From positions 62,001-126,000 of the forward strand of contig NZ_QYRN01000002.1 in assembly GCF_003583935.1 (NCBI RefSeq): DNA of 64,000 nucleotides. Reading direction: 5' to 3'. The stretch is from Aureimonas flava (lineage in GTDB: Bacteria; Pseudomonadota; Alphaproteobacteria; Rhizobiales; Rhizobiaceae). Shown piece by piece: positions 1-64,000 of this stretch (position 1 is the first letter of the stretch; each line of letters begins with the position of its first letter). A model generated the notes under the pieces. The model ran no database searches. It saw nothing but the letters and a program-made list of their open reading frames with translations, and had not been told where the DNA came from. Position numbers and translations under genes: made by a program.

Positions 1-293
1 CCGCCGTCCGCCGCAGGCGGAGCGGCCGTCCGCTCCGGTTCGCGCTGGCCGTCCGGCGCGTCCCAGCGAGAGCGCGCGGCGTTCGGCACCGCGCCGTGCA
101 TGGCGGGCGTCGTCCCCGGCATCCCGGACGGGGAGGCGACAGCGTCCGCAGCCGGTTCGCCGCGGTCGACAACGCCCTCGACCGGTTCATCGCCCACCGG
201 CACGGCGCGCGCCGCGTCGTCCCCGTGCGGCACGGCGCCTCGCGCGGCGTCGACCGGTCCTTCGGGGGAAGCGCGCGGGCGTCGGAAGATCAT
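1..293 (-). CDS. Partial open frame of unknown function where trmD is expected
   Basis: An open frame on the minus strand begins at an ATG (291-293) that overlaps the rimM stop codon as ATGA and runs off the left edge without a stop. The visible residues are Ala/Pro/Asp/Gly/Val-rich, low-complexity and look disordered, with no motif I recognise. In related genomes trmD (tRNA m1G37 methyltransferase) follows rimM, but no TrmD-like N-terminus is visible here. It may be a small disordered protein, an N-terminal extension of TrmD, or a non-coding GC-rich open frame before trmD. In-frame ATGs at 120-122 and 99-101 are alternative starts. Confidence 0.35.
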   Translation of the reverse strand, partial: MIFRRPRASPEGPVDAARGAVPHGDDAARAVPVGDEPVEGVVDRGEPAADAVASPSGMPGTTPAMHGAVPNAARSRWDAPDGQREPERTAAPPAADG

Positions 294-841
294 GGCTCGC
301 GCGGCGCATCCTCGTCGGCCGCCACGAGACCGGCGGCGGTCGGTTCGACCAGCAGGAAGCCGAGTTCCAGGTCGACCTCCGGCACGGCGGCCTCGGTGAA
401 GGGGATCATGACGCTGGCGCCCCCCTCCGGCGCGATCTCCAGGATGTCGCCGGCGCCGAAGTCGTGGAACGCCACGACCTCGCCGATCACGGTCCCGTCC
501 ACCAGCCGCGCGACCAGGCCCACGAGGTCGGCCTGGTAGAATTCGTCCTCGCCCTCGTCGGGCAGGGCCGCGCGGTCCACGAAGAGCTCGGTGCCGTTGA
601 GGAGTTCGGCGGCGTTGCGGTCGGCGACCTCGCGGAAACGCACCACCACGACGGTCTTCTGCACGCGCGCCGACGCCACGGTGTAGCGGCGGCCGGCCGC
701 GTCGGAGAGCGGGCCGTAGGCCCCGACATCCTCGGGGTCGGCGGTGAAGGAGCGCACCCGCACCTCACCCTTGATGCCGTGGGCGCCGCCGATCACGGCC
801 AGGAGTACGCGGTCGCGGGTCGGCTCGGTCACGATGGGCAT
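290..841 (-). CDS. rimM: Ribosome maturation factor RimM
   Basis: RimM binds ribosomal protein S19 and helps mature the 3' head domain of the 30S subunit. The 183-residue product shows the N-terminal RimM barrel beginning LLAVIGGAHGIKGEVRVRSF (about residues 12-31), followed by the PRC-barrel half with YQADLVGLVARL and a GAGDILEI segment. An upstream in-frame ATG at 889 would add 16 residues of no similarity to the family, so the ATG at 841 is preferred. It lies downstream of rpsP but behind a strong intrinsic terminator (955-987), so its transcription relative to rpsP is probably reduced or driven by a promoter in the 842-954 interval. Confidence 0.93.
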   Translation of the reverse strand: MPIVTEPTRDRVLLAVIGGAHGIKGEVRVRSFTADPEDVGAYGPLSDAAGRRYTVASARVQKTVVVVRFREVADRNAAELLNGTELFVDRAALPDEGEDEFYQADLVGLVARLVDGTVIGEVVAFHDFGAGDILEIAPEGGASVMIPFTEAAVPEVDLELGFLLVEPTAAGLVAADEDAPREP

Positions 842-954
842 CCCGGAACGGAGGGGTGGAGGGAGCAAGGCTCCGATCTCGGGCGTCACTGACCCGTCGC
901 GCCCGCCTCGTCAAGCGAAACGCGCGGGCGGTGCGACCCGGGCCCGTCGCCAGA

Positions 955-987
955 CAAAAACGGCGCCCCGAACGAATCGGGACGCCG
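955..987 (-). terminator. Intrinsic terminator after rpsP
   Basis: On the minus strand an 11-bp stem, CGGCGTCCCGA paired with TCGGGGCGCCG (one T-G wobble), encloses the 5-nt loop TTCGT and is followed directly by TTTTT. It lies just downstream of the rpsP stop and before rimM, so it should end or attenuate the ffh/rpsP transcript. Confidence 0.85.
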
Positions 988-992
988 CCACC

Positions 993-1008
993 TGTTTCAC
1001 GTGAAACG
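993..1008. promoter_or_regulatory. parS: parS-like ParB-binding palindrome
   Basis: The sequence TGTTTCACGTGAAACG contains a perfect 14-bp palindrome (994-1007) and matches the widespread chromosomal parS consensus TGTTTCACGTGAAACA at 15 of 16 positions. parS sites are bound by ParB, which spreads and loads SMC near the replication origin. This site is between the rpsP stop codon and its terminator, where it does not disturb coding. No parA or parB gene is in the window, so the assignment rests on the motif alone. Confidence 0.72.
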
Positions 1009-1019
1009 TGAAGATTGCC

Positions 1020-1418
1020 TTACTCGGCCGAGGCCTCGGCGCCGGCCGTCTCGGCCGCCGCCTTGGCGGCCGCCTCGCGGGCGTCTTCCTCGCGCTGCTT
1101 GCGCTCGGCCTCGCGCTCCTGCGCCTTCTTGCCGGGCAGGCCCTTGGTCAGGTTCTCGCGGGCCGGACGGTTGGCGATGCCGGCCTTGTCGAGGAAGCGG
1201 AGCACGCGGTCGGTCGGCTGGGCGCCCTCGCCGAGCCAATGCTTGATCCGGTCCTCCCTGAGGGTGACGCGCTCGGCGTCCTTCGGGAGCATCGGGTTCC
1301 ACGAGCCGACCGTCTCGATGAAGCGGCCGTCGCGCGGGCTGCGGGCATCGGCGATCACGACGTGGTAGTAGGGGCGCTTCTTGGAGCCGGCACGGGCGAG
1401 GCGCATCTTCAGGGGCAT
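1020..1418 (-). CDS. rpsP: 30S ribosomal protein S16
   Basis: S16 is an early-assembling 30S protein. The product of 132 residues opens [20 protein letters not shown] and continues with [16 protein letters not shown]-type residues typical of the family. The core of about 85 residues is followed by a charged Ala/Glu/Lys-rich tail (about residues 90-132), a common alphaproteobacterial extension. It lies 99 nt downstream of ffh on the same strand, with terminator 955-987 after it, fitting the usual ffh-rpsP-rimM order. Confidence 0.97.
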
Positions 1419-1517
1419 CGGGGTCTTCCTTCTGGTTCTCGTGAGGTCGCGGCGTCGTCCGGGAGTGTCGCGCCGTCGGGTTGCTGTGGTCGGGTGGTCG
1501 GGGCCGCCGGGCGGCCC

Positions 1518-3077
1518 TTATTTCTTCCGGCCGAGGCCGGGAAGTCCGGGAAAGCCGCCGCCGGGAAGTCCCGGCAGGCCGCCGCTCCCGAGGCCGGGCG
1601 GCAGGCCGCCGGGCAGGCTGCCGAGCCCGCCCTTCTGCATGGCCTTGGCCATCTCCTCGAGCTGCTTGGGGTCCATCTTCGACAGGTCCGGCATGCCGCC
1701 GCCCAGCCCAGGCGGCAGGCCCATCTTGGAGCCGAGGCCGCCCATCAGCTTGCCCATGATGCCGGCGCCCTTGCCGCCCTTGCCGCCCATCGCCTTCATC
1801 ATGTCGGCCATCTGGCGGTGCATCTTGAGAAGCTTGTTGATGTCGGCCGAGTCCGTGCCCGAGCCCGCCGCGATCCGCTTCTTGCGCGAATGCTTCAGCG
1901 CGTCCGGGTTGGCGCGCTCCCACTTGGTCATGGAGGAGATGATGGCGAGCTGACGCTTCAAGAGCTTGTCGTCGAGACCGGCCGCCGAAACCTGATCCTT
2001 CATCTTGGCCATGCCGGGCATCATGCCCATCACGCCGCCCATGCCGCCGAGCTTCTGCATCTGGCGGATCTGGTCGGCGAGATCGTCGAGGTCGAACTTG
2101 CCCGACTGCATCTTCTTGGCCATCGCCGCGGCCTTTTCCGCGTCGATGTTCTCGGCCGCCTTCTCGACCAAAGAGACGATGTCGCCCATGCCGAGGATGC
2201 GGTCGGCGATGCGGCCGGGGTGGAACTCCTCCAGCGCGTCCATCTTCTCGCCGGTGCCGATCAGCTTGATCGGCTTGCCGGTGACGGCCCGCATCGAAAG
2301 GGCGGCGCCGCCGCGCCCGTCGCCGTCGACGCGGGTGAGCACCAGGCCCGAGATGCCAACGCGCTCGTCGAAGGAGCGGGCGAGGTTCACCGCATCCTGG
2401 CCGGTCAGCGAGTCGGCGACCAGGAGGATCTCGTGCGGGCGGGCGCTGGCCTTGATCTCGGCCATCTCCTGCATGAGCGGCTCGTCGATATGGGTGCGGC
2501 CGGCCGTGTCGAGGATCAGGACGTCGTAGCCGCCGAGCTTGGCGGCCTGCGAGGCGCGGGCGGCGATCTCCACCGGGCCCTGGCCGGCGATGATCGGCAG
2601 CGTCGCGACGCCGGTCTGCTCACCCAGGACGCGGAGCTGCTCCTGCGCGGCCGGGCGGCGGGTGTCGAGCGAGGCCATCAGGACGCGCTTGCGCTGGCGC
2701 TCCGTCAGCCGCTTGGCGATCTTGCCCGTGGTGGTGGTCTTGCCCGAGCCCTGGAGGCCGACCATCATGATGGTGACGGGCGCCGGCGCGTTGAGGTCGA
2801 TCGCCACCTGGTCGGAGCCGAGCGTCGCCACCAGCTCGTCGTGGACGATCTTGACCACCATCTGGCCGGGCTTGATCGACTTGACGATCTGGGCGCCGAC
2901 GGCCTTCTCGCGCACGCGGTCGGTGAAGGAGCGCACCACCTCCAGCGACACGTCCGCCTCCAGGAGCGCGCGGCGCACCTCGCGCAGCGCCGCCGCGACG
3001 TCGCCGTCCGACAGGGCACCGCGGCCGGTGAGGCCGTTCAGGATGGACCCGAGACGGTCCTGGAGGGATTCAAACAT
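1518..3077 (-). CDS. ffh: Signal recognition particle protein Ffh (SRP54)
   Basis: Ffh binds 4.5S RNA and nascent signal sequences and delivers ribosomes to FtsY at the membrane. The 519-residue product has the N-domain (1-90), the GTPase G-domain with P-loop GLQGSGKTTT (about 107-116), DTRRPAA, DTAGR and TRVDGD motifs, and a Met-rich M-domain (about 330-440). The C-terminus carries an extended Gly/Pro/Leu-rich tail ending in GRKK. The ATG at 3077 is chosen because it begins with MFESLQDRLG, the family N-terminus, and has AAGGAAGA upstream; the open frame extends to 3230 without family similarity. Confidence 0.97.
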   Translation of the reverse strand: MFESLQDRLGSILNGLTGRGALSDGDVAAALREVRRALLEADVSLEVVRSFTDRVREKAVGAQIVKSIKPGQMVVKIVHDELVATLGSDQVAIDLNAPAPVTIMMVGLQGSGKTTTTGKIAKRLTERQRKRVLMASLDTRRPAAQEQLRVLGEQTGVATLPIIAGQGPVEIAARASQAAKLGGYDVLILDTAGRTHIDEPLMQEMAEIKASARPHEILLVADSLTGQDAVNLARSFDERVGISGLVLTRVDGDGRGGAALSMRAVTGKPIKLIGTGEKMDALEEFHPGRIADRILGMGDIVSLVEKAAENIDAEKAAAMAKKMQSGKFDLDDLADQIRQMQKLGGMGGVMGMMPGMAKMKDQVSAAGLDDKLLKRQLAIISSMTKWERANPDALKHSRKKRIAAGSGTDSADINKLLKMHRQMADMMKAMGGKGGKGAGIMGKLMGGLGSKMGLPPGLGGGMPDLSKMDPKQLEEMAKAMQKGGLGSLPGGLPPGLGSGGLPGLPGGGFPGLPGLGRKK

Positions 3078-3449
3078 CGGGCGTCTTCCTTGTTCTTCCG
3101 GACCCCGGAAGAATGGGAACTCGTCGCGCCCGATCCAAGCCGCGAGCCGGCGCCAAACGGAAACGCATCCGCGGGCGACACTCGCTGGCGGATGGGGACC
3201 TCCGTGCGGCCTGCGCGGGGCAAGGGGCACGGTCGGCGGGTCGCGGACGGGATCGAACGCTGGATCGGGCGCTTGAAGCAGGCGCGGGCGCCCCTGTCAA
3301 GCACATGGCCCCGCCAAGGTCGCCGCCCAGCTTCGGAAAGGATTCCGTTAAGCACCTTTCCCAACACTCTTTTCAACATCCTCGCGTAAGGCTTCGGGTG
3401 ACGACCCGCGCCGGCGATCCGGCCGGGCGGCAACGCGATCCATGGCCCG
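3078..3449. other. Intergenic region upstream of ffh
   Basis: This stretch of about 370 bases separates ffh (minus) from a small plus-strand frame. The part around 3340-3400 is clearly less GC-rich than its surroundings and is the likely site of the ffh promoter. Several GC-driven open frames cross it on both strands, but none shows a recognisable protein. Confidence 0.4.
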
Positions 3450-3719
3450 ATGAACATTCTGCGCTTTCCCGACACGCCCAGGACGGAGGACCGCAAAGGC
3501 GGGCCGGCCGAGGCGGTCCGCGCGGCGGGGCCCCAGGTGGCGACGGGCCCGGCGGACGCGCGCATCCTGCGCTCGATCTCGGTGCTGAACGGACCGGTGC
3601 TCGACGCGGTGATGAGCCGGCGCCACCAGGCGCGCGACGTTCTGGCGGCGTTCCGCGCCGAGTGGGCGCCGCCCCGCGCGCGCGCGCCGCGCCCGGCCAA
3701 CGACGCGACAACGCGCTAG
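3450..3719 (+). CDS. Small hypothetical protein
   Basis: An 89-residue frame beginning MNILRFPDTPRTED. The middle (about residues 39-72) has a pattern that could form an amphipathic helix pair (ILRSISVLNGPVLDAV, then RRHQARDVLAAFRAEW), while both ends are Pro/Arg/Ala-rich and probably flexible. No family is recognised, no signal peptide or membrane segment is seen, and the region before the ATG lacks a clear ribosome binding site. It stands alone between ffh and the tetR gene. It could be a real small protein or a chance frame in GC-rich DNA. Confidence 0.4.
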   Translation: MNILRFPDTPRTEDRKGGPAEAVRAAGPQVATGPADARILRSISVLNGPVLDAVMSRRHQARDVLAAFRAEWAPPRARAPRPANDATTR

Positions 3720-3804
3720 CGCCAAGCGGCGCGAGCCCCTCCGCGGTCATCTCCAAAAAACGGCATTCAGGCGACGGGTCTCTCGACAACGCCGTCGCAG
3801 CCGG

Positions 3805-3829
3805 GTATGAGAACGATCGTTCGCTCTCA
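3805..3829. promoter_or_regulatory. Palindromic operator upstream of tetR
   Basis: The perfect 12-bp palindrome GAACGATCGTTC (3811-3822), embedded in the imperfect dyad TGAGAACGATCGTTCGCTCTCA, lies 25 bp before the tetR start codon. Size, symmetry and position fit an autoregulatory TetR-family operator; ACGATCGT-type cores are common for this family. Confidence 0.7.
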
Positions 3830-3846
3830 CTGATACGGGACCGCCG

Positions 3847-4464
3847 ATGACACCTCCTCCTCTCGCTGCGCAGGCTCAGCAGCCCGCCGACGACCGGCGC
3901 CGTCAGATCCTGTCGGCGGCCCGCGCCTGCTTTGCACGCGCAGGCTTTCACGGCGCGTCCATGGGCCAGGTCTGCGCCGAGGCGCAGATGAGCCCGGGCG
4001 CCCTGTATCGCTACTTTCCGTCCAAGGACGCGATCATCGAGGCGATCGCCGAGGAGGAGCGCGCCGGCGCCGTGGCCTGCCTGGAGCACCTGCGCGGCCC
4101 CGGCACGATCGCCGATCGGCTCGTGGCCATGGCGATGGACTATCTCGCCTCCGCACGCGACCCCGAGAGCGGCGGCCTGATGATCGAGATCTGCTCAGAA
4201 TCCCTGCGAAACACCGCCGTGGGCGCCCGGTTCTGCGAGCTGGAGACCCTGGTTCGCGATCGCATGCGCGCCGCCGTGGAGGACGCGCGCGAGCGGGGCG
4301 AGGTGCCGCGCGACCTCGATCTCGACATCGCGCTCACGATGATCTTCTCCTTCGGCGACGGGCTGATGATGCGTCTCCAGTTCGAGCGTGACGTCGCGCT
4401 GGAGGCGATCGAGCCGCATCTCCGGCGCATCCTGCGCGCCCTCCTGCGCATGGACGAGGTCTGA
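3847..4464 (+). CDS. TetR/AcrR-family transcriptional repressor
   Basis: A 205-residue regulator with an N-terminal helix-turn-helix (about residues 18-65): RRRQILSAARACFARAGFHG, then the recognition segment around SMGQVCAEAQMSPGALYRYF followed by PSKDAIIEAI. The rest is the helical ligand-binding domain. It is immediately upstream of, and co-directional with, an RND adaptor and pump, so it most likely represses that pump in response to a toxic substrate and itself through the palindrome at 3811-3822. The inducer cannot be read from sequence. Confidence 0.93.
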   Translation: MTPPPLAAQAQQPADDRRRQILSAARACFARAGFHGASMGQVCAEAQMSPGALYRYFPSKDAIIEAIAEEERAGAVACLEHLRGPGTIADRLVAMAMDYLASARDPESGGLMIEICSESLRNTAVGARFCELETLVRDRMRAAVEDARERGEVPRDLDLDIALTMIFSFGDGLMMRLQFERDVALEAIEPHLRRILRALLRMDEV

Positions 4465-4537
4465 GCCGATGGCGCCTCGCTCCGCCGCCCCCTCCCCCGC
4501 CCCCTTCCGTTCCGTCCCGACCACCCGGAGGCCGTCG

Positions 4538-5716
4538 ATGTCCGTCCGTTCCGTCCGTCTCGCGCTCGCGCTGCTTCTGGCCGCCGCATCGCCGGTCCTG
4601 GCCAAGGAGCCCGCCGTGGCGCCGCCCTCGATCAGCGTGGTCAAGGCCGAGCGGCGCCCGATCGTCGCCACCGTGCCGGTCACCGGCACGCTGGTGCCCC
4701 GCGAGACCGTGAGCGTGGGCGCCGACGTGGAAGGCCTGCGCATCGTGGCGCTTCTCGCCGACGAGGGCGACACGGTGAAGGCCGGCCAGGTGCTGGCCCG
4801 GCTGGCGACCGACCTCGTGGACGCCGACCTCGCCCGCGCCACCGCGCAGATCGCCCGTGCCGACGCCGCGATCACGCAGGCCGGCGCGCTGGTGGAGGAA
4901 GCCCAGTCGGCCAGCACGGAGGCGACCAACGCCCTGCAGCGCACCCGCGCCCTGTCCGCCAAGGGCATCGTCGGCCAGGACGTTCTCGACCAGCGCGTCT
5001 CGGCGGCCTCCTCGGCCGCCGCGCGCCTCGCCTCCGCCCGCCAGGGCATCGCGCTCGCCGAGGCGGACCGCGCGTCGGCCGAGGCCGACCGGCGCTCGCT
5101 GGAGCTTCGCCGCTCCAAGGCCGAGATCAAGGCGCCCACCGACGGGCTGGTCCTGTCGCGCGCGGCGCGGCTCGGCGCCGTGGTGTCGGCGGCCGGCGGC
5201 ACCCTGTTCGAGATCGCGCGCGACGGGCTGATCGAGCTCGACGCCGAGGTCAGCGAGACGCAGCTCGGCCATGTCCGCAAGGGCCAGGCCGCCACGGTGC
5301 GCCTGCCCGGCGGCGAGGCGGCGGTGGCGGGCGAGGTGCGCCTCGTGTCGCCGCTGGTGGACCAGGCGACGCGGCTCGGGCGGGTGCGCATCGCGCTCGC
5401 CCCCTCGCCGGCGCTGCGTTCCGGCTCCTTCGCGCGCGGCAGCGTCGAGACGGCCCGCTCGCAGGGCGTCGTGATCGCGCGCACCGCCGTCCTCACCGAG
5501 GACGGGGTCGCCACGGTCCAGGTGGTCCGCGACGGCCGCATCGAGACGCGCACCGTGAAGACCGGGCTCGTGGCCGGCGACGACGTCGAGATCACCGAGA
5601 ATCTTCAGCCCGGCGAGGACGTGGTGTCGCTGGCCGGCACCTTCGTGCGCGACGGCGACGCGGTGACCCCCGTGGCGGCGGACGCGGACACCCGGACGGC
5701 GGAGGCCGCGCGATGA
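4538..5716 (+). CDS. RND efflux periplasmic adaptor subunit
   Basis: Membrane fusion protein (HlyD/AcrA type) that links an inner-membrane RND pump to an outer-membrane channel. The 392-residue product has a Sec signal sequence (about 1-22, ending around AAASPVLAKE), a lipoyl/barrel-sandwich half near VSVGADVEGLRIVALLADEG, a coiled-coil hairpin (about 85-190, Ala/Glu/Arg-rich), the second lipoyl half near IKAPTDGLVLSR, and a beta-barrel domain. The ATG at 4538 is preceded by CGGAG and starts the signal peptide; frames open further upstream. Its stop overlaps the pump start (ATGA). Confidence 0.93.
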   Translation: MSVRSVRLALALLLAAASPVLAKEPAVAPPSISVVKAERRPIVATVPVTGTLVPRETVSVGADVEGLRIVALLADEGDTVKAGQVLARLATDLVDADLARATAQIARADAAITQAGALVEEAQSASTEATNALQRTRALSAKGIVGQDVLDQRVSAASSAAARLASARQGIALAEADRASAEADRRSLELRRSKAEIKAPTDGLVLSRAARLGAVVSAAGGTLFEIARDGLIELDAEVSETQLGHVRKGQAATVRLPGGEAAVAGEVRLVSPLVDQATRLGRVRIALAPSPALRSGSFARGSVETARSQGVVIARTAVLTEDGVATVQVVRDGRIETRTVKTGLVAGDDVEITENLQPGEDVVSLAGTFVRDGDAVTPVAADADTRTAEAAR

Positions 5717-8700
5717 ACTGGAACATCTCCGCCTGGGCGATCCGCAACCCGGTTCCGCCGATCCTCCTCTTCGTGGTGCTCGTGGCGCTCGGGATCGTCT
5801 CCTTCCTGACGCTGCCGATCACCCGCTTCCCCAACATCGACGTCCCCGTCGTCTCCGTCACCATCCAGGAACAGGGCTCGGCCCCGTCCGAGATGGAGAC
5901 GCAGATCACCAAGCGCGTCGAGGACGCGGTGGCGGGCGTCTCGGGCATCAAGCACATCACCTCCACCATCACCGACGGCCAGTCGGTGACGGCGGCCGAG
6001 TTCCGGCTGGAGATCAACACCGACCGCGCCGTGAACGACGTGAAGGACGCCATCGCCAAGATCCGCGGCGACCTGCCGCGCACGATCGAGGAGCCGGTGA
6101 TCCAGCGGGTGGAGGTCGAGAACCAGTCCATCGTCACCTATGCCGCCTCCTCGCCCGGCAAGACGCCCGAGCAGCTCTCCTGGTTCGTGGACGACACGGT
6201 GATCCGGGCGCTGCAGGGCCTTAAGGGCGTCGGGCGGGTCGACCGGATGGGCGGCGTGGAGCGCGAGATCCAGGTCCGCCTCGATCCGGACCGGCTGGCC
6301 GCGCTCGGCATCACGGCGGCCGGCGTCAACGCGCAGCTCCGCTCCACCAATGTCGACCTGTCGGGCGGGCGCGGCGAGTTCGGCGGCCAGGAACAGGCGA
6401 TCCGCACCCTGTCCTCGGCCGCCACCGTCTCGGGCCTAGCCTCCACCCGCATCGCCCTCGGCGGCGGGCGGGAGGTGCGGCTCGACGAGCTCGGCACCGT
6501 CCTGGACCGCTGGGAGGAGCCGCGCTCCTTCGCCCGTCTCGACGGTGAGCCGGTGGTGGCCTTCGCGATCTACCGCGCCAAGGGGGCGAGCGACACCACG
6601 GTGGCCGAAGCCGTGGCCGGGCGCGTCGCCGAACTCGGCGCGCAGCACCCGGACGTGCGCTTCTCGCGCATCGACGACAGCGTCACCTACACCTACGGCA
6701 ACTTCGAATCGGCCATGGAGACGCTCGCCGAGGGCGCGGCGCTCGCCGTGATCGTCGTGCTCCTGTTCCTGCGCGACTGGCGCGCGACGGCCGTCGCCGC
6801 CATCACCCTGCCGCTGGCCGCCATTCCCACCTTCTGGGCGATGGACCTCCTGGGCTTCTCGCTCAACCTCATCAGCCTGCTCGCCATCACGCTGGTGACC
6901 GGCATCCTGGTGGACGACGCGATCGTCGAGATCGAGAACATCGAGCGGCACATGCAGATGGGCAAGAAGCCCTATCGCGCCTCCATGGAAGCCGCCGACG
7001 AGATCGGCCTCGCGGTGATCGCGATCACCATGACCATCATCGCCGTGTTCGCGCCGGTCTCCTTCATGGGGGGCGTGGCGGGCCAGTACTTCAAGCAGTT
7101 CGGCCTGACGGTCGCCGTGGCGGTGTTCTTCTCGCTGCTGGTCGCACGCCTCATAACGCCGATGCTGGCGGCCTACTTCTTCCGTAGCCCCCGCTACGAG
7201 GGGCCGGGCTTCGGGCGCCTCCTGAAGCGATACCTGCTGCGCCTCCTGCCGCTGGCCGGGCTCGCCATCGGCGCGGTGTTCGGCCTGGCCGCCCTGCCGG
7301 AGGCGGCCGCCGCGGGCAACGGCATCGCCCGCGCGATCCAGCCCTACGCCGCCGCGCTGCCGCCCGTGTCCTGGGACGCGGCGGGCCGGCTCGCGGTGGA
7401 GATCCTCGCCGGCGCGCTGATCCTGTCGGCGCTCCTCGCCTACCTCAACCGCCCGCACGAAGCCGAGCGCCACGACGGGCCGCTGATGCGCGCCTATACC
7501 GGCTTCCTGGGCGCCACGGTGCGCTGGCGCTGGGGGACGCTCGCCGCCGGCATCGGGCTCTTCGCCCTGTCGATCCACGCGATCCAGTACCTGCCCACCG
7601 GCTTCATCCCCAAGGAGGACGCCTCGCGCATCGTGGTGTCGCTGGAGCTGCCGCCCGGCGCGACCCTGGAGACCACGCGGCGCATCACCGACGAGGCGGC
7701 CCGCACCGTGCGCGAGCTTCCCGAGGTGCGCTCCGTCCTGGTGATCGGCGGCGCCTCGCCGACCGGGACGCTCGAGGTGCGCCGCGCCGCGATGACCATC
7801 GCGCTGACGCGCAAGTTCGAGCGCACGCGCAGCCAGGCGGACCTCGAGCCGGTGGTCACCGAACGGCTCTCGCGGATCCCGGACCTGCGCTCCTTCTTCG
7901 TCAACGACCGGGGCGAGCGCGAACTGTCGGTCGGCATCCTCGGCCAGGACGGCAAGGCGGTGTCGGAGGCGGCCTCGAAGCTCGAGGCGGAGATGCGGCG
8001 CGACCCGATCTTCGCCAACCCGAGCGCCATGGCCTCGTTCGACCGGCCCGAGATCCGCATCCGGCCGCGCCTCGACGAGGCCTCCGACCTCGGCATCGCG
8101 CCGGACGCCATCTCGCAGACGGTGCGCGTCGCCACGATCGGCGACCTCGGCGCCAACCTCGCCAAGTTCAACGCGGGCACGCGCCAGATCCCGATCCGGG
8201 TGCAGCTCTCCGAGGCGGCGCGGCGCGACCTGTCGGCGGTCAGCTCGCTGCGCGTCAACACGGGTGCCGGCGCCTCCGTGCCGCTGGACGCGGTGGCCGA
8301 CATCGGCTTCGGCCAGGGCCCGTCCACGATCGAGCGCTACGACCGCGAGCGCCTGGTCAAGGTCGGCACCTCCATGGCGCCGGGCCGCGAGATCGGCGAG
8401 GGCTCGCAGCACATCATGGCGTCGGAGGCGGTGCGCTCGATGCCGCCGGGCGTGCGGCTCCAGCAGGTCGGCGACGCCGAGATCCAGGGCGAGGTCTTCG
8501 CCGGCTTCGCCTCGGCGATGGCCGCCGGCATCATGCTGGTCCTGGTGGTGCTGATCCTGCTGTTCGGCTCGGTGTTCCTGCCGATCACCATCCTCGCCTC
8601 GCTGCCGCTCTCGGTCGGCGGCGTGGTCGGCGGCCTGCTCCTGACCCAGAACGCCATCTCCATGCCCGTGGTGATCGGCATCCTGATGCTGATGGGCATC

Positions 8701-9258
8701 GTCACCAAGAACTCCATCATGCTGGTGGACTTCGCGGTGGAGCAGGAGCGGCACGGCATGAGCCAGCGCGACGCGATCATCGACGCGGGCCGCAAGCGCG
8801 CCCGGCCGATCATCATGACCACGCTCGCCATGGCGGCGGGCATGGTGCCGGCAGCCATGGCCACCGGCGAGGGCGGCGAGTTCCGCGCGCCGATGGCGAT
8901 CGCGGTGATCGGCGGCCTCCTGGTCTCGACGCTGCTGTCGCTGGTCTTCATCCCCTCGCTCTACACGCTGATGGACGATCTCAGCCACGTGACGGGCCGC
9001 CTGTTCCGCCGGCTGCTGAAGCCGAACGCGAGCGAGGAGGAGATGGGCGAGGAGGAGATGGGCGAGCCGAACGCGCACACGCCCGCCGACCACCAGGGTC
9101 CGCCCCTCGTGCCCGACCACGCCGCCGGCTCCGACCGGGATCCGACCTGGAAGCGCGTGACGGAGTTCGCGGGACGCTCCGGCGAGACGCGGGCCGGCGA
9201 GACACGGACCGCCGGGGACCGCCCGCCGCCGCCGCAGATGCAGCCGGCGGCCGAGTAG
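5713..9258 (+). CDS. RND-family multidrug efflux permease (AcrB/HAE1 type)
   Basis: Proton-driven inner-membrane pump of 1181 residues. The first transmembrane helix and porter domain are followed by the TM3-TM6 block, with the proton-relay pair in GILVDDAIVEIENI (about residues 400-413), and a repeat of this layout in the C-terminal half (VVIGILMLMGIVTKNSIMLV). It is longer than AcrB (about 1050) because of an insertion of roughly 90 residues around 497-590 holding two extra hydrophobic stretches, and a polar C-terminal tail of about 75 residues. No outer-membrane channel gene is nearby, so a channel encoded elsewhere must complete the tripartite pump. The TetR gene upstream is the likely regulator. 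Confidence 0.95.
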   Translation: MNWNISAWAIRNPVPPILLFVVLVALGIVSFLTLPITRFPNIDVPVVSVTIQEQGSAPSEMETQITKRVEDAVAGVSGIKHITSTITDGQSVTAAEFRLEINTDRAVNDVKDAIAKIRGDLPRTIEEPVIQRVEVENQSIVTYAASSPGKTPEQLSWFVDDTVIRALQGLKGVGRVDRMGGVEREIQVRLDPDRLAALGITAAGVNAQLRSTNVDLSGGRGEFGGQEQAIRTLSSAATVSGLASTRIALGGGREVRLDELGTVLDRWEEPRSFARLDGEPVVAFAIYRAKGASDTTVAEAVAGRVAELGAQHPDVRFSRIDDSVTYTYGNFESAMETLAEGAALAVIVVLLFLRDWRATAVAAITLPLAAIPTFWAMDLLGFSLNLISLLAITLVTGILVDDAIVEIENIERHMQMGKKPYRASMEAADEIGLAVIAITMTIIAVFAPVSFMGGVAGQYFKQFGLTVAVAVFFSLLVARLITPMLAAYFFRSPRYEGPGFGRLLKRYLLRLLPLAGLAIGAVFGLAALPEAAAAGNGIARAIQPYAAALPPVSWDAAGRLAVEILAGALILSALLAYLNRPHEAERHDGPLMRAYTGFLGATVRWRWGTLAAGIGLFALSIHAIQYLPTGFIPKEDASRIVVSLELPPGATLETTRRITDEAARTVRELPEVRSVLVIGGASPTGTLEVRRAAMTIALTRKFERTRSQADLEPVVTERLSRIPDLRSFFVNDRGERELSVGILGQDGKAVSEAASKLEAEMRRDPIFANPSAMASFDRPEIRIRPRLDEASDLGIAPDAISQTVRVATIGDLGANLAKFNAGTRQIPIRVQLSEAARRDLSAVSSLRVNTGAGASVPLDAVADIGFGQGPSTIERYDRERLVKVGTSMAPGREIGEGSQHIMASEAVRSMPPGVRLQQVGDAEIQGEVFAGFASAMAAGIMLVLVVLILLFGSVFLPITILASLPLSVGGVVGGLLLTQNAISMPVVIGILMLMGIVTKNSIMLVDFAVEQERHGMSQRDAIIDAGRKRARPIIMTTLAMAAGMVPAAMATGEGGEFRAPMAIAVIGGLLVSTLLSLVFIPSLYTLMDDLSHVTGRLFRRLLKPNASEEEMGEEEMGEPNAHTPADHQGPPLVPDHAAGSDRDPTWKRVTEFAGRSGETRAGETRTAGDRPPPPQMQPAAE

Positions 9259-9281
9259 GGCACCGGGCCTTCTGGCAATCG

Positions 9282-9318
9282 ACGGGCGGCGGGGCTATCC
9301 AGGGGCCCCGCCGCCCGT
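9282..9318 (+). terminator. Terminator after the RND operon
   Basis: A perfect 14-bp inverted repeat, ACGGGCGGCGGGGC (9282-9295) and GCCCCGCCGCCCGT (9305-9318), with a 9-nt loop, lies 23 bp after the pump stop codon. A TTTT run follows a few bases later (TCGCGTTTT). Confidence 0.75.
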
Positions 9319-9360
9319 TCGCGTTTTGGGCGGCCAAGGAGACACCCGGAGGCCGCGCCC

Positions 9361-10449
9361 ATGTCGACCGACACCCTCTTCTCGTCCGGCGGACCGGCCG
9401 CGGCCGTCCCCTCGCTCACCATCCGCCGGCCGGACGACTGGCACGTCCACCTGCGCGACGGGGCGATGCTGGAGGCGGTGCTGCCCTTCACCGCCCAGCA
9501 GTTCCGGCGTGCGATCGTGATGCCGAACCTCGTGCCGCCCGTGGTCACGGTGCCCATGGCGCAGGCCTATCGCGAGCGCATCCTCGCCGCCCTGCCCGCC
9601 GGCTCGGACTTCGAGCCGCTGATGACCTGCTACCTCACCGACCACACGGAGCCGGACGAGATCGAGCGCGGCTACGCGCAAGGCGTGTGGCGGGCGGCCA
9701 AGCTCTATCCGGCCGGCGCCACCACCAACTCGCATGCGGGCGTCACCGACATCGCGGCGCTCGCCCCGGTGCTGGAGCGCATGGAGCGGATCGGCATGGC
9801 GCTTCTGGTGCACGGCGAGGCGACGGATCCCGCGATCGACATCTTCGATCGCGAGGCCGCCTTCATGGAGGCCGAGATGCTGCCGCTGCTGCGGCGCCAC
9901 GAGGGGCTGAAGGTCGTGGTGGAACATGCGACCACGGCCGAGACTGTGGCGCTGGTGCGCGCCCATGCGGGCCAGGCGGCCTGCACGATCACGCCGCACC
10001 ACCTCGTGATCAACCGCACCTCGATCTTCCAGGGCGGGCTTCGGCCCCATCTCTACTGCCTGCCGGTCGCCAAGCGCGAGCGGCACCGGCTGGCGCTGCG
10101 CGAGGCGGCGACCTCCGGCGAGGCCTGCTTCATGCTGGGCACCGACACCGCGCCGCATCGGCGCGGCGCGAAGGAGGCCGAGTGCTGCTCGGCCGGCGTG
10201 TTCGGCGGGGCGACGGCGCTGCAGACCTATGTCCAGGTCTTCGACGAGGAGGGCGCGCTGGACCGTTTCGAGGCCTTCGCCAGCCTCAACGGCGCCCGCT
10301 TCCACGGACTGCCCGTCAACACGGGAACGGTGACGCTCCTGCGCAAGCCCGCCACCGCGCTCGCAGCCGTCTCGGTCGAGGACGAGGACGTGGTGGTGTT
10401 CCGCGGCGGCGAGCCGCTGCCCTGGTCGATCGGCGAAATCCGGCCCTGA
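9361..10449 (+). CDS. pyrC: Dihydroorotase (class II)
   Basis: Catalyses reversible cyclisation of N-carbamoyl-L-aspartate to dihydroorotate in pyrimidine biosynthesis. The 362-residue protein has the binuclear-zinc signature DWHVHLRDG (His28, His30), the lysine expected to be carbamylated in KLYPAGATTNSHAGV, further metal-site histidines in HGE, VEHATT and TITPHHLVINRT, and the catalytic Asp in LGTDTAPH. Length and motifs match the compact PyrC type rather than the longer class I enzyme. RBS GGAGG lies 9 nt before the ATG. It is monocistronic between two strong terminators. Confidence 0.96.
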   Translation: MSTDTLFSSGGPAAAVPSLTIRRPDDWHVHLRDGAMLEAVLPFTAQQFRRAIVMPNLVPPVVTVPMAQAYRERILAALPAGSDFEPLMTCYLTDHTEPDEIERGYAQGVWRAAKLYPAGATTNSHAGVTDIAALAPVLERMERIGMALLVHGEATDPAIDIFDREAAFMEAEMLPLLRRHEGLKVVVEHATTAETVALVRAHAGQAACTITPHHLVINRTSIFQGGLRPHLYCLPVAKRERHRLALREAATSGEACFMLGTDTAPHRRGAKEAECCSAGVFGGATALQTYVQVFDEEGALDRFEAFASLNGARFHGLPVNTGTVTLLRKPATALAAVSVEDEDVVVFRGGEPLPWSIGEIRP

Positions 10450-10507
10450 CGCGGCCCGGGACTCGGGGCTCGGGAGAGCCCCAGGACCCTGCCCGACGCT
10501 GCACGGG

Positions 10508-10541
10508 AAAGGGGCAGGCGGATCGCTCCGCCTGCCCCTTT
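10508..10541. terminator. Bidirectional terminator between pyrC and amtB
   Basis: A perfect 15-bp inverted repeat, AAAGGGGCAGGCGGA and TCCGCCTGCCCCTTT, with the loop TCGC. The A-rich and T-rich ends let it work for both the plus-strand pyrC and the minus-strand amtB transcripts that converge here. Confidence 0.9.
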
Positions 10542-10567
10542 CGCTTTCCGGTCCTGGTCCGATGGGA

Positions 10568-11959
10568 TCAGGAGGAGTGGTAGGCCGCCTCGCCGTGCGA
10601 GGTGATGTCCAGGCCCTCGCGCTCGGCTTCCAGGGTCGGGCGCAGGCCGATCACGGCGTCGACGATCTTGTAGAGGATCGCCGAGACGACGCCGCAGTAG
10701 ACCACGGTGATGAGCACCGCGACGACCTGCGAGTAGACCTGGGCGCCCATGGTGACGCCGTCGAGATAGCCGCCGCCGCCGAGCGCCGTGGAGGCGAAGA
10801 TGCCGGTGCCGATGGCGCCGACGATGCCGCCGATGCCGTGGATGCCGAACACGTCGAGCGAGTCGTCGTAGCCGAACTTGGGCTTCACCACCGCCACGAA
10901 AAAGTAGCAGGCGGCCGAGGCGATGGCGCCCAGGAAGATGCCGCCGATCGGGCCGACGGCGCCGGCGGCCGGCGTCACGGCGACGAGGCCGGCGATGATG
11001 CCCGACACGGCGCCGAGCATGGAGGCCTTGCCGCGCAGCATGGCTTCCAGGATCACCCAGGCGACCGTCGCGCCGGCCGTGGCGGTGAAGGTGTTGATCA
11101 TGGCGAGCGCCGCGCCGCCGTTGGCCTCGAGGTTGGAGCCGGCGTTGAAGCCGAACCAGCCGACCCACAGGATGGAGGCGCCGACCATGGTCAGCGTCAT
11201 CGAGTGCGGCGCCATGTTGTCACGGCCGAGCCCGGTGCGCTTGCCGACCAGGAACGAGCCGACCAGCGCGGCGATGCCGGCGTTGATGTGCACCACCGTG
11301 CCGCCCGCGAAGTCGAGGGCCGCGACGCCGCCCGCATGGGCGCCGGTGAAGATCAGGCCGTTGGCGTCCCACACCATGTGGGCGACCGGGAAGTAGACGA
11401 TCGTCACCCAGAGGATCGAGAACAGCACCACGGCGCCGAACTTGATGCGCTCGGCGAAGGCGCCGACGATCAGCGCCGGCGTGATGCAGGCGAAGGTCAT
11501 CTGGAAGGCGATGAACACGTATTCCGGGATCACGACGCCCGACGTGAAGGTCGCGGCCATCGTGTCCTTGGTGATGCCCGCCAGGAACAGCTTGCCCGTG
11601 CCGCCCCAGAAGGCGCTTTCCGATCCGCCGAAGGCGAAGGAATAGCCGTAGGTCACGTAGATGATCATCACCACCGCGGTGATCGTCACGCACTGCATCA
11701 GCACGGAGAGCATGTTCTTGGCGCGCACCAGGCCGCCGTAGAACAGGCCGAGGCCCGGCAGGATCATGAACAGGACCAGCACCGTGGCCACCATCATCCA
11801 GGCGACGTCGCCCTTGTCCATGACGTCGGCGACGGCGGCCGCGGCATCGGCGGGCACCTGCTCGGGAGCGGGCGCCACGCCCGTGTCCTGCGCGAGGGCG
11901 GCGACCGTGGAAAGGCCGGAAAGGGCCATGGTCGCCAGGGAAGTCTTCAGAAAGCGCAT
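10568..11959 (-). CDS. amtB: Ammonium transporter AmtB
   Basis: Trimeric inner-membrane channel that takes up ammonium under nitrogen limitation. The 463-residue product has a signal sequence (about 1-24, MRFLKTSLATMALSGLSTVA) followed by a short linker and eleven predicted membrane helices. The twin-histidine pore residues are visible in GGTVVHINAGI and FGIHGIGGIVGA. The conserved NAGSNLEANGGAALA and FYGGLVRAKN stretches identify the Amt family. It is 17 nt downstream of glnK, whose product binds and blocks AmtB when nitrogen is plentiful. Confidence 0.97.
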   Translation of the reverse strand: MRFLKTSLATMALSGLSTVAALAQDTGVAPAPEQVPADAAAAVADVMDKGDVAWMMVATVLVLFMILPGLGLFYGGLVRAKNMLSVLMQCVTITAVVMIIYVTYGYSFAFGGSESAFWGGTGKLFLAGITKDTMAATFTSGVVIPEYVFIAFQMTFACITPALIVGAFAERIKFGAVVLFSILWVTIVYFPVAHMVWDANGLIFTGAHAGGVAALDFAGGTVVHINAGIAALVGSFLVGKRTGLGRDNMAPHSMTLTMVGASILWVGWFGFNAGSNLEANGGAALAMINTFTATAGATVAWVILEAMLRGKASMLGAVSGIIAGLVAVTPAAGAVGPIGGIFLGAIASAACYFFVAVVKPKFGYDDSLDVFGIHGIGGIVGAIGTGIFASTALGGGGYLDGVTMGAQVYSQVVAVLITVVYCGVVSAILYKIVDAVIGLRPTLEAEREGLDITSHGEAAYHSS

Positions 11960-11976
11960 GATCGTGTCGTGTCCCC

Positions 11977-12330
<354 letters not shown>

Positions 12331-12411
12331 TCACGCGGGTCGGACGCTCGCGCGCCCCGCTGGATTGGGCGACCCGCCGGCCAGGCGGCCGTGGGTCACG
12401 CCCAAACAGGA

Positions 12412-12428
12412 ATCAAGATGCGTGCCAA
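12412..12428 (-). promoter_or_regulatory. Sigma-54-like promoter of glnK-amtB
   Basis: On the minus strand, TTGGCACGCATCTTGAT matches the sigma-54 consensus TGGCACG-N4-TTGCW with one deviation (GA instead of GC at -12). It lies about 97 bp before the glnK ATG. About 20 bp further upstream, GCACAATCTTGGCG (minus strand, 12449-12462) resembles an NtrC half-dyad (GCAC-N5-TGG). Both fit nitrogen-limitation control, the usual regulation of glnK-amtB. Confidence 0.55.
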
Positions 12429-12561
12429 ATGAACGCCAGCCCCGTTTTCGCCAAGATTGTGCGGCGCGAAAGGGGGGCGTGCCGGATCATTGGTCAGCAA
12501 GACTGATCGCCCTTTGGACGAATTGCCCGATACCGAGGCAGATGCCTAGATATCGATCAGG

Positions 12562-13434
12562 TCAGCCTTCCGGCGGCCGGCGTGGGCGGATCAGCCCCTC
12601 CTGCGCCACGGAGGCGACCAGCGTGCCGTCCAGGGCGAACAGGGAACCGCGCGTCAGCCCGCGCCCGCCCGAGGAGGACGGGCTGTCCTGCGCGTAGAGA
12701 TGCCAGTCGCCGACCCGCACGGGGCGGTGGAACCACATGGCATGGTCGAGGCTGGCCGCCTGGATGCGCTCGTCGAACACCGAAAGCCCGTGCGCGAACA
12801 GCGCGGTGTCGAGCAGCGTCATGTCGGACAGGTAGGCGAGCGCCGCCGCGTTCAGCGCCGGGTCGTCCCCGAGCGGCGCCACCGTGCGGACCCAGACGTG
12901 CTGGCGCGGCGGCAGGGGCTCGCGCGTCAGGTAGTGGTCGAACGACACCGGCCGGAACTCGATCGGGCGCGGCCGGCTCCAGTAGCGGCGGATCGGCTCG
13001 GGCGCGCGGGCGAGGATCTCGTCCGCGAGGTCGGCGGCCGAGGGCAGCGCGTCCGGCCGCGGCACGTCGGGCATCGGCATCTGGTGGTCGAGCCCCTCCT
13101 CCCGGCGCTGGAACGAGGCCGAGAGCGTGAAGATCGCCTCGCCGTGCTGGATGCCGTGGACGATGCGCGTGGTGAACGAGCCGCCGTCGCGGATGCGCGC
13201 GACCTCGTAGATCACCGGCGCCTGCGGGTTGCCGGGACGCAGGAAGTAGCCGTGCAGCGAGTGGACGGGCCGCTCGGCCGCCACGGTGCGCTGGGCGGCG
13301 ACCAGCGCCTGCGCGATCACCTCGCCGCCGAAGGTGCGCTGCCAGCCCACCGAGGAGCTGACCCCGCGATACAGGTTCTCCTCCAGCTTCTCGAGGTCGA
13401 GCGCCCGGATCAGCCTGTTCATCGTTTCGTCCAT
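12562..13434 (-). CDS. tesB: Acyl-CoA thioesterase II
   Basis: Hydrolyses acyl-CoA to free fatty acid and CoA. The 290-residue product has two hotdog domains: the first with FGGEVIAQALVAA and VHSLHGYFLRPG, the second with SLDHAMWFHRP (active-site Asp region) and a terminal AQEGLIR carrying the family's conserved Gln. Length matches TesB of E. coli. It is oriented with glnK-amtB and upstream of them, an association often seen in rhizobia, but the 246-bp gap with the glnK promoter argues for separate control. An in-frame Met four codons in (13422) is an alternative start. Confidence 0.93.
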   Translation of the reverse strand: MDETMNRLIRALDLEKLEENLYRGVSSSVGWQRTFGGEVIAQALVAAQRTVAAERPVHSLHGYFLRPGNPQAPVIYEVARIRDGGSFTTRIVHGIQHGEAIFTLSASFQRREEGLDHQMPMPDVPRPDALPSAADLADEILARAPEPIRRYWSRPRPIEFRPVSFDHYLTREPLPPRQHVWVRTVAPLGDDPALNAAALAYLSDMTLLDTALFAHGLSVFDERIQAASLDHAMWFHRPVRVGDWHLYAQDSPSSSGGRGLTRGSLFALDGTLVASVAQEGLIRPRRPPEG

Positions 13435-13520
13435 GTGCCGGCGCCGTTCCCTTGTTTTGCGATGCGGAAGGATACAGGAATTCTGGTATGGCCGCAGAAC
13501 CGGTCCACCTGGAAGCCACC

Positions 13521-14606
13521 ATGCCCGCCGTTCCGAACCGCCAGAGCGCGGATCTTCTGGTCAATGTCCAGATCCTTCGCCTCGTCGCCGCCCTCCTCGT
13601 GGTATTCACCCACGCCCATTTCGACGTGTCCAACATCGCGGCGCGGCGCGGCACGGGCTTCGCGTCCGCGGGCCTCCTGGACTGGGGGCTCGGGGTGGAC
13701 ATCTTCTTCGTCATCAGCGGCTTCATCATGTACTACACGATGCGCGATCGGTTCGGCGAGCCGGGCGTCGCCCGGGACTTCCTGCGCCGCCGCGCGATCC
13801 GCGTCGTGCCGCTCTACTGGATCGTCACCACCTTGATGCTCGCCTCCACGCTGGCGGTGGGCAGCGCCGTCAACAATCCGAGCCACGACCCGGCGCACAT
13901 CCTGGCGAGCTACCTCTTCCTGCCCTGGCCGCGCGCCGACGGGCTGATCTTCCCGGTCCTGTCGCTCGGCTGGACCCTGAACTACGAGATGCTGTTCTAC
14001 CTCGTGTTCGCGCTGGCGCTCGGCCTCGGCCGGCGCGCAGGCCTCCTGCTGGTCGGGGCGGCGTTCGCGGCGCTCTGGGCCGCGGCCGCCGCGGTGCCGG
14101 CGGAGGTCTGGTGGCTTCGGTTCTGGGGCAACTCGGTGATCGGCGAGTTCCTGCTCGGCATCGGCCTGGCGATGGCCTATGTCGCCGGCGTCCGGCTCGG
14201 CGGCGCGGCCGCCGCCGCGCTCCTGGCCGCCGGCACGCTCCTCGCCGTCTGGCTCTTCCAGGTGTCCGCCTTCGAGCACCTGCCCCGGCTGGTCACGGGC
14301 GGCCTGCCGGCGCTCCTGATCGCCGCCGGCGCGGCGCTCGGCCCTCCGGCGCGCGACATGCCGATGACGCGGCTCCTGGTGTTCGGCGGCGCGGCCTCCT
14401 ACGCGCTCTATCTCGCGCATCCCTTCGCGCTGCGGATCACGAGCATCGTCGGCGACCGGCTCGGCCTGCCCCTGCCCCTGATCCTGGTCCTGTGCATTGG
14501 CGCCGCGCTCCTCGGCTCGGCGGCGGTCCACCTGTGGGTGGAACGGCCGATCGGCGCCCGTCTCGGGCGATGGACCGTGCGGCGCCGCTCGCACCAACCC
14601 GCGTGA
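13521..14606 (+). CDS. Acyltransferase 3 family membrane protein (OafA/ExoZ type)
   Basis: Multispanning inner-membrane acyltransferase of a family that O-acetylates or otherwise acylates exopolysaccharide, lipopolysaccharide or other carbohydrates. About ten hydrophobic segments are visible; typical features are ILRLVAALLVVFTHAHF near the start (catalytic His), GVDIFFVISGFIMYY, FLRRRAIRVVPLYWIVT and the SLGWTLNYEMLFYLVFAL motif. The ATG at 13521 has GGAAG five bases upstream; ATGs at 13488 and 13452 would add 11 or 23 unmatched residues. No polysaccharide genes are adjacent, so the substrate is unknown. Confidence 0.88.
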   Translation: MPAVPNRQSADLLVNVQILRLVAALLVVFTHAHFDVSNIAARRGTGFASAGLLDWGLGVDIFFVISGFIMYYTMRDRFGEPGVARDFLRRRAIRVVPLYWIVTTLMLASTLAVGSAVNNPSHDPAHILASYLFLPWPRADGLIFPVLSLGWTLNYEMLFYLVFALALGLGRRAGLLLVGAAFAALWAAAAAVPAEVWWLRFWGNSVIGEFLLGIGLAMAYVAGVRLGGAAAAALLAAGTLLAVWLFQVSAFEHLPRLVTGGLPALLIAAGAALGPPARDMPMTRLLVFGGAASYALYLAHPFALRITSIVGDRLGLPLPLILVLCIGAALLGSAAVHLWVERPIGARLGRWTVRRRSHQPA

Positions 14607-14694
14607 GGCCGGTTCGGCTTTCACCGCGCATGCCCTAGATTGAGAACCGACTGCGCGTCGCCCGGCGCCCGGCCCCGAAACGGAAAGTCCGCCC

Positions 14695-15942
14695 ATGTCC
14701 GACACTCCCGCGACGCCCGCCCCGTCCCGCCGCGCCGACATCGTGGTCGCCGGCGCCGGCTATGTCGGGCTGGTCACGGCCGTCGCGATCAAGCAGGCGG
14801 CGCCCGAGCTCGAGATCCTGCTGGTGGACGCGGCACCCGAGGGCGTCTGGGAGCGCGACACGCGCGCCTCGGCCATCGCGGCGGCCGCCGTGCGCATGAT
14901 GACGCGGCTTGGGGCCTGGGAGGCGATCCGGGACGAGGCCGAGCCGATCCGCGAGATGATCGTCACCGATTCGCGGACCGGCGACCCGGTGCGCCCGGTG
15001 TTCCTCACCTTCGGCGGCGAGGGCGAGCCCGGCGAGCCCTTCGCCCACATGGTGCCCAACGTGGCGCTGAACGGGGCGCTGCGGGCGCGCGCCGCCGCGC
15101 TCGGCATCGCCATCCGGGCGAACGCCCCGGTGACCGGCATCGCCGAGCGTGCCGCCGCGATCGGGGTGGAGCTCGCGGACGAGACGGTGGAGGCGCGCCT
15201 CCTGGTCGCGGCCGACGGCGTGCGCTCGCGCATCCGCGACATGGCGGGCATCCGCACCGTGCACACCGACTACGGCCAGAGCGGCATCGTGGCGACCGTC
15301 CGGCACGAGCGCCCGCACGGGGGCCGGGCGGAGGAGCATTTCCTGCCCGCCGGCCCCTTCGCCATCCTGCCGCTGAAGGGCAACCGCTCCTCGCTGGTGT
15401 GGACCGAATCCACCGCCGAGGCCGATCGGCTCCTGCGCGCCGACGACATGGTGTTCGAGCTGGAGCTGGAGCAGCGCTTCGGGCTGAAGCTCGGCGCCCT
15501 CGCGGTGGAGGGTCGCCCGCGCGCTTTTCCGCTCGGCCTGACCCTGGCGCGCGACTTCGTGCGCCCGCGCGTCGCGCTGGCGGGCGACGCCGCGCACGGC
15601 ATCCACCCGATCGCCGGCCAGGGGCTCAATCTCGGCTTCAAGGACGCGGCGGCGCTCGCCGAGACCGTGGTCGAGGCCGCGCGCCTCGGACGCGACATTG
15701 GCGCGCTGGACACGCTGGAGCTCTACGGGCGCTGGCGGCGCTTCGACACGGTGCAGATGGGCGTCACCACCGACGTGCTGAACCGGCTCTTCTCCAACGA
15801 CAACGCGCTCCTGCGCGCCGTGCGCTCCTTCGGCCTGTCGCTGGTGGACCGCGCGCCCGCCGCCAAGCGCCACTTCATCCGGCAGGCCTCGGGCCTCGCC
15901 GGCGGCCCCTCCCCCCGCCTGCTTCTCGGCGAGCCGATCTGA
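14695..15942 (+). CDS. FAD-dependent ubiquinone-biosynthesis hydroxylase (UbiH/UbiF/COQ6 family)
   Basis: A 415-residue flavoprotein monooxygenase. It has the dinucleotide-binding GAGYVGLVTA near the N-terminus (about residues 19-28), the DG motif VAADGVRSRIRDMAG in the middle, and the GD motif RVALAGDAAHGIHPIAGQG that contacts FAD ribose, followed by GLNLGFKDAAALAE. These are diagnostic for the UbiH/UbiF/UbiI/COQ6 family that hydroxylates the ubiquinone ring. Which ring carbon is modified cannot be told from sequence; alphaproteobacteria often use one enzyme (UbiL-type) for more than one position. Monocistronic as far as visible. Confidence 0.9.
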   Translation: MSDTPATPAPSRRADIVVAGAGYVGLVTAVAIKQAAPELEILLVDAAPEGVWERDTRASAIAAAAVRMMTRLGAWEAIRDEAEPIREMIVTDSRTGDPVRPVFLTFGGEGEPGEPFAHMVPNVALNGALRARAAALGIAIRANAPVTGIAERAAAIGVELADETVEARLLVAADGVRSRIRDMAGIRTVHTDYGQSGIVATVRHERPHGGRAEEHFLPAGPFAILPLKGNRSSLVWTESTAEADRLLRADDMVFELELEQRFGLKLGALAVEGRPRAFPLGLTLARDFVRPRVALAGDAAHGIHPIAGQGLNLGFKDAAALAETVVEAARLGRDIGALDTLELYGRWRRFDTVQMGVTTDVLNRLFSNDNALLRAVRSFGLSLVDRAPAAKRHFIRQASGLAGGPSPRLLLGEPI

Positions 15943-16118
15943 ATCATCGCGCGCCGGGCGCCTCGGCGGAAAATCGTTTCCCTCGCCCGGCGAGGATTGG
16001 AACGCGTGTCGGCGCAACCGCTTGCGCTCTGGCCTATTTAGAACGATGACAGCCTCGCCGCGGCGGCCCCCGAGCCACCGCGGGCGGGGCGCATGAACGG
16101 GCAGCGGGACGAAGCGAG

Positions 16119-16457
16119 ATGGCGGGCGAGGTCAAGGCAGGCGCGAAGAGCAAGGGACCCAAGCTTCCCGTGATCATGAGCGCCAACGATCTCCTGGACG
16201 GCGAGGTCGTGTTCCTGACGCGCGAAGGCTGGACCCTCGACCCGAGGGCGGCGCTCGTCGCCGACGACGCCGAGACCGCCGCCTGGATGGAGGAGGAAGG
16301 GCGCCGCGGCGTCGGGGAGAACCGCATCGTGGATCCCTACCTCGTGGCGGTCTCGCGCGACGCGGGCGGCCTGCCGGTCGCCAGCCACTTCCGCGAGGCG
16401 ATCCGCCAGAAAGGCCCGACCATGCTGCCGCAATACGGGAAGCAGGCGGAATTCTAG
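16119..16457 (+). CDS. DUF2849 protein, first gene of the sulfite reductase operon
   Basis: A 112-residue protein with a Lys-rich start and the core VIMSANDLLDGEVVFLTREG followed by W and an acidic segment; the C-terminal half has ENRIVDPYLVAVSRD and HFREAIRQKGPT. This matches DUF2849, a family found almost only upstream of cysI in alphaproteobacteria. Its role is unknown; a function in maturing or supporting sulfite reductase is inferred only from location. It is 88 nt upstream of cysI on the same strand. No cysG precedes it, so siroheme synthase must be encoded elsewhere. Confidence 0.85.
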   Translation: MAGEVKAGAKSKGPKLPVIMSANDLLDGEVVFLTREGWTLDPRAALVADDAETAAWMEEEGRRGVGENRIVDPYLVAVSRDAGGLPVASHFREAIRQKGPTMLPQYGKQAEF

Positions 16458-16545
16458 GAGCGCCCGGACCCCCGCGAGGCGCGCGGCCCGGCGGGGCCGC
16501 GACGGGACCGGCCGACGCTCCGGCAAGACACGAAGGACCAGCGGC

Positions 16546-18231
16546 ATGTATCGTTACGACGAATTCGACGAGCGCTTCGTGCGCGAGCGCGTCGCCCAGT
16601 TCCGCCAGCAGGTGGAACGCCGGCTCGACGGCTCGCTGTCGGAGGACGAGTTCAAGCCGCTGCGCCTGAAGAACGGCCTCTATCTCCAGCTCCACGCCTA
16701 CATGCTGCGCGTCGCGGTGCCCTACGGCACGCTGAACGCCAAGCAGATGCGCCAGCTCGCGCTGATCGCCGAGAAGTACGACAAGGGATACGCGCATTTC
16801 ACCACGCGCCAGAACCTCCAGTACAACTGGCCCAAGCTGCGCGACGTGCCCGACATCCTCGACCTTCTGGCCGATGTCGAGATGCACTGCATCCAGACCA
16901 GCGGCAACTGCATCCGCAACGTCACCGCCGACCAGTTCGCGGGCGTGGCGGCCGACGAGGTCGAGGACCCGCGCCCCACCGCCGAGCTGATCCGCCAGTG
17001 GTCGAGCCTGCATCCCGAGTTCTCGTGGCTGCCGCGCAAGTTCAAGATCGCCGTCACCGGCGCCGAGCACGACCGCGCGGCGATCCGGGTGCACGACATC
17101 GGCATCCGGATCCTGCGCCATCCCGAGACCGGCGCGGTCGGCTACGAGCTGATCGTGGGCGGCGGCCTCGGCCGCACGCCGATGATCGGCAAGGTGATCC
17201 GCGACTTCCTGCCCAAGGACGAGCTGCTGGCCTATCTCGAGGCGGTGATGCGCGTCTACAACGCGGAAGGCCGCCGCGACAACAAGTACAAGGCGCGCGT
17301 CAAGATCCTGGTGCACGAGATCGGCACGGAGGAGTTCCGCGCCCGCGTCGAGGCCGAATACGCCCAGCTCGACGGGCCGACGATCAACGCGCCCGAGGCC
17401 GAGGTCGAGCGCATCGCCCGCTACTTCGCGCCGCCCGCCTACGAGACCCTGCCCGCGACCTCGAGGATCCTGGACGACGCCCGCGCGAACGACCCGGAGC
17501 TCGACCGCTTCGTGGAGCAGAACGGGTTCGAGCACCGCCAGCCCGGCTACGTGGCGCTGACCGTCTCGCTGAAGCCGATCGGCGGCGTGCCCGGCGACAT
17601 GTCGGACGCGCAGATGCGCGCCTTCGCCGACATCGCCGAGCGCTGGTCGTTCGACGAGTTCCGCGTCACCCACGTCCAGAACCTCGTGTTGCCGCACGTC
17701 AAGCTCGACGACGTGCCGGCCGTCCATGCCGCGCTGGTGGCGGCGGGCCTGGCCACGGCCAATGCCGGGCTGGTCACCGACATCATCGCCTGCCCCGGCC
17801 TCGACTACTGCGCGCTGGCCACCGCGCGCTCGATCCCGATCGCGCAGGACATCTCGAACCTCTTCGCGAGCGACGAGCGCCAGCGCGACCTCGGGCCGCT
17901 CCAGATCAAGATCTCCGGCTGCATCAACGCCTGCGGCCATCACCATGTCGGCCATATCGGCATCCTGGGCCTGGAGAAGTCGGGCCGCGAGAACTACCAG
18001 ATCACCGTCGGGGGCGACGCCTCGGAGGCCGCCGCGCTCGGCGAGCGGGTCGGGCCCGGCATCGACGCCGACCAGGTGCCCGGCGCGATCGAGGCGCTGG
18101 TGGAGGTCTACCGCCGCGAACGGCAGGGCGCCGAGACCTTCATCGACACGGTGAAGCGCGCGGGCCTCGAGCCCTTCAAGGAAGGCTTCACGGCCTTCGT
18201 CGGGCGCGAGCACGCGGGAGAGCCGGCATGA
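16546..18231 (+). CDS. cysI: Assimilatory sulfite/nitrite reductase hemoprotein
   Basis: Siroheme and [4Fe-4S] enzyme reducing sulfite to sulfide. The 561-residue product shows the ferredoxin-like repeat YDKGYAHFTTRQNLQYNWPK, the IQTSGNCIRNVTAD motif, and the cluster ligands in CPGLDYCALATA and GCINACGHHHVGHIGI. Length and motifs fit the ferredoxin- or flavodoxin-coupled alphaproteobacterial enzyme rather than E. coli CysI alone with a CysJ partner; no cysJ is nearby. Surrounded by sulfate-assimilation genes, it is sulfite rather than nitrite reductase. RBS AAGGA precedes the ATG. Its stop overlaps the next gene as ATGA. Confidence 0.95.
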   Translation: MYRYDEFDERFVRERVAQFRQQVERRLDGSLSEDEFKPLRLKNGLYLQLHAYMLRVAVPYGTLNAKQMRQLALIAEKYDKGYAHFTTRQNLQYNWPKLRDVPDILDLLADVEMHCIQTSGNCIRNVTADQFAGVAADEVEDPRPTAELIRQWSSLHPEFSWLPRKFKIAVTGAEHDRAAIRVHDIGIRILRHPETGAVGYELIVGGGLGRTPMIGKVIRDFLPKDELLAYLEAVMRVYNAEGRRDNKYKARVKILVHEIGTEEFRARVEAEYAQLDGPTINAPEAEVERIARYFAPPAYETLPATSRILDDARANDPELDRFVEQNGFEHRQPGYVALTVSLKPIGGVPGDMSDAQMRAFADIAERWSFDEFRVTHVQNLVLPHVKLDDVPAVHAALVAAGLATANAGLVTDIIACPGLDYCALATARSIPIAQDISNLFASDERQRDLGPLQIKISGCINACGHHHVGHIGILGLEKSGRENYQITVGGDASEAAALGERVGPGIDADQVPGAIEALVEVYRRERQGAETFIDTVKRAGLEPFKEGFTAFVGREHAGEPA

Positions 18232-18743
18232 GCGTGCTGATCGACCGCACGGGCCCCAAGGCCGACACGTTCTCGCGCGTCGAGGAGGGCGCCGACCTGT
18301 CGCTCGCCGAGGGCGCGGTGATCCTGCCGCTCACCGCGATCGACCAGGCGATCGCCGACCGCCGCAACACCGGGCTCGGCCTCCATGTCGGCGGCGACAC
18401 GCCGCTCTGCGCGCTGGAAGCCTATCTCGGCACCGTGGACCTCATCTCCGTCGGCTTTCCCTCCTTCTCAGACGGGCGCGGCCTGTCGCTCGCCAAGCGC
18501 CTGCGACGGGCGGGCTTCTCGGGCACGCTGCGCGCGGCCGGCCCGCTGATCGCCGACCAGTTCCGCGAGGCGCTGGACTGCGGCTTCGACGAGATCGAGC
18601 TGCCCGACGCCATGGCCGCGCGCCAGCCGGTGGAGCAGTGGATGGCCGCCAAGGACATCGTGCGCGACCACTACCAGACCGGCTACGGCGAGGACGAGAG
18701 CATCCTGCAGAAGCGCCTGGCGGCGCGGCGGCAGAACGCATGA
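18228..18743 (+). CDS. DUF934 protein of the cysteine biosynthesis operon
   Basis: A 171-residue product starting MSVLIDRTGPKADTFSRVEE, with LTAIDQAIADRRNTGLGLHV, ISVGFPSFSDGRGLSLAKRL and LRAAGPLIADQFREALDCGF, the characteristic DUF934 pattern. The family is nearly always between cysI and cysH in proteobacteria and is annotated as an oxidoreductase-associated or putative sulfite-reductase-related protein of unknown mechanism. Start and stop overlap the neighbours by 4 bp on each side, so it is translated with them. Confidence 0.9.
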   Translation: MSVLIDRTGPKADTFSRVEEGADLSLAEGAVILPLTAIDQAIADRRNTGLGLHVGGDTPLCALEAYLGTVDLISVGFPSFSDGRGLSLAKRLRRAGFSGTLRAAGPLIADQFREALDCGFDEIELPDAMAARQPVEQWMAAKDIVRDHYQTGYGEDESILQKRLAARRQNA

Positions 18744-19516
18744 GCGCCGCGCTCGGCGACACGGTCGAGGCGCTGAACGCAAGCTTCGCGGGGCGCGCGC
18801 CCCTGGAGCGGCTGCGGCTGCTGCGCGAGAGCGTGCCCGGGCGCATCGTGTTCACCACCTCGCTCGGGATCGAGGACCAGATGCTGACGCACCTGATCTT
18901 CTCCGAAAAGCTCAAGATCGAGGTGGTCACGCTCGACACGGGCCGCCTGTTCCCCGAGACCTACGCGCTGTGGCAGGAGACCGAGGACCGCTACGGACGG
19001 CGCATCCGGGCGAAGTATCCGCAGGCCGAGGCGCTGGAGACGCTGGTCGAGGACCAGGGCGTCAACGGGTTCTACTTCGCGCCCGAGATGCGCAAGGCCT
19101 GCTGCGGCGTGCGCAAGGTCGAGCCCTTGAACCGCGCGCTCGCCGGCGCCTCGGCCTGGGTCGCGGGCCTGCGCCGCGACCAGTCGGCCAACCGCGAGGG
19201 CATGGACTTCGTGAGCGCCGACGCGTCGCGCGGACTGGTCAAGGCGAACCCGCTCTTCGACTGGACGCGGGCGGAGATCGCGGCGTTCTGCACCCGGAAC
19301 GCGGTGCCGGTGAACGCGCTGCACGCGCAGGGCTTCCTGTCGATCGGCTGCGCCCCGTGCACCCGCGCCATCCGGCCCGGCGAGCCCGAGCGCGCCGGCC
19401 GCTGGTGGTGGGAGGACGAGACCCGGCGCGAATGCGGGCTCCATGTCGACGATCCCGTCGCCGTCAGCGACACGGAAGAGCGACGGGCCGCCCTCGCGGA
19501 GCGATCGAGCTTCTGA
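18740..19516 (+). CDS. cysH: Adenylyl-sulfate (APS) reductase, thioredoxin-dependent
   Basis: Reduces activated sulfate to sulfite. The 258-residue product has the PP-loop adenylate site (VFTTSLGIEDQMLTHLI), VVTLDTGRLFPETY, and two cysteine pairs, MRKACCGVRK and IGCAPC, which together ligate a [4Fe-4S] cluster. The cluster cysteines distinguish APS reductases from cluster-free PAPS reductases, so activated sulfate is probably used as APS without APS kinase, in line with the absence of a CysC domain downstream. The usual C-terminal catalytic ECGLH is present (RRECGLHVDD). Confidence 0.95.
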   Translation: MSAALGDTVEALNASFAGRAPLERLRLLRESVPGRIVFTTSLGIEDQMLTHLIFSEKLKIEVVTLDTGRLFPETYALWQETEDRYGRRIRAKYPQAEALETLVEDQGVNGFYFAPEMRKACCGVRKVEPLNRALAGASAWVAGLRRDQSANREGMDFVSADASRGLVKANPLFDWTRAEIAAFCTRNAVPVNALHAQGFLSIGCAPCTRAIRPGEPERAGRWWWEDETRRECGLHVDDPVAVSDTEERRAALAERSSF

Positions 19517-19588
19517 TCCCCTTCCGGCCGGCGCCGCGCCGGCCAACGACCATCGGGCCCCGCCAGCGGCCCAACCGAAAGCCCCGCC

Positions 19589-20491
19589 ATGAAGCACATG
19601 ACGCATCTGCAGCGCCTGGAGGCCGAATCGATCTTCATCATCCGGGAGGTCGCGGCCACCGCCGACAATCCGGTGATGCTCTATTCGATCGGCAAGGACT
19701 CGGCCGTGATGCTGCATCTGGCCATGAAGGCCTTCGCGCCCGGCAAGCCCCCCTTCCCGCTGCTCCATGTCGACACGACCTGGAAGTTCCGCGAGATGAT
19801 CGAGTTCCGCGACAGGATCGCCAAGGACCTCGGCCTCGACCTCATCGTCCACATCAACGAGGAGGGCGTGAAGGCCGGCGTCAACCCGTTCGATTCGGGC
19901 AGCCGCGTCCACACCGACGTGATGAAGACCGAAGGCCTCAAGCAGGCGCTGGCGAAGCACAGGTTCGACGCGGCCTTCGGCGGCGCGCGTCGCGACGAGG
20001 AGAAATCGAGGGCGAAGGAGCGCATCTTCTCGTTCCGCTCGGCCGAGCATCGCTGGGAGCCCAAGAACCAGCGGCCCGAGCCCTGGCGCCTCTTCAACAC
20101 CCGCAAGCGCCAGGGCGAGAGCTTTCGCGTCTTCCCCCTGTCCAATTGGACGGAAGCGGACGTGTGGGACTACATCGCGCTCGAGAACATTCCCGTGGTG
20201 CCGCTGTACTTCGCCAAGAAGCGTCCGGTCGTGGTGCGCGACGGCATGATCATCATGCGCGACGACGAGCGCATGAAGCTCCTGCCGGGCGAGAGCGTCG
20301 AGGAGATGACCGTGCGCTTCCGCACCCTCGGCTGCTACCCGCTGACGGGCGCGGTGCGCTCGGAGGCGGCCGATCTCAACGCGATCATCTCCGAGATGCG
20401 CGGCTCGCGCTCCTCCGAGCGGGAGGGCCGGCTGATCGACCGGGACGGTGGCGCCTCCATGGAAGAAAAGAAGCAGGAAGGCTACTTCTGA
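19589..20491 (+). CDS. cysD: Sulfate adenylyltransferase subunit 2
   Basis: Small catalytic subunit of ATP sulfurylase, forming APS from sulfate and ATP in a complex with CysN. The 300-residue product begins [20 protein letters not shown] and shows the PP-loop [34 protein letters not shown] and the conserved C-terminal KKQEGYF. A GC-rich hairpin (19526-19544, GGCCGGCG-CCG-CGCCGGCC) lies in the 72-nt gap after cysH and might modulate read-through. Stop and cysN start share one base (TGATG). Confidence 0.97.
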
Positions 20492-22263
20492 TGAGCGGCG
20501 CGCCCAAGCCCGACACCTCCGCCGCCGGCGACGCGGTCCTGGCCGCCTCCGCCAACGGACGCGCGCTCGCCGAGGACGAGACCTTCGCGGGGCCCGCGCC
20601 CGACGGCGTGGTGGCCGACACCGCCGACGACGGGATCGTGGATCCGCAGGCCGACATGCCGCTTCTCGCCTCGCCGGCCGAATCGCTCCTGCGCTTCATC
20701 ACCTGCGGCTCGGTGGACGACGGCAAGTCGACCCTGATCGGCCGCCTCCTCTACGACACCGATTCCGTATTCGACGACCAGCTCGACGCCCTGCGGCGCG
20801 ACTCGCGCAAGTTCGGCACGACCGGCGAGGATCTCGACTTCGCGCTCCTGGTCGACGGGCTTTCGGCCGAGCGCGAGCAGGGCATCACGATCGACGTCGC
20901 CTATCGCTACTTCTCGACCGGCCGGCGAGCCTTCATCATCGCCGACACGCCCGGCCACGAGCAGTACACGCGGAACATGGCGACGGGCGCGAGCCAGGCC
21001 GAGCTTGCCGTGATCCTGGTGGACGCGCGCAAGGGCATCCTGCCCCAGACGCGGCGCCACTCGTTCATCACCTCGATGGTCGGCATCAAGTCGGTGATCG
21101 TGGCGATCAACAAGATGGACCTCGTGGACTTCGACGAGGCGACCTTCCGCGAGATCGTGAAGGGCTACGAGGCGATCCGGCCGGCCCTCGGCTTCACCAG
21201 CGTGACCTATGTCCCACTCTCGGCCAAGAACGGCGACAACCTCGCCACGCGCTCGCCCAACGCGCCCTGGTACGACGGGCCGACGCTTCTGGAGGCGCTG
21301 GAGCGCGCCGAGCCCGAGACGCTCAGCGCCGGCTCGCCGCAGTTCCGCCTGCCGGTGCAGTGGGTGAACCGGCCCAATCTCGACTTCCGCGGCTTCTGCG
21401 GTACGGTGGCGGGCGGTCGCGTGCGCCGCGGCGACGCCGTGCTGTCGCTGCCCAGCCGCCAGCGCAGCCACGTGCGGGCGATCTTCGGGCCGAACGGCGA
21501 GGTCGAGGAGGCCGAGGACGGCGAGGCGGTGACGCTGACGCTCGCCGACGAGATCGACGCATCGCGCGGCGACGTCCTGGTGCGCGAGGGCGACCCGATC
21601 GCCCCGCAGACGCGGCTCGACGCCGAGATCCTCTGGATGGTGGACCGGCCCCTGATTGCGGGCGCGCGCGTGGTGGCGCGGCTCGGATCCGCCCAGACTC
21701 CCGCCACCGTGCGCGCGCTGCGCGAGGCGGTGGACATCCACTCCTACCAGCCCCGCCCCGCCAACGCGCTCCTGATGAACGAGATCGGCCGCGTCACCCT
21801 CGCCTTCGACAAGCCGCTGGTGGCGACGGCCTACCGGGAAAGCCGCGAGCTCGGCGCCTTCATCCTGGTGGACCAGCTCACCAACGAGACCGTGGCGCTG
21901 GGAACCGTCACCGCGCTGCCCGAGACGCAGTCGACGCTGCTCGGCATGCCGGCGCCGCAGACCGCCGCCAAGGGCGCCCCGGCCGAGCCGCGCACGCCCT
22001 TCGACCGGGCCAAGGCGGAATGGCTCGGCCCCTCGCTCGCGAGCGATGCCGCGCGCGCGTGCGGCGTCACCCTGTTTCGCGCCGCCGCCGCCGTGATGAT
22101 GGCGATCATCGCCGTTCTGCTCGGCCTCCATGTCTGGCAGGCCGTGATCCTCGGCGTCCTGGACTTCGTGCTGCGCCCGTACCTGCGGCGGCTCATGGTG
22201 CCGGCCGAGACCGAGGCGCTGCCGGTGGACCCGACCGACGTGCGCGACGGCATGGGCATCTGA
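20491..22263 (+). CDS. cysN: Sulfate adenylyltransferase subunit 1 with an unusual hydrophobic C-terminal tail
   Basis: GTPase subunit that drives APS synthesis by CysD. Of 590 residues, about 65-490 form the EF-Tu-like part: P-loop GSVDDGKSTLIGRLLYD, switch region EREQGITIDVAYRYF, ADTPGHEQYTRNM and NKMDLVD, then two beta-barrel domains. The first 65 residues are an extra Ala/Asp-rich leader. After about residue 520 the usual CysC (APS kinase) fusion of rhizobial CysN/NodQ is missing; instead there is a tail with hydrophobic stretch AAAAVMMAIIAVLLGLHVWQ and a second one ending LRPYLRRL, suggesting membrane attachment. The loss of APS kinase agrees with the APS-type CysH. Confidence 0.93.
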   Translation: MSGAPKPDTSAAGDAVLAASANGRALAEDETFAGPAPDGVVADTADDGIVDPQADMPLLASPAESLLRFITCGSVDDGKSTLIGRLLYDTDSVFDDQLDALRRDSRKFGTTGEDLDFALLVDGLSAEREQGITIDVAYRYFSTGRRAFIIADTPGHEQYTRNMATGASQAELAVILVDARKGILPQTRRHSFITSMVGIKSVIVAINKMDLVDFDEATFREIVKGYEAIRPALGFTSVTYVPLSAKNGDNLATRSPNAPWYDGPTLLEALERAEPETLSAGSPQFRLPVQWVNRPNLDFRGFCGTVAGGRVRRGDAVLSLPSRQRSHVRAIFGPNGEVEEAEDGEAVTLTLADEIDASRGDVLVREGDPIAPQTRLDAEILWMVDRPLIAGARVVARLGSAQTPATVRALREAVDIHSYQPRPANALLMNEIGRVTLAFDKPLVATAYRESRELGAFILVDQLTNETVALGTVTALPETQSTLLGMPAPQTAAKGAPAEPRTPFDRAKAEWLGPSLASDAARACGVTLFRAAAAVMMAIIAVLLGLHVWQAVILGVLDFVLRPYLRRLMVPAETEALPVDPTDVRDGMGI

Positions 22264-22273
22264 AACCCCGAGG

Positions 22274-22297
22274 CGGGCGGGGCCCGTCTCCCGCCCG
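22274..22297. terminator. Possible terminator hairpin between convergent genes
   Basis: CGGGCGGGG (22274-22282) pairs with TCCCGCCCG (22289-22297) around a 6-nt loop. It lies in the 39-bp gap between convergent cysN and the Trm112-like gene. There is no T run, so it is only a candidate. Confidence 0.4.
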
Positions 22298-22302
22298 GCG
22301 TC

Positions 22303-22494
22303 CTATTCCAGCGGGCGCGCCTCGGACGGCAGCATGATCGGGATGCCGTTGCGGATCGGATAGGCGAGCCGCGCGGCGCGCGACACGAGTTCGCCGCGCT
22401 CGGCGTCGTAGACGAGCTGCGCCTTGGTCAGCGGGCAGACCAGGAGCTCCAGGAGCTTGGGGTCGGGGCGGTGGCGCTCGGCGTCCTCCGGCAT
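22303..22494 (-). CDS. Trm112-family small protein (UPF0434/YcaR type)
   Basis: A 63-residue product with [40 protein letters not shown] and terminal SEAR, the Trm112/UPF0434 signature. Eukaryotic Trm112 activates methyltransferases; the role of the short bacterial versions is less settled. The ATG at 22494 is preferred over the one at 22518 because GGAAGGAC lies about 5 nt upstream of it. It is the last gene of the CnoX-LON-Trm112 cluster. Confidence 0.88.
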
Positions 22495-22532
22495 GGGGCG
22501 TCCTTCCGTTTCGGCCATCGGCGTCGGCCGGC

Positions 22533-23213
22533 CTATTGCAGGATCTGGCCGCCGCCGTCGCCCGAATTCTCGCGCGCGAGCGAGATCTCGGTGATGGCGA
22601 CGAGCGTCTCGGCGCGCGTCTTCAGGTCCGGCGCCTCCAGGAGCGCCTGCTTCTCGGCCGCGCCGTAGGGCGACATCATCGACAGGGCGTTGACCAGCGT
22701 CTCGTTGGACGCCTTGGACACCGAATCCCAGTCGGCCTGGAGCTGGTTGGCCTCCAGATACTGGCGGAAGGCCTTGAGCAGGCCCTCGCGGTCCACCTCG
22801 TCGGCGCCCTCGCCGGGATCGAGATCGGCCGAGAAGGGCGCGATGCGGCACAGGCGGAAGGGCTCGCGGCCGGGCGTCTCCTCCAGAACGCGAAAGCGCG
22901 CGATTCCCTGCAGGCTGATCACGTAGCGCCCGTCGCCGCTCTCGGAGAACGAGGTCAGGCGGCCGAGGCACCCCACGGCGCACAGCTCCGGCTCGCCGTC
23001 GGGACGCAGCGCGCCGTCGAGCCGCGGCTGGATCATCCCGATCACCCGATCGGTGCCGATCGCCCGGTCGAGCATCGCGAGGTAGCGCGGCTCGAAGATG
23101 TTGAGCGGCATCTGGCCGCCCGGCAGGAGCAGCGCGCCCGTCAGCGGAAAGACCGGCACGGTCTCCGGCAGATCCGCTTCCGTCCGGTAGTTGACGTTTC
23201 CGACCTGAACCAC
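22533..23213 (-). CDS. LON peptidase N-terminal-like substrate-binding domain protein
   Basis: A 226-residue protein built from the substrate-binding (LAN/PUA-like) domain of Lon without the AAA and protease domains. Recognisable segments are [40 protein letters not shown] and [14 protein letters not shown], with a helical C-terminal part. The start is taken as GTG at 23213: it is preceded by AAGGAGG with 7-nt spacing and gives the family N-terminus QVGNVNYR; the ATG at 23267 lacks such a site. Function is unsettled. It follows the CnoX-like gene by 67 nt, in an arrangement typical of the order. Confidence 0.9.
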
Positions 23214-23280
23214 GGTCCGACCTCCTTCGCCTTCCCGCCCAATTGGCGCAGCGCCCCCCGCCCGCAAGGGCGGCGCCCGC

Positions 23281-24258
23281 TCAGCGGAACAGGAGCGAGG
23301 ACAACTTGCGCCGGCCCTCCTTGCTGGCCGGGTCCATCGGCCCCCAGGCCTCGAAGAACTCCAGGAGCTTGCGGCGCGCGCCGTCGTCCTCGAAGGCGCG
23401 GTCGCGGCGCACGATCTCCAGGAGATGATCCGCCGCCGCCGCGCGGTCGCCCTCGGCCTGCGCGATCAGCGCGAGATCGAAGCGGGCCTGGTGATCGTCG
23501 GGATCGGCCGCGAGGCGCGCGCGCAGGGCCGTCGCGTCGCCGAGGCCCGCGATCTCGTCCAACAGCTTCAGCCGCGCGCGCACGGCGGCGAAGGCCGGGT
23601 CGTCCAGCACCTTCGGCGGCATCGCCTCGGCGACCGACTTCGCCCGCGCCGTGTCGCCGGCGGCCAGATAGCATTCGGCAAGCCCCGCCGCCGCCCGGGC
23701 GCTCTCCGGGTCGTGCTGGAGCACGGCGCCGAAGAGCTGGGAGGCCTCCGCCGCGTTTCCGGCCTTCAGGAACTCGTCCGCCTGGTCCAGCGCCTCCGCC
23801 AGCGGGTCGCCGCCCGGCGCCGGGCGGCCGGCCGTGAGCCGGTCGATGAAGGCCTTGACCTCGCTCTCTGGCAGCGCGCCCATGAACCCGTCCACCGGCT
23901 GGCCGTCCACAAAGGCGAACACGGCCGGGATCGACTGGACGCCGAGCTGGCCGGCGATCGACGGATGCTCGTCGATGTTCATCTTCACCAGCTTGACGCG
24001 CCCGCCGGCGGCCTGCACGGCGCGCTCCAGCACCGGCGTGAGCTGCTTGCACGGGCCGCACCAGGGCGCCCAGAAGTCGACCAGCACCGGCTGGTTGCGC
24101 GATTCGCGCACCACGTCGGCCGAGAAGTTGGCGGTGGTCGTATCCTTCACCAGTTCGCCGGCGGGCGCGGGCGCGGCGGGGCGCGCCGCGGCGGAGCCCG
24201 AGGCCGTGGTCTGCGCGCCGTAGCCGCCGAGCGGCGAGGCATAGGGATTGTTGCTCAT
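23281..24258 (-). CDS. Thioredoxin-TPR chaperone, CnoX/YbbN type
   Basis: A 325-residue protein with a thioredoxin domain (about 35-145) carrying the active site WAPWCGPC and cis-Pro in IPAVFAF, followed by a helical tetratricopeptide-like region (about 160-325). E. coli CnoX (YbbN) combines a holdase with redox protection and hands substrates to GroEL; there the first active-site Cys is absent, whereas here the full CXXC is kept, so disulfide exchange is possible. The ATG at 24258 starts the Ser/Asn/Pro/Ala-rich leader; upstream frame is unsupported. Heads the cluster with the LON-domain and Trm112-like genes. Confidence 0.92.
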   Translation of the reverse strand: MSNNPYASPLGGYGAQTTASGSAAARPAAPAPAGELVKDTTTANFSADVVRESRNQPVLVDFWAPWCGPCKQLTPVLERAVQAAGGRVKLVKMNIDEHPSIAGQLGVQSIPAVFAFVDGQPVDGFMGALPESEVKAFIDRLTAGRPAPGGDPLAEALDQADEFLKAGNAAEASQLFGAVLQHDPESARAAAGLAECYLAAGDTARAKSVAEAMPPKVLDDPAFAAVRARLKLLDEIAGLGDATALRARLAADPDDHQARFDLALIAQAEGDRAAAADHLLEIVRRDRAFEDDGARRKLLEFFEAWGPMDPASKEGRRKLSSLLFR

Positions 24259-24620
24259 CGGGACCGTCCGCGTCGCTGGGGCTCGCCGCCGGCCGCGACC
24301 GGGCAGGATCGCGATCGGCGGCAGCCGAAAGGGTGTCTCGGGCGGCCGGCATGGCCGTCCGGCTTCCCTGGGGATGACAGGTCGCCATATCGTGCGCAAG
24401 CGCCGCGCCATCAAGAACCGGACGCACCGCGCGGGCACCGCCACCGCCGCCGCGACCCGCCTTCGCCTCCGGCCCGCCCTCCTCCGGGGTCCTTCAGCCG
24501 CGACCGTCCGTGCCCCCTCGCGATCGTCGCCGCATCGTCATTTTCCCTGTTGCAATCGCCCGGCGGTTGGGCCATAAGCCACTCACCGCCGGAGCCCAGA
24601 GGGCACCGGACACGGAGCGG
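24259..24620. other. Intergenic region before tRNA-Gly
   Basis: About 360 bases without a supportable gene. It must hold the promoter of the CnoX cluster on the minus strand and that of the tRNA on the plus strand; the stretch near 24530-24580 is less GC-rich, with TTGCAATCG and CCATAAGCC about 20-70 bp before the tRNA. Confidence 0.4.
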
Positions 24621-24695
24621 GCGGGCGTAGCTCAGGGGTAGAGCACAACCTTGCCAAGGTTGGGGTCGTGGGTTCGAATCCCATCGCCCGCTCCA
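24621..24695 (+). tRNA. tRNA-Gly (anticodon GCC)
   Basis: A 75-nt cloverleaf: acceptor arm GCGGGCG paired with CGCCCGC, D-arm around GCTCAGGGGTAGAGC, anticodon stem CAACC/GGTTG with loop TTGCCAA (anticodon GCC), T-arm with GGTTCGAATCC, discriminator T and an encoded CCA end. It reads GGC and GGT glycine codons. Confidence 0.97.
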
Positions 24696-25004
24696 ATTTT
24701 CCTTCCCATCGACGACATGCGCACGGCAACTCTCCTGTTGCGTCTCGTGCAGCGTTCACAGCACCGGGTGCGGCAGGCCTGGATCGCTTTGCGTTCGACG
24801 CGGCGATAGGCCCGGCGTCGAGCAAGGCGTCAGGGTCTCCTTCGTTTCCGTGTGGGCGGCGCGGCATCGAGCCGCGAGGCTCGCCGCCTTCCGGCAGCGC
24901 AGGCTGTGCCGCTGCCTCGGAAAGGTCGGCGAGGCGCGGCGCGCTTCAGGCCGGCACGCGGCGGCGGTTCGCGAGACCGCGCGAGACCGACCGCCTGGGC
25001 GCCG
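24696..25004. other. Intergenic region between tRNA-Gly and the photolyase gene
   Basis: About 310 bases. An ATTTT run follows the tRNA directly. No repeat, integrase or other mobile element remnant is visible next to the tRNA, and no protein is recognised in the GC-driven open frames. Confidence 0.4.
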
Positions 25005-26543
25005 TCAGTAGGTTCCTGACGCTTCGAGCCCGTCCAGGAACGCGGCGGCGTCGCCGCGCATCGCCGCGACCTTCTCCTCCGCCATGCGGTGGAGCGTCGC
25101 GACCATGCGATCGGTGCGCCGGTTGGCGGCAAGGCGCGCCTCGTGACGTGCGACGAAGTCCCAGTAGAGGTAGTTGAACGGACAGGCGTCCTCGCCGGTG
25201 TGCTGCTTCACGTCGTAGCGGCAGCGGCGGCAGTAGTCCGACATCCTGTTGATGTAGTTGCCCGACGCCGCATAGGGCTTGGTGGCGAAGACGCCGCCGT
25301 CGGCATAGAGCACCATGCCGACGACATTGGGCATCTCCACCCATTCGAAGGCGTCGTGGTAGACCACGAGATACCATTCCTGCACCTCGCGCGGATCGAT
25401 GGCGGCCAGGAGGCAGAAGTTGCCAAGCACCATCAGGCGCTGGATGTGATGGGCATAGGCGTTCGCCGCCGTCTCGCGGATGGCCTGGGCCATGCAGTTC
25501 ATTCCGGTCTCGCCGGTCCAGAAGAAGTCCGGCAGCGGCCGGTCGGCCGCCAGTTCGTTGCGCGCGCCGTATCCCGGCATCTCGCGCCAGTAGACACCGC
25601 GCACGAACTCGCGCCACCCGATGATCTGGCGCACGAAGCCCTCCACCGCGTTGATCGGCGCATGGCCTTGCCGGTAGGCCGCGACGGCCCGCTCGCAGCA
25701 TTCGCGAGGGTTCAGAAGCCCGCAGTTGATCAGCGCCGAGAGATGGGAATGGAACAGAAGCGGCTCGCTCTGGCGCATGGCGTCCTCGTAGGTGCCGAAG
25801 CGGGGCAGCGCCTTCTGCGCGAACCAGTCGAGATACCGCAAAGCGTCGGCGCGCGTCACCGGGTAGTCGAAACCCTTCAGGGAGCCAAAATGGTTGCCGA
25901 AGCGGGCGGCGACGAGGCTCAGCACCTCGCTTGTCGTCCGGTCGGGTTCGACCACGGGTCGGACCGGAATCGGAATGCGCTTCGGCAGGCTTTCGCGGTT
26001 GTCCGCATCGTGGTTCCAGCGCCCGCCCTCCGGCCGTCCGTCCGCATCCATGAGATAGCCGGTGCGCTCGCGCATCCGCCGGTAGAAGCTCTCCATCAGG
26101 AGCGTGCGCCCGGTTCCCGCGAGTCGCGCGAAGTCCTCGTGCGAGCACAGGAAGCGATCGTCGGGCCGCACCTCGACGGGCACGCCGAACGCGCCCTCCC
26201 AGGACTTCGTCATCTCCAGGACCCGCCATTCTCCGGGCTCGGTGAGGACCACCGCCTGCGGCCCGTGGCGCTTCAGCGCATCCTCCAGCGCCTGCGTGAA
26301 CGAGCCCGCCCGACGTTCCCCGTCGAGCCGCAGGTAATCGACCGTGATGCCGTCGGCCTCCAGTTCGGCCGCGAAGTGGCGCATGGCGGAGAACAGGAAG
26401 GCGATCTTTCGCTGATGATGGCGCACGTAGGTCGCCTCCTCGTCGACCTCGGCCATCAGCACCACGTCGCCGGGCCCGAGGTCGCGGAGGGACGAGATGT
26501 CGCGCGATAGCTGATCGCCGAGAACGAAGCGCAGTCGGGTCAT
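25005..26543 (-). CDS. phrB: Iron-sulfur bacterial (6-4) photolyase / cryptochrome (FeS-BCP, PhrB type)
   Basis: A 512-residue flavoprotein expected to repair UV-induced (6-4) pyrimidine photoproducts with light. The N-terminal part (MTRLRFVLGDQLSRDISSLR) is the alpha/beta antenna domain, followed by the helical FAD-binding domain with FVRQIIGWREFVRGVYW and the conserved HHIQRLMVLGNF. Cysteines at residues 350, 438, 441 and 454, counted from the ATG at 26543, fall at exactly the positions of the [4Fe-4S] ligands I recall for Agrobacterium PhrB, which supports both family and start. The open frame upstream of 26543 is unsupported. Monocistronic and divergent from the amide operon. Confidence 0.93.
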   Translation of the reverse strand: MTRLRFVLGDQLSRDISSLRDLGPGDVVLMAEVDEEATYVRHHQRKIAFLFSAMRHFAAELEADGITVDYLRLDGERRAGSFTQALEDALKRHGPQAVVLTEPGEWRVLEMTKSWEGAFGVPVEVRPDDRFLCSHEDFARLAGTGRTLLMESFYRRMRERTGYLMDADGRPEGGRWNHDADNRESLPKRIPIPVRPVVEPDRTTSEVLSLVAARFGNHFGSLKGFDYPVTRADALRYLDWFAQKALPRFGTYEDAMRQSEPLLFHSHLSALINCGLLNPRECCERAVAAYRQGHAPINAVEGFVRQIIGWREFVRGVYWREMPGYGARNELAADRPLPDFFWTGETGMNCMAQAIRETAANAYAHHIQRLMVLGNFCLLAAIDPREVQEWYLVVYHDAFEWVEMPNVVGMVLYADGGVFATKPYAASGNYINRMSDYCRRCRYDVKQHTGEDACPFNYLYWDFVARHEARLAANRRTDRMVATLHRMAEEKVAAMRGDAAAFLDGLEASGTY

Positions 26544-27010
26544 CGTCGGATCGCCTTCTGGATGCGGCCACGTGAGCCTGGCGACAGGGGCAAATGCCGT
26601 TCCCCGTTCGTTCTTCAAGGGTGCTCGCGGGTGCCGCAATGCCGCACGCTTTTGAGCGACGCCCGCCTCGTCGGGCGACTGAGACGGAGGGCGGCAGGGA
26701 CGGAAGATTTTGCCACGCGTGTCGTCGTTCTCCGATGCCGTCACGAGGCGATGAATAGCAGGGGGGCGAACGCTGGGCGCACACCCCTTCGAGGCCGACA
26801 CGAAGCGACGCGTATCGACGGGCGTGATCTGCCTATTTTCTGCGCACGCCTTCGATCGCGGCAAGGCGCTTGACGCGGCGGGATGCGTGGCGCAAGGTCG
26901 GGGTCCATACCGGCCCTGTCTGCCGGACGGCAATCGAGCCCTGCCATCCCTTGCAACGCGTCGTCCGCCTGCCTGGGGTCGCGGGGCTTTTTCGTTTCGG
27001 GACGAATGGC
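26544..27010. other. Divergent intergenic region with the amiC leader
   Basis: About 470 bases between phrB and the amiC-like gene. It should hold both promoters, though no clear -35/-10 pair is seen. The right half carries a hairpin CGCCTT/AAGGCG (about 26847-26868), a small hairpin CCGGC/GCCGG (26910-26926) and the terminator-like structure described separately. Open frames through it show no recognisable protein. Confidence 0.5.
26938..26992 (+). terminator. Terminator-like leader structure before amiC
   Basis: GCCCTGCCATCCC (26938-26950) can pair with GGGGTCGCGGGGC (26975-26987), 12 pairs with two G-U wobbles in the outer half region and one C-C mismatch, enclosing a 24-nt loop and followed directly by TTTTT. 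It ends 18 nt before the GTG start of the amiC-like gene. As the operon encodes an AmiR-type ANTAR protein, this is a good candidate for the terminator that AmiR would override. The canonical ANTAR pair of hexaloop hairpins (A1, G4) could not be found upstream by eye. Confidence 0.55.
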
Positions 27011-28105
27011 GTGGAACGGCACATCGAGATCGGCGTCCTCTTCTCGCGCTCCGGCCACTACGAGCGCCTCAGCAACGCGTGCCGGGACGGCGCGATGAGC
27101 GGGATTGCGGCGGTCAACGAAGACCCGGGGCGCCGGGTCCGCTTCCGAGCCGTGGAACGCGATCCCGGCGGCCGGATCGAGCGCTACGCCCCGCTCTGCG
27201 CGGACCTCCTCTCGAACACGCGGGCCCGCCACGTGGTCGGCTGCATCACCTCGTGGAGCCGCAAGGAGGCGATCCCGACGCTGGAACGGCACGGCGGCCT
27301 CCTCTGGTATCCCGCGCCCTACGAGGGCTTCGAGGCGAACGACCACGTCGTCTACACCAACGCCTCTCCGAACCAGCACCTGGTGCCGCTTGTCGCCCAT
27401 GTCGCGCGGCGCTACGGCCCGCACGCCTTCCTGCTCGGCTCGAACTACATCTGGGGCTGGGAGATGAACCGCATCGCGCGCGACCTCGTGGCCGACGCCG
27501 GCGGCGAGGTGCGGGGAGAACGCTATCTGCCTCTGGGCGACACGGACGTGTCCCGCCTGATCGCCGAGATCCGCGCCGGCCTGCCCGACTTCGTCCTGAA
27601 CAACCTTATCGGCCCCTCCTCCTACGCCTTCTACGAGGCCTATGCGGCGCTCGGCCGGGAGGACGCGCGGTTCCGCGCCGACCGGCGGCCGGTGGTCTCG
27701 TGCAACCTCACCGAGGCCGAACTCTGCGCGATCGCGCCGCACGGCGAAGGCCACCTGTCGAGTCTTGCCTTCGTGCACGACGGCGCGGCGGGTCCGCGCT
27801 CCTCGTTCGAGGCGGCGGCCCATGCGGCGGTGACCGTGCTCGCGGACGCGATCGAGGCGGCCGGCACGGACGAGCCGTCCGCCGTCCGCCGGGTCCTCGG
27901 ACAGGGCACGCACCGCACGGCGCTCGGGACGATCCGCATCGACGCGCGCACCCAGCACGCCGAACTGCCGATGACCATCGGCCGCATCCGGGGCTCGGGC
28001 TTCGAGGTGCTGGAGACCAGCGCGGGGGGCGTCGAGCCGGACCCCTATCTCTCGCACTACGACCCCGTGGCGACCTTCCGCCCGCCGCTGAGGCTGGTGC
28101 GATGA
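27011..28105 (+). CDS. amiC: AmiC-like amide sensor / urea- and amide-type substrate-binding protein
   Basis: A 364-residue protein of the type 1 periplasmic-binding fold (Peripla_BP_5/AmiC/UrtA/FmdD group). It resembles Pseudomonas AmiC strongly at VVGCITSWSRKEAIPTLERH, LLWYPAPYEGFE, VVYTNASPNQH and FLLGSNYIWGWEMNRI. No signal peptide is visible, so like AmiC it is probably a cytoplasmic ligand sensor that sequesters AmiR until an amide binds. The GTG at 27011 gives the AmiC-like start ERHIEIGVLFSRSG; an ATG at 26870 would put a terminator inside the coding region. The stop overlaps the amiR-like start as ATGA. Confidence 0.87.
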   Translation: MERHIEIGVLFSRSGHYERLSNACRDGAMSGIAAVNEDPGRRVRFRAVERDPGGRIERYAPLCADLLSNTRARHVVGCITSWSRKEAIPTLERHGGLLWYPAPYEGFEANDHVVYTNASPNQHLVPLVAHVARRYGPHAFLLGSNYIWGWEMNRIARDLVADAGGEVRGERYLPLGDTDVSRLIAEIRAGLPDFVLNNLIGPSSYAFYEAYAALGREDARFRADRRPVVSCNLTEAELCAIAPHGEGHLSSLAFVHDGAAGPRSSFEAAAHAAVTVLADAIEAAGTDEPSAVRRVLGQGTHRTALGTIRIDARTQHAELPMTIGRIRGSGFEVLETSAGGVEPDPYLSHYDPVATFRPPLRLVR

Positions 28106-28707
28106 CCCGGCGCCCGCGCATCCCCAATCTCGGCGGCGCCAAGGCCGTGCTGCTCCACCGCGAGCATGCCTCCATCGACATGCTGATCCGCCAGCTCCGC
28201 GCGATCGGGCTGGAGATCGAGGGCGCCTGGCCGGAACTGCCCGCCGCGACCGCCGATGCGGACTTCCTGTTCTTCGACGTCGACCACGGCTTCGACGAAC
28301 AGTTCCCGTGGCGGCCGGGCGAGGCGCCGATGCCGCTGGTCGCGCTGATCGGCTCGGAGGCGCCCGGGCGCATCGAATGGGCGCTGTCGCTGAAGGCGGA
28401 CGCCCAGATCGTGAAGCCGGTCGGCAGTGCCGGCGTCTACGCCGCCCTGCTGATCGCCCGGCGCGCCTTCGACGAACGGCGGCGGCTGGAAGGCGAGATC
28501 GCGGACCTGCGCGAGCGCCTGGACCAGCGCCGGACAATCGTGCGCGCCGTGGCCGCGCTGTCGGGCGCCGCGGTCGGCGAGGAGCAGGCCTATGCGCAGC
28601 TGCGGGCGCTCGCCATGAGCTGGCAGGTCACGCTCGAGGAAGCGGCGCACCACGTGGTGGCGCTCAAGAACCGGGAGGTAGCCCATGAGCGCCCTCGCCG
28701 GGCCTGA
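28102..28707 (+). CDS. amiR: AmiR-like ANTAR-domain transcription antiterminator
   Basis: A 201-residue protein with a pseudo-receiver domain (about 1-125) that lacks a normal phosphorylation site cluster, a charged coiled-coil (AFDERRRLEGEIADLRERLD, about 128-147), and a C-terminal three-helix ANTAR domain (EEQAYAQLRALAMSWQVTLE to the end). This is the AmiR architecture, which binds nascent RNA and prevents termination. Placement directly after an amiC-like gene (4-bp overlap) makes an AmiC/AmiR pair very likely. The C-terminus overlaps the next gene by 23 nt. Confidence 0.87.
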   Translation: MTRRPRIPNLGGAKAVLLHREHASIDMLIRQLRAIGLEIEGAWPELPAATADADFLFFDVDHGFDEQFPWRPGEAPMPLVALIGSEAPGRIEWALSLKADAQIVKPVGSAGVYAALLIARRAFDERRRLEGEIADLRERLDQRRTIVRAVAALSGAAVGEEQAYAQLRALAMSWQVTLEEAAHHVVALKNREVAHERPRRA

Positions 28708-29587
28708 CGCCCGCACGCCCGCCGCCGGGACCGGCGGCGGCGGCGTCTTCCGCCGCCTGCTGCGCCGCCGGCTCGCGGTGCTTGGCCTCCTCATGATCGC
28801 CGTGGTGGTGCTGGCGGCGGCCTTCGCGCCCTGGATCGCCCCGTTCGATCCGAACGAGCAGTTCTTCGACGGGCTGTCGCTCGAGGGCGCGCCCCTCCCG
28901 CCGTCGGCCACCTACTGGCTCGGCACCGATCTCCTGGGGCGCGATCTCCTGTCGCGCCTCCTGTTCGGGGCCCGCAACTCCCTGGTGATCGGGGTCGCCG
29001 CCAACGGCGCGGCGCTCCTGATCGGCACCATGGTCGGCGTCGTGGCCGGCTATGTCCGCGGCTGGCTCGGCGCGGTTCTGATGCGCTTCACCGACCTGAT
29101 GATGGCCTTTCCCGCGCTTCTCCTGGCGATCTGCCTGGCCGCCGTGCTGCGGCCGAGCCTCTGGATCGTCGCCCTGGTCATCGCCCTGGTGAACTGGGTG
29201 CAGGTCGCCCGAGTCGTCCATGCCGAGACGCGCTCGCTTGCGGAGCGCGAGTTCATCCAGGCCGAGGTGACGCTGGGTGCGGGGGGTGCGCGCATCCTGT
29301 TCCGCCACGTCATGCCGCACCTCTTCTCCACCGTGATCGTCTACGGCACGCTCGGCATCTCGACCACGGTTCTGCTGGAGGCGACGCTGTCCTTTCTGGG
29401 CGTCGGCGTGCAGCCGCCGGACGCGTCCTGGGGCAACATCATCTTCGAGAACCAGACCTATTTCCAGGCGGCGCCCTGGCTGGTGTTCTTTCCGGGCGCA
29501 GCGATCCTGCTCCTCGCCCTCGCCTTCAACCTCGTGGGCGACGCGCTGCGCGACGCGCTCGACCCGACCGAGGAGGGGCGCGGCTGA
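28685..29587 (+). CDS. ABC transporter permease, DppC/OppC type
   Basis: Inner-membrane subunit of a peptide/nickel-class (PepT) importer, 300 residues, about six membrane helices. Family marks are the N-terminal FRRLLRRRLAVLGLLMIAVV helix, YWLGTDLLGRDLLSRLLFGA, and the cytoplasmic EAA loop near REFIQAEVTLGAGGARILFR. GGGAGG precedes the ATG, which lies inside the 3' end of the amiR-like gene. With the next four genes it completes an importer plus amidase. Order permease C before permease B is less usual than dppB-dppC. Confidence 0.93.
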   Translation: MSALAGPDARTPAAGTGGGGVFRRLLRRRLAVLGLLMIAVVVLAAAFAPWIAPFDPNEQFFDGLSLEGAPLPPSATYWLGTDLLGRDLLSRLLFGARNSLVIGVAANGAALLIGTMVGVVAGYVRGWLGAVLMRFTDLMMAFPALLLAICLAAVLRPSLWIVALVIALVNWVQVARVVHAETRSLAEREFIQAEVTLGAGGARILFRHVMPHLFSTVIVYGTLGISTTVLLEATLSFLGVGVQPPDASWGNIIFENQTYFQAAPWLVFFPGAAILLLALAFNLVGDALRDALDPTEEGRG

Positions 29588-30507
29588 TGGCGATCTATCT
29601 GGCGCGGCGTCTGGTCCAAGCGGTGCTGATCCTGCTGGGCGTCAGCCTCGTGACCTTCGCGCTGCTCTATCTCCTGCCGGCCGATCCGGCACGGCAGATC
29701 GCCGGGCGCACCGCCTCGGCCGCGCAGGTCGCCGGCATCCGCGCCCAGCTCGGCCTCGACCAGCCCTTCCCCGTGCAGTACGCCCGCTATCTCGGCCGTC
29801 TCGTCCAGGGCGATCTCGGCCGCTCCTACCTCCAGCGGTCCGAGGTCGCCGAGCTGATCCGGGCGCGGCTTCCGGCGAGCCTCCTCCTGATGCTGGCCGC
29901 GATCCTGTGCGAACTCGCGCTTGGCCTGACCATGGGCATGCTGGCCGCCGTCCGGCGGGGACGGTCGAGCGACCACGCGCTGATGGTGGCCTCCTTCGTC
30001 ACGGTCTCGGCCCCGCAGTTCGTGGTCGGCCTCCTGCTTCTCTACGTGTTCGCGGTGCGGCTCGGCTGGTTCCCGATCGGCGGCTACGGCACGTTCGCCC
30101 ACCTCGTCCTGCCGGCGCTCACCCTCGGCATCCTCGGCGCCGGCTGGTACGCCCGGATGATGCGCTCCTCCATGGTGGACGTCCTGCGCCAGGACTACAT
30201 GCGCACAGCCCGCGCCAAGGGCCTCCGGCGCTGGACCATCCTCGCCCGCCACGCCCTGCCCAACGCGATCCTGCCCGTGGTCGCGATGATCGGCATCGAC
30301 ATCGGCCTCTTCATGAGCGGCATCGTGGTGGTGGAGAGCGTGTTCGGCTGGCCCGGCATCGGCCAGCTCGCCTGGCAGGCCATCCAGCGCGTCGACCTAC
30401 CCGTCATCATGGGGGTCACGCTGGTCTCGGCGGTCGCCATCGTCCTCGGCAACCTCCTGGCCGACCTCGTCGCCCCCTTCGTCGATCCCCGCATCAAGCT
30501 CCAGTAG
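29587..30507 (+). CDS. ABC transporter permease, DppB/OppB type
   Basis: A 306-residue partner permease. It begins MAIYLARRLVQAVLILLGVS and has the family features LRRWTILARHALPNAILPVV (EAA loop), VESVFGWPGIGQLAWQAI and DLVAPFVDPRIKLQ. Start and preceding stop share one base (TGATG), indicating coupled translation with the first permease. Confidence 0.93.
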   Translation: MAIYLARRLVQAVLILLGVSLVTFALLYLLPADPARQIAGRTASAAQVAGIRAQLGLDQPFPVQYARYLGRLVQGDLGRSYLQRSEVAELIRARLPASLLLMLAAILCELALGLTMGMLAAVRRGRSSDHALMVASFVTVSAPQFVVGLLLLYVFAVRLGWFPIGGYGTFAHLVLPALTLGILGAGWYARMMRSSMVDVLRQDYMRTARAKGLRRWTILARHALPNAILPVVAMIGIDIGLFMSGIVVVESVFGWPGIGQLAWQAIQRVDLPVIMGVTLVSAVAIVLGNLLADLVAPFVDPRIKLQ

Positions 30508-30522
30508 GAAGGAAGCCCGCCC

Positions 30523-32139
30523 ATGAGGTCCCTGTTCAAGCGGAGCGCCGCGGCGCTCGCCATCACCGCCGCGCTTCTCTCCGCGCCCTCCGCCGCCTCG
30601 GCGCAGGACGGGAACGCGATCACGGTCACCTACAAGGACGACATCGCCACGCTCGATCCGGCGATCGGCTACGACTGGCAGAACTTCTCGATCATCAAGG
30701 CCCTGTTCGACGGGCTGATGGACTACGAGCCCGGCACCGCGACGCTGAGGCCGGGCCTTGCGGAAAGCTACGAGATCTCGCCCGACGGAAAGGTCTTCAC
30801 CTTCAAGCTGCGCGACGGCGTTAAATTCCACAACGGCCGCGCGATGACCGCGGACGACGTGAAATACTCCTTCGAGCGCACCGTGAACCCCGCCACCCAG
30901 TCGCCGGGCGCGGGTTTCCTCGGCTCGATCGAGGGCTTCGACGCCATGCAGTCCGGCACGGCCACCGCGCTCTCCGGCGTCAGGATCGTCGATCCGAGGA
31001 CGGTGGAGGTGATGCTCTCGCGTCCCGACGCGACCTTCCTCTCGGTGATGGCGCTGAACTTCTCCTTCATCGTGCCCAGGGAGGAGGTCGAGAAGTCGGG
31101 CGCCGACTTCGGGCGCAATCCGGTCGGCACCGGCGCCTTCAAGCTCGCCGAATGGACGCTCGGCCAGCGCCTTGTCCTTGAGAAGAACCCGGACTACTAC
31201 CGCGAGGGCGCGCCCAAGCTCGAGGGCATCACCTTCGAGATCGGCCAGGAGCCGGTGGTCTCGCTGCTGCGGGTCCAGAACGGCGAGGTGGACGTGCCGG
31301 GCGACGGCATCCCGCCCGCCAAGTTCCGCGAGGTGATGGGCAATCCCGAAGAGGCGGCCCGGGTGGTGGAGGGCGTACAGCTCCACACCGGCTACATCAC
31401 CATGAACACCAAGGCCGCCCCCTTCGACGACCTGAAGGTGCGCCAGGCCGTCAACATGGCGATCAATAAGGAGCGCATCGTCCAGATCATCAACGGACGC
31501 GCGACGCCCGCCAACCAGCCGCTGCCGCCCACCATGCCGGGCTACGTCGAGGGCTTCGAAGGCTACAGGTACGACGTCGAGGCCGCCAAGAAGCTCCTGG
31601 CGGAGGCCGGCCACGAGGGCGGCTTCGAGACCGAACTCTTCGTCGCCAACGTCGATCCGCAGCCGCGCATCGCGCAGGCGATCCAGCAGGACCTCGCGGC
31701 GGTCGGCATCAAGGCCTCGATCCAGAGCCTCGCGCAGGCCAACGTGATCGCCGCCGGCGGCTCGGCCGAGGGCGCGCCGATGATCTGGTCGGGCGGCATG
31801 GCCTGGATCGCCGATTTCCCCGATCCGTCGAACTTCTACGGTCCGATCCTCGGCTGCGCCGGCGCGGCGGACGGCGGCTGGAACTGGGCGAAGTACTGCA
31901 ACGAGGCGCTGGACCGGAAGGCTGCCGACGCCGACGCCATGGTGGATCCGGCCAAGGCCGCCGAGCGGGCCGCCGCCTGGGGCGAGGTCTACCGGCAGGT
32001 GATGGCCGACGCGCCTTGGGTGCCGGTGTTCAACGAGAAGCGCTACACGATGCGCTCCGCCCGGATGGGCGGCGACGACGCGCTCTATGTCGACCCGGTC
32101 AACACGCCGATGAACTACCGCTACGTCGAGACCCGGTAA
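30523..32139 (+). CDS. ABC transporter substrate-binding protein (SBP_bac_5, peptide/nickel class)
   Basis: A 538-residue periplasmic binding protein with a Sec signal peptide (about 1-28, cleaving near ASAQDGN). Recognisable are ITVTYKDDIATLDPAIGYDW, FKLRDGVKFHNGRAMTADDV, FGRNPVGTGAFKLAEWTLGQ and VDVPGDG. This cluster binds peptides, nickel complexes, opines, glycosides and other compounds; next to an acetamidase/formamidase and an AmiC/AmiR pair, the ligand may be a short amide-containing compound, but that is inference. AAGGAAG precedes the ATG. Confidence 0.93.
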   Translation: MRSLFKRSAAALAITAALLSAPSAASAQDGNAITVTYKDDIATLDPAIGYDWQNFSIIKALFDGLMDYEPGTATLRPGLAESYEISPDGKVFTFKLRDGVKFHNGRAMTADDVKYSFERTVNPATQSPGAGFLGSIEGFDAMQSGTATALSGVRIVDPRTVEVMLSRPDATFLSVMALNFSFIVPREEVEKSGADFGRNPVGTGAFKLAEWTLGQRLVLEKNPDYYREGAPKLEGITFEIGQEPVVSLLRVQNGEVDVPGDGIPPAKFREVMGNPEEAARVVEGVQLHTGYITMNTKAAPFDDLKVRQAVNMAINKERIVQIINGRATPANQPLPPTMPGYVEGFEGYRYDVEAAKKLLAEAGHEGGFETELFVANVDPQPRIAQAIQQDLAAVGIKASIQSLAQANVIAAGGSAEGAPMIWSGGMAWIADFPDPSNFYGPILGCAGAADGGWNWAKYCNEALDRKAADADAMVDPAKAAERAAAWGEVYRQVMADAPWVPVFNEKRYTMRSARMGGDDALYVDPVNTPMNYRYVETR

Positions 32140-32140
32140 C

Positions 32141-33085
32141 ATGTGCAAGGCCTGCGACTACACGATCCACGGCCGCCAGCACCATTTCGGCTGGGACAAC
32201 GCGCTGGAGCCGGCGCTGCGCGTGGCGCCGGGGGCGACGATCGAGTTCGAGTGCCGGGACAGCTCGGCCGGACAGATCACGCCCGCCTCCACGGCGTCGA
32301 GCGTCACCACGCTCGACTTCTCCCGCATCAACCCCGTGTCGGGCCCGATCTTCGTGGACGGGGCGGAGCCGGGCGACGCGCTCAAGGTGACGATCGAGGG
32401 CTTCAAGCCGTCCGGCTTCGGGTGGACGGCCAACATTCCCGGTTTCGGGCTCCTGGCGGACCAGTTCACCGAACCCGCGCTCACCCTCTGGAACTACGAC
32501 GCGGCCTCGCTCGAGCCCGCCGCCTTCGGGCGGCACGGGCGCGTGCCGCTGAAGCCCTTCGCCGGCACCATCGGCAACGCGCCCGCCGAGCCGGGGCATC
32601 ATTCCGTGGTTCCGCCGCGCCGCGTGGGGGGCAATCTCGACATCCGGGACCTTTCGGCCGGCACCGTGCTCCACCTTCCGGTGGAGGTGGCCGGCGCCCT
32701 GTTCTCGGTGGGCGACACCCACGCCGCCCAGGGCGACGGCGAGGTCTGCGGCACCGCGATCGAGAGCCCGATGAACGCGGTGCTGACGCTCGACCTCGTG
32801 AAGGGGGCGAACCTTCGGATGCCGCGCTTCACCACGCCCGGTCCCGTCACCCGCCATCTCGACGCCAAGGGCTACGAGGTGACCACCGGCGTCGGACCCG
32901 ACCTGATGACCGGCGCGCGCCAGGCGGTCGCCGACATGGTGGAGCTTCTGGCGGGGCGCTACAATCTCGCGCCCGTGGACGCCTACATGCTGGTCTCGAC
33001 CTGCGGCGACCTTCGCATCTCGGAGATCGTCGACATGCCGAACTGGGTGGTCTCCTTCTACTTCCCGAGGGTCGTGTTCGAGTGA
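32141..33085 (+). CDS. Acetamidase/formamidase family protein
   Basis: A 314-residue enzyme of the FmdA/AmdA family (PF03069), which hydrolyses formamide, acetamide or related short amides to ammonia and the acid. Typical segments are the N-terminal HHFGWDNALEPALRVAPGAT, FSRINPVSGPIFVDGAEPGD, FSVGDTHAAQGDGEVCGTAI and TTGVGPDLMTGARQAVADMV. It follows the binding protein by one nucleotide and its stop overlaps the ATPase start. As the only degradative enzyme of the operon it is the likely destination of the imported substrate, releasing nitrogen. Confidence 0.92.
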   Translation: MCKACDYTIHGRQHHFGWDNALEPALRVAPGATIEFECRDSSAGQITPASTASSVTTLDFSRINPVSGPIFVDGAEPGDALKVTIEGFKPSGFGWTANIPGFGLLADQFTEPALTLWNYDAASLEPAAFGRHGRVPLKPFAGTIGNAPAEPGHHSVVPPRRVGGNLDIRDLSAGTVLHLPVEVAGALFSVGDTHAAQGDGEVCGTAIESPMNAVLTLDLVKGANLRMPRFTTPGPVTRHLDAKGYEVTTGVGPDLMTGARQAVADMVELLAGRYNLAPVDAYMLVSTCGDLRISEIVDMPNWVVSFYFPRVVFE

Positions 33086-34866
33086 CGGCGGCGTCCGCGC
33101 GAACCGCTGCGGCCGGCGCACCGGCGCCGGCCCGCGACACCGTCCTGGCGGTGGAGGACCTGTCGATCTCGGTCGGCGTCGGCGAACGGGCCCGGACGCT
33201 GGTGGACGGGCTGAGCTTCTCGCTCGCCCGAGGCGAGACGCTGTGCATCGCCGGCGAATCGGGCTCGGGCAAGTCGCTCACCTCGCTCGCGGTGATGGGC
33301 CTGCTGCCGCGACCGGGACCGGTGGTCTCGGGCGGCCGGATCCGGCTCGGCGGGGTAGAGCTGACCCGCCTGCCCGAGCGCGAGATGCGCCGCGTGCGCG
33401 GCGACAGGATCGCGATGATCTTCCAGGAGCCGATGACCTCGCTCAACCCGGTGCTCACCGTGGGCCGCCAGCTCACGGAGGCCATCGAGGCCCATCGCGA
33501 CGTCTCGGCGGCCGAGGCGCGCGCCCTGGCGCTGGAGGCGCTCCGATCGGTGCGCATTCCGGAAGCCGAGCGCCGGCTGCGCCAGCATCCGCACGAATTG
33601 TCGGGCGGCATGCGCCAGCGGGTGATGATCGCGATGGCGCTGGCGCTCGAGCCCGACGTCCTGATCGCCGACGAGCCGACCACGGCGCTCGACGTCACCA
33701 TCCAGGCCCAGGTCCTCGGCCTCCTGCGCGAAATCCAGGCCGCGCGCGGCACCGGGCTGATCCTGATCACCCACGACATGGGCGTGGTGGCCGAGATGGC
33801 GGACCGCGTGGTCGTGATGCGCGGGGGCCGGGCAGTGGAGACGGGGCCGGTGGGTCCGCTCTTCGCCGTCCCGCGCGAGCCCTACACCCGGGCGCTGCTC
33901 GCCGCCGTGCCGCGCATGGGCGACGGACGCCGCCCCGCGGCGCCGGCGTCGGCCGCGCCGGTGGCCGAGATCCGGGATCTCGAGGTCCGCTTTCCGCTGA
34001 AGGGCGGCGTGCTCGGCCGCACGGTGGCCGAGGTCCATGCCGTGTCGGGCCTCTCCTTCGACGTGCCGGCCGGCGGCACGCTGAGCCTCGTGGGCGAGAG
34101 CGGGTGCGGCAAGTCCACGACGGCCAAGGCGATGGCCGGCCTCGTTCCCTACCGGGGCCGGATCTCCATCGCCGGCCGGCCGGCGCAGGGCCTTTCCGCG
34201 CCGGAGCGCAAGGCCCTGCGCCGCGACGTGCAGATGATCTTCCAGGATCCGTTCGCCTCGCTCGACCCGCGCTGCCGCGTCGGCGATCTTGTGGGCGAGC
34301 CGCTCGCGATTCACGGCATGGGCTCGGCCCGCGAGCGCGAGGAGCACGTCGCCGGCCTGTTCGGCCGCGTCGGCCTTTCGGCGGACGACATGCGCCGCTA
34401 TCCGCACCAGTTCTCGGGCGGCCAGCGCCAGCGCATCTGCATCGCCCGGGCGCTCGCCCTGCGGCCCCGGCTGATCATCGCCGACGAGAGCGTCTCCGCG
34501 CTGGACGTTTCGGTGCAGAAGCGGGTGCTGGAGCTCCTGCGCGAGCTGCAGGACGAGTTCGGCATCGCCTATCTCTTCATCAGCCACGACATGGCGGTGG
34601 TGGAGAACATCTCGGACCGCGTCGCCGTGATGTATCTCGGGCAGATCGTGGAGCTCGGCACAGCCGCGCAGGTCTTCGGCGATCCGCGCCACCCCTATAC
34701 GAGGCGGCTGATCGAGGCGGTGCCGGTGCCCGATCCCACCCGCCGGCGCGGTGCGTTCCCTCTGCTCGCGGGCGACATCCCGAGCGCCGTCCGGCCGCTC
34801 GGCGATCCGCCGGCAAGGCTTCCTCTGGTGGATCGCGGCGGCGGCCACCTCGTCGCCCCGTTCTGA
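33082..34866 (+). CDS. Fused ABC transporter ATPase (DppD-DppF type, two nucleotide-binding domains)
   Basis: A 594-residue protein with two complete ATPase domains that energise the permease pair. Domain 1: Walker A GESGSGKS, signature LSGGMRQRV, Walker B VLIADEPTTALD. Domain 2: Walker A GESGCGKST, signature FSGGQRQRI, Walker B LIIADESVSALD. Each domain ends in the oligopeptide-type C-terminal region (EPYTRALLAAVP and HPYTRRLIEAVPVP). Start is GTG at 33082, overlapping the amidase stop (GTGA). Fusion of the two ATPases is common in this transporter class in rhizobia (for example GsiA-like). Confidence 0.93.
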   Translation: MTAASARTAAAGAPAPARDTVLAVEDLSISVGVGERARTLVDGLSFSLARGETLCIAGESGSGKSLTSLAVMGLLPRPGPVVSGGRIRLGGVELTRLPEREMRRVRGDRIAMIFQEPMTSLNPVLTVGRQLTEAIEAHRDVSAAEARALALEALRSVRIPEAERRLRQHPHELSGGMRQRVMIAMALALEPDVLIADEPTTALDVTIQAQVLGLLREIQAARGTGLILITHDMGVVAEMADRVVVMRGGRAVETGPVGPLFAVPREPYTRALLAAVPRMGDGRRPAAPASAAPVAEIRDLEVRFPLKGGVLGRTVAEVHAVSGLSFDVPAGGTLSLVGESGCGKSTTAKAMAGLVPYRGRISIAGRPAQGLSAPERKALRRDVQMIFQDPFASLDPRCRVGDLVGEPLAIHGMGSAREREEHVAGLFGRVGLSADDMRRYPHQFSGGQRQRICIARALALRPRLIIADESVSALDVSVQKRVLELLRELQDEFGIAYLFISHDMAVVENISDRVAVMYLGQIVELGTAAQVFGDPRHPYTRRLIEAVPVPDPTRRRGAFPLLAGDIPSAVRPLGDPPARLPLVDRGGGHLVAPF

Positions 34867-35149
34867 AGACGGCCCGCGAGCCGGCGTCCCGCGCGCATAC
34901 CGGACGGATCGCCGTCGGGGGCGACACGCTCGCCGTCCAGGGCGTCGGCAATCGGCTGGCGGGAACGCCGTCGCCCGTCCGACGCAGGCCTATTGCGCAC
35001 CGATCACGACGGTCGGGGGATCGGCGCCACCTGCGGCCAGCCCTCCCGCAACCCATCTGCTCGCCCATTAGCCGGTACGGATCGCACGCATCCAATCCCC
35101 CGAGCCAGCCTGGCCCAGACCCTGCCTCGCCTATCGACGCGTCCCGAGC
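34867..35149. other. Intergenic region after the amide operon
   Basis: About 280 bases between the convergent ATPase and lacI genes. No gene or strong terminator hairpin was identified by eye. Confidence 0.4.
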
Positions 35150-36226
35150 CTAGGGCGTGCTGCCCGGGGCCTCGCATGCCGTGGATCGGCGGGGCACCAG
35201 AACCGGGGACGGCGCCGCGCGCCGCCGCGCCGGTGCGCCCAGTCCCGCGATCGCCAGAAGCCGGTGGACCGCGCGCGTCCCGACCTCGTCCAGCCTCAGG
35301 TCCACCGCCGTCAGCGGCGGTTCGGACTCCATCGCGCGCAGCCCGTTGTAGCGCGTGGCGATCCTGAGATCGGCGGGCACCGAGCGGCCCAGCGAGCGGG
35401 CCGCCTGCACCGCGCCGGTCGCAAAGGCGTCCACCAGCGCCAGGATGCCGTCGATGCCTGGATCCGACGCCAGGAGCCCCGCGCAGGCCCGGGCCGCGCC
35501 CTCCTGGCCCCCGCCCTCGGGCAGGCGCAGCACCACGGGCTCCGAGCCGCTGCGCCGCGCGTGGTTGCGATAGGCTGCTTCCGCGCTCGCGTAGGAGGTT
35601 CGGTCGGCGTCGCCCACCACCAGCGCCATCCGCGCGCAGCGCCCGGCGAGGTGCGCGACCAGAAGCTCGGCCGTCGCCTCCGACTGGAGGTCGACCTCCT
35701 CGATCCCGGCCATGCCGCCCGGAACGCGACCGATCGCGACCGTGGGCACGCCGCGCGCCGCCAGCGCGGCGAGCGTCGGATCATCGCGCGAGGGCTCGAT
35801 CACCAGCGCGCCGTCGATGTCGAGGTCGAGCCGCGACAGGTCGGCGCCGGCGATCGGGGGGACCAGCATCAGCGCCACGCCCTGCTCCATCGCGGCCAGC
35901 GAGGCGGCGGCGGCGATCTCCATCATGAAGCCGAGGCGCGACGGGCCGGCCGACACGGCGAAGGGCATGGACGAGAAGATCGCGAAGGTCGCCGCGCCCC
36001 CGGAGCGCAGCCGGCGGGCGCTGAGATTGGGCCGGTAGCCAAGTTCCAGCGCCGCCTTCTCGACCCGGATGCGGGTCTGGGCGTCGACGGGGCGCCGTCC
36101 GGTGATCGCGTTGGAGGCGGTGGAGGGCGACACGCCGGCGAGCTCGGCCACCTGGACGATGGTGACGCGCCGTGCGCCGCCGGCGGAGCGCGGCCTTGCC
36201 TGTTGAATGTTCACCTGGGTCGTCAC
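35150..36226 (-). CDS. LacI-family transcriptional regulator
   Basis: A 358-residue repressor: helix-turn-helix with VTIVQVAELAGVSPSTASNA and the hinge LGYRPNLSARRLRSG (about residues 20-75), then a sugar-binding-like effector domain. It diverges from the arylsulfotransferase-like gene and importer, and two near-identical operators lie in the gap, one after each divergent promoter. It therefore most likely represses both itself and that operon. LacI regulators usually sense sugars, so the effector could be a glycoside or sulfated sugar, but this is inference. The C-terminus is Arg/Pro/Ala-rich. Confidence 0.93.
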   Translation of the reverse strand: MTTQVNIQQARPRSAGGARRVTIVQVAELAGVSPSTASNAITGRRPVDAQTRIRVEKAALELGYRPNLSARRLRSGGAATFAIFSSMPFAVSAGPSRLGFMMEIAAAASLAAMEQGVALMLVPPIAGADLSRLDLDIDGALVIEPSRDDPTLAALAARGVPTVAIGRVPGGMAGIEEVDLQSEATAELLVAHLAGRCARMALVVGDADRTSYASAEAAYRNHARRSGSEPVVLRLPEGGGQEGAARACAGLLASDPGIDGILALVDAFATGAVQAARSLGRSVPADLRIATRYNGLRAMESEPPLTAVDLRLDEVGTRAVHRLLAIAGLGAPARRRAAPSPVLVPRRSTACEAPGSTP

Positions 36227-36262
36227 TTCCTGAGCACCGCGCTCAAAGTATAATCAGATGCT

Positions 36263-36300
36263 CTACAACGTTTCTATACCATATTGACCTGCGTTTCCAA
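36263..36300 (-). promoter_or_regulatory. lacI promoter and operator O1
   Basis: On the minus strand TTGGAA, 16 bp, TATAGA forms a plausible promoter. The operator CTACAACGTTTCTATA (plus strand, 36263-36278), with the AACGTT palindromic core typical of LacI-family sites, overlaps its -10/+1 part. Confidence 0.6.
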
Positions 36301-36329
36301 TCGCCGTTACACGTACAAAAACGTTGTAG
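36284..36329 (+). promoter_or_regulatory. Promoter and operator O2 of the arylsulfotransferase/ABC operon
   Basis: TTGACC (36284-36289) with a weak -10 near 36307-36312 (TTACAC) may form the promoter. Just downstream, TACAAAAACGTTGTAG (36314-36329) is, on the minus strand, CTACAACGTTTTTGTA, identical at 14 of 16 positions to O1 and in opposite orientation. It covers the expected transcription start. Confidence 0.6.
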
Positions 36330-36384
36330 ATAACGTGCCGACTTGGCTTCCGCCCCGGCACGTCGATCGCTGGAAAGTCCGCCG

Positions 36385-37527
36385 ATGTCCGTTTCCCCCG
36401 CCCCCTCCCCGCCGGCCGCCGACCAGACCACGCTGCGGCGCCGCGGCGTCGGCCTGACGGCCCTCGATGCGGCGCGCTCGGCCGGCGGCTACACCCTGTT
36501 CGCGCCCCAGACCGGGGGCGGCGCGGTGTATCTCGTTGACATCCGGGGCGAGGTGGTCCACCGCTGGCAGATGCCGGTCCGGCCGGGCCGCGACGCGGTG
36601 ATCCTGCCCAACGGCCATCTCGGCTACAACGGCAGCCACCCCGACCCCTTCCGCCCCTATCCGGCCTGGCCGCTCTGGCGCGGCGGCGACTTCTACGAGG
36701 CGACGCCGGAGGGCAAGATCGTCTGGCGGTTCGAGGATCCGCGCCACCACCACGATGCCCGCTGGCTCGACAACGGCGACCTTCTCTACGCGACGGTGGA
36801 GCCGCTGTCCGCCGAGCTGTCGGCCCGCGTCGCCGGGGGCGATCCGCGCCGCGACGCGCCGGACGGCATCGTCCAGGGCGACGTGATCCGCCAGGTGAAC
36901 CGGCAGGGCGAGACCGTCTGGCGCTGGGCGGCGGGCGACCACCTCCCGCCCGAGGACTACCCCGTCCATCCCATCTTCGACCGGCGCCACTGGCCCTTCG
37001 TCAACGGGCTCGGCGAAACCCGCGACGGGCTGGTGCTGATGAGCCTGCGCGTCACCTCCGGCATCATCGCTGTGGACCGCGACACCGGCGCCGTCGCATG
37101 GCGCATCGGCGCCGACCGGCTGGCTCAGCAGCACACGCCGATCGAGATGGCCGACGGCTCGATCCTGTGCTTCGACAACGGCAACCTGCGCCCCGGCGTC
37201 ACCGCGCCCTTCTCGCGCGCCGTGCAGGTCGACCCCGGCACCGGCCGCACGGTCTGGGAATACGCCGACCCGCTGAAGCCCGCCTTCTTCTCACCCTACA
37301 TGGGCAGCGCCCAGCGCCTGTGGAACGGCAACACCTTCATCTGCGAATCGGCGTTCGGCCGGCTGTTCGAGGTCACCCCGGAGGGCGACGTCGTGTGGGA
37401 ATACGTGATCCCCTTCTTCGGCGAATATCCCGACGACGGCGCGCGCGACTTCGCCGCCGGGGTCCAGAACAGCGTGTTCCGGGCCCATCGCTACGAGGCC
37501 GCGCAGATCCCCTGGCTCAGGCCCTGA
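36385..37527 (+). CDS. Arylsulfotransferase-like (ASST) beta-propeller protein
   Basis: A 380-residue protein made of repeated short blade motifs (VYLVDIRGEVVHRWQMP, FYEATPEGKIVWRFEDP, VIRQVNRQGETVWRWAAG, AVQVDPGTGRTVWEYADP, LFEVTPEGDVVWEYVIPF), a pattern of arylsulfotransferase/ASST family beta-propellers. A His-rich DPRHHHDARWLDNG loop could hold the catalytic His. Classical AssT is periplasmic, but no signal peptide is visible from the chosen ATG (36385, GGAAAG upstream), so the product may be cytoplasmic. It is first in an operon with an aliphatic-sulfonate/taurine-type importer. Family membership is fairly sure, catalytic activity is not. Confidence 0.75.
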   Translation: MSVSPAPSPPAADQTTLRRRGVGLTALDAARSAGGYTLFAPQTGGGAVYLVDIRGEVVHRWQMPVRPGRDAVILPNGHLGYNGSHPDPFRPYPAWPLWRGGDFYEATPEGKIVWRFEDPRHHHDARWLDNGDLLYATVEPLSAELSARVAGGDPRRDAPDGIVQGDVIRQVNRQGETVWRWAAGDHLPPEDYPVHPIFDRRHWPFVNGLGETRDGLVLMSLRVTSGIIAVDRDTGAVAWRIGADRLAQQHTPIEMADGSILCFDNGNLRPGVTAPFSRAVQVDPGTGRTVWEYADPLKPAFFSPYMGSAQRLWNGNTFICESAFGRLFEVTPEGDVVWEYVIPFFGEYPDDGARDFAAGVQNSVFRAHRYEAAQIPWLRP

Positions 37528-37540
37528 AAGGAGACGGTCG

Positions 37541-38353
37541 ATGACCATACCGGCCGCCGCCCCTTCGCGCACGCCCCGGGCCTTCGGCGTCCGGCGCCTC
37601 CTGCCGCGCCTCGGCTCGGCCGGCGCGCTGTATTCCTTCGCCTTGGTCATCGGCGCCTGGTGGCTCGCGACCGTGCTGGCGCCGGTGTCCTCCACCATCC
37701 TGCCGACGCCGCTCGACACGGCGCGCGCATTCGCCGAGATGGCCGGAAGCGGCGTCCTCTGGACCGACCTCGCCGCCTCGCTCTCGCGCGCGGCGATCGG
37801 CTTTGCGATCGGCGCGGGGCTCGGGGTCGCCGTCGGCCTCCTGACCGGACGCACCCGGCTGTTCCGCCTTCTCCTCAACCCGTTCCTGGCGGTGATGCGG
37901 CCGATCCCGGCGATCGCGCTGGTGCCGGTGGCGATCGTCTGGTTCGGCATCGGCGAGGGGTCGAAGTATTTCGTGATCGCCTACACCGTGTTCCTGGCGG
38001 TCTGGTTCAACACCCACCAGGGCATGGACTACGTGCCCGACATCTTCGTGCGCGCCTCGCGCTCGCTGGCGACCTCGCGGCTTCGCGAGTTCTTCCTGGT
38101 GGTGGTGCCGGCGGCCGCCCCGCACATTCTGGCCGGCATCCGGCTCGGCGTCGCGCTCGCCCTCCTCAGCCTCGTGGCGGCCGAGCTCACCGGCGCCTCC
38201 TCGGGCATCGGCTACCGCCTCCAGGAGGCGCGCCAGTACATCCGCACCGACCGCATGTTCGCGCTCCTGATCGAGCTCGGGCTGATCGGCGCGGTGATCG
38301 ACGCGGCCGTGTACCGGCTCGGCCGTCGCATCGTCCACTGGCAGCAGGCGTGA
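37541..38353 (+). CDS. ABC transporter permease, SsuC/TauC type
   Basis: A 270-residue permease with about six helices. Landmarks are AGSGVLWTDLAASLSRAAIG, NPFLAVMRPIPAIALVPVAI followed by VWFGIGEGSKYFVI, and ELTGASSGIGYRLQEARQYI. This is the sulfonate/nitrate/taurine (NitT) importer class. AAGGAGA precedes the ATG by 7 nt; the gene starts 13 nt after the ASST-like stop. Confidence 0.92.
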   Translation: MTIPAAAPSRTPRAFGVRRLLPRLGSAGALYSFALVIGAWWLATVLAPVSSTILPTPLDTARAFAEMAGSGVLWTDLAASLSRAAIGFAIGAGLGVAVGLLTGRTRLFRLLLNPFLAVMRPIPAIALVPVAIVWFGIGEGSKYFVIAYTVFLAVWFNTHQGMDYVPDIFVRASRSLATSRLREFFLVVVPAAAPHILAGIRLGVALALLSLVAAELTGASSGIGYRLQEARQYIRTDRMFALLIELGLIGAVIDAAVYRLGRRIVHWQQA

Positions 38354-38360
38354 GGCCCGC

Positions 38361-39161
38361 ATGGCGATCGACACCCCCTCCCCCGCCGTCCGCACGTTGG
38401 CCGCGCCGGGCCTCGTGGAGATCCACGAGGCCGAGATCCGCTTCGCCGGGCCGCGTGGCGGTGTGCTGGCGCTGGACCGGACCTCGCTGCGCCTCGAGCC
38501 CGGCTCCTTCACCGCGCTGATCGGCCCCTCGGGCTGCGGCAAGTCGACCCTGATGAACGCGCTCGCCGGCTTCGTGCCCCTCGGCCACGGCTTCGTGCGC
38601 ATCGACGGGCGGCCGGTGGAGGGGCCCGGCCCCGATGTGGGCGTCGTGTTCCAGCAATACGCGTTGTTTCCCTGGTTCACCGCGCGCGGCAACATCGAGT
38701 TCGCGCTCGCCAACAAGGGCCTGTCCCGCGCCGAGCGCCGCGAGCGCGCCCTCCAGGCGCTGGAGGAGGTCGGACTCGCCGGCCAGGGCGACAAGTTTCC
38801 CGGACAACTGTCCGGAGGCATGAAGCAGCGCGTCGCCATCGCCCGCACGCTGGTGCGCGAGCCGAGCGTGCTCCTGATGGACGAGCCGTTCGGCGCGCTC
38901 GACGCGCAGACGCGCCTCTCGATGCACGCGCTGCTGCTGCGCCTCCTGGCCCGCCACCGCGCCACCGTCCTGTTCGTGACCCACGACGTGGACGAGGCGC
39001 TGCTGCTCGCCGACACCGTGCACGTCATGTCGCACGCACCCGGCCGGATTCTGGCGAGCTACGCGATCGACACGCCGCGGCCGCGCTCGGTCGCCCGCTT
39101 CGACGCCGCGCTCGGCGACCTGCGCACCGCGATCGTCGGCCTCCTCCACCCCGAATCCTGA
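38361..39161 (+). CDS. ABC transporter ATPase, SsuB/TauB type
   Basis: A 266-residue ATPase: Walker A GPSGCGKST, Q-loop VFQQYALFPW, signature LSGGMKQRVAIART, Walker B VLLMDEPFGALDAQTR and H-loop VTHDVDEAL. It energises the preceding permease. The spacing of 7 nt to the permease gene indicates one operon. Confidence 0.94.
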   Translation: MAIDTPSPAVRTLAAPGLVEIHEAEIRFAGPRGGVLALDRTSLRLEPGSFTALIGPSGCGKSTLMNALAGFVPLGHGFVRIDGRPVEGPGPDVGVVFQQYALFPWFTARGNIEFALANKGLSRAERRERALQALEEVGLAGQGDKFPGQLSGGMKQRVAIARTLVREPSVLLMDEPFGALDAQTRLSMHALLLRLLARHRATVLFVTHDVDEALLLADTVHVMSHAPGRILASYAIDTPRPRSVARFDAALGDLRTAIVGLLHPES

Positions 39162-39181
39162 CCCCCGCCCGGAGCTCCCCC

Positions 39182-40168
39182 ATGTTTCGCACGACCCGCC
39201 GCCTGTTCCTCGCCGCCGGATCGGTCCTGGCGATCGCCCTCGCCGCCTCCCCCGGCGCCGCGCAGGACACGCTGACCCTCGCCTGGTCGCCCGCCCCGCA
39301 GATGCCGCAGATCGACGTGGCGCTCGCGGAGGACCTTTTCGCCAAGGCCGGGCTCGACGTATCCGTCGTGACCTTCGCCAGCGGCCGCGAGGCCTTCGAG
39401 GCGCTCACCGGCGGCCAGGCGGACCTGGCCACCATGGCCGAGCTGCCCGCGGTCACCGGCGCCCTGCGCGACCAGCGTTTCGCGATCGTCGCCGACCTCG
39501 CCCGCTACCGGGGCTCGCGCGTGATCGCCAAGGCCTCCTCCGGCATCGCCGCGCCGGCCGATCTCGCGGGTCGGCGCATCGGCGTCACGCTCGGAACCAA
39601 CACCGACTTCCTGCTCGGCAAGATCCTGGGGGCCGCCGGCGTCACCGCCGAGATCGTCAATGCCGCGCCGGCCGACCTCGTGCCCGCGCTCCTGCGCGGG
39701 GACGTGGACGCGATCGTGCCCTTCCCCAACGCCTACCCGGCGGCGGCGCGGGCGCTGGGCGAGGACTATCGCGAAATCCGCTCCGACCTCTACGAGCCGC
39801 ATTTCGTGCTGGCCGCGAGCCCCGCGGCCCTGGACGGCAAGAGCGAGGCGGTGACGCGGTTCCTGGACGCCGTGGTGGAGGCGGACGGGAGCGTTGCGGC
39901 CGACCCGGACGCCGCCGCCGAGGCGGTGGTGGCGACGGTCCAGGGCAATATCGACGCAGCCGCCGTGCGCGCGCTGTGGCAGGACACCGAGATCGGCGCC
40001 CGGCTCGACGACCGCCTGCTCGACCTGATGGCGGAACAGGGCGCGTGGATCGTCGGGCGCGGCGTGGTCAAGGCCGACGCGCCGAGCCGCGACAGCCTGC
40101 GCCCTTTCCTCGAGCCCGCACCCCTCGCCGCCGTGGCGCCCGACGCGGTGCGCCTGCCGCGTCCGTGA
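39182..40168 (+). CDS. ABC transporter substrate-binding protein, SsuA/TauA/NMT1 type
   Basis: A 328-residue periplasmic binding protein with a signal peptide (MFRTTRRLFLAAGSVLAIAL, cleaved near GAAQDT). Typical NitT features are LTLAWSPAPQMPQIDVALAE, VVTFASGREAFEALTGGQAD and ADLAGRRIGVTLGTNTDFLL. The ligand cannot be read; with an arylsulfotransferase-like partner a sulfate ester or sulfonate is a reasonable guess. Last gene of the LacI-controlled operon; it converges with the minus-strand amidase gene 28 bp away with no strong terminator seen. Confidence 0.92.
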   Translation: MFRTTRRLFLAAGSVLAIALAASPGAAQDTLTLAWSPAPQMPQIDVALAEDLFAKAGLDVSVVTFASGREAFEALTGGQADLATMAELPAVTGALRDQRFAIVADLARYRGSRVIAKASSGIAAPADLAGRRIGVTLGTNTDFLLGKILGAAGVTAEIVNAAPADLVPALLRGDVDAIVPFPNAYPAAARALGEDYREIRSDLYEPHFVLAASPAALDGKSEAVTRFLDAVVEADGSVAADPDAAAEAVVATVQGNIDAAAVRALWQDTEIGARLDDRLLDLMAEQGAWIVGRGVVKADAPSRDSLRPFLEPAPLAAVAPDAVRLPRP

Positions 40169-40196
40169 TGCCCGTCGCGAGGGCGGGGACGCGCGG

Positions 40197-41000
40197 CTAA
40201 CCGTCCGCCCGCCCTCGTTCCCGCCACGCCCGGAGTTCGCCGAGATAATCGTTGGCGGCACGCGCCGCCTCGATCGCCGTGGGATCGAGATCGGCGACGA
40301 GCATCGCCGCCCCGGTCTCGTCCGCCGCGGCGAGCAGCGCCCCGTCCGGCCCCGCCACGGCCGACAGGCCCTGGAAGCGGAACCGCCGGTCGGCGCCGCA
40401 CCAGTCGGCATAGGACAGGAACAGCCCGTTCTCGAAGGCGCGGGCCGGCACCAGCGTGCGCGCGATGAAGCGGGCGCCGGCGCCGGCGGGAAGCGCGGTC
40501 GGCACCAGCACGAGGTCGGCGCCGGCGAGCGCCAGCGCGCGCACCGTTTCGGGAAACTCGACGTCGAAGCAGACCAGCAACCCGATCCGCAGCCCCGCGA
40601 AGGCGACCACCGGCGCGCCCACGGTGCCGGGACGGAAGGCTGCGCGCTCGTGCTCCCCGTAGAGGAACCGCTTGGCGTAGACCACCGGCGCGGCGCCGGG
40701 CGCGAGGAAGACGGCGGCGTTGCGCACCGCGCCGCCCTCCGGGATCGGCATGCCGAGCGCGAGGGCGACGCCGGTCTCATGGACCATCCGGCCGAGCCGG
40801 GCGAGGGCCGCCGGGGCCTGCGCGGCCTCGGCCTGGAGCGCCTCCGGCTCGACGCCGTAGCCAGGGATCGCGAGTTCGGGCAGGTGGGCGAGCGCCGCCC
40901 CGGCCTCGCGCGCCCGCAGGAGGCACCGCCGGGCGCGCGCGATCCCCGCCTCGCCGTCGCCCGCCTCCGCCGCGTCGAGCTGGAACAGGGCGAGGCGCAT
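40197..41000 (-). CDS. Carbon-nitrogen hydrolase (nitrilase superfamily, amidase-like)
   Basis: A 267-residue enzyme with the Glu-Lys-Cys catalytic triad in LPELAIPGYGVE, YAKRFLYGEHERAAF and GLLVCFDVEFPETVRALALA. The VCFDVEFPE context resembles R-amidase-like members more than nitrile hydrolysing ones. It ends a seven-gene operon with a ureohydrolase and a polyamine-type importer, so it may hydrolyse an amide intermediate (for example 4-guanidinobutyramide or an omega-amide produced after transamination). Exact substrate unknown. Its start overlaps the stop of the upstream permease (ATGA). Confidence 0.88.
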   Translation of the reverse strand: MRLALFQLDAAEAGDGEAGIARARRCLLRAREAGAALAHLPELAIPGYGVEPEALQAEAAQAPAALARLGRMVHETGVALALGMPIPEGGAVRNAAVFLAPGAAPVVYAKRFLYGEHERAAFRPGTVGAPVVAFAGLRIGLLVCFDVEFPETVRALALAGADLVLVPTALPAGAGARFIARTLVPARAFENGLFLSYADWCGADRRFRFQGLSAVAGPDGALLAAADETGAAMLVADLDPTAIEAARAANDYLGELRAWRERGRADG

Positions 41001-41794
41001 CAGCGCCGGTCCCAGGCACCCAGAAGCCGGGGCAGGTCGCCGAAGCGGGCCACCAGCGAGAACACCACGGCGGCGAGCGCCACGAACAGGACCGAGATCG
41101 AGGCCATCACCGGCGTGTAGCCGTAGCGCAGCGCGTTGAAGATCTTGATCGGAACGGTCTCCATGGTGAAGCCGACCGTCATGTAGGCGATGATGTATTC
41201 GTTGAGCGACAGCACGAAGGCGAAGGCGAAGCCCGACACGAGATAGGGCCGGATCATCGGCAGCACGATCGTGCGCCGCACGGCGCGCTCGTCGGCGCCC
41301 ATGGTGCGCGCGGCCTCCACGATCTCGCGGTCGATCGAGGCGAATCCGAGCGTCAGCGTCACCAGCGGCAGGCTGGTGAAGAACACGGCGTGGCTGACCA
41401 CCACGGTGAACGGCGAGCCGTAGAAGCCGGCGGTGGACCAGAAGGCCAGCGCGCCGAGCGCGGTGATCACCGGCGGCAGCACGAAGGGCGAGACGCCCAG
41501 GAGCTGCACCAGCCGTCCGACCGGGCTCGCGCGCCGCCACAGCGCGTAGGCGATCGGCAGCGCCACCAGCACGGCGAGGAGCGCCGCGAGCGCCGCCACC
41601 GCGACCGAGGTCAGGAGCGCGGCGCGCCAGGCGGGGTCGGTGAAGATCGCGGCGTACCAGCGCGCCGACAGGCCCTGCGGCGGAAACACGAGGCTCTGCT
41701 GCGCGTTCAGGGAGACGCCGGCGATGATCGCCACGGGCGCGGCGAGGAAGAGGGCGACGATCGCGAGCAGCAGGCGCGGGGCGAGGCGGCTCAT
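41000..41794 (-). CDS. ABC transporter permease, PotC type
   Basis: A 264-residue permease of the spermidine/putrescine class with about six helices. Marks are LSARWYAAIFTDPAWRAALL, LPPVITALGALAFW and the EAA loop VEAARTMGADERAVRRTIVL, and FAFVLSLNEYIIAYMTVGF. Overlaps both neighbours by 4 bp. Confidence 0.92.
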   Translation of the reverse strand: MSRLAPRLLLAIVALFLAAPVAIIAGVSLNAQQSLVFPPQGLSARWYAAIFTDPAWRAALLTSVAVAALAALLAVLVALPIAYALWRRASPVGRLVQLLGVSPFVLPPVITALGALAFWSTAGFYGSPFTVVVSHAVFFTSLPLVTLTLGFASIDREIVEAARTMGADERAVRRTIVLPMIRPYLVSGFAFAFVLSLNEYIIAYMTVGFTMETVPIKIFNALRYGYTPVMASISVLFVALAAVVFSLVARFGDLPRLLGAWDRR

Positions 41795-42654
41795 GCGCGC
41801 GCTCCCGGACGCCGGGCGCCGAACAGGGCCGAGAGCGCCACCAGGAGCATGGAGGCGAGCACCAGGAACACGGCCATGGCGGCCGCGAAGGGCATGTTGG
41901 ACTGGTAGATCGCCTGGTCGGTCACCAGCACCGAGATCGTCCAGTGCTGCGGACGGCCGAGGAGCTGGGGCAGGAGATAGGAGCCGAGCGCGAACACGAA
42001 GACCACCACGAACGTGGCGGCGAGCGCGCCGCGCAGCGCCGGCAGGATCACGGTCAGGAAGGCGCGCGCCGGCGAGGCGCCGAGCGTCTCCGCCGCCTCG
42101 CCCAGCGCCGGGTCGAGCCGCGAGAAGGACGGGTAGAGCACCAGGACGCAGTAGGGCAGCGCCTGGTAGGTCATCCCGAGGAGCACGGCGCCGAGGCTCG
42201 GCGTGAGGGCGGTGGGCTCGACCATCAGCCCGAGCGCCACCAGGAGGTTCGACACGCCCGCCGTGCGGCTGAGCAGCGTCGACCAGGAGAAGCCGATGAT
42301 GACCTCGGACAGGGACAGGACCGACAGGAGCGCGACCAGCCAGGGCACCTGCGCCCGCCGCCCCATGCGAGACAGGAGATAGGTGAAGGGTGCCCCGACC
42401 ACGAGGCAGATCAGCGCCACCAGCGCCGACAGGCCGAGCGAGAACAGGAGCACGCGCCCGAAGAACAGCGACAGGAAGCGCGCGTAGTTGTCGAGCGTGA
42501 ACACCGGCTCGTAGAAGCCGCCGGGCACGCGCTGGAAGAACGACACCGCGATCATCAGCCCGAAGGGCACCACGAAGAAGGCGGCCAGCATCAGTCCGGG
42601 GAACAGGAGGGCGGCCTGGCCGGTGCCCGCGCGCTGCGGGGCGGCCGCGCTCAT
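41791..42654 (-). CDS. ABC transporter permease, PotB type
   Basis: A 287-residue partner permease beginning MSAAAPQRAGTGQAALLFPG. It has FTLDNYARFLSLFFGRVLLF, VLYPSFSRLDPALGEAAETL (EAA loop) followed by GASPARAFLTVILPAL, and FALGSYLLPQLLG, typical of PotB/PotH. Start and stop overlap neighbours as ATGA. Confidence 0.92.
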   Translation of the reverse strand: MSAAAPQRAGTGQAALLFPGLMLAAFFVVPFGLMIAVSFFQRVPGGFYEPVFTLDNYARFLSLFFGRVLLFSLGLSALVALICLVVGAPFTYLLSRMGRRAQVPWLVALLSVLSLSEVIIGFSWSTLLSRTAGVSNLLVALGLMVEPTALTPSLGAVLLGMTYQALPYCVLVLYPSFSRLDPALGEAAETLGASPARAFLTVILPALRGALAATFVVVFVFALGSYLLPQLLGRPQHWTISVLVTDQAIYQSNMPFAAAMAVFLVLASMLLVALSALFGARRPGARA

Positions 42655-43685
42655 GCGGCCTCGGCCGGGAAGATCGTGGCGGCGCCGGGCCTCGGGGCGA
42701 GCGAGACGCGCGCGCCGACCGGCGGCACCGCCGCGCCCGCCTCGCGGTGGACCACGATGCGCGTCCCCTCCGCCTGGAGGAAGACCTCCACCGCCGACCC
42801 CATGTCGCGCACGAACTCGACATCGGCCGCGATGGGCCCCTCGCCGTCGGGCAGGATCGAGAGGTCCTCGGGCCGGATCGACAGGAGCGCCTGCGGCGCC
42901 GGAAGCGCAAGGTCGGAAAGGAAGCCGCCGGCAAGGCGCGCCCCGCCCCCCTCGCGCCGCGCCGCCAGGAGGTTGGTCTGGCCCAGGAAGTCGGCGACGA
43001 AGGGCGTCGCGGGGCGCCGGTAGACGTCGATCGGGCGGTCCATCTGGAGAACGCGGCCGGACTGCATCACCACCACGCGGTCGGCCATGGTCATGGCCTC
43101 GCGCTGGTCGTGGGTGACCACGATCGTGGTGATGCCGAGCCGCTGCTGCAGGAGCTTCAGCTCGACCTGCATGGCCTCGCGCAGCTTGGCGTCCAGCGCC
43201 GAGAGCGGCTCGTCCAGGAGAAACAGGCGCGGCGCCACGGCCAGCGCGCGGGCGATCGCCACGCGCTGGCGCTGGCCGCCGGAAAGCTGCGTGATCGCCC
43301 GCCCCTCCACGCCCGGCAGGCGCACGAGGTCGAGAAGCTCGCGCACCCGCCCCTCCACCGCCGCGCGCCCCTCGCCGCGCAGGCGCAGCGGATAGGCGAT
43401 GTTGTCGCCGACCGACAGGTGCGGGAACAGCGCCAGCGACTGGAACACCATGCCGAAGCCGCGCCGGTGGACCGGCACGCGGGTGATGTCCTCGGCGCCG
43501 AAGCGGATCTCGCCCGAGCTCGGGCTCTCCAGCCCCGCGATCATGCGCATCAGCGTGGTCTTGCCGCAGCCGGACGGACCCAGAAGGCACACGAGCGTGC
43601 CGTCCGGGATGGCGAGGTCGACGGCCTCCACGGCCAGGGTCGCGCCGAAGCGCTTGGTGACGCCGCTGAGCACGAGGTCGGTCAT
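42651..43685 (-). CDS. ABC transporter ATPase, PotA/spermidine-iron class
   Basis: A 344-residue ATPase: Walker A GPSGCGKTTLMRMIAG, signature LSGGQRQRVAIARALA, Walker B LFLLDEPLSALDAKLR, H-loop VTHDQREAMTMADR, and a C-terminal TOBE regulatory domain (about 265-340, with LLSIRPEDLSILPDG). It powers the PotB/PotC-type permeases. Confidence 0.95.
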   Translation of the reverse strand: MTDLVLSGVTKRFGATLAVEAVDLAIPDGTLVCLLGPSGCGKTTLMRMIAGLESPSSGEIRFGAEDITRVPVHRRGFGMVFQSLALFPHLSVGDNIAYPLRLRGEGRAAVEGRVRELLDLVRLPGVEGRAITQLSGGQRQRVAIARALAVAPRLFLLDEPLSALDAKLREAMQVELKLLQQRLGITTIVVTHDQREAMTMADRVVVMQSGRVLQMDRPIDVYRRPATPFVADFLGQTNLLAARREGGGARLAGGFLSDLALPAPQALLSIRPEDLSILPDGEGPIAADVEFVRDMGSAVEVFLQAEGTRIVVHREAGAAVPPVGARVSLAPRPGAATIFPAEAA

Positions 43686-43725
43686 GGGGCTCCGATCTTG
43701 CAGGGTTCGAGGGGACCGGGGCGGA

Positions 43726-44808
43726 TCAGCCGACGATCAGCTCGGTCCACTTCTGGTTCAGCCAGTCGGCCTTGGAGACGTAGAGGTCGTAGCGCGGCAC
43801 GATCGGCTCGGCGGTAGAGGAGACCGCCGCGAACTCGGCGTCGGTGAGGTCGAGCAGCGAGCGGGCGATCACCGGCGCCGTGCCGACCTTGCGCGCGAGC
43901 AGGCTCTGCGTGGCGGGCTGCGTCATGTAGTCGATGAAGACATGCGCCTCGTCGAGCTTCTCCGAGGCGCGGCTGACGGCCCAGCAGCCCGAATCCGAGA
44001 TGCCGCCCTCCTTGGGGAAGGTCGAGCGCACCGGCGCGCCCTTGGACGCGGCCAGTCCCGTGACGTCGTGGTAGTACTGGCCCATCGGGATCTCGCCCGA
44101 CTTCAGCGCCGCCTCGAACTGCGCCTCGTCGCGATACCAGAGCTGGACGTTGGGCTTCAGCTCGGCCAGCTTGTCCATGACCTTGAGGATGCCCTCGTCC
44201 GTGTCGAGCACCTCGGTGCCGCCGAAGAAGGTCTTGGCCGTCACCTCAAGCAGGAACGAGTTGGAGACCAGCGCGAGCAGGCCGAGCTTGCCCTGGTTCG
44301 CCGGGTCCCAGAACGCGGCCCAGGATTCGGGGGCCGTCGGGTAGGCCTCGGTGTTGGTCACGAGGTTGATGTACCAGGCCACGGCGCCCACGCCCGCCAC
44401 GCGCTCGTCCGGGTAGCGCAGCAGAAAGGGCGGCAGCACGTCCGCCGAGCGCGAGATCTTCGCGAGGTCGAGCGGGGCCCAGAGCTCGGTCGACAGGCCC
44501 TTGCGCATGGCGACCTGGCTGATCATCGACACGTCCGCCGGCGCGATGCCGGCGCGCGCGGCCTGCTCGAGCTGCACGAGCCAGGCCTCGCCGGTCGGCT
44601 CGGCGACGCTCTCCACCGCGATGCCGGTCGCCTGCGTGAAGGCCGGGAAGACGTTCTCGTCGAAGCTGTCCTTGAAGTAGCCGCCGTAGACGCCGACCTT
44701 CAGCGACCGCTCCTGGCTGCGCCCGATCGCGGGCATGGCGAGGGTCGCGGCGCCGGCGGCGGCGCCGATCAGGACCGAGCGGCGGGTGGGATGGACGATG
44801 CGTGTCAT
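43726..44808 (-). CDS. ABC transporter substrate-binding protein, PotD type, with Tat-like signal
   Basis: A 360-residue extracellular binding protein. The N-terminus has a twin-arginine pattern (TRRSVLIGAAAGAATLAMPA) and likely cleavage after IGRSQ. The mature part begins LKVGVYGGYFKDSFDENVFP and includes VESVAEPTGEAWLVQLEQAA, VGAVAWYINLVTNTEAYP and ISDSGCWAVSRASEKLDEAH, like binding proteins for polyamines and other small cationic compounds. The ligand is unknown; neighbouring ureohydrolase and amidase point to a guanidino compound or polyamine. Confidence 0.9.
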   Translation of the reverse strand: MTRIVHPTRRSVLIGAAAGAATLAMPAIGRSQERSLKVGVYGGYFKDSFDENVFPAFTQATGIAVESVAEPTGEAWLVQLEQAARAGIAPADVSMISQVAMRKGLSTELWAPLDLAKISRSADVLPPFLLRYPDERVAGVGAVAWYINLVTNTEAYPTAPESWAAFWDPANQGKLGLLALVSNSFLLEVTAKTFFGGTEVLDTDEGILKVMDKLAELKPNVQLWYRDEAQFEAALKSGEIPMGQYYHDVTGLAASKGAPVRSTFPKEGGISDSGCWAVSRASEKLDEAHVFIDYMTQPATQSLLARKVGTAPVIARSLLDLTDAEFAAVSSTAEPIVPRYDLYVSKADWLNQKWTELIVG

Positions 44809-44831
44809 GCCTTGGGTCTCCGTTCGGTGGG

Positions 44832-45884
44832 TCAGGGTTGCGGGGCGGCGCGCGCCGGCGAGAAGGGCACGAGGCTGAGGATCTCGAACAGCATCTGGGC
44901 GCCGGCATGGGCGGTGTTGGTGGTGGCGTCGTATTGCGGGGCGACCTCCACGAGGTCGCCGCCGACGATGCGGATGCCGGCGAGCCCGCGCAGAATCGCC
45001 TGCGCCTCGCGCGAGGTGAGGCCGCCGATCTCCGGCGTGCCGGTGCCCGGCGCGAAGGCGGGGTCGAGGCTGTCGATGTCGAAGGACAGGTACACCGGGG
45101 CGTCGCCCACCGTCCGGCGCGCCATCTCGACGATGCGCGCGATGCCGAGCTCGGGCACGCGCTCGGCATGGATCACGGTCATGCCAGACGCGGCCGAGAA
45201 CTCCCAGAGATATTCGGACGAGCCGCGGATGCCGATCTGGATGGTGCGCTCGGGGTCGAGCACGCCGTCGAGCACGGCCTGCCGGAACGGGCCGCCATGG
45301 TGGAACTTGCAGCCGTCGAAGGGGCCGCTCGTGTCGCAGTGGGCGTCGATATGGATCATCGCGACCGGGCGCTCGCGCCCCAGCGCGCGCAGGATCGGCA
45401 GCGAGATCGAATGGTCGCCGCCGACCGACAGCGGCACCACGCCGGCCGCCACGATCGCGGCGATCGTCGCCTCGATGTCCCGGTGCGAGGTCTCGAGATC
45501 GAAGCGCGAGCGGAACGGCACGTCGCCGACGTCGGCGACCGCGAGGTCCATCGTCGGCATGGTCTTGAGGACGTGGTTGTAGGGGCCGACGCGCTCGATG
45601 GTGCGCAGGGCGCGCGGGCCGAAGCGCGAGCCGTTCCGGTTGGTGACGCCGAGGTCCATCGGCACGCCGAGGAGCGCGACGTCGAGCCCTGAAAGGTCGG
45701 GCGCGTTCCAGTCCACGGTGCGGTGCGGCGCGTCGAGGAGCGTCGGCATGCCGGCGAAGGGGGCGACGCGCGTGCCCTTCGGGTCGAACAGTCGCGAGGC
45801 GACGCGCGCGAAGTCCCGGTCGTGGATCACCCGCTCGTTGTCGCCGCCGAAGCGGGCGCGCAGGGCTTCGAGGTCGATGCTCAT
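44832..45884 (-). CDS. Ureohydrolase (agmatinase / guanidinobutyrase type)
   Basis: A 350-residue manganese- or nickel-dependent hydrolase of the arginase superfamily that splits urea from a guanidino compound. Metal-ligand motifs are complete: GGDHSISLP, MIHIDAHCDTSG and SFDIDSLDPAFAPGTGTPE. HHGGPFRQAVLDGVLDPERT and IQIGIRGS are typical of the SpeB/GbuA/GpuA group rather than true arginase. Agmatine, 4-guanidinobutyrate, 3-guanidinopropionate and guanidine hydrolases cannot be told apart by eye. Lies between the aminotransferase (4-bp overlap) and the importer. Confidence 0.9.
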   Translation of the reverse strand: MSIDLEALRARFGGDNERVIHDRDFARVASRLFDPKGTRVAPFAGMPTLLDAPHRTVDWNAPDLSGLDVALLGVPMDLGVTNRNGSRFGPRALRTIERVGPYNHVLKTMPTMDLAVADVGDVPFRSRFDLETSHRDIEATIAAIVAAGVVPLSVGGDHSISLPILRALGRERPVAMIHIDAHCDTSGPFDGCKFHHGGPFRQAVLDGVLDPERTIQIGIRGSSEYLWEFSAASGMTVIHAERVPELGIARIVEMARRTVGDAPVYLSFDIDSLDPAFAPGTGTPEIGGLTSREAQAILRGLAGIRIVGGDLVEVAPQYDATTNTAHAGAQMLFEILSLVPFSPARAAPQP

Positions 45885-47062
45885 GCGGTCATGTCCAGTC
45901 GGTGGGATGCGAGGGCGAGGCGTCGCGCGAGCTCGGCGATGGCGGACCCGTCGACATTGGCGAAGGCGATGCGCAGGAACCGCTCCTGGCCGGGGCCGAA
46001 GAAGGAGCCCGGCAGCGTGACGACGCCGAACTCGCGGGCGAGGCGGGCGGCCACCGCGTCCGAGGGCTCGGACCCGAACGGATGCTCCACATAGGCGAAA
46101 TAGGCGCCGACCTGCCGGACGCGCCAGCCCGGAAGCGCGCCGAGCGCCCGGCGGAAGGCCTCCGCCCGGCCGGCGATCTCGCGGGCGCCGGCGCGCCGGA
46201 AGTCGCCCAAGGTCTCGATCGCGAAGGGCAGCGCCGCCTGCGCCGGCCGGGGGGCGCAGATCTGGATGCAGTCCACCACCTTCTCGATGTCGCCCATCAG
46301 CGCGGGACCGGCCACCAGCGCGCCGACGCGGTGGCCGGGGATCGCGTAGGTCTTGGAGAAGGAATAGAGGGCGACGAGGTGCGCCTCGGCCTCCGGCCGC
46401 GAGAACAGGTCGTGCGGGCGCGCATCGCCCTCCAGGAAGTCGCGATAGGTCTCGTCCAGGATCAGGGTGACGCCGCGCCGCGCGCACAGCGCCAGCATCT
46501 CCGCCAGGAGCGCCTCCGGGTACACGGCGCCGGTCGGGTTGTTGGGCGACACCAGGACCACGGCGCGGGTGCGCGCGTCGATCAGGGCATCGAGCGCCGC
46601 CGGATCGGGAAGGAACCCGGCCACCGGGTCGAGCGGCAGCGGGCGCGCCTCGATGCCCAGCATCTCCAGCGTCATGAGGTGGTTGAAGTACCAGGGGGCG
46701 GGCAGGATCACCGCATCGCCGGCGCCGGCCAGCGCGACGCAGGCGGCGAAGAACGCCTGGTTGCAGCCGCTGGTGATGGCGACGCGCGACGGATCGAGCG
46801 GGGCACCGTAGCGCCGCGACACATGCGCCGCGTAGGCCGCGCGAAGGGGCGGGTCGCCGAGGATGTCGCCGTAGCGGGCGCTGGCCGGCTCGGCGGCGGC
46901 GCGGGCGAGACGCTCGGCGAGCGCGGGCGGGGGCGGACGGTTCGGCACCGCCTGGCTGCAGTCGATCCCCGGGCCGTGACGTCCGTCGTAGAGCGCGGCC
47001 CAGCGGCCCGCCTGGGCGATCGGCGGCACCGCGACGCGGGCGAGGCGGGTGGCGCCGCTCAC
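45881..47062 (-). CDS. PLP-dependent class I/II aminotransferase
   Basis: A fold-type I aminotransferase with the usual signatures: ITSGCNQAFFAACVALAGAG, LVSPNNPTGAVYPEALLAEM, LILDETYRDFLEG and the PLP-lysine motif YSFSKTYAIPGHRVG, ending with the substrate-binding Arg in FLRIAFAN. The start is uncertain: no good RBS precedes any candidate. GTG at 47062 (393 residues) matches where family similarity begins and leaves room for the operator at 47177-47192; GTG 47113 and ATG 47167 (428 residues) are alternatives. It is first in the operon and may deaminate an amino-acid-like intermediate, linking the imported compound to central metabolism. Confidence 0.85.
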   Translation of the reverse strand: MSGATRLARVAVPPIAQAGRWAALYDGRHGPGIDCSQAVPNRPPPPALAERLARAAAEPASARYGDILGDPPLRAAYAAHVSRRYGAPLDPSRVAITSGCNQAFFAACVALAGAGDAVILPAPWYFNHLMTLEMLGIEARPLPLDPVAGFLPDPAALDALIDARTRAVVLVSPNNPTGAVYPEALLAEMLALCARRGVTLILDETYRDFLEGDARPHDLFSRPEAEAHLVALYSFSKTYAIPGHRVGALVAGPALMGDIEKVVDCIQICAPRPAQAALPFAIETLGDFRRAGAREIAGRAEAFRRALGALPGWRVRQVGAYFAYVEHPFGSEPSDAVAARLAREFGVVTLPGSFFGPGQERFLRIAFANVDGSAIAELARRLALASHRLDMTA

Positions 47063-47176
47063 GGGCGCACCGGACCGAAGGGGGAGAAGCTGCCTTGCAT
47101 GCGAAATGATCACGTCGGCTGGATGGCGTCGTTTCGACCATAGGGCGGGGATCGACGCGCGCGCCATAGGGTTCTA

Positions 47177-47192
47177 TCAAGGTTCACCTTGA
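47177..47192. promoter_or_regulatory. Inverted repeat in the LysR/aminotransferase divergent gap
   Basis: TCAAGGTTCACCTTGA has perfect 6-bp arms (TCAAGG/CCTTGA) around 4 bp and lies in the only non-coding gap between the divergent LysR gene and the seven-gene operon. It contains a T-N11-A-like arrangement and is a good candidate for the LysR binding site. Confidence 0.55.
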
Positions 47193-47218
47193 CGATTGTC
47201 CATGGAAGGGCGGGTTCG

Positions 47219-48112
47219 ATGCGCGTCTCGGGAAGTGACCTGCGCCTCCTCCAGGTCTTCGACGCGGTGGTGCGCGGCGGCGGCTATGCCGGCGCGGAGG
47301 CCGAACTGAACATCGGCCAGTCGACCATCAGCAACCACATGACGGCGCTGGAGGAGCGGATCGGCTTCACCCTGTGCCAGCGCGGGCGCGGCGGCTTCCG
47401 GCTGACGGAGCGCGGGCGGGCGGTGCACGAGGCGGCCCGGCGCCTGGGCGGCGCGCTCGGCGACTTCGCCGGCGACATCGCCGCGCTCAAGGGGGAACTG
47501 CGCGGCGAGCTGCGCGTCGCGATCCTCGATTCGGTCGCCAGCGACCCGCGCAACCGCCTGAGCGAGGTCGTCCGCGCCTTCGGGAGGATCGCCCCGGAGG
47601 TGCGTCTGACGCTGGTGCAGGAGCGCCCGCAGGACATCCAGCCCAAGGTCGCGGAGGGGCTCTACCATTGCGGAATCGGCAGCCACCGCTCGCGCGTCGA
47701 GGGGATCGACTACCGGACCCTCTACGAGGAGAGCCACGGGCTCTACTGCGGCGACGCGCACCCCTTCTTCGGGCGGCCCGACGCCGAGCTCACCGACGAG
47801 GCGCTGGCCGAGGCGCCCTACGTGCATCGCGGCTACTGGCGCGAGGAGGACGGCATGCGCCGGATCCGCTGGCGGATCGAGGCCACGGTGCAGCAGATCG
47901 AGCCCGAACTGATGCTGATCCGCTCCGGCCGCTATGTCGGCTTCCTGCCGCACCACGCCGCCGAGGCGGACGTCGCGGCCGGGCGCCTGCGGCAGATCCG
48001 GCCGGACGACATCGGCTATCTCTGCCTGTTCGAACTCTACACGCCCCGCGCGCGGCGCGGCAGCGACGTCCTGTCGGCCTTCCTGGCGAGCGTCGACGAG
48101 ACCTGGCGCTAG
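47219..48112 (+). CDS. LysR-family transcriptional regulator
   Basis: A 297-residue regulator with N-terminal winged helix (DLRLLQVFDAVVRGGGYAGA followed by EAELNIGQSTISNHMTALEE, then RIGFTLCQRGRGGFRLTERG) and a LysR substrate-binding domain. The ATG at 47219 is chosen because GGAAGGG lies 7 nt upstream; an in-frame TTG at 47189 would fall in the operator. Divergent orientation from the aminotransferase operon suggests it activates that operon in response to a substrate or intermediate. Confidence 0.92.
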   Translation: MRVSGSDLRLLQVFDAVVRGGGYAGAEAELNIGQSTISNHMTALEERIGFTLCQRGRGGFRLTERGRAVHEAARRLGGALGDFAGDIAALKGELRGELRVAILDSVASDPRNRLSEVVRAFGRIAPEVRLTLVQERPQDIQPKVAEGLYHCGIGSHRSRVEGIDYRTLYEESHGLYCGDAHPFFGRPDAELTDEALAEAPYVHRGYWREEDGMRRIRWRIEATVQQIEPELMLIRSGRYVGFLPHHAAEADVAAGRLRQIRPDDIGYLCLFELYTPRARRGSDVLSAFLASVDETWR

Positions 48113-48294
48113 GCCGTGCGGCTCGGCCACGCCCGCCGCAACTTTACCGCGCGTTCACCCTGCCGGGCGGAAGACGCCCGCCCGCCGGCGCAAAGGGCGG
48201 TGCGATTCACCTTTCGCTGGCGATTGGCGCCCATCCTCGGCCCGGATTGTCGCGCGCCGCCCGCCGGCGTGCCGTTTGAACGAGGTTTGTTCCC

Positions 48295-49182
48295 ATGCGC
48301 CTCCTCCACGCGCTCTGCGCGATGTCGCTCCTCGGCTCGCTCGCCCTGCCGGCCGAGGCGCGCGACCGCCGCCCGCTCTCCGTGCCGCCCGACGTCGCCG
48401 AACCCTGGGTGCGGCAGCTCTCGCCCGGCTCGGGCGTCGTGCCGGGCTACGCGCGGCGCCATCTCGCCCCGCCGGCGGCACCCGGCACGGTGGTGTTCGA
48501 GGGCAACATCCCGGTGGGCGTGATCCCCGAGGGCGGCGGGCCGATGCAGCCGCTCGGCGCCTATCGCGCCGGCCGCGCGCCGGTGGTCTTCGGGCAGGCG
48601 GCGCCCGCCGCGCCCCGCTCGGCCGGCGTGCTGCGCGAGCGCCGCACCGGGGCACCGGTCTTCGCCTCCGCCTCGGCCGCGCCGGCCCGCGCCGCCGCGT
48701 CCCGCGCCACCCGGCCGCGCGGCATGGACCCCGCCTTCCTGCCCCGGCGGGTGGACTACGACGGCGGCTACGCGCCGGGCACGATCGTGGTGGATACGCG
48801 CGCGCACTACCTCTACCACGTCGAGGCCGGCGGCCGCGCCATGCGCTACGGCGTGGGCGTCGGCAAGGAGGGCTTCGGCTGGTCCGGCAGCCACAAGATC
48901 ACCCGCAAGGCCGAGTGGCCCGGCTGGACGCCGCCGGCCGAGATGATCGCCCGCGAGCGCGCCAAGGGCCGCATCCTGCCGGCCCACATGCCCGGCGGCG
49001 AGGAGAACCCCTTAGGCGCGCGCGCCCTGTATCTCGGCTCCACCCTCTATCGAATCCACGGCACCAACCAGCCCTGGACCATCGGCCAATCCGTGTCGTC
49101 CGGCTGCATCCGCATGCGCAACGAGGACGTGATGGACCTCTACGAGCGCGTCGGCGTCGGCACCCGCGTGGTCGTGCTCTGA
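48295..49182 (+). CDS. L,D-transpeptidase (YkuD domain)
   Basis: A 295-residue exported enzyme that forms 3-3 peptidoglycan cross-links or attaches proteins to the wall. Signal peptide about 1-22 (ending PAEARDRR), then an Ala/Pro/Arg-rich linker (about 30-145), then the YkuD catalytic domain with TIVVDTRAHYLYHVEAGG, the catalytic IHGTNQPWTIG and SSGCIRMRNED (active-site Cys). A paralogue follows 121 bp downstream. Confidence 0.93.
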   Translation: MRLLHALCAMSLLGSLALPAEARDRRPLSVPPDVAEPWVRQLSPGSGVVPGYARRHLAPPAAPGTVVFEGNIPVGVIPEGGGPMQPLGAYRAGRAPVVFGQAAPAAPRSAGVLRERRTGAPVFASASAAPARAAASRATRPRGMDPAFLPRRVDYDGGYAPGTIVVDTRAHYLYHVEAGGRAMRYGVGVGKEGFGWSGSHKITRKAEWPGWTPPAEMIARERAKGRILPAHMPGGEENPLGARALYLGSTLYRIHGTNQPWTIGQSVSSGCIRMRNEDVMDLYERVGVGTRVVVL

Positions 49183-49303
49183 CTGCAACAGAGGGTTGCA
49201 AAACCACAACCGATCTTCCGGCACGGCTGACAAGCCGCGCCCCATAGGCCTTGATCGGCCCATATCCGCCCTGCCCGGCCCTTACGAAAAGGACGCAACG
49301 CCC

Positions 49304-50047
49304 ATGAAGACGACGCCCCTTCTCCTTGCCCTCGTGGTAGGCCTTTCGCCGTTCGCCGCGCCCCTCGCCGCCCGGGCGGAACCGCAGGTGCGGGTCTACG
49401 ACCACGCGAGCGCCCGGTGGATCTCGGGCGACCGGGCCCGCATCCGCCAGGACCAGGTCGAGCGCAAGACGCAGATGATGCGCAAGCCCGACGCGCGCTT
49501 CGCCCGGCAGACCGTCGCCATCTCGACCAAGGAGAAGCCCGGCACGATCGTGATCGATACGGACCGGAAGTTCCTGTACTTCATCGAGGGCCAGGGCACG
49601 GCGACGCGCTACGGCGTGGGCGTCGGCAAGGACGGCTTCTCCTGGGGCGGCACCATGTCGGTGGGCCGCAAGGCCGAGTGGCCCGGCTGGACGCCGCCGG
49701 CCGCCATGCGGGTGCGCGAGAAGGCCAAGGGCCGCATCCTGCCGGCCTACATGCCCGGCGGCCCGGACAATCCGCTCGGCGCGCGCGCGCTCTACCTGTA
49801 TCGCGGCGGCGGCGATTCGATGTTCCGCATCCACGGCACCAACCAGCCCTGGACGATCGGCCTCAACATGTCCTCGGGCTGCATCCGCATGATGAACGAG
49901 GACGTCTCCCACCTCTACGAGCGGGCGGCGCGCGGCACGCGTGTCGTGGTGATCGGGCCGGGCCAGCCGAACCGCCTCGTGCAGGAGACCGGCACCCTGC
50001 GCCAGGTCGGCCGGAAGGGCCTCCTGTCGGCCGTGTTCGGCGGCTGA
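49304..50047 (+). CDS. L,D-transpeptidase (YkuD domain), paralogue of the previous gene
   Basis: A 247-residue exported enzyme with signal peptide (MKTTPLLLALVVGLSPFAAP, cleavage near ARAEP) and a short linker, then the YkuD domain: TIVIDTDRKFLYFIEGQG, GRKAEWPGWTPPAAM, IHGTNQPWTIG and SSGCIRMMNED. The catalytic domain is nearly the same as in the gene upstream, pointing to tandem duplication, whereas the linker is much shorter. The ATG at 49304 begins the signal peptide, with AAAAGGA upstream; the open frame starts at 49196. Confidence 0.93.
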   Translation: MKTTPLLLALVVGLSPFAAPLAARAEPQVRVYDHASARWISGDRARIRQDQVERKTQMMRKPDARFARQTVAISTKEKPGTIVIDTDRKFLYFIEGQGTATRYGVGVGKDGFSWGGTMSVGRKAEWPGWTPPAAMRVREKAKGRILPAYMPGGPDNPLGARALYLYRGGGDSMFRIHGTNQPWTIGLNMSSGCIRMMNEDVSHLYERAARGTRVVVIGPGQPNRLVQETGTLRQVGRKGLLSAVFGG

Positions 50048-50074
50048 CCGGCCGCTTCGGTCCATCGATCGGCG

Positions 50075-50097
50075 ACGGCCCGCCCGCGGCGGGCCGT
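50075..50097. terminator. Hairpin between convergent ldt and glcF genes
   Basis: A perfect 10-bp inverted repeat ACGGCCCGCC/GGCGGGCCGT with a 3-nt loop lies in the 61-bp gap between the convergent genes. No T run follows on either strand, so it is a candidate bidirectional terminator. Confidence 0.55.
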
Positions 50098-50108
50098 TCC
50101 GCGTCGCG

Positions 50109-51419
50109 CTATCCGGCCCGTGCCGGCGCGGCGAGGCCCTCCAGCGCCGCCGGGCGTTCGCCGCCATGGGCCCAGTCCAGGAGTTCCACCGTGTGGACGA
50201 TCGGGATCGCGGTGGCCGAGCCGATCTGCGTCATGCAGCCGATGTTGCCGGTGGCGATCACGTCCGGCCGCAGGCTCTCGATATGGGCGACCTTGCGCCC
50301 GCGCAGCTTCGCCGAGATCTCGGGCTGCAGGATGTTGTAGGTCCCGGCCGAGCCGCAGCACAGATGCCCTTCCGGCACGTCGCGCACGGTGAAGCCGGCC
50401 CGGGCGAGCAGCGCCTTGGGCGCGCCGGTGATTTTCTGCCCGTGCTGCATGGAGCAGGCGGAGTGGTAGGCGACCACGGCCCCGACCGGGCGCGCCGGTG
50501 CCGGCAGGTCGAGCCCGGCGAGATATTCGGTGACGTCGCGGGCCAGCGCCGACACGCGCGCCGCCTTCTCGGCATAGGCCGGATCGAGGCGCAGCATATG
50601 GCCGTAGTCCTTGATCGTTGTGCCGCAGCCCGACGCGGTGACCACGATCGCCTCGAGCCCCCGCCCCTCGATCTCGCGCGTCCAGAGGTCCACCATGCGG
50701 CGCGCCTGCGCGAGCGCTTCCGCCTCGCGCCCCATGTGATGCACCAGCGCGCCGCAGCACCCCTCGCCCGGCGGCCGCACGACCTCGACGCCGAGCCGCC
50801 CCAGGAGGCGGGCGGCGGCCGCGTTGATGCCGGGATCCAGCACCCGCTGGGCGCAGCCGGCGAGGATCGCGACGCGCCGGCCGGTGGCGAGCGGCGGAAC
50901 GGGCGCCGGCGACGGCGGCAGCGCGGCGGCCGCCAGCCGGAGCATGGCCGCCAGCGGCTTCAGCGGGCCGACGGCGTCCAGCACGCCCGCGAAGGGCCGC
51001 CCGAGCCGGGCCAGCCGGAGCGCCAGCCGGAACCGGCTCGGATGGGGCAGGATCTTGGCCAGCGCGAGCCGGATCAGCCGGTCGGGCAGCGGGCGCCGGT
51101 AGGTCCGCTCGATATGGGCCCGCGCGTGGTCCACGAGATGCATGTAGTTCACGCCCGACGGGCAGGTGGTCATGCAGGCAAGGCAGGACAGGCAGCGGTC
51201 GATATGGGTGACCGTCCGCTCGTCCGCCGGCCGGTCGTTCTCCAGCATCTCCTTGACGAGGTAGATGCGCCCGCGCGGGGAATCGAGCTCGTTGCCGAGC
51301 GTCACGTAGGTCGGGCAGGTCGCCGTGCAGAAGCCGCAATGCACGCATTTCCGCACGATGCCCTCGGTGTGGGCGGTCTCGGGATCGCGGAGGGCTTCGG
51401 GGGTGAACGCGGTTTGCAT
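50109..51419 (-). CDS. glcF: Glycolate oxidase iron-sulfur subunit
   Basis: A 436-residue subunit that carries electrons from the GlcD/GlcE flavin centre. Two [4Fe-4S] binding motifs are near the N-terminus (CVHCGFCTATCPTY and CLSCLACMTTCPSG), followed by two CCG-type cysteine-rich domains (GEGCCGALVHHMG and HLCCGSAGTYN). Its ATG shares one base with the stop of the inserted gene upstream (TAATG), so it is translated as part of the glc operon. Confidence 0.95.
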   Translation of the reverse strand: MQTAFTPEALRDPETAHTEGIVRKCVHCGFCTATCPTYVTLGNELDSPRGRIYLVKEMLENDRPADERTVTHIDRCLSCLACMTTCPSGVNYMHLVDHARAHIERTYRRPLPDRLIRLALAKILPHPSRFRLALRLARLGRPFAGVLDAVGPLKPLAAMLRLAAAALPPSPAPVPPLATGRRVAILAGCAQRVLDPGINAAAARLLGRLGVEVVRPPGEGCCGALVHHMGREAEALAQARRMVDLWTREIEGRGLEAIVVTASGCGTTIKDYGHMLRLDPAYAEKAARVSALARDVTEYLAGLDLPAPARPVGAVVAYHSACSMQHGQKITGAPKALLARAGFTVRDVPEGHLCCGSAGTYNILQPEISAKLRGRKVAHIESLRPDVIATGNIGCMTQIGSATAIPIVHTVELLDWAHGGERPAALEGLAAPARAG

Positions 51420-52096
51420 TACGCTCGCTTCATTCGGAAGATAATGGCGAAGGCATCAAAACCCCAGAATTTTCGCCCTTCGTACTCATTTGGGTGATCC
51501 AGCCTCTGCGACCGATGCCTTTCGCGAAAGTTCATATTCGATAGCTCGTCGCAGCTTTCGAGCTTGCTCACGAAATCTCCGAGCACCGTCTCCGGTGCTC
51601 TGGGGCTCTCTCCCCAAACGGCGCGCAACCCGACGATGCTTCCCCATTTCAGACTGCCGCCGGCCGAATGGCCATGTTTGGCTAGAAGATGGGAAATTCG
51701 GTCGATATCCTTTCTCATCGCGGGGAAGGAGAAGTCGCGTTTGACCTCCACGACGCCGATCGGACGATTGTCCCCATTCCAAACGACGACGTCGACACGT
51801 TCGCCCTGACTGAATCTCGCCACCGGACGCCCCGCGCGACGACTGCCGGCTTCGTCCGCGATCTCCCAGAATGGCGTCTCGAGGGTGACGGCGAACTTGG
51901 TCAACTCCGGCTGGTTTGCGGGGATCTCGCCTTTGTGGGCGTTCATGGTCTTCCAAAGCCGCATCGCGATGTTGGACGATACGAAAGGTTCGATGCCGTA
52001 CTCGCCAACGGAAGCACCGCCCGACAGCGTCAGAAACTGATCGTTTGCCGCGTGCGCTCCGTCGATGATGGTATCCAAGGTCTCGCTCAGCGTCAT
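51419..52096 (-). CDS. Unknown protein with a PD-(D/E)XK nuclease-like motif inside the glc operon
   Basis: A 225-residue product of no family I can name. The middle reads GERVDVVVWNGDNRPIGVVE followed by VKR, giving Asp102, Glu117 and Lys119 in the spacing D-(X)14-E-X-K, the core of the PD-(D/E)XK nuclease fold, with EYGIEPFVSSNIAMRLWKTM and a possible acidic residue near 73-78 before it. The C-terminal part is basic and has no signal or membrane segment. The gene is visibly less GC-rich than its neighbours, suggesting transfer, but is tightly embedded: 13 nt after glcE and TAATG-coupled to glcF. The ATG at 52096 is used because GAGAAGGAG lies 6 nt upstream; ATG 52102 abuts that site. Confidence 0.7.
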   Translation of the reverse strand: MTLSETLDTIIDGAHAANDQFLTLSGGASVGEYGIEPFVSSNIAMRLWKTMNAHKGEIPANQPELTKFAVTLETPFWEIADEAGSRRAGRPVARFSQGERVDVVVWNGDNRPIGVVEVKRDFSFPAMRKDIDRISHLLAKHGHSAGGSLKWGSIVGLRAVWGESPRAPETVLGDFVSKLESCDELSNMNFRERHRSQRLDHPNEYEGRKFWGFDAFAIIFRMKRA

Positions 52097-52109
52097 CACC
52101 ATCTCCTTC

Positions 52110-53366
52110 TCAGTCCATCCGCCCCGGGTTGAGGATGCCCTTGGGGTCGAACTGGTCCTTCAGCCGCCGCGACAGCGCGGCGAGCGGCGCGGGCTGCGGC
52201 TGGAACACGGGCGCGGCGGCCCGCTCGGCCAGGCTCGCGCGCACCAGCGTCGCATGGCCGCCGCCGTGCCGGGCGAGTTCGGCGCGCACCGTCTCGCCCT
52301 GCGCCGCGCCGTCGAGGCGCAGCCAGACCAGACCGCCCTGCCAGTCGTAGAAGACCTCGGCCGCCAAGCGCATGCGAAGGGCCATCACGAAGCCCGGCGC
52401 GCGCGTCGGCGTCATCGAGACGCGCCAGACCGGGCGCGCCGTTCCGTCGGCGAAGGGGATCACGTCGCGCACGTCCCGCCAGAAGGTGGCCGACGCCTCG
52501 CCCTCCAGCCGCTCCAGCGGTCCGACGCGCGCGAGGCCGACGCCGAGATGGGCGGCGCGCGCCTCCACCGAGGGACCGATCCCGTCGAGCCGGATCGCGG
52601 TGGCCGCCTCGCGGCCGAGCGCGCCCCCGGCCACGCGCTCGGCGACGCCGTAGGGCAGGTGCGCCGCGCCGGACGCCTCGGCCGAGGAGCCCATGGCCGC
52701 GGCCATGGCGCCGGCCGCGGCCTCGTCGTCGAGCCCGCGCAGCACCAGCGTCGTCTCGGCCGGCGGCTTGGGCATGACCTTGATGGTCACGTCGGTCAGG
52801 ACGGCCAGCGTGCCGAACGCCCCGGTCAGCCCCTTGGACAGGTCGTAGCCGGTCACGTTCTTGACGACGCGACCGCCCGCCTTGAAGGCTTCGGCGCGGC
52901 CCGAGACGGCCGACAGCCCGAGGATGTGGTCGCGCGCCGCACCCTGCTTCAGCCGGCGCGGGCCGGACAGGTTGCACGAGACGACGCCTCCGAGCGTGCC
53001 GAGGCCCCGCGGGCGTCCATGGAGGGGGCCGTAGTCCATCGGCTCGAAGTCGAGGCGCTGGCCGTGCGCGTCCGCCAGCGCCTCGATCTCGGCGATGGGC
53101 GTGCCGGCGCGCGCCGAAAGGACCAGCTCCTCCGGCTCGTAGAAGTGGATGCCGGCAAGGCCTGCCAGCGACAGGGTGCGTGCCGCCTGGACCGGGCGCC
53201 CGAGCCCGGCCTTGGACCCCGAGCCCTCCACGGCGAGCGGAGCTTCGGCCGCGAGCGCCTCGGCGACCATCGCCAGCACCTCCTCGGGCGAGCGGGGAGC
53301 GAGCGTTTCGCCCTGTACGGCGGGGGACGGCGCGGGAGAGGGGGCGGGGGACGAGGCGATCGACAT
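52110..53366 (-). CDS. glcE: Glycolate oxidase FAD-binding subunit
   Basis: A 418-residue flavoprotein subunit of the FAD_binding_4 (PCMH) fold. Recognisable are PLAVEGSGSKAGLGRPVQAA, VVSCNLSGPRRLKQGAARDH, GRVVKNVTGYDLSKGLTGAF followed by GTLAVLTDVTIKVMPKP, and the C-terminal FDPKGILNPGRMD. The first 20 residues are Ser/Pro/Ala-rich. Start and glcD stop share one base (TGATG). Confidence 0.94.
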   Translation of the reverse strand: MSIASSPAPSPAPSPAVQGETLAPRSPEEVLAMVAEALAAEAPLAVEGSGSKAGLGRPVQAARTLSLAGLAGIHFYEPEELVLSARAGTPIAEIEALADAHGQRLDFEPMDYGPLHGRPRGLGTLGGVVSCNLSGPRRLKQGAARDHILGLSAVSGRAEAFKAGGRVVKNVTGYDLSKGLTGAFGTLAVLTDVTIKVMPKPPAETTLVLRGLDDEAAAGAMAAAMGSSAEASGAAHLPYGVAERVAGGALGREAATAIRLDGIGPSVEARAAHLGVGLARVGPLERLEGEASATFWRDVRDVIPFADGTARPVWRVSMTPTRAPGFVMALRMRLAAEVFYDWQGGLVWLRLDGAAQGETVRAELARHGGGHATLVRASLAERAAAPVFQPQPAPLAALSRRLKDQFDPKGILNPGRMD

Positions 53367-54859
53367 CAGAACCGGGGAAGCTCGGGAAAGGGCAGTTGCC
53401 CCTTGTGGACATGGAGCCGGCCGAGCTCGGCGCAGCGGTGCAGCACCGGGAACATCTTGCCGGGGTTGAGGAGATGCTTGGCGTCGAAGGCGCATTTGAC
53501 CCGCTGCTGGTGGCGCAGATCGTCCTCGCCGAACATGACGGGCATCAGGTCGCGCTTCTCGATGCCGACCCCGTGCTCGCCGGTGAGCACGCCGCCGACT
53601 TCGACGCAGAGGCGCAGGATGTCGGCGCCGAAATCCTCGGCGCGCTGCAGCTCGTCGTCCTTGGAGGCGTCGTAGAGGATCAGCGGGTGCAGGTTGCCGT
53701 CGCCGGCGTGGAACACGTTGGCCACGCGCAGCCGGTGCTTCTGCGACAAGGCGCGCATCCCCGCCAGAACGCGCGGCAGCTCCCGGCGCGGGATCGTCCC
53801 GTCCATGCACAGATAGTCGGGCGAGATGCGCCCGACGGCCGGAAACGCCGCCTTGCGCCCGGCCCAGAAGCTCATGCGCTCGGCGTCCGACTGCGAGACG
53901 CGCGTCGTGGTGGCGCCGTTGGCGCCGGCGATCGCCTCGACCTCCCGCAGGAGATGGTCGACCTCCGCTCCGGGTCCGTCCAGCTCGACGATCAGAAGCG
54001 CCTCGACGTCCAGCGGGTAGCCGGCATGGACGAAGTCCTCGGCGGCGCGGATGGCGGGCGCGTCCATCATCTCCATGCCGCCGGGGATGATCCCGCGCGC
54101 GATGATCGCGGCGACGCAGGCGCCGGCCTCCTCCGAGGTCGGGAAGCCGATCAGCACGGCGCGCGCCGTCTCGGGCTTCTGCAGGATGCGCACCGTCACC
54201 TCGGTGACGACGCCGAGCAGCCCCTCCGAGCCCGTCAGCAGCCCCAGGAGGTCGTAGCCCTCGGCGTCGAGATGCTTGCCGCCGAGGCGGATCACCTCGC
54301 CCTCGACGGTGACGAACTCGACGCCCATGACGTTGTTGGCCGTGAGCCCGTATTTCAGGCAGTGGACGCCGCCCGAGTTCTCCGCGACGTTGCCGCCGAT
54401 CGAGCAGGCGATCTGCGAGGACGGGTCGGGCGCGTAGTAGAAGCCGGCATGCTCCACGGCCTTGGTGATGCCGAGATTGGTGACGCCCGGCTGCACCACG
54501 GCGCAGCGGTTGTCGAAGTCGACCTCGAGGATCCGGTTGAAGCGCGACAGCACGAGCAGCACCCCGTCGGCCAGCGGCAGCGAGCCGCCCGACAGCGAGG
54601 TGCCCGCCCCGCGCGGCACGACCGGCACCTCATTCTCGTTGCAGTAGCGCAGGATCGCGGCGACCTGGGGCACCGTCTCCGGCAGCACCACGACCAGCGG
54701 GAGCTGGCGATAGGCGGTGAGCGCGTCGGTCTCGAAGACGCGCATCTCGACCGCGGCGTCCACCACCCCCTCGCCGGGCACGATCGCCCGCATCGCCGCG
54801 ACGATGGCGGCGCGACGGGCGAGGATCTCGGTCCTTGGCTTGGGCATCGCGATGGTCAT
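53366..54859 (-). CDS. glcD: Glycolate oxidase catalytic subunit
   Basis: A 497-residue FAD-linked subunit that oxidises glycolate (and often D-lactate) to glyoxylate. Features are [60 protein letters not shown], and the C-terminal [15 protein letters not shown] with LMPVMF and [15 protein letters not shown]. The ATG at 54859 follows GGGAGG by 5 nt; a GTG two codons upstream is possible. First gene of glcD-glcE-X-glcF. No GlcC-type regulator is adjacent. Confidence 0.95.
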
Positions 54860-54987
54860 CGGCACCTCCCGGTCTTATTTATCCTCCTGGTCCCGAAGCC
54901 AGACTAGAGCAATTCCGATCCGTCACGAAACCCGGAGCGCGCGGATCGAGGCGGGACGCGCCGGACCGGCCGGGCGAGGAGGACGAC

Positions 54988-55521
54988 ATGGTGCGGATCG
55001 AGAAGGGCGGCGCCGCGATCGAGGTCGTGACCGGCGACATCACGCGCCTGGCGCTGGACGCGATCGTCAACGCCGCCAATTCCAGCCTTCTCGGCGGCGG
55101 GGGCGTGGACGGTGCGATCCACCGCGCGGCCGGGCCCGAGCTCCTGGAGGAATGCCGCACGATCGGCGGCTGCCCGGCGGGCGAGGCGCGCATCACCTTC
55201 GGCTACGGCCTGCCCGCCCAACGGGTGATCCACACGGTGGGGCCGGTCTGGCACGGCGGCGAGCGGGGCGAGGACGCGGTGCTGGCCGGCGCCTACCGCG
55301 CCTGCTTCGCCCTGGCGCTCGACAACGGCCTGCGCACGCTCGCCTTTCCCGCGATCTCCACCGGGGTCTACGGCTTCCCGAAGGCCCGGGCGGCCCGGAT
55401 CGCGGCGCGCGAGGCGCTGGCGGCGGCGGCGGGCGGCCACTTCCGGCGCATCGTCCTGTGCTGCTTCAGCGAGGCGGACGCGGCGACCTACGGCCGGGCC
55501 CTGGAGGCGTCGGCGGCCTGA
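54988..55521 (+). CDS. Macrodomain protein (O-acetyl-ADP-ribose deacetylase, YmdB-like)
   Basis: A 177-residue single macrodomain: [20 protein letters not shown], then [40 protein letters not shown] and [20 protein letters not shown], the ADP-ribose binding loops of the YmdB group. Such enzymes hydrolyse O-acetyl-ADP-ribose or remove ADP-ribose from targets. GAGGAGG lies just before the ATG at 54988; the open frame extends upstream to 54835 without support. Upstream 54860-54987 should hold divergent promoters with glcD. Confidence 0.93.
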
Positions 55522-55574
55522 CGGCGCCCCGGCCTTCACCGGATCGCAACCCGAGCGGCGCTAGCGTCGCCGGC

Positions 55575-56549
55575 ATGATCCTCGACCGCCTCCTCGCGCG
55601 CCCCGGCGAACGCATCCTCGCGACGGCTCTTGCCTGCGCGTGCCTCATTGTCGCGGTGGTGGCGCCGCTGCGCGGCGCGCCGATCGACATCCCCGGATAC
55701 CGGATGCAGGCCTATGTCGTGGCGGTGCTGGCGCTCGTGGGAATTGTCTACCGGCTCACCGGGCGCGACGAGCGGATCGCGTCCGGCATGCTGTCCATCG
55801 CCCTGCTGCTCCTGTTCACGTCGGCACTGGCCACCTACAACTACCTGCTCCTGCCCAATTTCGGCTTCCCGCTCGACCCGTGGCTCGCGCGCTTCGACGC
55901 GCTGATCGGCTACCGATGGAGCGACTGGGTGGAGTGGAGCGCCGGCGTGCCGCATCTCGCCCGGCTCCTGGGCTGGATCTACGCCTCGACGCTGATGCAG
56001 ATCGCGGTCCTGATCGTGGTGCTGACCGGGCTCCGGCGATGGAACACGCTGGATCGGATGCAGGTCACGCTGGTGTTCGCGTCGGTCGCGACCGTCGCCT
56101 TCTGGGGCCTGTTCCCGTCGATCAGCATCTCGGCCTTCCAGGCGATCTCGCCCGAGGCGGCGCGGATCGTCGCGCCGGCGGTCGGCATGGAGGCCGGCGC
56201 CGAACTCCTGCACCTCGTGCGCCACGGCCCCGACAGGATCGCGCCCGGGGCGATGACCGGCCTGATCGGATTTCCGTCGTTCCACACGGTGCTGGCGCTC
56301 CTGTGCGTCCGGTTCGCGTGGGAGGCGCCGATCCTGCGCTACCCCTACCTCGCCATCAACCTCGCGATGGCGCCCGCGATCCTGCTGCACGGTTCGCACT
56401 ACATGCTGGACCTCGCCGGCGGAGCGCTCTTCTTCTGGGGCGCGCAGGCCCTCGCCACGCGGGTGGTCGCGGCGCTGGACCGGCCGGCGCGCGTCGAAGC
56501 CGGCATCCGCGCCGGCGCCGGGAGCAGGGCGGCGGCGGCGCGGCCGTGA
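55575..56549 (+). CDS. PAP2-superfamily membrane phosphatase-like protein (Aur1/Ipt1-like)
   Basis: A 324-residue membrane protein with about six to seven hydrophobic segments. The PAP2_3 motifs are GLIGFPSFHTVLALL (motif C2 with catalytic His) and HYMLDLAGGALFF (C3). Such proteins dephosphorylate or transfer lipid-linked phosphates (phosphatidic acid, undecaprenyl or inositol lipids). A second, similar gene follows. The ATG at 55575 starts MILDRLLARPGERILATAL; the longer open frame upstream belongs to a frame antisense to glcD and out of frame with the macrodomain gene. Confidence 0.82.
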   Translation: MILDRLLARPGERILATALACACLIVAVVAPLRGAPIDIPGYRMQAYVVAVLALVGIVYRLTGRDERIASGMLSIALLLLFTSALATYNYLLLPNFGFPLDPWLARFDALIGYRWSDWVEWSAGVPHLARLLGWIYASTLMQIAVLIVVLTGLRRWNTLDRMQVTLVFASVATVAFWGLFPSISISAFQAISPEAARIVAPAVGMEAGAELLHLVRHGPDRIAPGAMTGLIGFPSFHTVLALLCVRFAWEAPILRYPYLAINLAMAPAILLHGSHYMLDLAGGALFFWGAQALATRVVAALDRPARVEAGIRAGAGSRAAAARP

Positions 56550-56711
56550 GGGACGACCGGCACGCCGGCCGGGACGGAACCGGATGTTCACCATGCCCAC
56601 CGGAATGCGACGGGCATGGCCCCACGGCGGGAAACGGAAGCGGTTCGTTCAGATAGGGGCCGGCATGGTGCGGCGCGCCGCGAACGGATCGCATCAGTCG
56701 GGGAACGAGCC

Positions 56712-57827
56712 ATGTCCGCTTTAGTCGAGGACGTCCGAGCGAGTCGCCGGTCCGTTCGGATCAACGTGGCGCAGTTGCGCATCGGCCTCCTGACGGACGC
56801 TCCCGCGATCGGCCTCGTCGCGCTCTACACGGCCTGCGCCCTGCTCGCGACGCGTGAGAGTCTCGCCGACATCCTGGTGCGCGTGCCCGACAGGCTGGCG
56901 GTCTTCATCATGATGGCCGCCATCACCGCCACCGCGATCGGCGCCCTTCGCTGCTTCTTCGTGACGAAGCCGGCCAGTCCAATCCGCCGGATGGCGTCGG
57001 ACGCGGGCGCCGCCCTGCGCGGCGGCTGGCTGGAACGCTGGGCGCCCGTGGCGCTCGCAGGCTCGGTGCTGATGATCGTCTTCGCCGACGCCAAGACCGA
57101 CATCCCGCTGATGGCGGGAGGCTTCCTCTGGGACGCGACGTTCCAGCGGCTCGACCTCGCGCTGCACGGCGGGACGGCACCGTGGGAGCTGCTGCAGCCG
57201 ATCCTCGGATACCCGTTCGTCACCTTCGTCCTGAACCTCAACTACAGCCTCTGGTTCACGCTGATGTGGGGCATGTTCTTCTTCCACCACAGCCAGCCGG
57301 GCGGCACCGCGGGACGCACGCGCTTCCTGGCGAGCTTCGTGCTCCTGTGGACCGTCGGCGGCACCCTGCTCGCGACGGTCTTCTCCTCCGTGGGGCCCTG
57401 CTACTACGGCCACGTGGTCGATGGCGCGGATCCCTACCTCCCGCTCATGGAATACCTGCGGCAGGCCGACGCGCAGTTCCCCTTGATGGCGCTCGATCTG
57501 CAGGAGATGCTCTGGGCCGTGCATCGGGCCGGGATCGAAGGATACGGCATCTCGGCGATGCCCAGCCTGCACAACGCCATGGCCCTCCTGATGCTGCTGG
57601 CCGCGTGGAAGCTCCATCGGTGGGTGCGCGCGGCCTTCGCGCTCCACCTCGTGATGGTGTTCCTCGGCTCGATCCATCTCGGCTGGCACTATGCCGTGGA
57701 TGCCTACCTGTCCTTCGCCCTCACCCTGGCGATCTGGTTCGGCCTCGGACCGATCGGCGACCGGTGGGACCGCTTCGTGGCCGAGCGGCGGACCCGCGAG
57801 GCCCGCCACGCGACGGCCGCCCCCTGA
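56712..57827 (+). CDS. PAP2-superfamily membrane phosphatase-like protein, second copy
   Basis: A 371-residue membrane protein with about six to seven helices. PAP2_3 motifs are GISAMPSLHNAMALLMLL (catalytic His of C2) and HLGWHYAVDAYLSFALTLAI (C3). It is similar in layout to the preceding gene but clearly diverged and longer at the N-terminus. The ATG at 56712 begins MSALVEDVRASRRSVRINVA. Substrate unknown; lipid phosphate or lipid head-group transfer is the family role. Confidence 0.82.
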   Translation: MSALVEDVRASRRSVRINVAQLRIGLLTDAPAIGLVALYTACALLATRESLADILVRVPDRLAVFIMMAAITATAIGALRCFFVTKPASPIRRMASDAGAALRGGWLERWAPVALAGSVLMIVFADAKTDIPLMAGGFLWDATFQRLDLALHGGTAPWELLQPILGYPFVTFVLNLNYSLWFTLMWGMFFFHHSQPGGTAGRTRFLASFVLLWTVGGTLLATVFSSVGPCYYGHVVDGADPYLPLMEYLRQADAQFPLMALDLQEMLWAVHRAGIEGYGISAMPSLHNAMALLMLLAAWKLHRWVRAAFALHLVMVFLGSIHLGWHYAVDAYLSFALTLAIWFGLGPIGDRWDRFVAERRTREARHATAAP

Positions 57828-57941
57828 ACGCGGCGCCCCGGCGCACCCTTCCCGGCACGGGCGGGTGGAAATCGCGGGGCGGCTCGCTACAACGGGGTGA
57901 CGAGCCGGCCCGTTCGGCCCGCCGCCCGCCCGAGGACCCGG

Positions 57942-58688
57942 ATGCCCGACCACGACTTCTCCGGCCCGCGCCTGTTCCTGGATGCGCCGCTGCGGCCGGA
58001 CGAGGTGGTGGAGGCGGATGCGCCGCAGACGAACTACCTTCTCAACGTCTTGCGCCTCGACGAGGGCGCGACGGTTCTCGTGTTCAACGGGCGGGACGGC
58101 GAATGGGCGGCGCGCCTGCGCCGCCAGGGCAAGAAGCGCCTCGCGCTGGTGCCGGAAGCGCGCCGGCGCGAGCAGGACGCGCCGGGCGACCTCCACTACT
58201 GCTTCGCGCCGCTCAAGAGCGCGCGGCTCGACTACATGGTGCAGAAGGCGGTGGAGATGGGCGCGGGCGTGCTCCAGCCGGTGCTGACGCAGCATGTCCA
58301 GGCGCCGCGCGTCAATCTCGAGCGCATGCGCGCCAACGCGGTGGAGGCGGCCGAGCAGTGCGGCATCCTGTCCGTGGCCGAATGCCGCGAGGCGCTGCGC
58401 TTCGACCGGTTCCTGGCGACCCGCGATCCGGCGCGCGTCCTGATCTTCTGCGACGAGCGGGCGGAGGCGGCGAGCCCGCTGGCGGCGCTCGCTTCCCTGG
58501 CGGGCCGGCCGCTGAGCCTTCTGATCGGCCCGGAAGGCGGCTTCTCGGCGGGCGAGCGCGAGAGCCTCGCGGCCGCCCCTAACGTCGTGCGGATTTCGCT
58601 CGGCCCCCGCATCCTGCGGGCCGACACGGCCGCCGTCGCCGCGCTCGCCGCCATCCAGGCCAGCGCCGGCGACTGGGCGGCCAGCTAG
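57942..58688 (+). CDS. rsmE: 16S rRNA (uracil-1498-N3)-methyltransferase
   Basis: A 248-residue SPOUT methyltransferase that makes m3U1498 in 16S rRNA. Landmarks are the N-terminal PUA-like part with LLNVLRLDEGATVLVFNGRD, MVQKAVEMGAGVLQPVLTQH, EQCGILSVAE, and the SAM-knot motifs LIGPEGGFSAGERE and LGPRILRADTA. The ATG at 57942 has GAGG 6 nt upstream. The gene lies 119 bp upstream of gshA, as in many Rhizobiales. Confidence 0.95.
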   Translation: MPDHDFSGPRLFLDAPLRPDEVVEADAPQTNYLLNVLRLDEGATVLVFNGRDGEWAARLRRQGKKRLALVPEARRREQDAPGDLHYCFAPLKSARLDYMVQKAVEMGAGVLQPVLTQHVQAPRVNLERMRANAVEAAEQCGILSVAECREALRFDRFLATRDPARVLIFCDERAEAASPLAALASLAGRPLSLLIGPEGGFSAGERESLAAAPNVVRISLGPRILRADTAAVAALAAIQASAGDWAAS

Positions 58689-58807
58689 GGCGGCCGCACC
58701 GTTCACCCGAAAGCCCTTGCCTGGCGCCGCGAAAGCGGACAGACACCCTGGCACCCTGACGGTCCGATGGTCCGGCAGGCGATCCCGACGACTGGCCGGA
58801 GCCCCCG

Positions 58808-60181
58808 ATGGCGCGCGACACGACCGACCTGACCCCGATCCGCTCGACCGACGAACTGGTCGCCCATATCCGGGAAGGCGAGAAGCCGGCCGACGCGTTC
58901 CGGATCGGCACCGAGCACGAGAAGTTCGGCTTCAACGCCGCGGACCTGTCGCCCGTGCCCTACGAGGGCGAGCGCGGCATCCGCCGCGTTCTGGAGGAGA
59001 TGGGCGCCCTGTCCGGCTGGGAGCCGATCCTGGACGAGGGGCGCATCATCGGCCTGGCGGGCGCCGGCGGCCAGGGCGCCATCTCGCTGGAGCCGGGCGG
59101 CCAGTTCGAGCTGTCGGGCGCGCCGCTCGAGACGCTGCACCAGACCTGCCGCGAGACCGGGCGCCACCTCGCCGACCTGCGCCAGGTGGCCGACCCGCTC
59201 GGGCTGCGCTTCCTCGGCATCGGGGCGAGCCCGCTCTGGTCGCTGGCCGAGACGCCGGTGATGCCGAAGTCGCGCTACGCCATCATGGCGCGCTACATGC
59301 CCAAGGTCGGCACGCGCGGCCTCGACATGATGTTCCGCACCGCCACCATCCAGGTGAACCTCGACTTCGCCTCCGAGGCGGACATGCGGCGCAAGATGCA
59401 GGTCGGCATGCGCCTCCAGGCGGTCGCCTCGGCCCTGTTCGCCAACTCGCCCTTCACGGAAGGCGGCCCCAACGGCCTCCTGTCCTGGCGATCCGACGTG
59501 TGGTCCGACGTCGACAACCGGCGCTCGGGGCTGCTGCCCTTCGTGTTCGAGGAGGATTTCGGCTATCGCGACTACGTGGAGTGGGCGCTGGACGTGCCGA
59601 TGTACTTCGCGATGCGCGAGGGGCACTACCACGACGCCACCGACGTGACCTTCCGCCAGTTCCTGGACGGCGCGCTGCGCGGCCGCATCGAATCGCCCGA
59701 ACCCAACATGGGCGACTGGGCCAACCACCTGTCGACCCTGTTTCCCGACGTGCGGCTCAAGCGGTTCATCGAGATGCGCGGCGCCGACGGCGGCCCCTGG
59801 CGCGGCATCTGCGCCCTGCCGGCCTTCTGGACCGGGCTGCTCTACGACGCGGACGCGCTGGACGAGGTGGAGGCGCTGGTCCGCGACATCGACTTCGCCG
59901 AGGCCTCGCGCCTGCGCGCGACGGTGCCCGAGCGTGGCCTCGCCACGCCGTTCCGGGACGGCACCGTGATGGACCTGGCGCGTCCCGCCCTCGCGATCGC
60001 CCGCCGCGGCCTGCGGGCGCGGGCGCGCCTCAACGAGGAGGGTCACGACGAGACCGTGTTCCTGGCACCGCTGGACGACATCCTGGCGCGCGGCGAAACG
60101 GCGGCCGAGGAGCTCCTGCGCCTCTACCGGGGCGCCTGGGGCGAGCGGATGGAGCCGCTGTTCCGGCATCTCGCCTACTGA
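58808..60181 (+). CDS. gshA: Glutamate-cysteine ligase, plant/alphaproteobacterial type
   Basis: First and rate-limiting enzyme of glutathione synthesis, joining glutamate and cysteine with ATP. The 457-residue protein shows FRIGTEHEKFGFN, ISLEPGGQFELSGAP, MPKVGTRGLDMMFRTATIQV and DVTFRQFLDGALRGRI, signatures of the class also found in plants (GshA group 3). CGGAG precedes the ATG. Confidence 0.95.
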   Translation: MARDTTDLTPIRSTDELVAHIREGEKPADAFRIGTEHEKFGFNAADLSPVPYEGERGIRRVLEEMGALSGWEPILDEGRIIGLAGAGGQGAISLEPGGQFELSGAPLETLHQTCRETGRHLADLRQVADPLGLRFLGIGASPLWSLAETPVMPKSRYAIMARYMPKVGTRGLDMMFRTATIQVNLDFASEADMRRKMQVGMRLQAVASALFANSPFTEGGPNGLLSWRSDVWSDVDNRRSGLLPFVFEEDFGYRDYVEWALDVPMYFAMREGHYHDATDVTFRQFLDGALRGRIESPEPNMGDWANHLSTLFPDVRLKRFIEMRGADGGPWRGICALPAFWTGLLYDADALDEVEALVRDIDFAEASRLRATVPERGLATPFRDGTVMDLARPALAIARRGLRARARLNEEGHDETVFLAPLDDILARGETAAEELLRLYRGAWGERMEPLFRHLAY

Positions 60182-60291
60182 GACGGACGCGGCACGGCGC
60201 GGATTTGCGCCCGGCGGCTTGGCAGCGCCGCGCGCTCGCGTCATTCTGACGGTCGCGCCGTGCGGGTGCCGCACGGAACAGGGGGGCCGGA

Positions 60292-61125
60292 ATGACCGAT
60301 TTCTTCGACTGGCTCACCGCGACCGACGCGGGCGTCTTGGCGGACCGCCTGGCGAACCAGTTCCGGCTCAGCCACGAGGAGATGCGCCGCACCACGGACG
60401 CGCTGGTGCCGGCCTTCATGCTGGGGTTCCAGCGCTCCATGCTGGACCCCGACACCTGGGGGCGCCTGCTGCGCGGATTCGCGCCGGCCCTGCCGGCGGG
60501 CGGCGCCACCGCGCTTCCCCCCCGCGAGGCGGGCGAGGCCTTCGTGCGCACCCTGTTCGGCCCGGAGCTGGCGGGCGCCGTGGCGCGCCAGGCCTCGCTC
60601 CTCAGCGGGCAGGCGCCGGACGTGATCGAGAAGATGATGCCCGCCCTCGGGCTCCTGTCGTTCCAGTCCATGCTGCAGACCATGGCCGCCTTTTCCGGCC
60701 AGGCGCCGGGCGCCTATCCGACCGATCCGGCCGGCCAGGCCATGGCCGAGGCGATGCGTCGCTCGGCCAACGCGCTGGAGGCCTTCAGCCGGCCGGCCGA
60801 CGCGCCGCGCGTCTCCGGCCAGGCGATGACCGACCTGTTCGCCGGGGCGCTGCGCGGCTGGCCCTGGATGGCCGGCCCGGCGGCGGCCGCCATGGACCCG
60901 ATGGCGCTGATGACCGCCTGGACCACGGGATGGATGCGCCCGCCGCCGGCGCCCGCGCCGCCCCCGGCACCCGCGCCGACGCCGCGGGAGGCCCCGGCGG
61001 CTGCCAATCCCTTCGCCTTCGCCGGCATGCTGGCCAGCGCCCAGTCGCTCCAGGCGGACTACATGCGCGAGATGCTGGCCGTGTTCGAGCGGCACGGGGC
61101 CGGCCCGCGCCCGCCCGCAGGCTGA
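60292..61125 (+). CDS. DUF937-like protein
   Basis: A 277-residue protein. The N-terminal third (VLADRLANQFRLSHEEMRRT followed by TDALVPAFMLGFQRSMLDPD) resembles DUF937 proteins of rhizobia, in which a helical repeat near this motif is typical. The middle is Ala/Met-rich and helical, and there is a Pro/Ala linker (PPPAPAPPPAPAPTPREAP, about 222-240) before a last helix. Alternatively it could be distantly phasin-like. No signal or clear membrane segment. A small hairpin (60258-60276) and GGGGGGCCGG precede the ATG. Function unknown. Confidence 0.65.
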   Translation: MTDFFDWLTATDAGVLADRLANQFRLSHEEMRRTTDALVPAFMLGFQRSMLDPDTWGRLLRGFAPALPAGGATALPPREAGEAFVRTLFGPELAGAVARQASLLSGQAPDVIEKMMPALGLLSFQSMLQTMAAFSGQAPGAYPTDPAGQAMAEAMRRSANALEAFSRPADAPRVSGQAMTDLFAGALRGWPWMAGPAAAAMDPMALMTAWTTGWMRPPPAPAPPPAPAPTPREAPAAANPFAFAGMLASAQSLQADYMREMLAVFERHGAGPRPPAG

Positions 61126-61185
61126 CGCCGGGGCCGCCCTGCGGCCGGCCGCAAAGCCATCGGCCAAGTTTGCACGTGATCGCTA

Positions 61186-61215
61186 TTGGAAGAGCGGGCG
61201 CTTGCCACTTATAAT
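61186..61215 (+). promoter_or_regulatory. Sigma-70-type promoter of the CorC/HlyC gene
   Basis: TTGGAA (61186-61191), an 18-bp spacer and a consensus TATAAT (61210-61215) lie about 50 bp before the start codon in a locally AT-rich segment. Confidence 0.6.
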
Positions 61216-61262
61216 CGCGCGTATCGTCAACAGAGGGACATGGGTTCCCTCACGGATACCGG

Positions 61263-62576
61263 ATGCTAGTCGCTAACCTTCTGATCGTCGTCTTCCTGAT
61301 ATTTCTCAACGGCTTTTTTGCGATGTCGGAACTGGCGGTGGTCTCTTCCCGCCGCGCCCGTCTCCAGCAGATGGCACAGAACGGGAAGAGAGGGGCGGAA
61401 GGAGCGATCAAGCTGATCGACGATCCGACGAGCTTCCTGTCCACCGTGCAGATCGGCATCACGCTCGTCGGCATCTTCGCCGGCGCCTACGGCGGCTCGG
61501 CCTTCGCCGGCCCGCTGGCCGAGTTCCTGGCCCCGCTGCCGGTGATCGGCGCCTATGCCGAGGGCGCCGCCTTCGGCCTCGTGGTCGTGCTCATCACCTA
61601 CTTCTCGCTGATCCTCGGCGAACTCGTGCCCAAGCGGTTCGCGCTCGCCAACCCGGAGGCGATCGCCTGCTTCGTCTCGGCGCCCATGCGCGGGCTGGCC
61701 AAGGTCGGCGCGCCCATCGTGTGGTTCCTGCGCGTCTCCACCGAGACGGTCGGCAAGCTGGTCGGCGCCAACGAGAAGAACGAGAACGCGGTGACCGAGG
61801 AGGAGGTCAAGGCGATGATCGCCGAGGGCACCGAGTCGGGCGTGTTCGAGGAGAAGGAGCGCGAGATGATCGAGGGGGTGCTGCGCATCGCCGATCGCAA
61901 CGTGCGCTCCATCATGGTGCCCCGTCCCGACGTCGCCTGGATCTCGCTGGCCGACACGCCCGACACGATCCTGGACGAGATCCATTCCAGCGGCCACTCG
62001 CGCTTCCCCGTGGCCTCCGAGGACGTCGACGACCTGGTGGGCGTGGTCCAGGCCAAGGAGCTCCTGGAACAGTACCGCAAGACCGGCTCGATCGACGTGC
62101 GCAGCGCCGTACGCGAGCCGCTCTACGTCAACGAGACGATGCCGGTGCTCAAGCTCCTCGACCGGTTCCGCGCGGTCAACATCCACATGGCGATCGTGCT
62201 CGACGAATACGGCTCCTTCGAGGGCGTGGTGACGCCCACCGACATCCTCGCCGCCATCGCCGGCTCGCTGCCGGAGGGCGCGGACGAGGATTACGCGGCC
62301 GTGCGCCGCGAGGACGGCTCGTTCCTGATCGACGCCGGCATGCCGATCGACGACGTGGAGCGCACGCTCGGCTCCGCCCAGCTTCCGCGCGAGCGCGACT
62401 ACGAGACGCTGGCCGGCTTCATCCTGGACCAGTTCGGCCACATCCCGGAGGTCGGCGAATCGATCCAGTACGGCGGCTGGCGTTTCGAGGTCGTGGACCT
62501 CGATGGACGGCGCGTCGACAAGATCCTCGCCGTGCAGACGGGCGAGCTCGTGGGCGCCGTGCGCGAGGACGCCTGA
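61263..62576 (+). CDS. Hemolysin-family / CorC-HlyC membrane protein (CNNM-CBS-CorC)
   Basis: A 437-residue inner-membrane protein. Residues about 1-195 form the CNNM/DUF21 membrane domain (FLIFLNGFFAMSELAVVSSR, then TVQIGITLVGIFAGAYGGSA and YFSLILGELVPKRFAL), followed by two CBS motifs (RSIMVPRPDVAWISLADTPD, and VNIHMAIVLDEYGSFEGVVT) and a C-terminal CorC_HlyC transporter-associated domain (from about 350). The family is linked to magnesium and other divalent metal efflux or tolerance rather than true haemolysis. The ATG at 61263 lacks a strong RBS. Confidence 0.94.
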   Translation: MLVANLLIVVFLIFLNGFFAMSELAVVSSRRARLQQMAQNGKRGAEGAIKLIDDPTSFLSTVQIGITLVGIFAGAYGGSAFAGPLAEFLAPLPVIGAYAEGAAFGLVVVLITYFSLILGELVPKRFALANPEAIACFVSAPMRGLAKVGAPIVWFLRVSTETVGKLVGANEKNENAVTEEEVKAMIAEGTESGVFEEKEREMIEGVLRIADRNVRSIMVPRPDVAWISLADTPDTILDEIHSSGHSRFPVASEDVDDLVGVVQAKELLEQYRKTGSIDVRSAVREPLYVNETMPVLKLLDRFRAVNIHMAIVLDEYGSFEGVVTPTDILAAIAGSLPEGADEDYAAVRREDGSFLIDAGMPIDDVERTLGSAQLPRERDYETLAGFILDQFGHIPEVGESIQYGGWRFEVVDLDGRRVDKILAVQTGELVGAVREDA

Positions 62577-62623
62577 CCGCCGGCGCCCCGAGCGCCGACG
62601 CCAGGAAGAAGACCGACGGAAAA

Positions 62624-62653
62624 AAGGCCGCCGCGATCGTTCGCGGCGGCCTT
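62624..62653. terminator. Bidirectional terminator between the CorC/HlyC and DUF1127 genes
   Basis: A perfect 13-bp inverted repeat AAGGCCGCCGCGA/TCGCGGCGGCCTT with loop TCGT. On the minus strand it is followed by a T run (TTTTTT from the AAAAAA at about 62620), so it can end the minus-strand DUF1127 transcript as well as the plus-strand one. Confidence 0.85.
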
Positions 62654-62676
62654 CTCGTTCTCGGCGGCGATGCGCC

Positions 62677-62952
62677 TCAGTCGAGGTTCGCGCGGCCGCG
62701 GCGCCGCGCCGCGCTCACGGCCAGCTTGAAGGTCGGATCCTCGCGCCAGTCGGCATGCAGCGCCTCGTGCACGTCGTCCCGCTTCAGGCCGATGTCCTTG
62801 AGCAGGTGGTCCGGCAGCTCGGACACGCGATAGGCGGCGCGGCGGTTCTGGAGCGTGCGGACGATCGCGCGAAGGGCGGGGAAGGCCAGTCCGGTGGACG
62901 GGGCCAGGATTTCCGCGAGGCGGAAGCGGGGCGTCTTCGTGGCGAGCGTCAT
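62677..62952 (-). CDS. DUF1127 small protein
   Basis: A 91-residue protein with the DUF1127 (YjiS-like) motif in the middle: RRAAYRVSELPDHLLKDIGL followed by KRDDV. It is Arg-rich at the C-terminus. Members of this family are small RNA- or stress-linked proteins in rhizobia and Brucella. AAAGGAGA lies 8 nt before the ATG at 62952; the longer frame to 62994 has no support. It diverges from a LysR gene. Confidence 0.9.
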   Translation of the reverse strand: MTLATKTPRFRLAEILAPSTGLAFPALRAIVRTLQNRRAAYRVSELPDHLLKDIGLKRDDVHEALHADWREDPTFKLAVSAARRRGRANLD

Positions 62953-63139
62953 GGCGAGGTCTCCTTTCGAGGGCCATACGGTGCGTCTGGGCAAGGCGGG
63001 GCCGGTCCGGCGGACGGGGTGTCCGGCGGTTCGTGGCGGTCGTCGCGGTGCTGACGATGTGGGAGATAGTCCCGCTTGACGGATCAGGCCAACGAATGTT
63101 CCTTATGGGCGTCATCATCAATCGTGATGGATCGCCGCC

Positions 63140-64000
63140 ATGGCTTCCCCCCTCGATCTCGACCAACTCCGCACCTTCGTCGCCATCGTCGACACGGGGA
63201 GCTTCACCCGCGCGGCGGAGGAGGTCTTCAAGACGCAGTCGGCCGTGTCCATGCAGGTTCGCCGGCTGGAGGAGCGGCTGGGCGCCGACCTGTTCGAGCG
63301 CAACGGGCGCGCGGTGAAGCTGACCGACGACGGGGCGCGCCTGCTCACCTTCGCCCGGCGCATGCTCTCGCTCAGCCAGGAGACGCTGCTCGCCTTCGAC
63401 GAGGAGACCATCGAGGGCCACGTGCGCATCGGCCTGCCGGACGACTACGCCGAGCGGTTCCTGCCCGAGATCATGGCCCGCTTCGTGCGCTCCAACCCGA
63501 AGGTCGAGCTGCAGATCGCCTGCGAGACGACCTCGAGCCTGATCGAGCACATCGAGAAGAACCACCTCGACCTCGCGCTGGTCTGCCCGACCAAGACCAG
63601 CGCTTGGTCGGAGATCGTGCGCACCGAACCGCTCCATTTCGTCACCTCGGCGGCCCATTCCGTGCACGAGCAGCCCGTGCTGCCGCTGGCGATCGGGCGG
63701 CAGGACTGCGCCTGGCGCCAGCAGGGGATCGAGGCGCTGCGTCGCGTGGGGCGCGAGCACCGCATCCTGTTCACCTCCTGGTCGGCGCAGATCGTCACCT
63801 CGGCGGTGCTGGCCGGGCTGGCCGTCAGCGTGCTGCCCGAATGCGCCCTGCGCCCCGGCATGCGCGTCCTGGCCGAGCACGAGGGCTTCCCGCGCCTGCC
63901 GGACGCCCAGATCGCGCTCATGCGCGGGCGCAACGCACAGTCCTCCGCGGTCACGGCCCTGGTGCAGCACATCCGCGAAAGCCTGCGCAACCTGCCCGTC
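63140..64000 (+). CDS. LysR-family transcriptional regulator (cut by the window end)
   Basis: The first 287 residues of a LysR regulator; the right edge cuts it without a stop. The helix-turn-helix is clear: PLDLDQLRTFVAIVDTGSFT, then RAAEEVFKTQSAVSMQVRRL and EERLGADLFERNGRAVKLTD. The effector domain follows (VRIGLPDDYAERFLPEIMAR). It diverges from the DUF1127 gene across a 187-bp gap whose part nearest the start (63080-63130) is AT-richer and contains ATCATCAATCGTGAT, a possible LysR-type dyad. Whether it controls the DUF1127 gene is inference. Confidence 0.92.
   Translation, partial: MASPLDLDQLRTFVAIVDTGSFTRAAEEVFKTQSAVSMQVRRLEERLGADLFERNGRAVKLTDDGARLLTFARRMLSLSQETLLAFDEETIEGHVRIGLPDDYAERFLPEIMARFVRSNPKVELQIACETTSSLIEHIEKNHLDLALVCPTKTSAWSEIVRTEPLHFVTSAAHSVHEQPVLPLAIGRQDCAWRQQGIEALRRVGREHRILFTSWSAQIVTSAVLAGLAVSVLPECALRPGMRVLAEHEGFPRLPDAQIALMRGRNAQSSAVTALVQHIRESLRNLPV

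Follow-up and report, generated by a model that had tools for sequence, protein, structure and literature searches.

A conserved leader with a candidate non-canonical ANTAR target precedes an amiC-amiR, peptide-class importer and amidase operon in Aureimonas flava

Here we present a seven-gene operon of Aureimonas flava, found in a window of 64,000 nucleotides (the whole stretch of DNA that was analysed), which is likely to be an autoregulated system for the uptake and hydrolysis of an amide, probably an L-amino acid amide, controlled by antitermination through a non-canonical ANTAR target. What we found are the genes, an arrangement of them that is conserved, and a leader, likewise conserved, whose small hairpin (P2) and terminator are on paper mutually exclusive; from these we infer that AmiR binds P2 and that AmiC gates AmiR. 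The original prediction was that a sensor and an antiterminator control the import and hydrolysis of an amide, a combination it took to be undescribed. The anatomy stood, with an AmiC/AmiR-type pair heading importer and amidase genes and a terminator overlapped by a hairpin, but the claim of novelty did not, since the available text of PMC13209695 (2026) already describes an operon that combines amiC and amiR with an amidase and four ABC genes. Operons of this type are common and have in part been described before; the apparent novelty is the preceding RNA switch, which departs from the recognition rule known for its class of regulator and of which our literature search found no description.

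All seven genes lie on the + strand as predicted, where neighbours either overlap by 1-23 nt or lie 1-15 nt apart, and every Pfam domain listed for them exceeds its cut-off (Table 1). Together they span 27011-34866. The operon had been thought to begin at 26870, which we do not uphold: the TTG at that position coincides with the predicted -35 box and is separated from the GTG at 27011 by the terminator, and the sensor probably begins at this GTG, which was chosen because it aligns with the starts of relatives. Membership of the second gene in the ANTAR family had been set beforehand as one point on which the prediction could fall, and profile searches place it there, with 53.1 bits for AmiR_N (against 27) and 34.1 bits for ANTAR (against 27.3). 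Its solved relatives, at E values up to 0.1, are AmiR (1qo0), 1s8n, NasR (4akk) and EutV (6wsh).

Table 1. Positions of the operon genes and of the predicted elements upstream of them
Feature	Position	Strand	Basis or remark
TGC-N11-GCA palindrome	26830..26846	+	40 nt upstream of the -35 box
Predicted promoter, TTGACG-17 nt-CAAGGT	26870..26898	+	TTGAC at the expected place in 61/74 leaders
Hairpin P1, CCGGC-7 nt-GCCGG	26910..26926	+	At the predicted mRNA 5′ end
Hairpin P2, GGC[AATCGA]GCC, candidate AmiR target	26929..26940	+	Pattern present in 74/75 leaders
Intrinsic terminator	26938..26992	+	5′ arm GCCCTG contains P2 3′ strand; T-run 26988-26992
AmiC-like sensor (Peripla_BP_5)	27011..28105	+	GTG start; Pfam, 284 bits; no signal peptide by eye
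AmiR-like antiterminator (AmiR_N + ANTAR)	28102..28707	+	Pfam
Peptide-class permease (OppC_N + BPD_transp_1)	28685..29587	+	Pfam, NCBIfam
Peptide-class permease, DppB/OppB type (BPD_transp_1_N + BPD_transp_1)	29587..30507	+	Pfam, NCBIfam
SBP_bac_5 binding protein, close relative of 8upi	30523..32139	+	Pfam, 337 bits
FmdA_AmdA family amidase, 314 aa	32141..33085	+	PF03069, 195 bits against a cut-off of 27
Fused double ABC ATPase, OppD-OppF/GsiA type	33082..34866	+	ABC_tran in two stretches, oligo_HPY

The gene-order comparison that the original prediction had called for was made on 80 loci fetched with FmdA alone as the query; 73 of them show the order of seven genes, which is therefore not a matter of chance. 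Three of the seven exceptions are contig ends that cut the locus (L010, L035 and L076), and in the other four (L022, L049, L057 and L059) FmdA occurs without such a cassette. An amiC-type gene and amiR are both present in 74 of the 80 loci, two of the remaining six being contigs cut before both genes. The flanks of the 73 loci, searched for conserved neighbours as a clue to the substrate, have little in common: among ORFs of at least 150 aa, the largest family is an ABC ATPase found near 18 loci, on either side and on either strand. Four plasmid stretches, from Klebsiella, two Rhizobium and Sulfitobacter, carry all seven genes, identically arranged. The Klebsiella copy (L197) sits beside fec genes, and its 8.1-kb cassette stretch is covered to at least 80% by 735 plasmid records. 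It is a distant copy, with a sensor 39% identical to that of Aureimonas flava, and its amidase is annotated as a member of the acetamidase/formamidase family. PMC13209695, in the part available, describes an 8-kb operon on a Klebsiella plasmid made up of an amidase, named AmiE there, amiC, amiR and four “cluster 5” ABC genes, which by this description would be the seven-gene cassette.

By eye, transcription is predicted to start at about 26905-26907; a sigma-70 scan returned no site at the operon promoter. Among the 61 leaders that have TTGAC where it is expected, 19 contain the TGC-N11-GCA palindrome, a pattern picked after viewing the alignment; dinucleotide shuffles would give 3.6, and 10 of the 19 copies lie at -40/-41. 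The palindrome is NtrC-like (GC-N11-GC), and the operon may be under nitrogen-linked activation.

The first leader hairpin, P1, is supported by both-side changes in four of its five pairs across 41 leaders, with 83% of cells paired, yet it is variable: its best-scoring loop measures 3-9 nt, and no P1 was obtained for 13 of 74 leaders. Among the seven-nucleotide P1 loops, 36 of 37 have G at position 4; taking the best-scoring upstream hairpin of each leader, a six-nucleotide loop was obtained in 4/74 and a canonical hexaloop with A1 and G4 in none. The second, P2, has the pattern GGC, a six-nucleotide loop and GCC, and its 3′ strand is shared with the terminator in 74 of 75 leaders. Position 1 of its loop is A in 73/74, position 4 is G in 0/74 and position 5 is a purine in 74/74, although the purine is lost at least in L182, L189, L192 and L199, outside the main set. 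Because the stem is only 3 bp long and invariant, P2 shows no covariation. The terminator stem of the window has a minimum free energy (MFE) of -29.5 kcal/mol, and the MFE folds of 73 out of 74 leaders have the terminator arm paired to the final 14 nt of the stem segment. For the pairs of P1 and the terminator together, 91.4% of cells are paired over 41 leaders, against 87.1% after shuffling and no more than 54.6% after a shift of 1-3 columns; the fold energy of the whole leader of the window is no better than that of shuffles (z -0.85) and is uninformative.

A covariance model built from 41 leaders was tried on 17 of the 34 cassette loci outside the model and found all 17, 14 of them at E < 0.01. 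Over 101 genomes of the order to which the host belongs, five of the six matches outside its own genome precede amiC-amiR, and within its own genome the leader of the window (itself part of the model) is the sole strong site, the next having an E value of 0.43. The model also matches leaders before an UrtA-like gene in four loci whose AmiR bears a lysine discussed below (L167, L168, L175 and L177; E 0.0002-0.03), so the leader architecture is not private to the cassette. These results bear on a reading that we hold improbable, in which the terminator is read through by other means, such as transcription-translation coupling at the 5′ end or an RNA switch that senses a small molecule, with AmiR having drifted or acting elsewhere. 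The place of the leader at the predicted 5′ end, the conserved pairing of P1 and the replacement in most of the clade of the EutV contacts N173 and R177 (with R175 kept in 27/75) are consistent with it. However, the leader keeps company with the regulator genes: it accompanies amiC-amiR in three loci where FmdA was not found (L180, L194 and L195), and at E values up to 1 the model has no match in the four FmdA loci that lack the cassette and amiC-amiR. Nor did a known riboswitch class appear in the stretches searched, where Rfam gave no regulatory RNA above threshold and only chance-level weak matches (E up to 5) on 24000-36000, and no regulatory RNA family at the gathering threshold on six loci.

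The leader has to be read against what is established for ANTAR proteins. The targets of EutV and NasR have two hexaloops with A1 and G4 (passages of PMC3369931 and PMC7496416), in the EutV system both hairpins and each of the four A1/G4 bases are important (PMC3369931), and in eut P2 overlaps the terminator (PMC8934654 and PMC3369931). EutV, NasR and NasT share with the AmiR of the cassette the ANTAR domain and a terminator overlapped by a second hairpin, but the cassette leader has one conserved hexaloop, with A1 and without G4. On the protein side, PMC8934654, as far as its text was available, names R142, K149, E160 and Y164 as the residues of EutV that contact G4. Over 75 members of the AmiR clade the arginine is kept in 75, E or D in 69 and Y or F in 75, but the position equivalent to K149 is V in 71, T in 3, A in 1 and K in none, so that the full set is absent. 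Other parts of the ANTAR RNA site are kept: R143, Y/F164 and R168 in 75/75 each and M172 in 74/75.

Does the loss of the lysine go with the loss of G4? Several lysine-bearing AmiR loci have A1/G4 hairpins over terminators, and the top-scoring hairpin for each AmiR has G4 in 6 of 8 lysine loci against 5 of 26 lysine-less loci (Fisher p 0.007), a statistic that ignores kinship among related rows (L163, L164 and L166, for example, are one genus) and leaves out 12 of 46 AmiR proteins without a candidate hairpin (5 with lysine, 7 without). The five lysine-less loci with G4 are L152, L159, L162, L170 and L182. The top candidates are not all leaders, those of L156 and L162 being weak, and for L182 a different hairpin, which has no G4, is by eye the better fit. 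L175 and L177, which have the lysine and a top loop without G4, also bear a G4 hairpin; in L160, where the residue is threonine, a dual A1/G4 element lies roughly 7 kb upstream; and in the Klebsiella copy the loop AATGAA has G4 by eye although residue 150 is Leu, not Lys. Exceptions included, we regard the link as suggestive.

Because P2 breaks the dual-hexaloop rule, the AmiR clade may recognise RNA differently. One tentative form of this, which we regard as rather doubtful in its full extent, is that the clade recognises one hexaloop that lacks G4 (A1-N-N-not-G-purine-N), placed at the extreme 5′ end of the mRNA that encodes the protein, the loss of the lysine having changed the base read-out so that NasT, with its A1/G4 targets, and AmiR coexist in one cell without cross-talk. 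Of similarly limited probability is that the same operon obeys the ordinary dual-hairpin rule, with P1 (often a seven-nucleotide loop with G4) and P2 (with A1) as tolerated variants and specificity unchanged. The near-constant G4 of the seven-nucleotide P1 loops, the retained RNA-site residues, the eut-like overlap of P2 with the terminator and the matches of the model in lysine-bearing loci all agree with such a rule, but P1 is missing or irregular in many leaders, P2 is without G4 throughout and the G4-contacting lysine is replaced in every member of the clade. The RNA contact could also be other than the one proposed, since P2 lacks G4 and in none of the 74 leaders was the best hairpin a canonical P1.

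The binding protein bears on the cargo. It is a close orthologue of 8upi, of the L-amino acid amide importer group, scoring 904.6 bits where the next solved protein reaches 216, with 76% identity in a Foldseek alignment that rests on a model of low confidence (AlphaFold pLDDT 59.3). The 8upi protein is reported, in a Biochemistry study of 2024, to bind L-amino acid amides, and is said to belong to a set of some 610 SBP_bac_5 proteins whose conserved operons also encode FmdA_AmdA amidases; that study is not known to treat the leader RNA. The AlphaFold model of the sensor (pLDDT 92.8) is closest in Foldseek to the urea-binding protein 8tg1 and then to AmiC (1pea), and the sensor falls below the NCBIfam UrtA cut-off (174.1 against 492.75 bits). 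The cargo class is probably L-amino acid amides.

That the cargo is instead a short aliphatic amide such as formamide or acetamide, as the original prediction and PMC13209695 suppose, seems rather unlikely to us. The enzyme does belong to the FmdA_AmdA family, Ser81, Tyr100 and Tyr146 of the sensor are kept in 75/75, and the partial text of PMC13209695 reports acetamidase activity in a lysate of Klebsiella KOS9 (its section 3.3 gives no control strain), where the single such gene of the strain lies in an operon of cassette-like description. The importer, however, is peptide-class, the amidase is far below the formamidase equivalog NF045496 (119.4 against 500 bits), and W99, W148 and W150 of the sensor are invariant where AmiC has C, Y and R. 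Formamide, acetamide and urea may be too small, and the substrates perhaps larger, since the sensor differs from AmiC at these conserved sites and 8upi is titled “Mesorhizobium sp. AP09 bound to aminoserine”. Some plasmid records name copies of the genes GsiA, GsiB or GsiC, and the “glutathione ABC-transport system” mentioned in the accessible part of PMC5506382 is perhaps the same cluster, but a glutathione importer is very improbable: although GsiA is the best NCBIfam match of the ATPase, both GsiA (703 against 1077 bits) and GsiB (209 against 594 bits) are below their cut-offs, 8upi is by far the closer relative of the binding protein, and an amidase with amiC-amiR would be odd company for glutathione.

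In the mechanism that we favour, transcription would start just upstream of P1 and, without inducer, would end at the leader terminator, while a low level of read-through would supply some AmiC and AmiR, with AmiC keeping AmiR inactive. An amide bound by AmiC would release AmiR, which would then bind P2, whose 3′ strand is the 5′ arm of the terminator, and the terminator would be blocked, letting amiC, amiR, the importer and the amidase be transcribed in a positive loop. The binding protein, the permeases and the fused ATPase would bring in the amide, from which the FmdA-type enzyme would release ammonia. As in the cassette, the amidase operon of Pseudomonas aeruginosa has a leader terminator and an amidase. 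It also shares a sensor of the same fold adjoining an AmiR_N and ANTAR protein (1pea and 1qo0), but the cassette has a peptide-class ABC importer and an FmdA-type enzyme, its amiC-amiR come first behind their own terminator, unlike in Pseudomonas aeruginosa, and its sensor and ANTAR RNA site differ at conserved residues.

If the leader works as proposed, ANTAR proteins can abandon the rule of dual A1/G4 hexaloops, and targets may have been missed, because published target searches, as far as their text was available, presume that rule. Leaders with P2 only would offer a natural way to test the model of single-hexaloop binding set out in passages of PMC8934654. If true, the reading would also suggest that a cluster carried on many Klebsiella plasmids, and recorded in part as a glutathione importer, is a cassette for the use of amides.

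The operon consists of seven plus-strand genes whose neighbours overlap by 1-23 nt or are separated by gaps of 1-15 nt, and Pfam matches over cut-off identify their products as an AmiC-like sensor (Peripla_BP_5), an AmiR-like protein (AmiR_N and ANTAR), two peptide-class BPD_transp_1 permeases, an SBP_bac_5 binding protein, an FmdA_AmdA amidase, and a double ABC ATPase with oligo_HPY. Gene coordinates and domains thus bear out the co-directional seven-gene operon of the original prediction, including the ANTAR membership of its second gene. The start had been put at 26870, which is a TTG coinciding with the predicted -35 box; most likely, the sensor begins 3′ of a terminator, at a GTG codon where the related proteins in the alignment also start.

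Features of the window and of compared loci (positions within each stretch)
Feature	Stretch	Position	Strand	Remark
tRNA gene	window	24621-24692	+	2.4 kb upstream of operon
Photolyase-related protein DPRP	window	25005-26543	minus	divergent gene upstream of operon
TGC-N11-GCA palindrome	window	26830-26846		40 nt before -35 box
Operon	window	27011-34866	+	seven genes
Sensor start, most likely	window	27011	+	GTG
LacI-type regulator; arylsulfotransferase-like match in putative ORF; further ABC permease	window	35150-36226; 36343-38353	minus; plus	downstream
A1/G4 loops AAGGAC and ATCGAC	L083, own NasT locus	~8700-8770	minus	before nitrate-type binding-protein gene
Dual A1/G4 element with T-run	L160	~1344		about 7 kb upstream of amiC-amiR
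Klebsiella plasmid cassette	L197 (NZ_CP041100.1)	7992-15824		seven genes; adjoins fec genes

An amidase-only scan gave at least 579 confirmed stretches, and in 73 of the best 80 of these all seven genes lie on one strand in the predicted order amiC-amiR-dppC-dppB-SBP-fmdA-ATPase; the other seven are three loci cut by contig ends and four FmdA loci without the cassette. The flanks of the 73 have little in common, the largest family among flanking ORFs of at least 150 aa being an ABC ATPase found near 18 loci, on either side and either strand. Samples of complete genomes show a scattered distribution of the module: 9 of 289 in the class have the AmiR protein (E up to 1e-10) and 7 of 101 in the order have the leader (E up to 0.01), each count including the own genome. 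The seven genes also stand in cassette order on the four plasmid stretches examined. The 8.1-kb Klebsiella stretch is covered to at least 80% by 735 plasmid records and in 6 of 5,426 E. coli genomes, and some records of near-identical copies label the genes GsiA/B/C, a glutathione importer.

The original prediction had regarded the union of AmiC/AmiR with importer and amidase as undescribed; that part of its interpretation, otherwise partly supported, falls, because such an operon is in print. According to excerpts of a 2026 paper, a single 8-kb operon on a Klebsiella plasmid combines an amidase with amiC, amiR, and four 'cluster 5' ABC genes; Enterobacteriaceae plasmids carry copies more than 99% similar, and lysate of acetamide-grown cells had acetamidase activity (PMC13209695). 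This operon appears to be the L197 cassette, and the 'glutathione ABC-transport system' listed for pKPN-307 in part of another source (PMC5506382) is perhaps the same cluster.

The sensor has a confidently predicted fold (pLDDT 92.8), closest to the urea-binding protein 8tg1 and to AmiC 1pea. Across 75 sequences Ser81, Tyr100, and Tyr146 are kept, whereas the C, Y, and R of AmiC are replaced in every sequence by W99, W148, and W150; these positions line the AmiC pocket, and the sensor thus probably has a ligand other than acetamide. Among solved structures, the binding protein has a close relative in 8upi (904.6 bits), titled 'Structure of a periplasmic peptide binding protein from Mesorhizobium sp. 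AP09 bound to aminoserine'. A 2024 study in Biochemistry (Smith, Kaczmarski, Jackson and others) reportedly found that the 8upi protein binds L-amino acid amides, solved it with L-serinamide, and took it to represent about 610 proteins of this kind whose operons include FmdA_AmdA amidases. The putative substrate class of the present operon is drawn from that study and the PDB title.

Alignment of eight near relatives revealed a conserved element upstream of amiC, which was followed through 75 leaders (74 loci and the window). A hairpin of the form GGC-six-GCC, here called P2, precedes the terminator in 74 of them (73 loci plus the window), and its GCC begins the terminator 5′ arm; the leader missed by the pattern, L053, is a weak model match (E 0.014). 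Among the 74, loop position 1 is A in 73, position 5 is always a purine, and position 4 is C in 43, A in 18, T in 13, and never G. The terminator stem segment has a median MFE of -27.1 kcal/mol (median z -4.6 against mononucleotide shuffles), with the 5′ arm paired to the last 14 nt of the segment in 73 of 74, and P2 and terminator are mutually exclusive on paper. P2 shows no covariation because its stem is invariant. The upstream hairpin P1, mostly CCGGC-7 nt-GCCGG, covaries, with changes on both sides at four of five pairs (41 leaders); in a best-scoring hairpin scan its loop varies from 3 to 9 nt, it was not found in 13 of 74 leaders, and in the window an overlapping hairpin scored above it. 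TTGAC is spaced as expected in 61 of 74 leaders; a sigma-70 scan of the window found no site. The TGC-N11-GCA palindrome, a pattern picked after viewing the alignment, is enriched, occurring in 19 of 61 leaders against an expectation of 3.6, and resembles an NtrC site; if it is one, it would add nitrogen control.

From these sequences we infer AmiC-gated antitermination through P2. Basal read-through of the terminator would supply AmiC and AmiR, ligand bound to AmiC would free AmiR, and freed AmiR would hold P2 and block the terminator, so that importer and amidase are expressed and AmiC and AmiR rise further.

A covariance model, R1, was made with 41 leaders, including that of the window. Run on 17 of the 34 left-out cassette loci, it found all 17 leaders, each correctly placed (E 5e-8 to 0.13; 14 below 0.01), whereas four FmdA loci without the cassette, the nas region, and two truncated loci gave no match at E up to 1. 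The window is the sole strong match in its own genome (next E 0.43); elsewhere in 101 genomes of the order there are six matches, five preceding amiC-amiR homologues and one, L091, not. In the stretches compared with Rfam, no family scored over threshold. Of 49 further AmiR stretches, R1 matched 24 at E up to 0.05. These include L167, L168, L175, and L177, where AmiR is lysine-bearing (see below) and the leader precedes a UrtA-like gene, so the general architecture extends beyond the cassette. At L180, L194, and L195 an R1-type leader and amiC-amiR precede another SBP_bac_5-type gene (221-241 bits, family model), and FmdA was not found in these stretches; they are perhaps a sister importer with a different enzyme.

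Known ANTAR targets, as described in excerpts, are two hexaloop hairpins with A at position 1 and G at position 4 (A1/G4), and induction is lowered by deleting P1 or changing any of these four bases (PMC3369931). In EutV, according to part of the structural report, G4 makes a stacking contact with Tyr164 and is bonded to Arg142, Lys149, and Glu160 (PMC8934654). Aligned to EutV, the window-clade AmiR proteins have Arg (75/75), Glu/Asp (69/75), and Tyr/Phe (75/75) at the contact positions, and W174 in 72/75; the Lys149 position holds V in 71, T in three, A in one, and Lys in none. By our mapping it corresponds to NasR K347, whose change to Arg lowers binding about tenfold in the excerpted account (PMC7496416). 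NasT of the same genome keeps the lysine, and a simple scan found three A1/G4 hairpins (loops including AAGGAC and ATCGAC) in front of the gene that follows in its operon, which by eye encodes a nitrate-type binding protein; terminator overlap was likewise judged by eye only. This locus is a useful internal control.

A1/G4 hairpins are present at lysine-bearing AmiR loci elsewhere, as dual elements with a T-run at L154, L163 (far upstream), L165, L167, and L177. At the lysine-bearing L163 to L168 they lie over terminators between amiR and the UrtA-like gene, with a second one near amiC at L163, L164, and L166. The top-scoring hairpin carries G4 at 6 of 8 lysine-bearing versus 5 of 26 lysine-less loci (p 0.007, ignoring relatedness and omitting 12 of 46 AmiR with no candidate hairpin). 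The five are L152, L159, L162, L170, and L182; outside this count, G4 accompanies a lysine-less AmiR at L160 (Thr) and in the Klebsiella copy. The 74 leaders of the main set form one clade, and the link between AmiR lysine and loop G4 is only suggestive. It is the leader, a variant of the known ANTAR-type leader, and not the gene combination, that looks new in this system.
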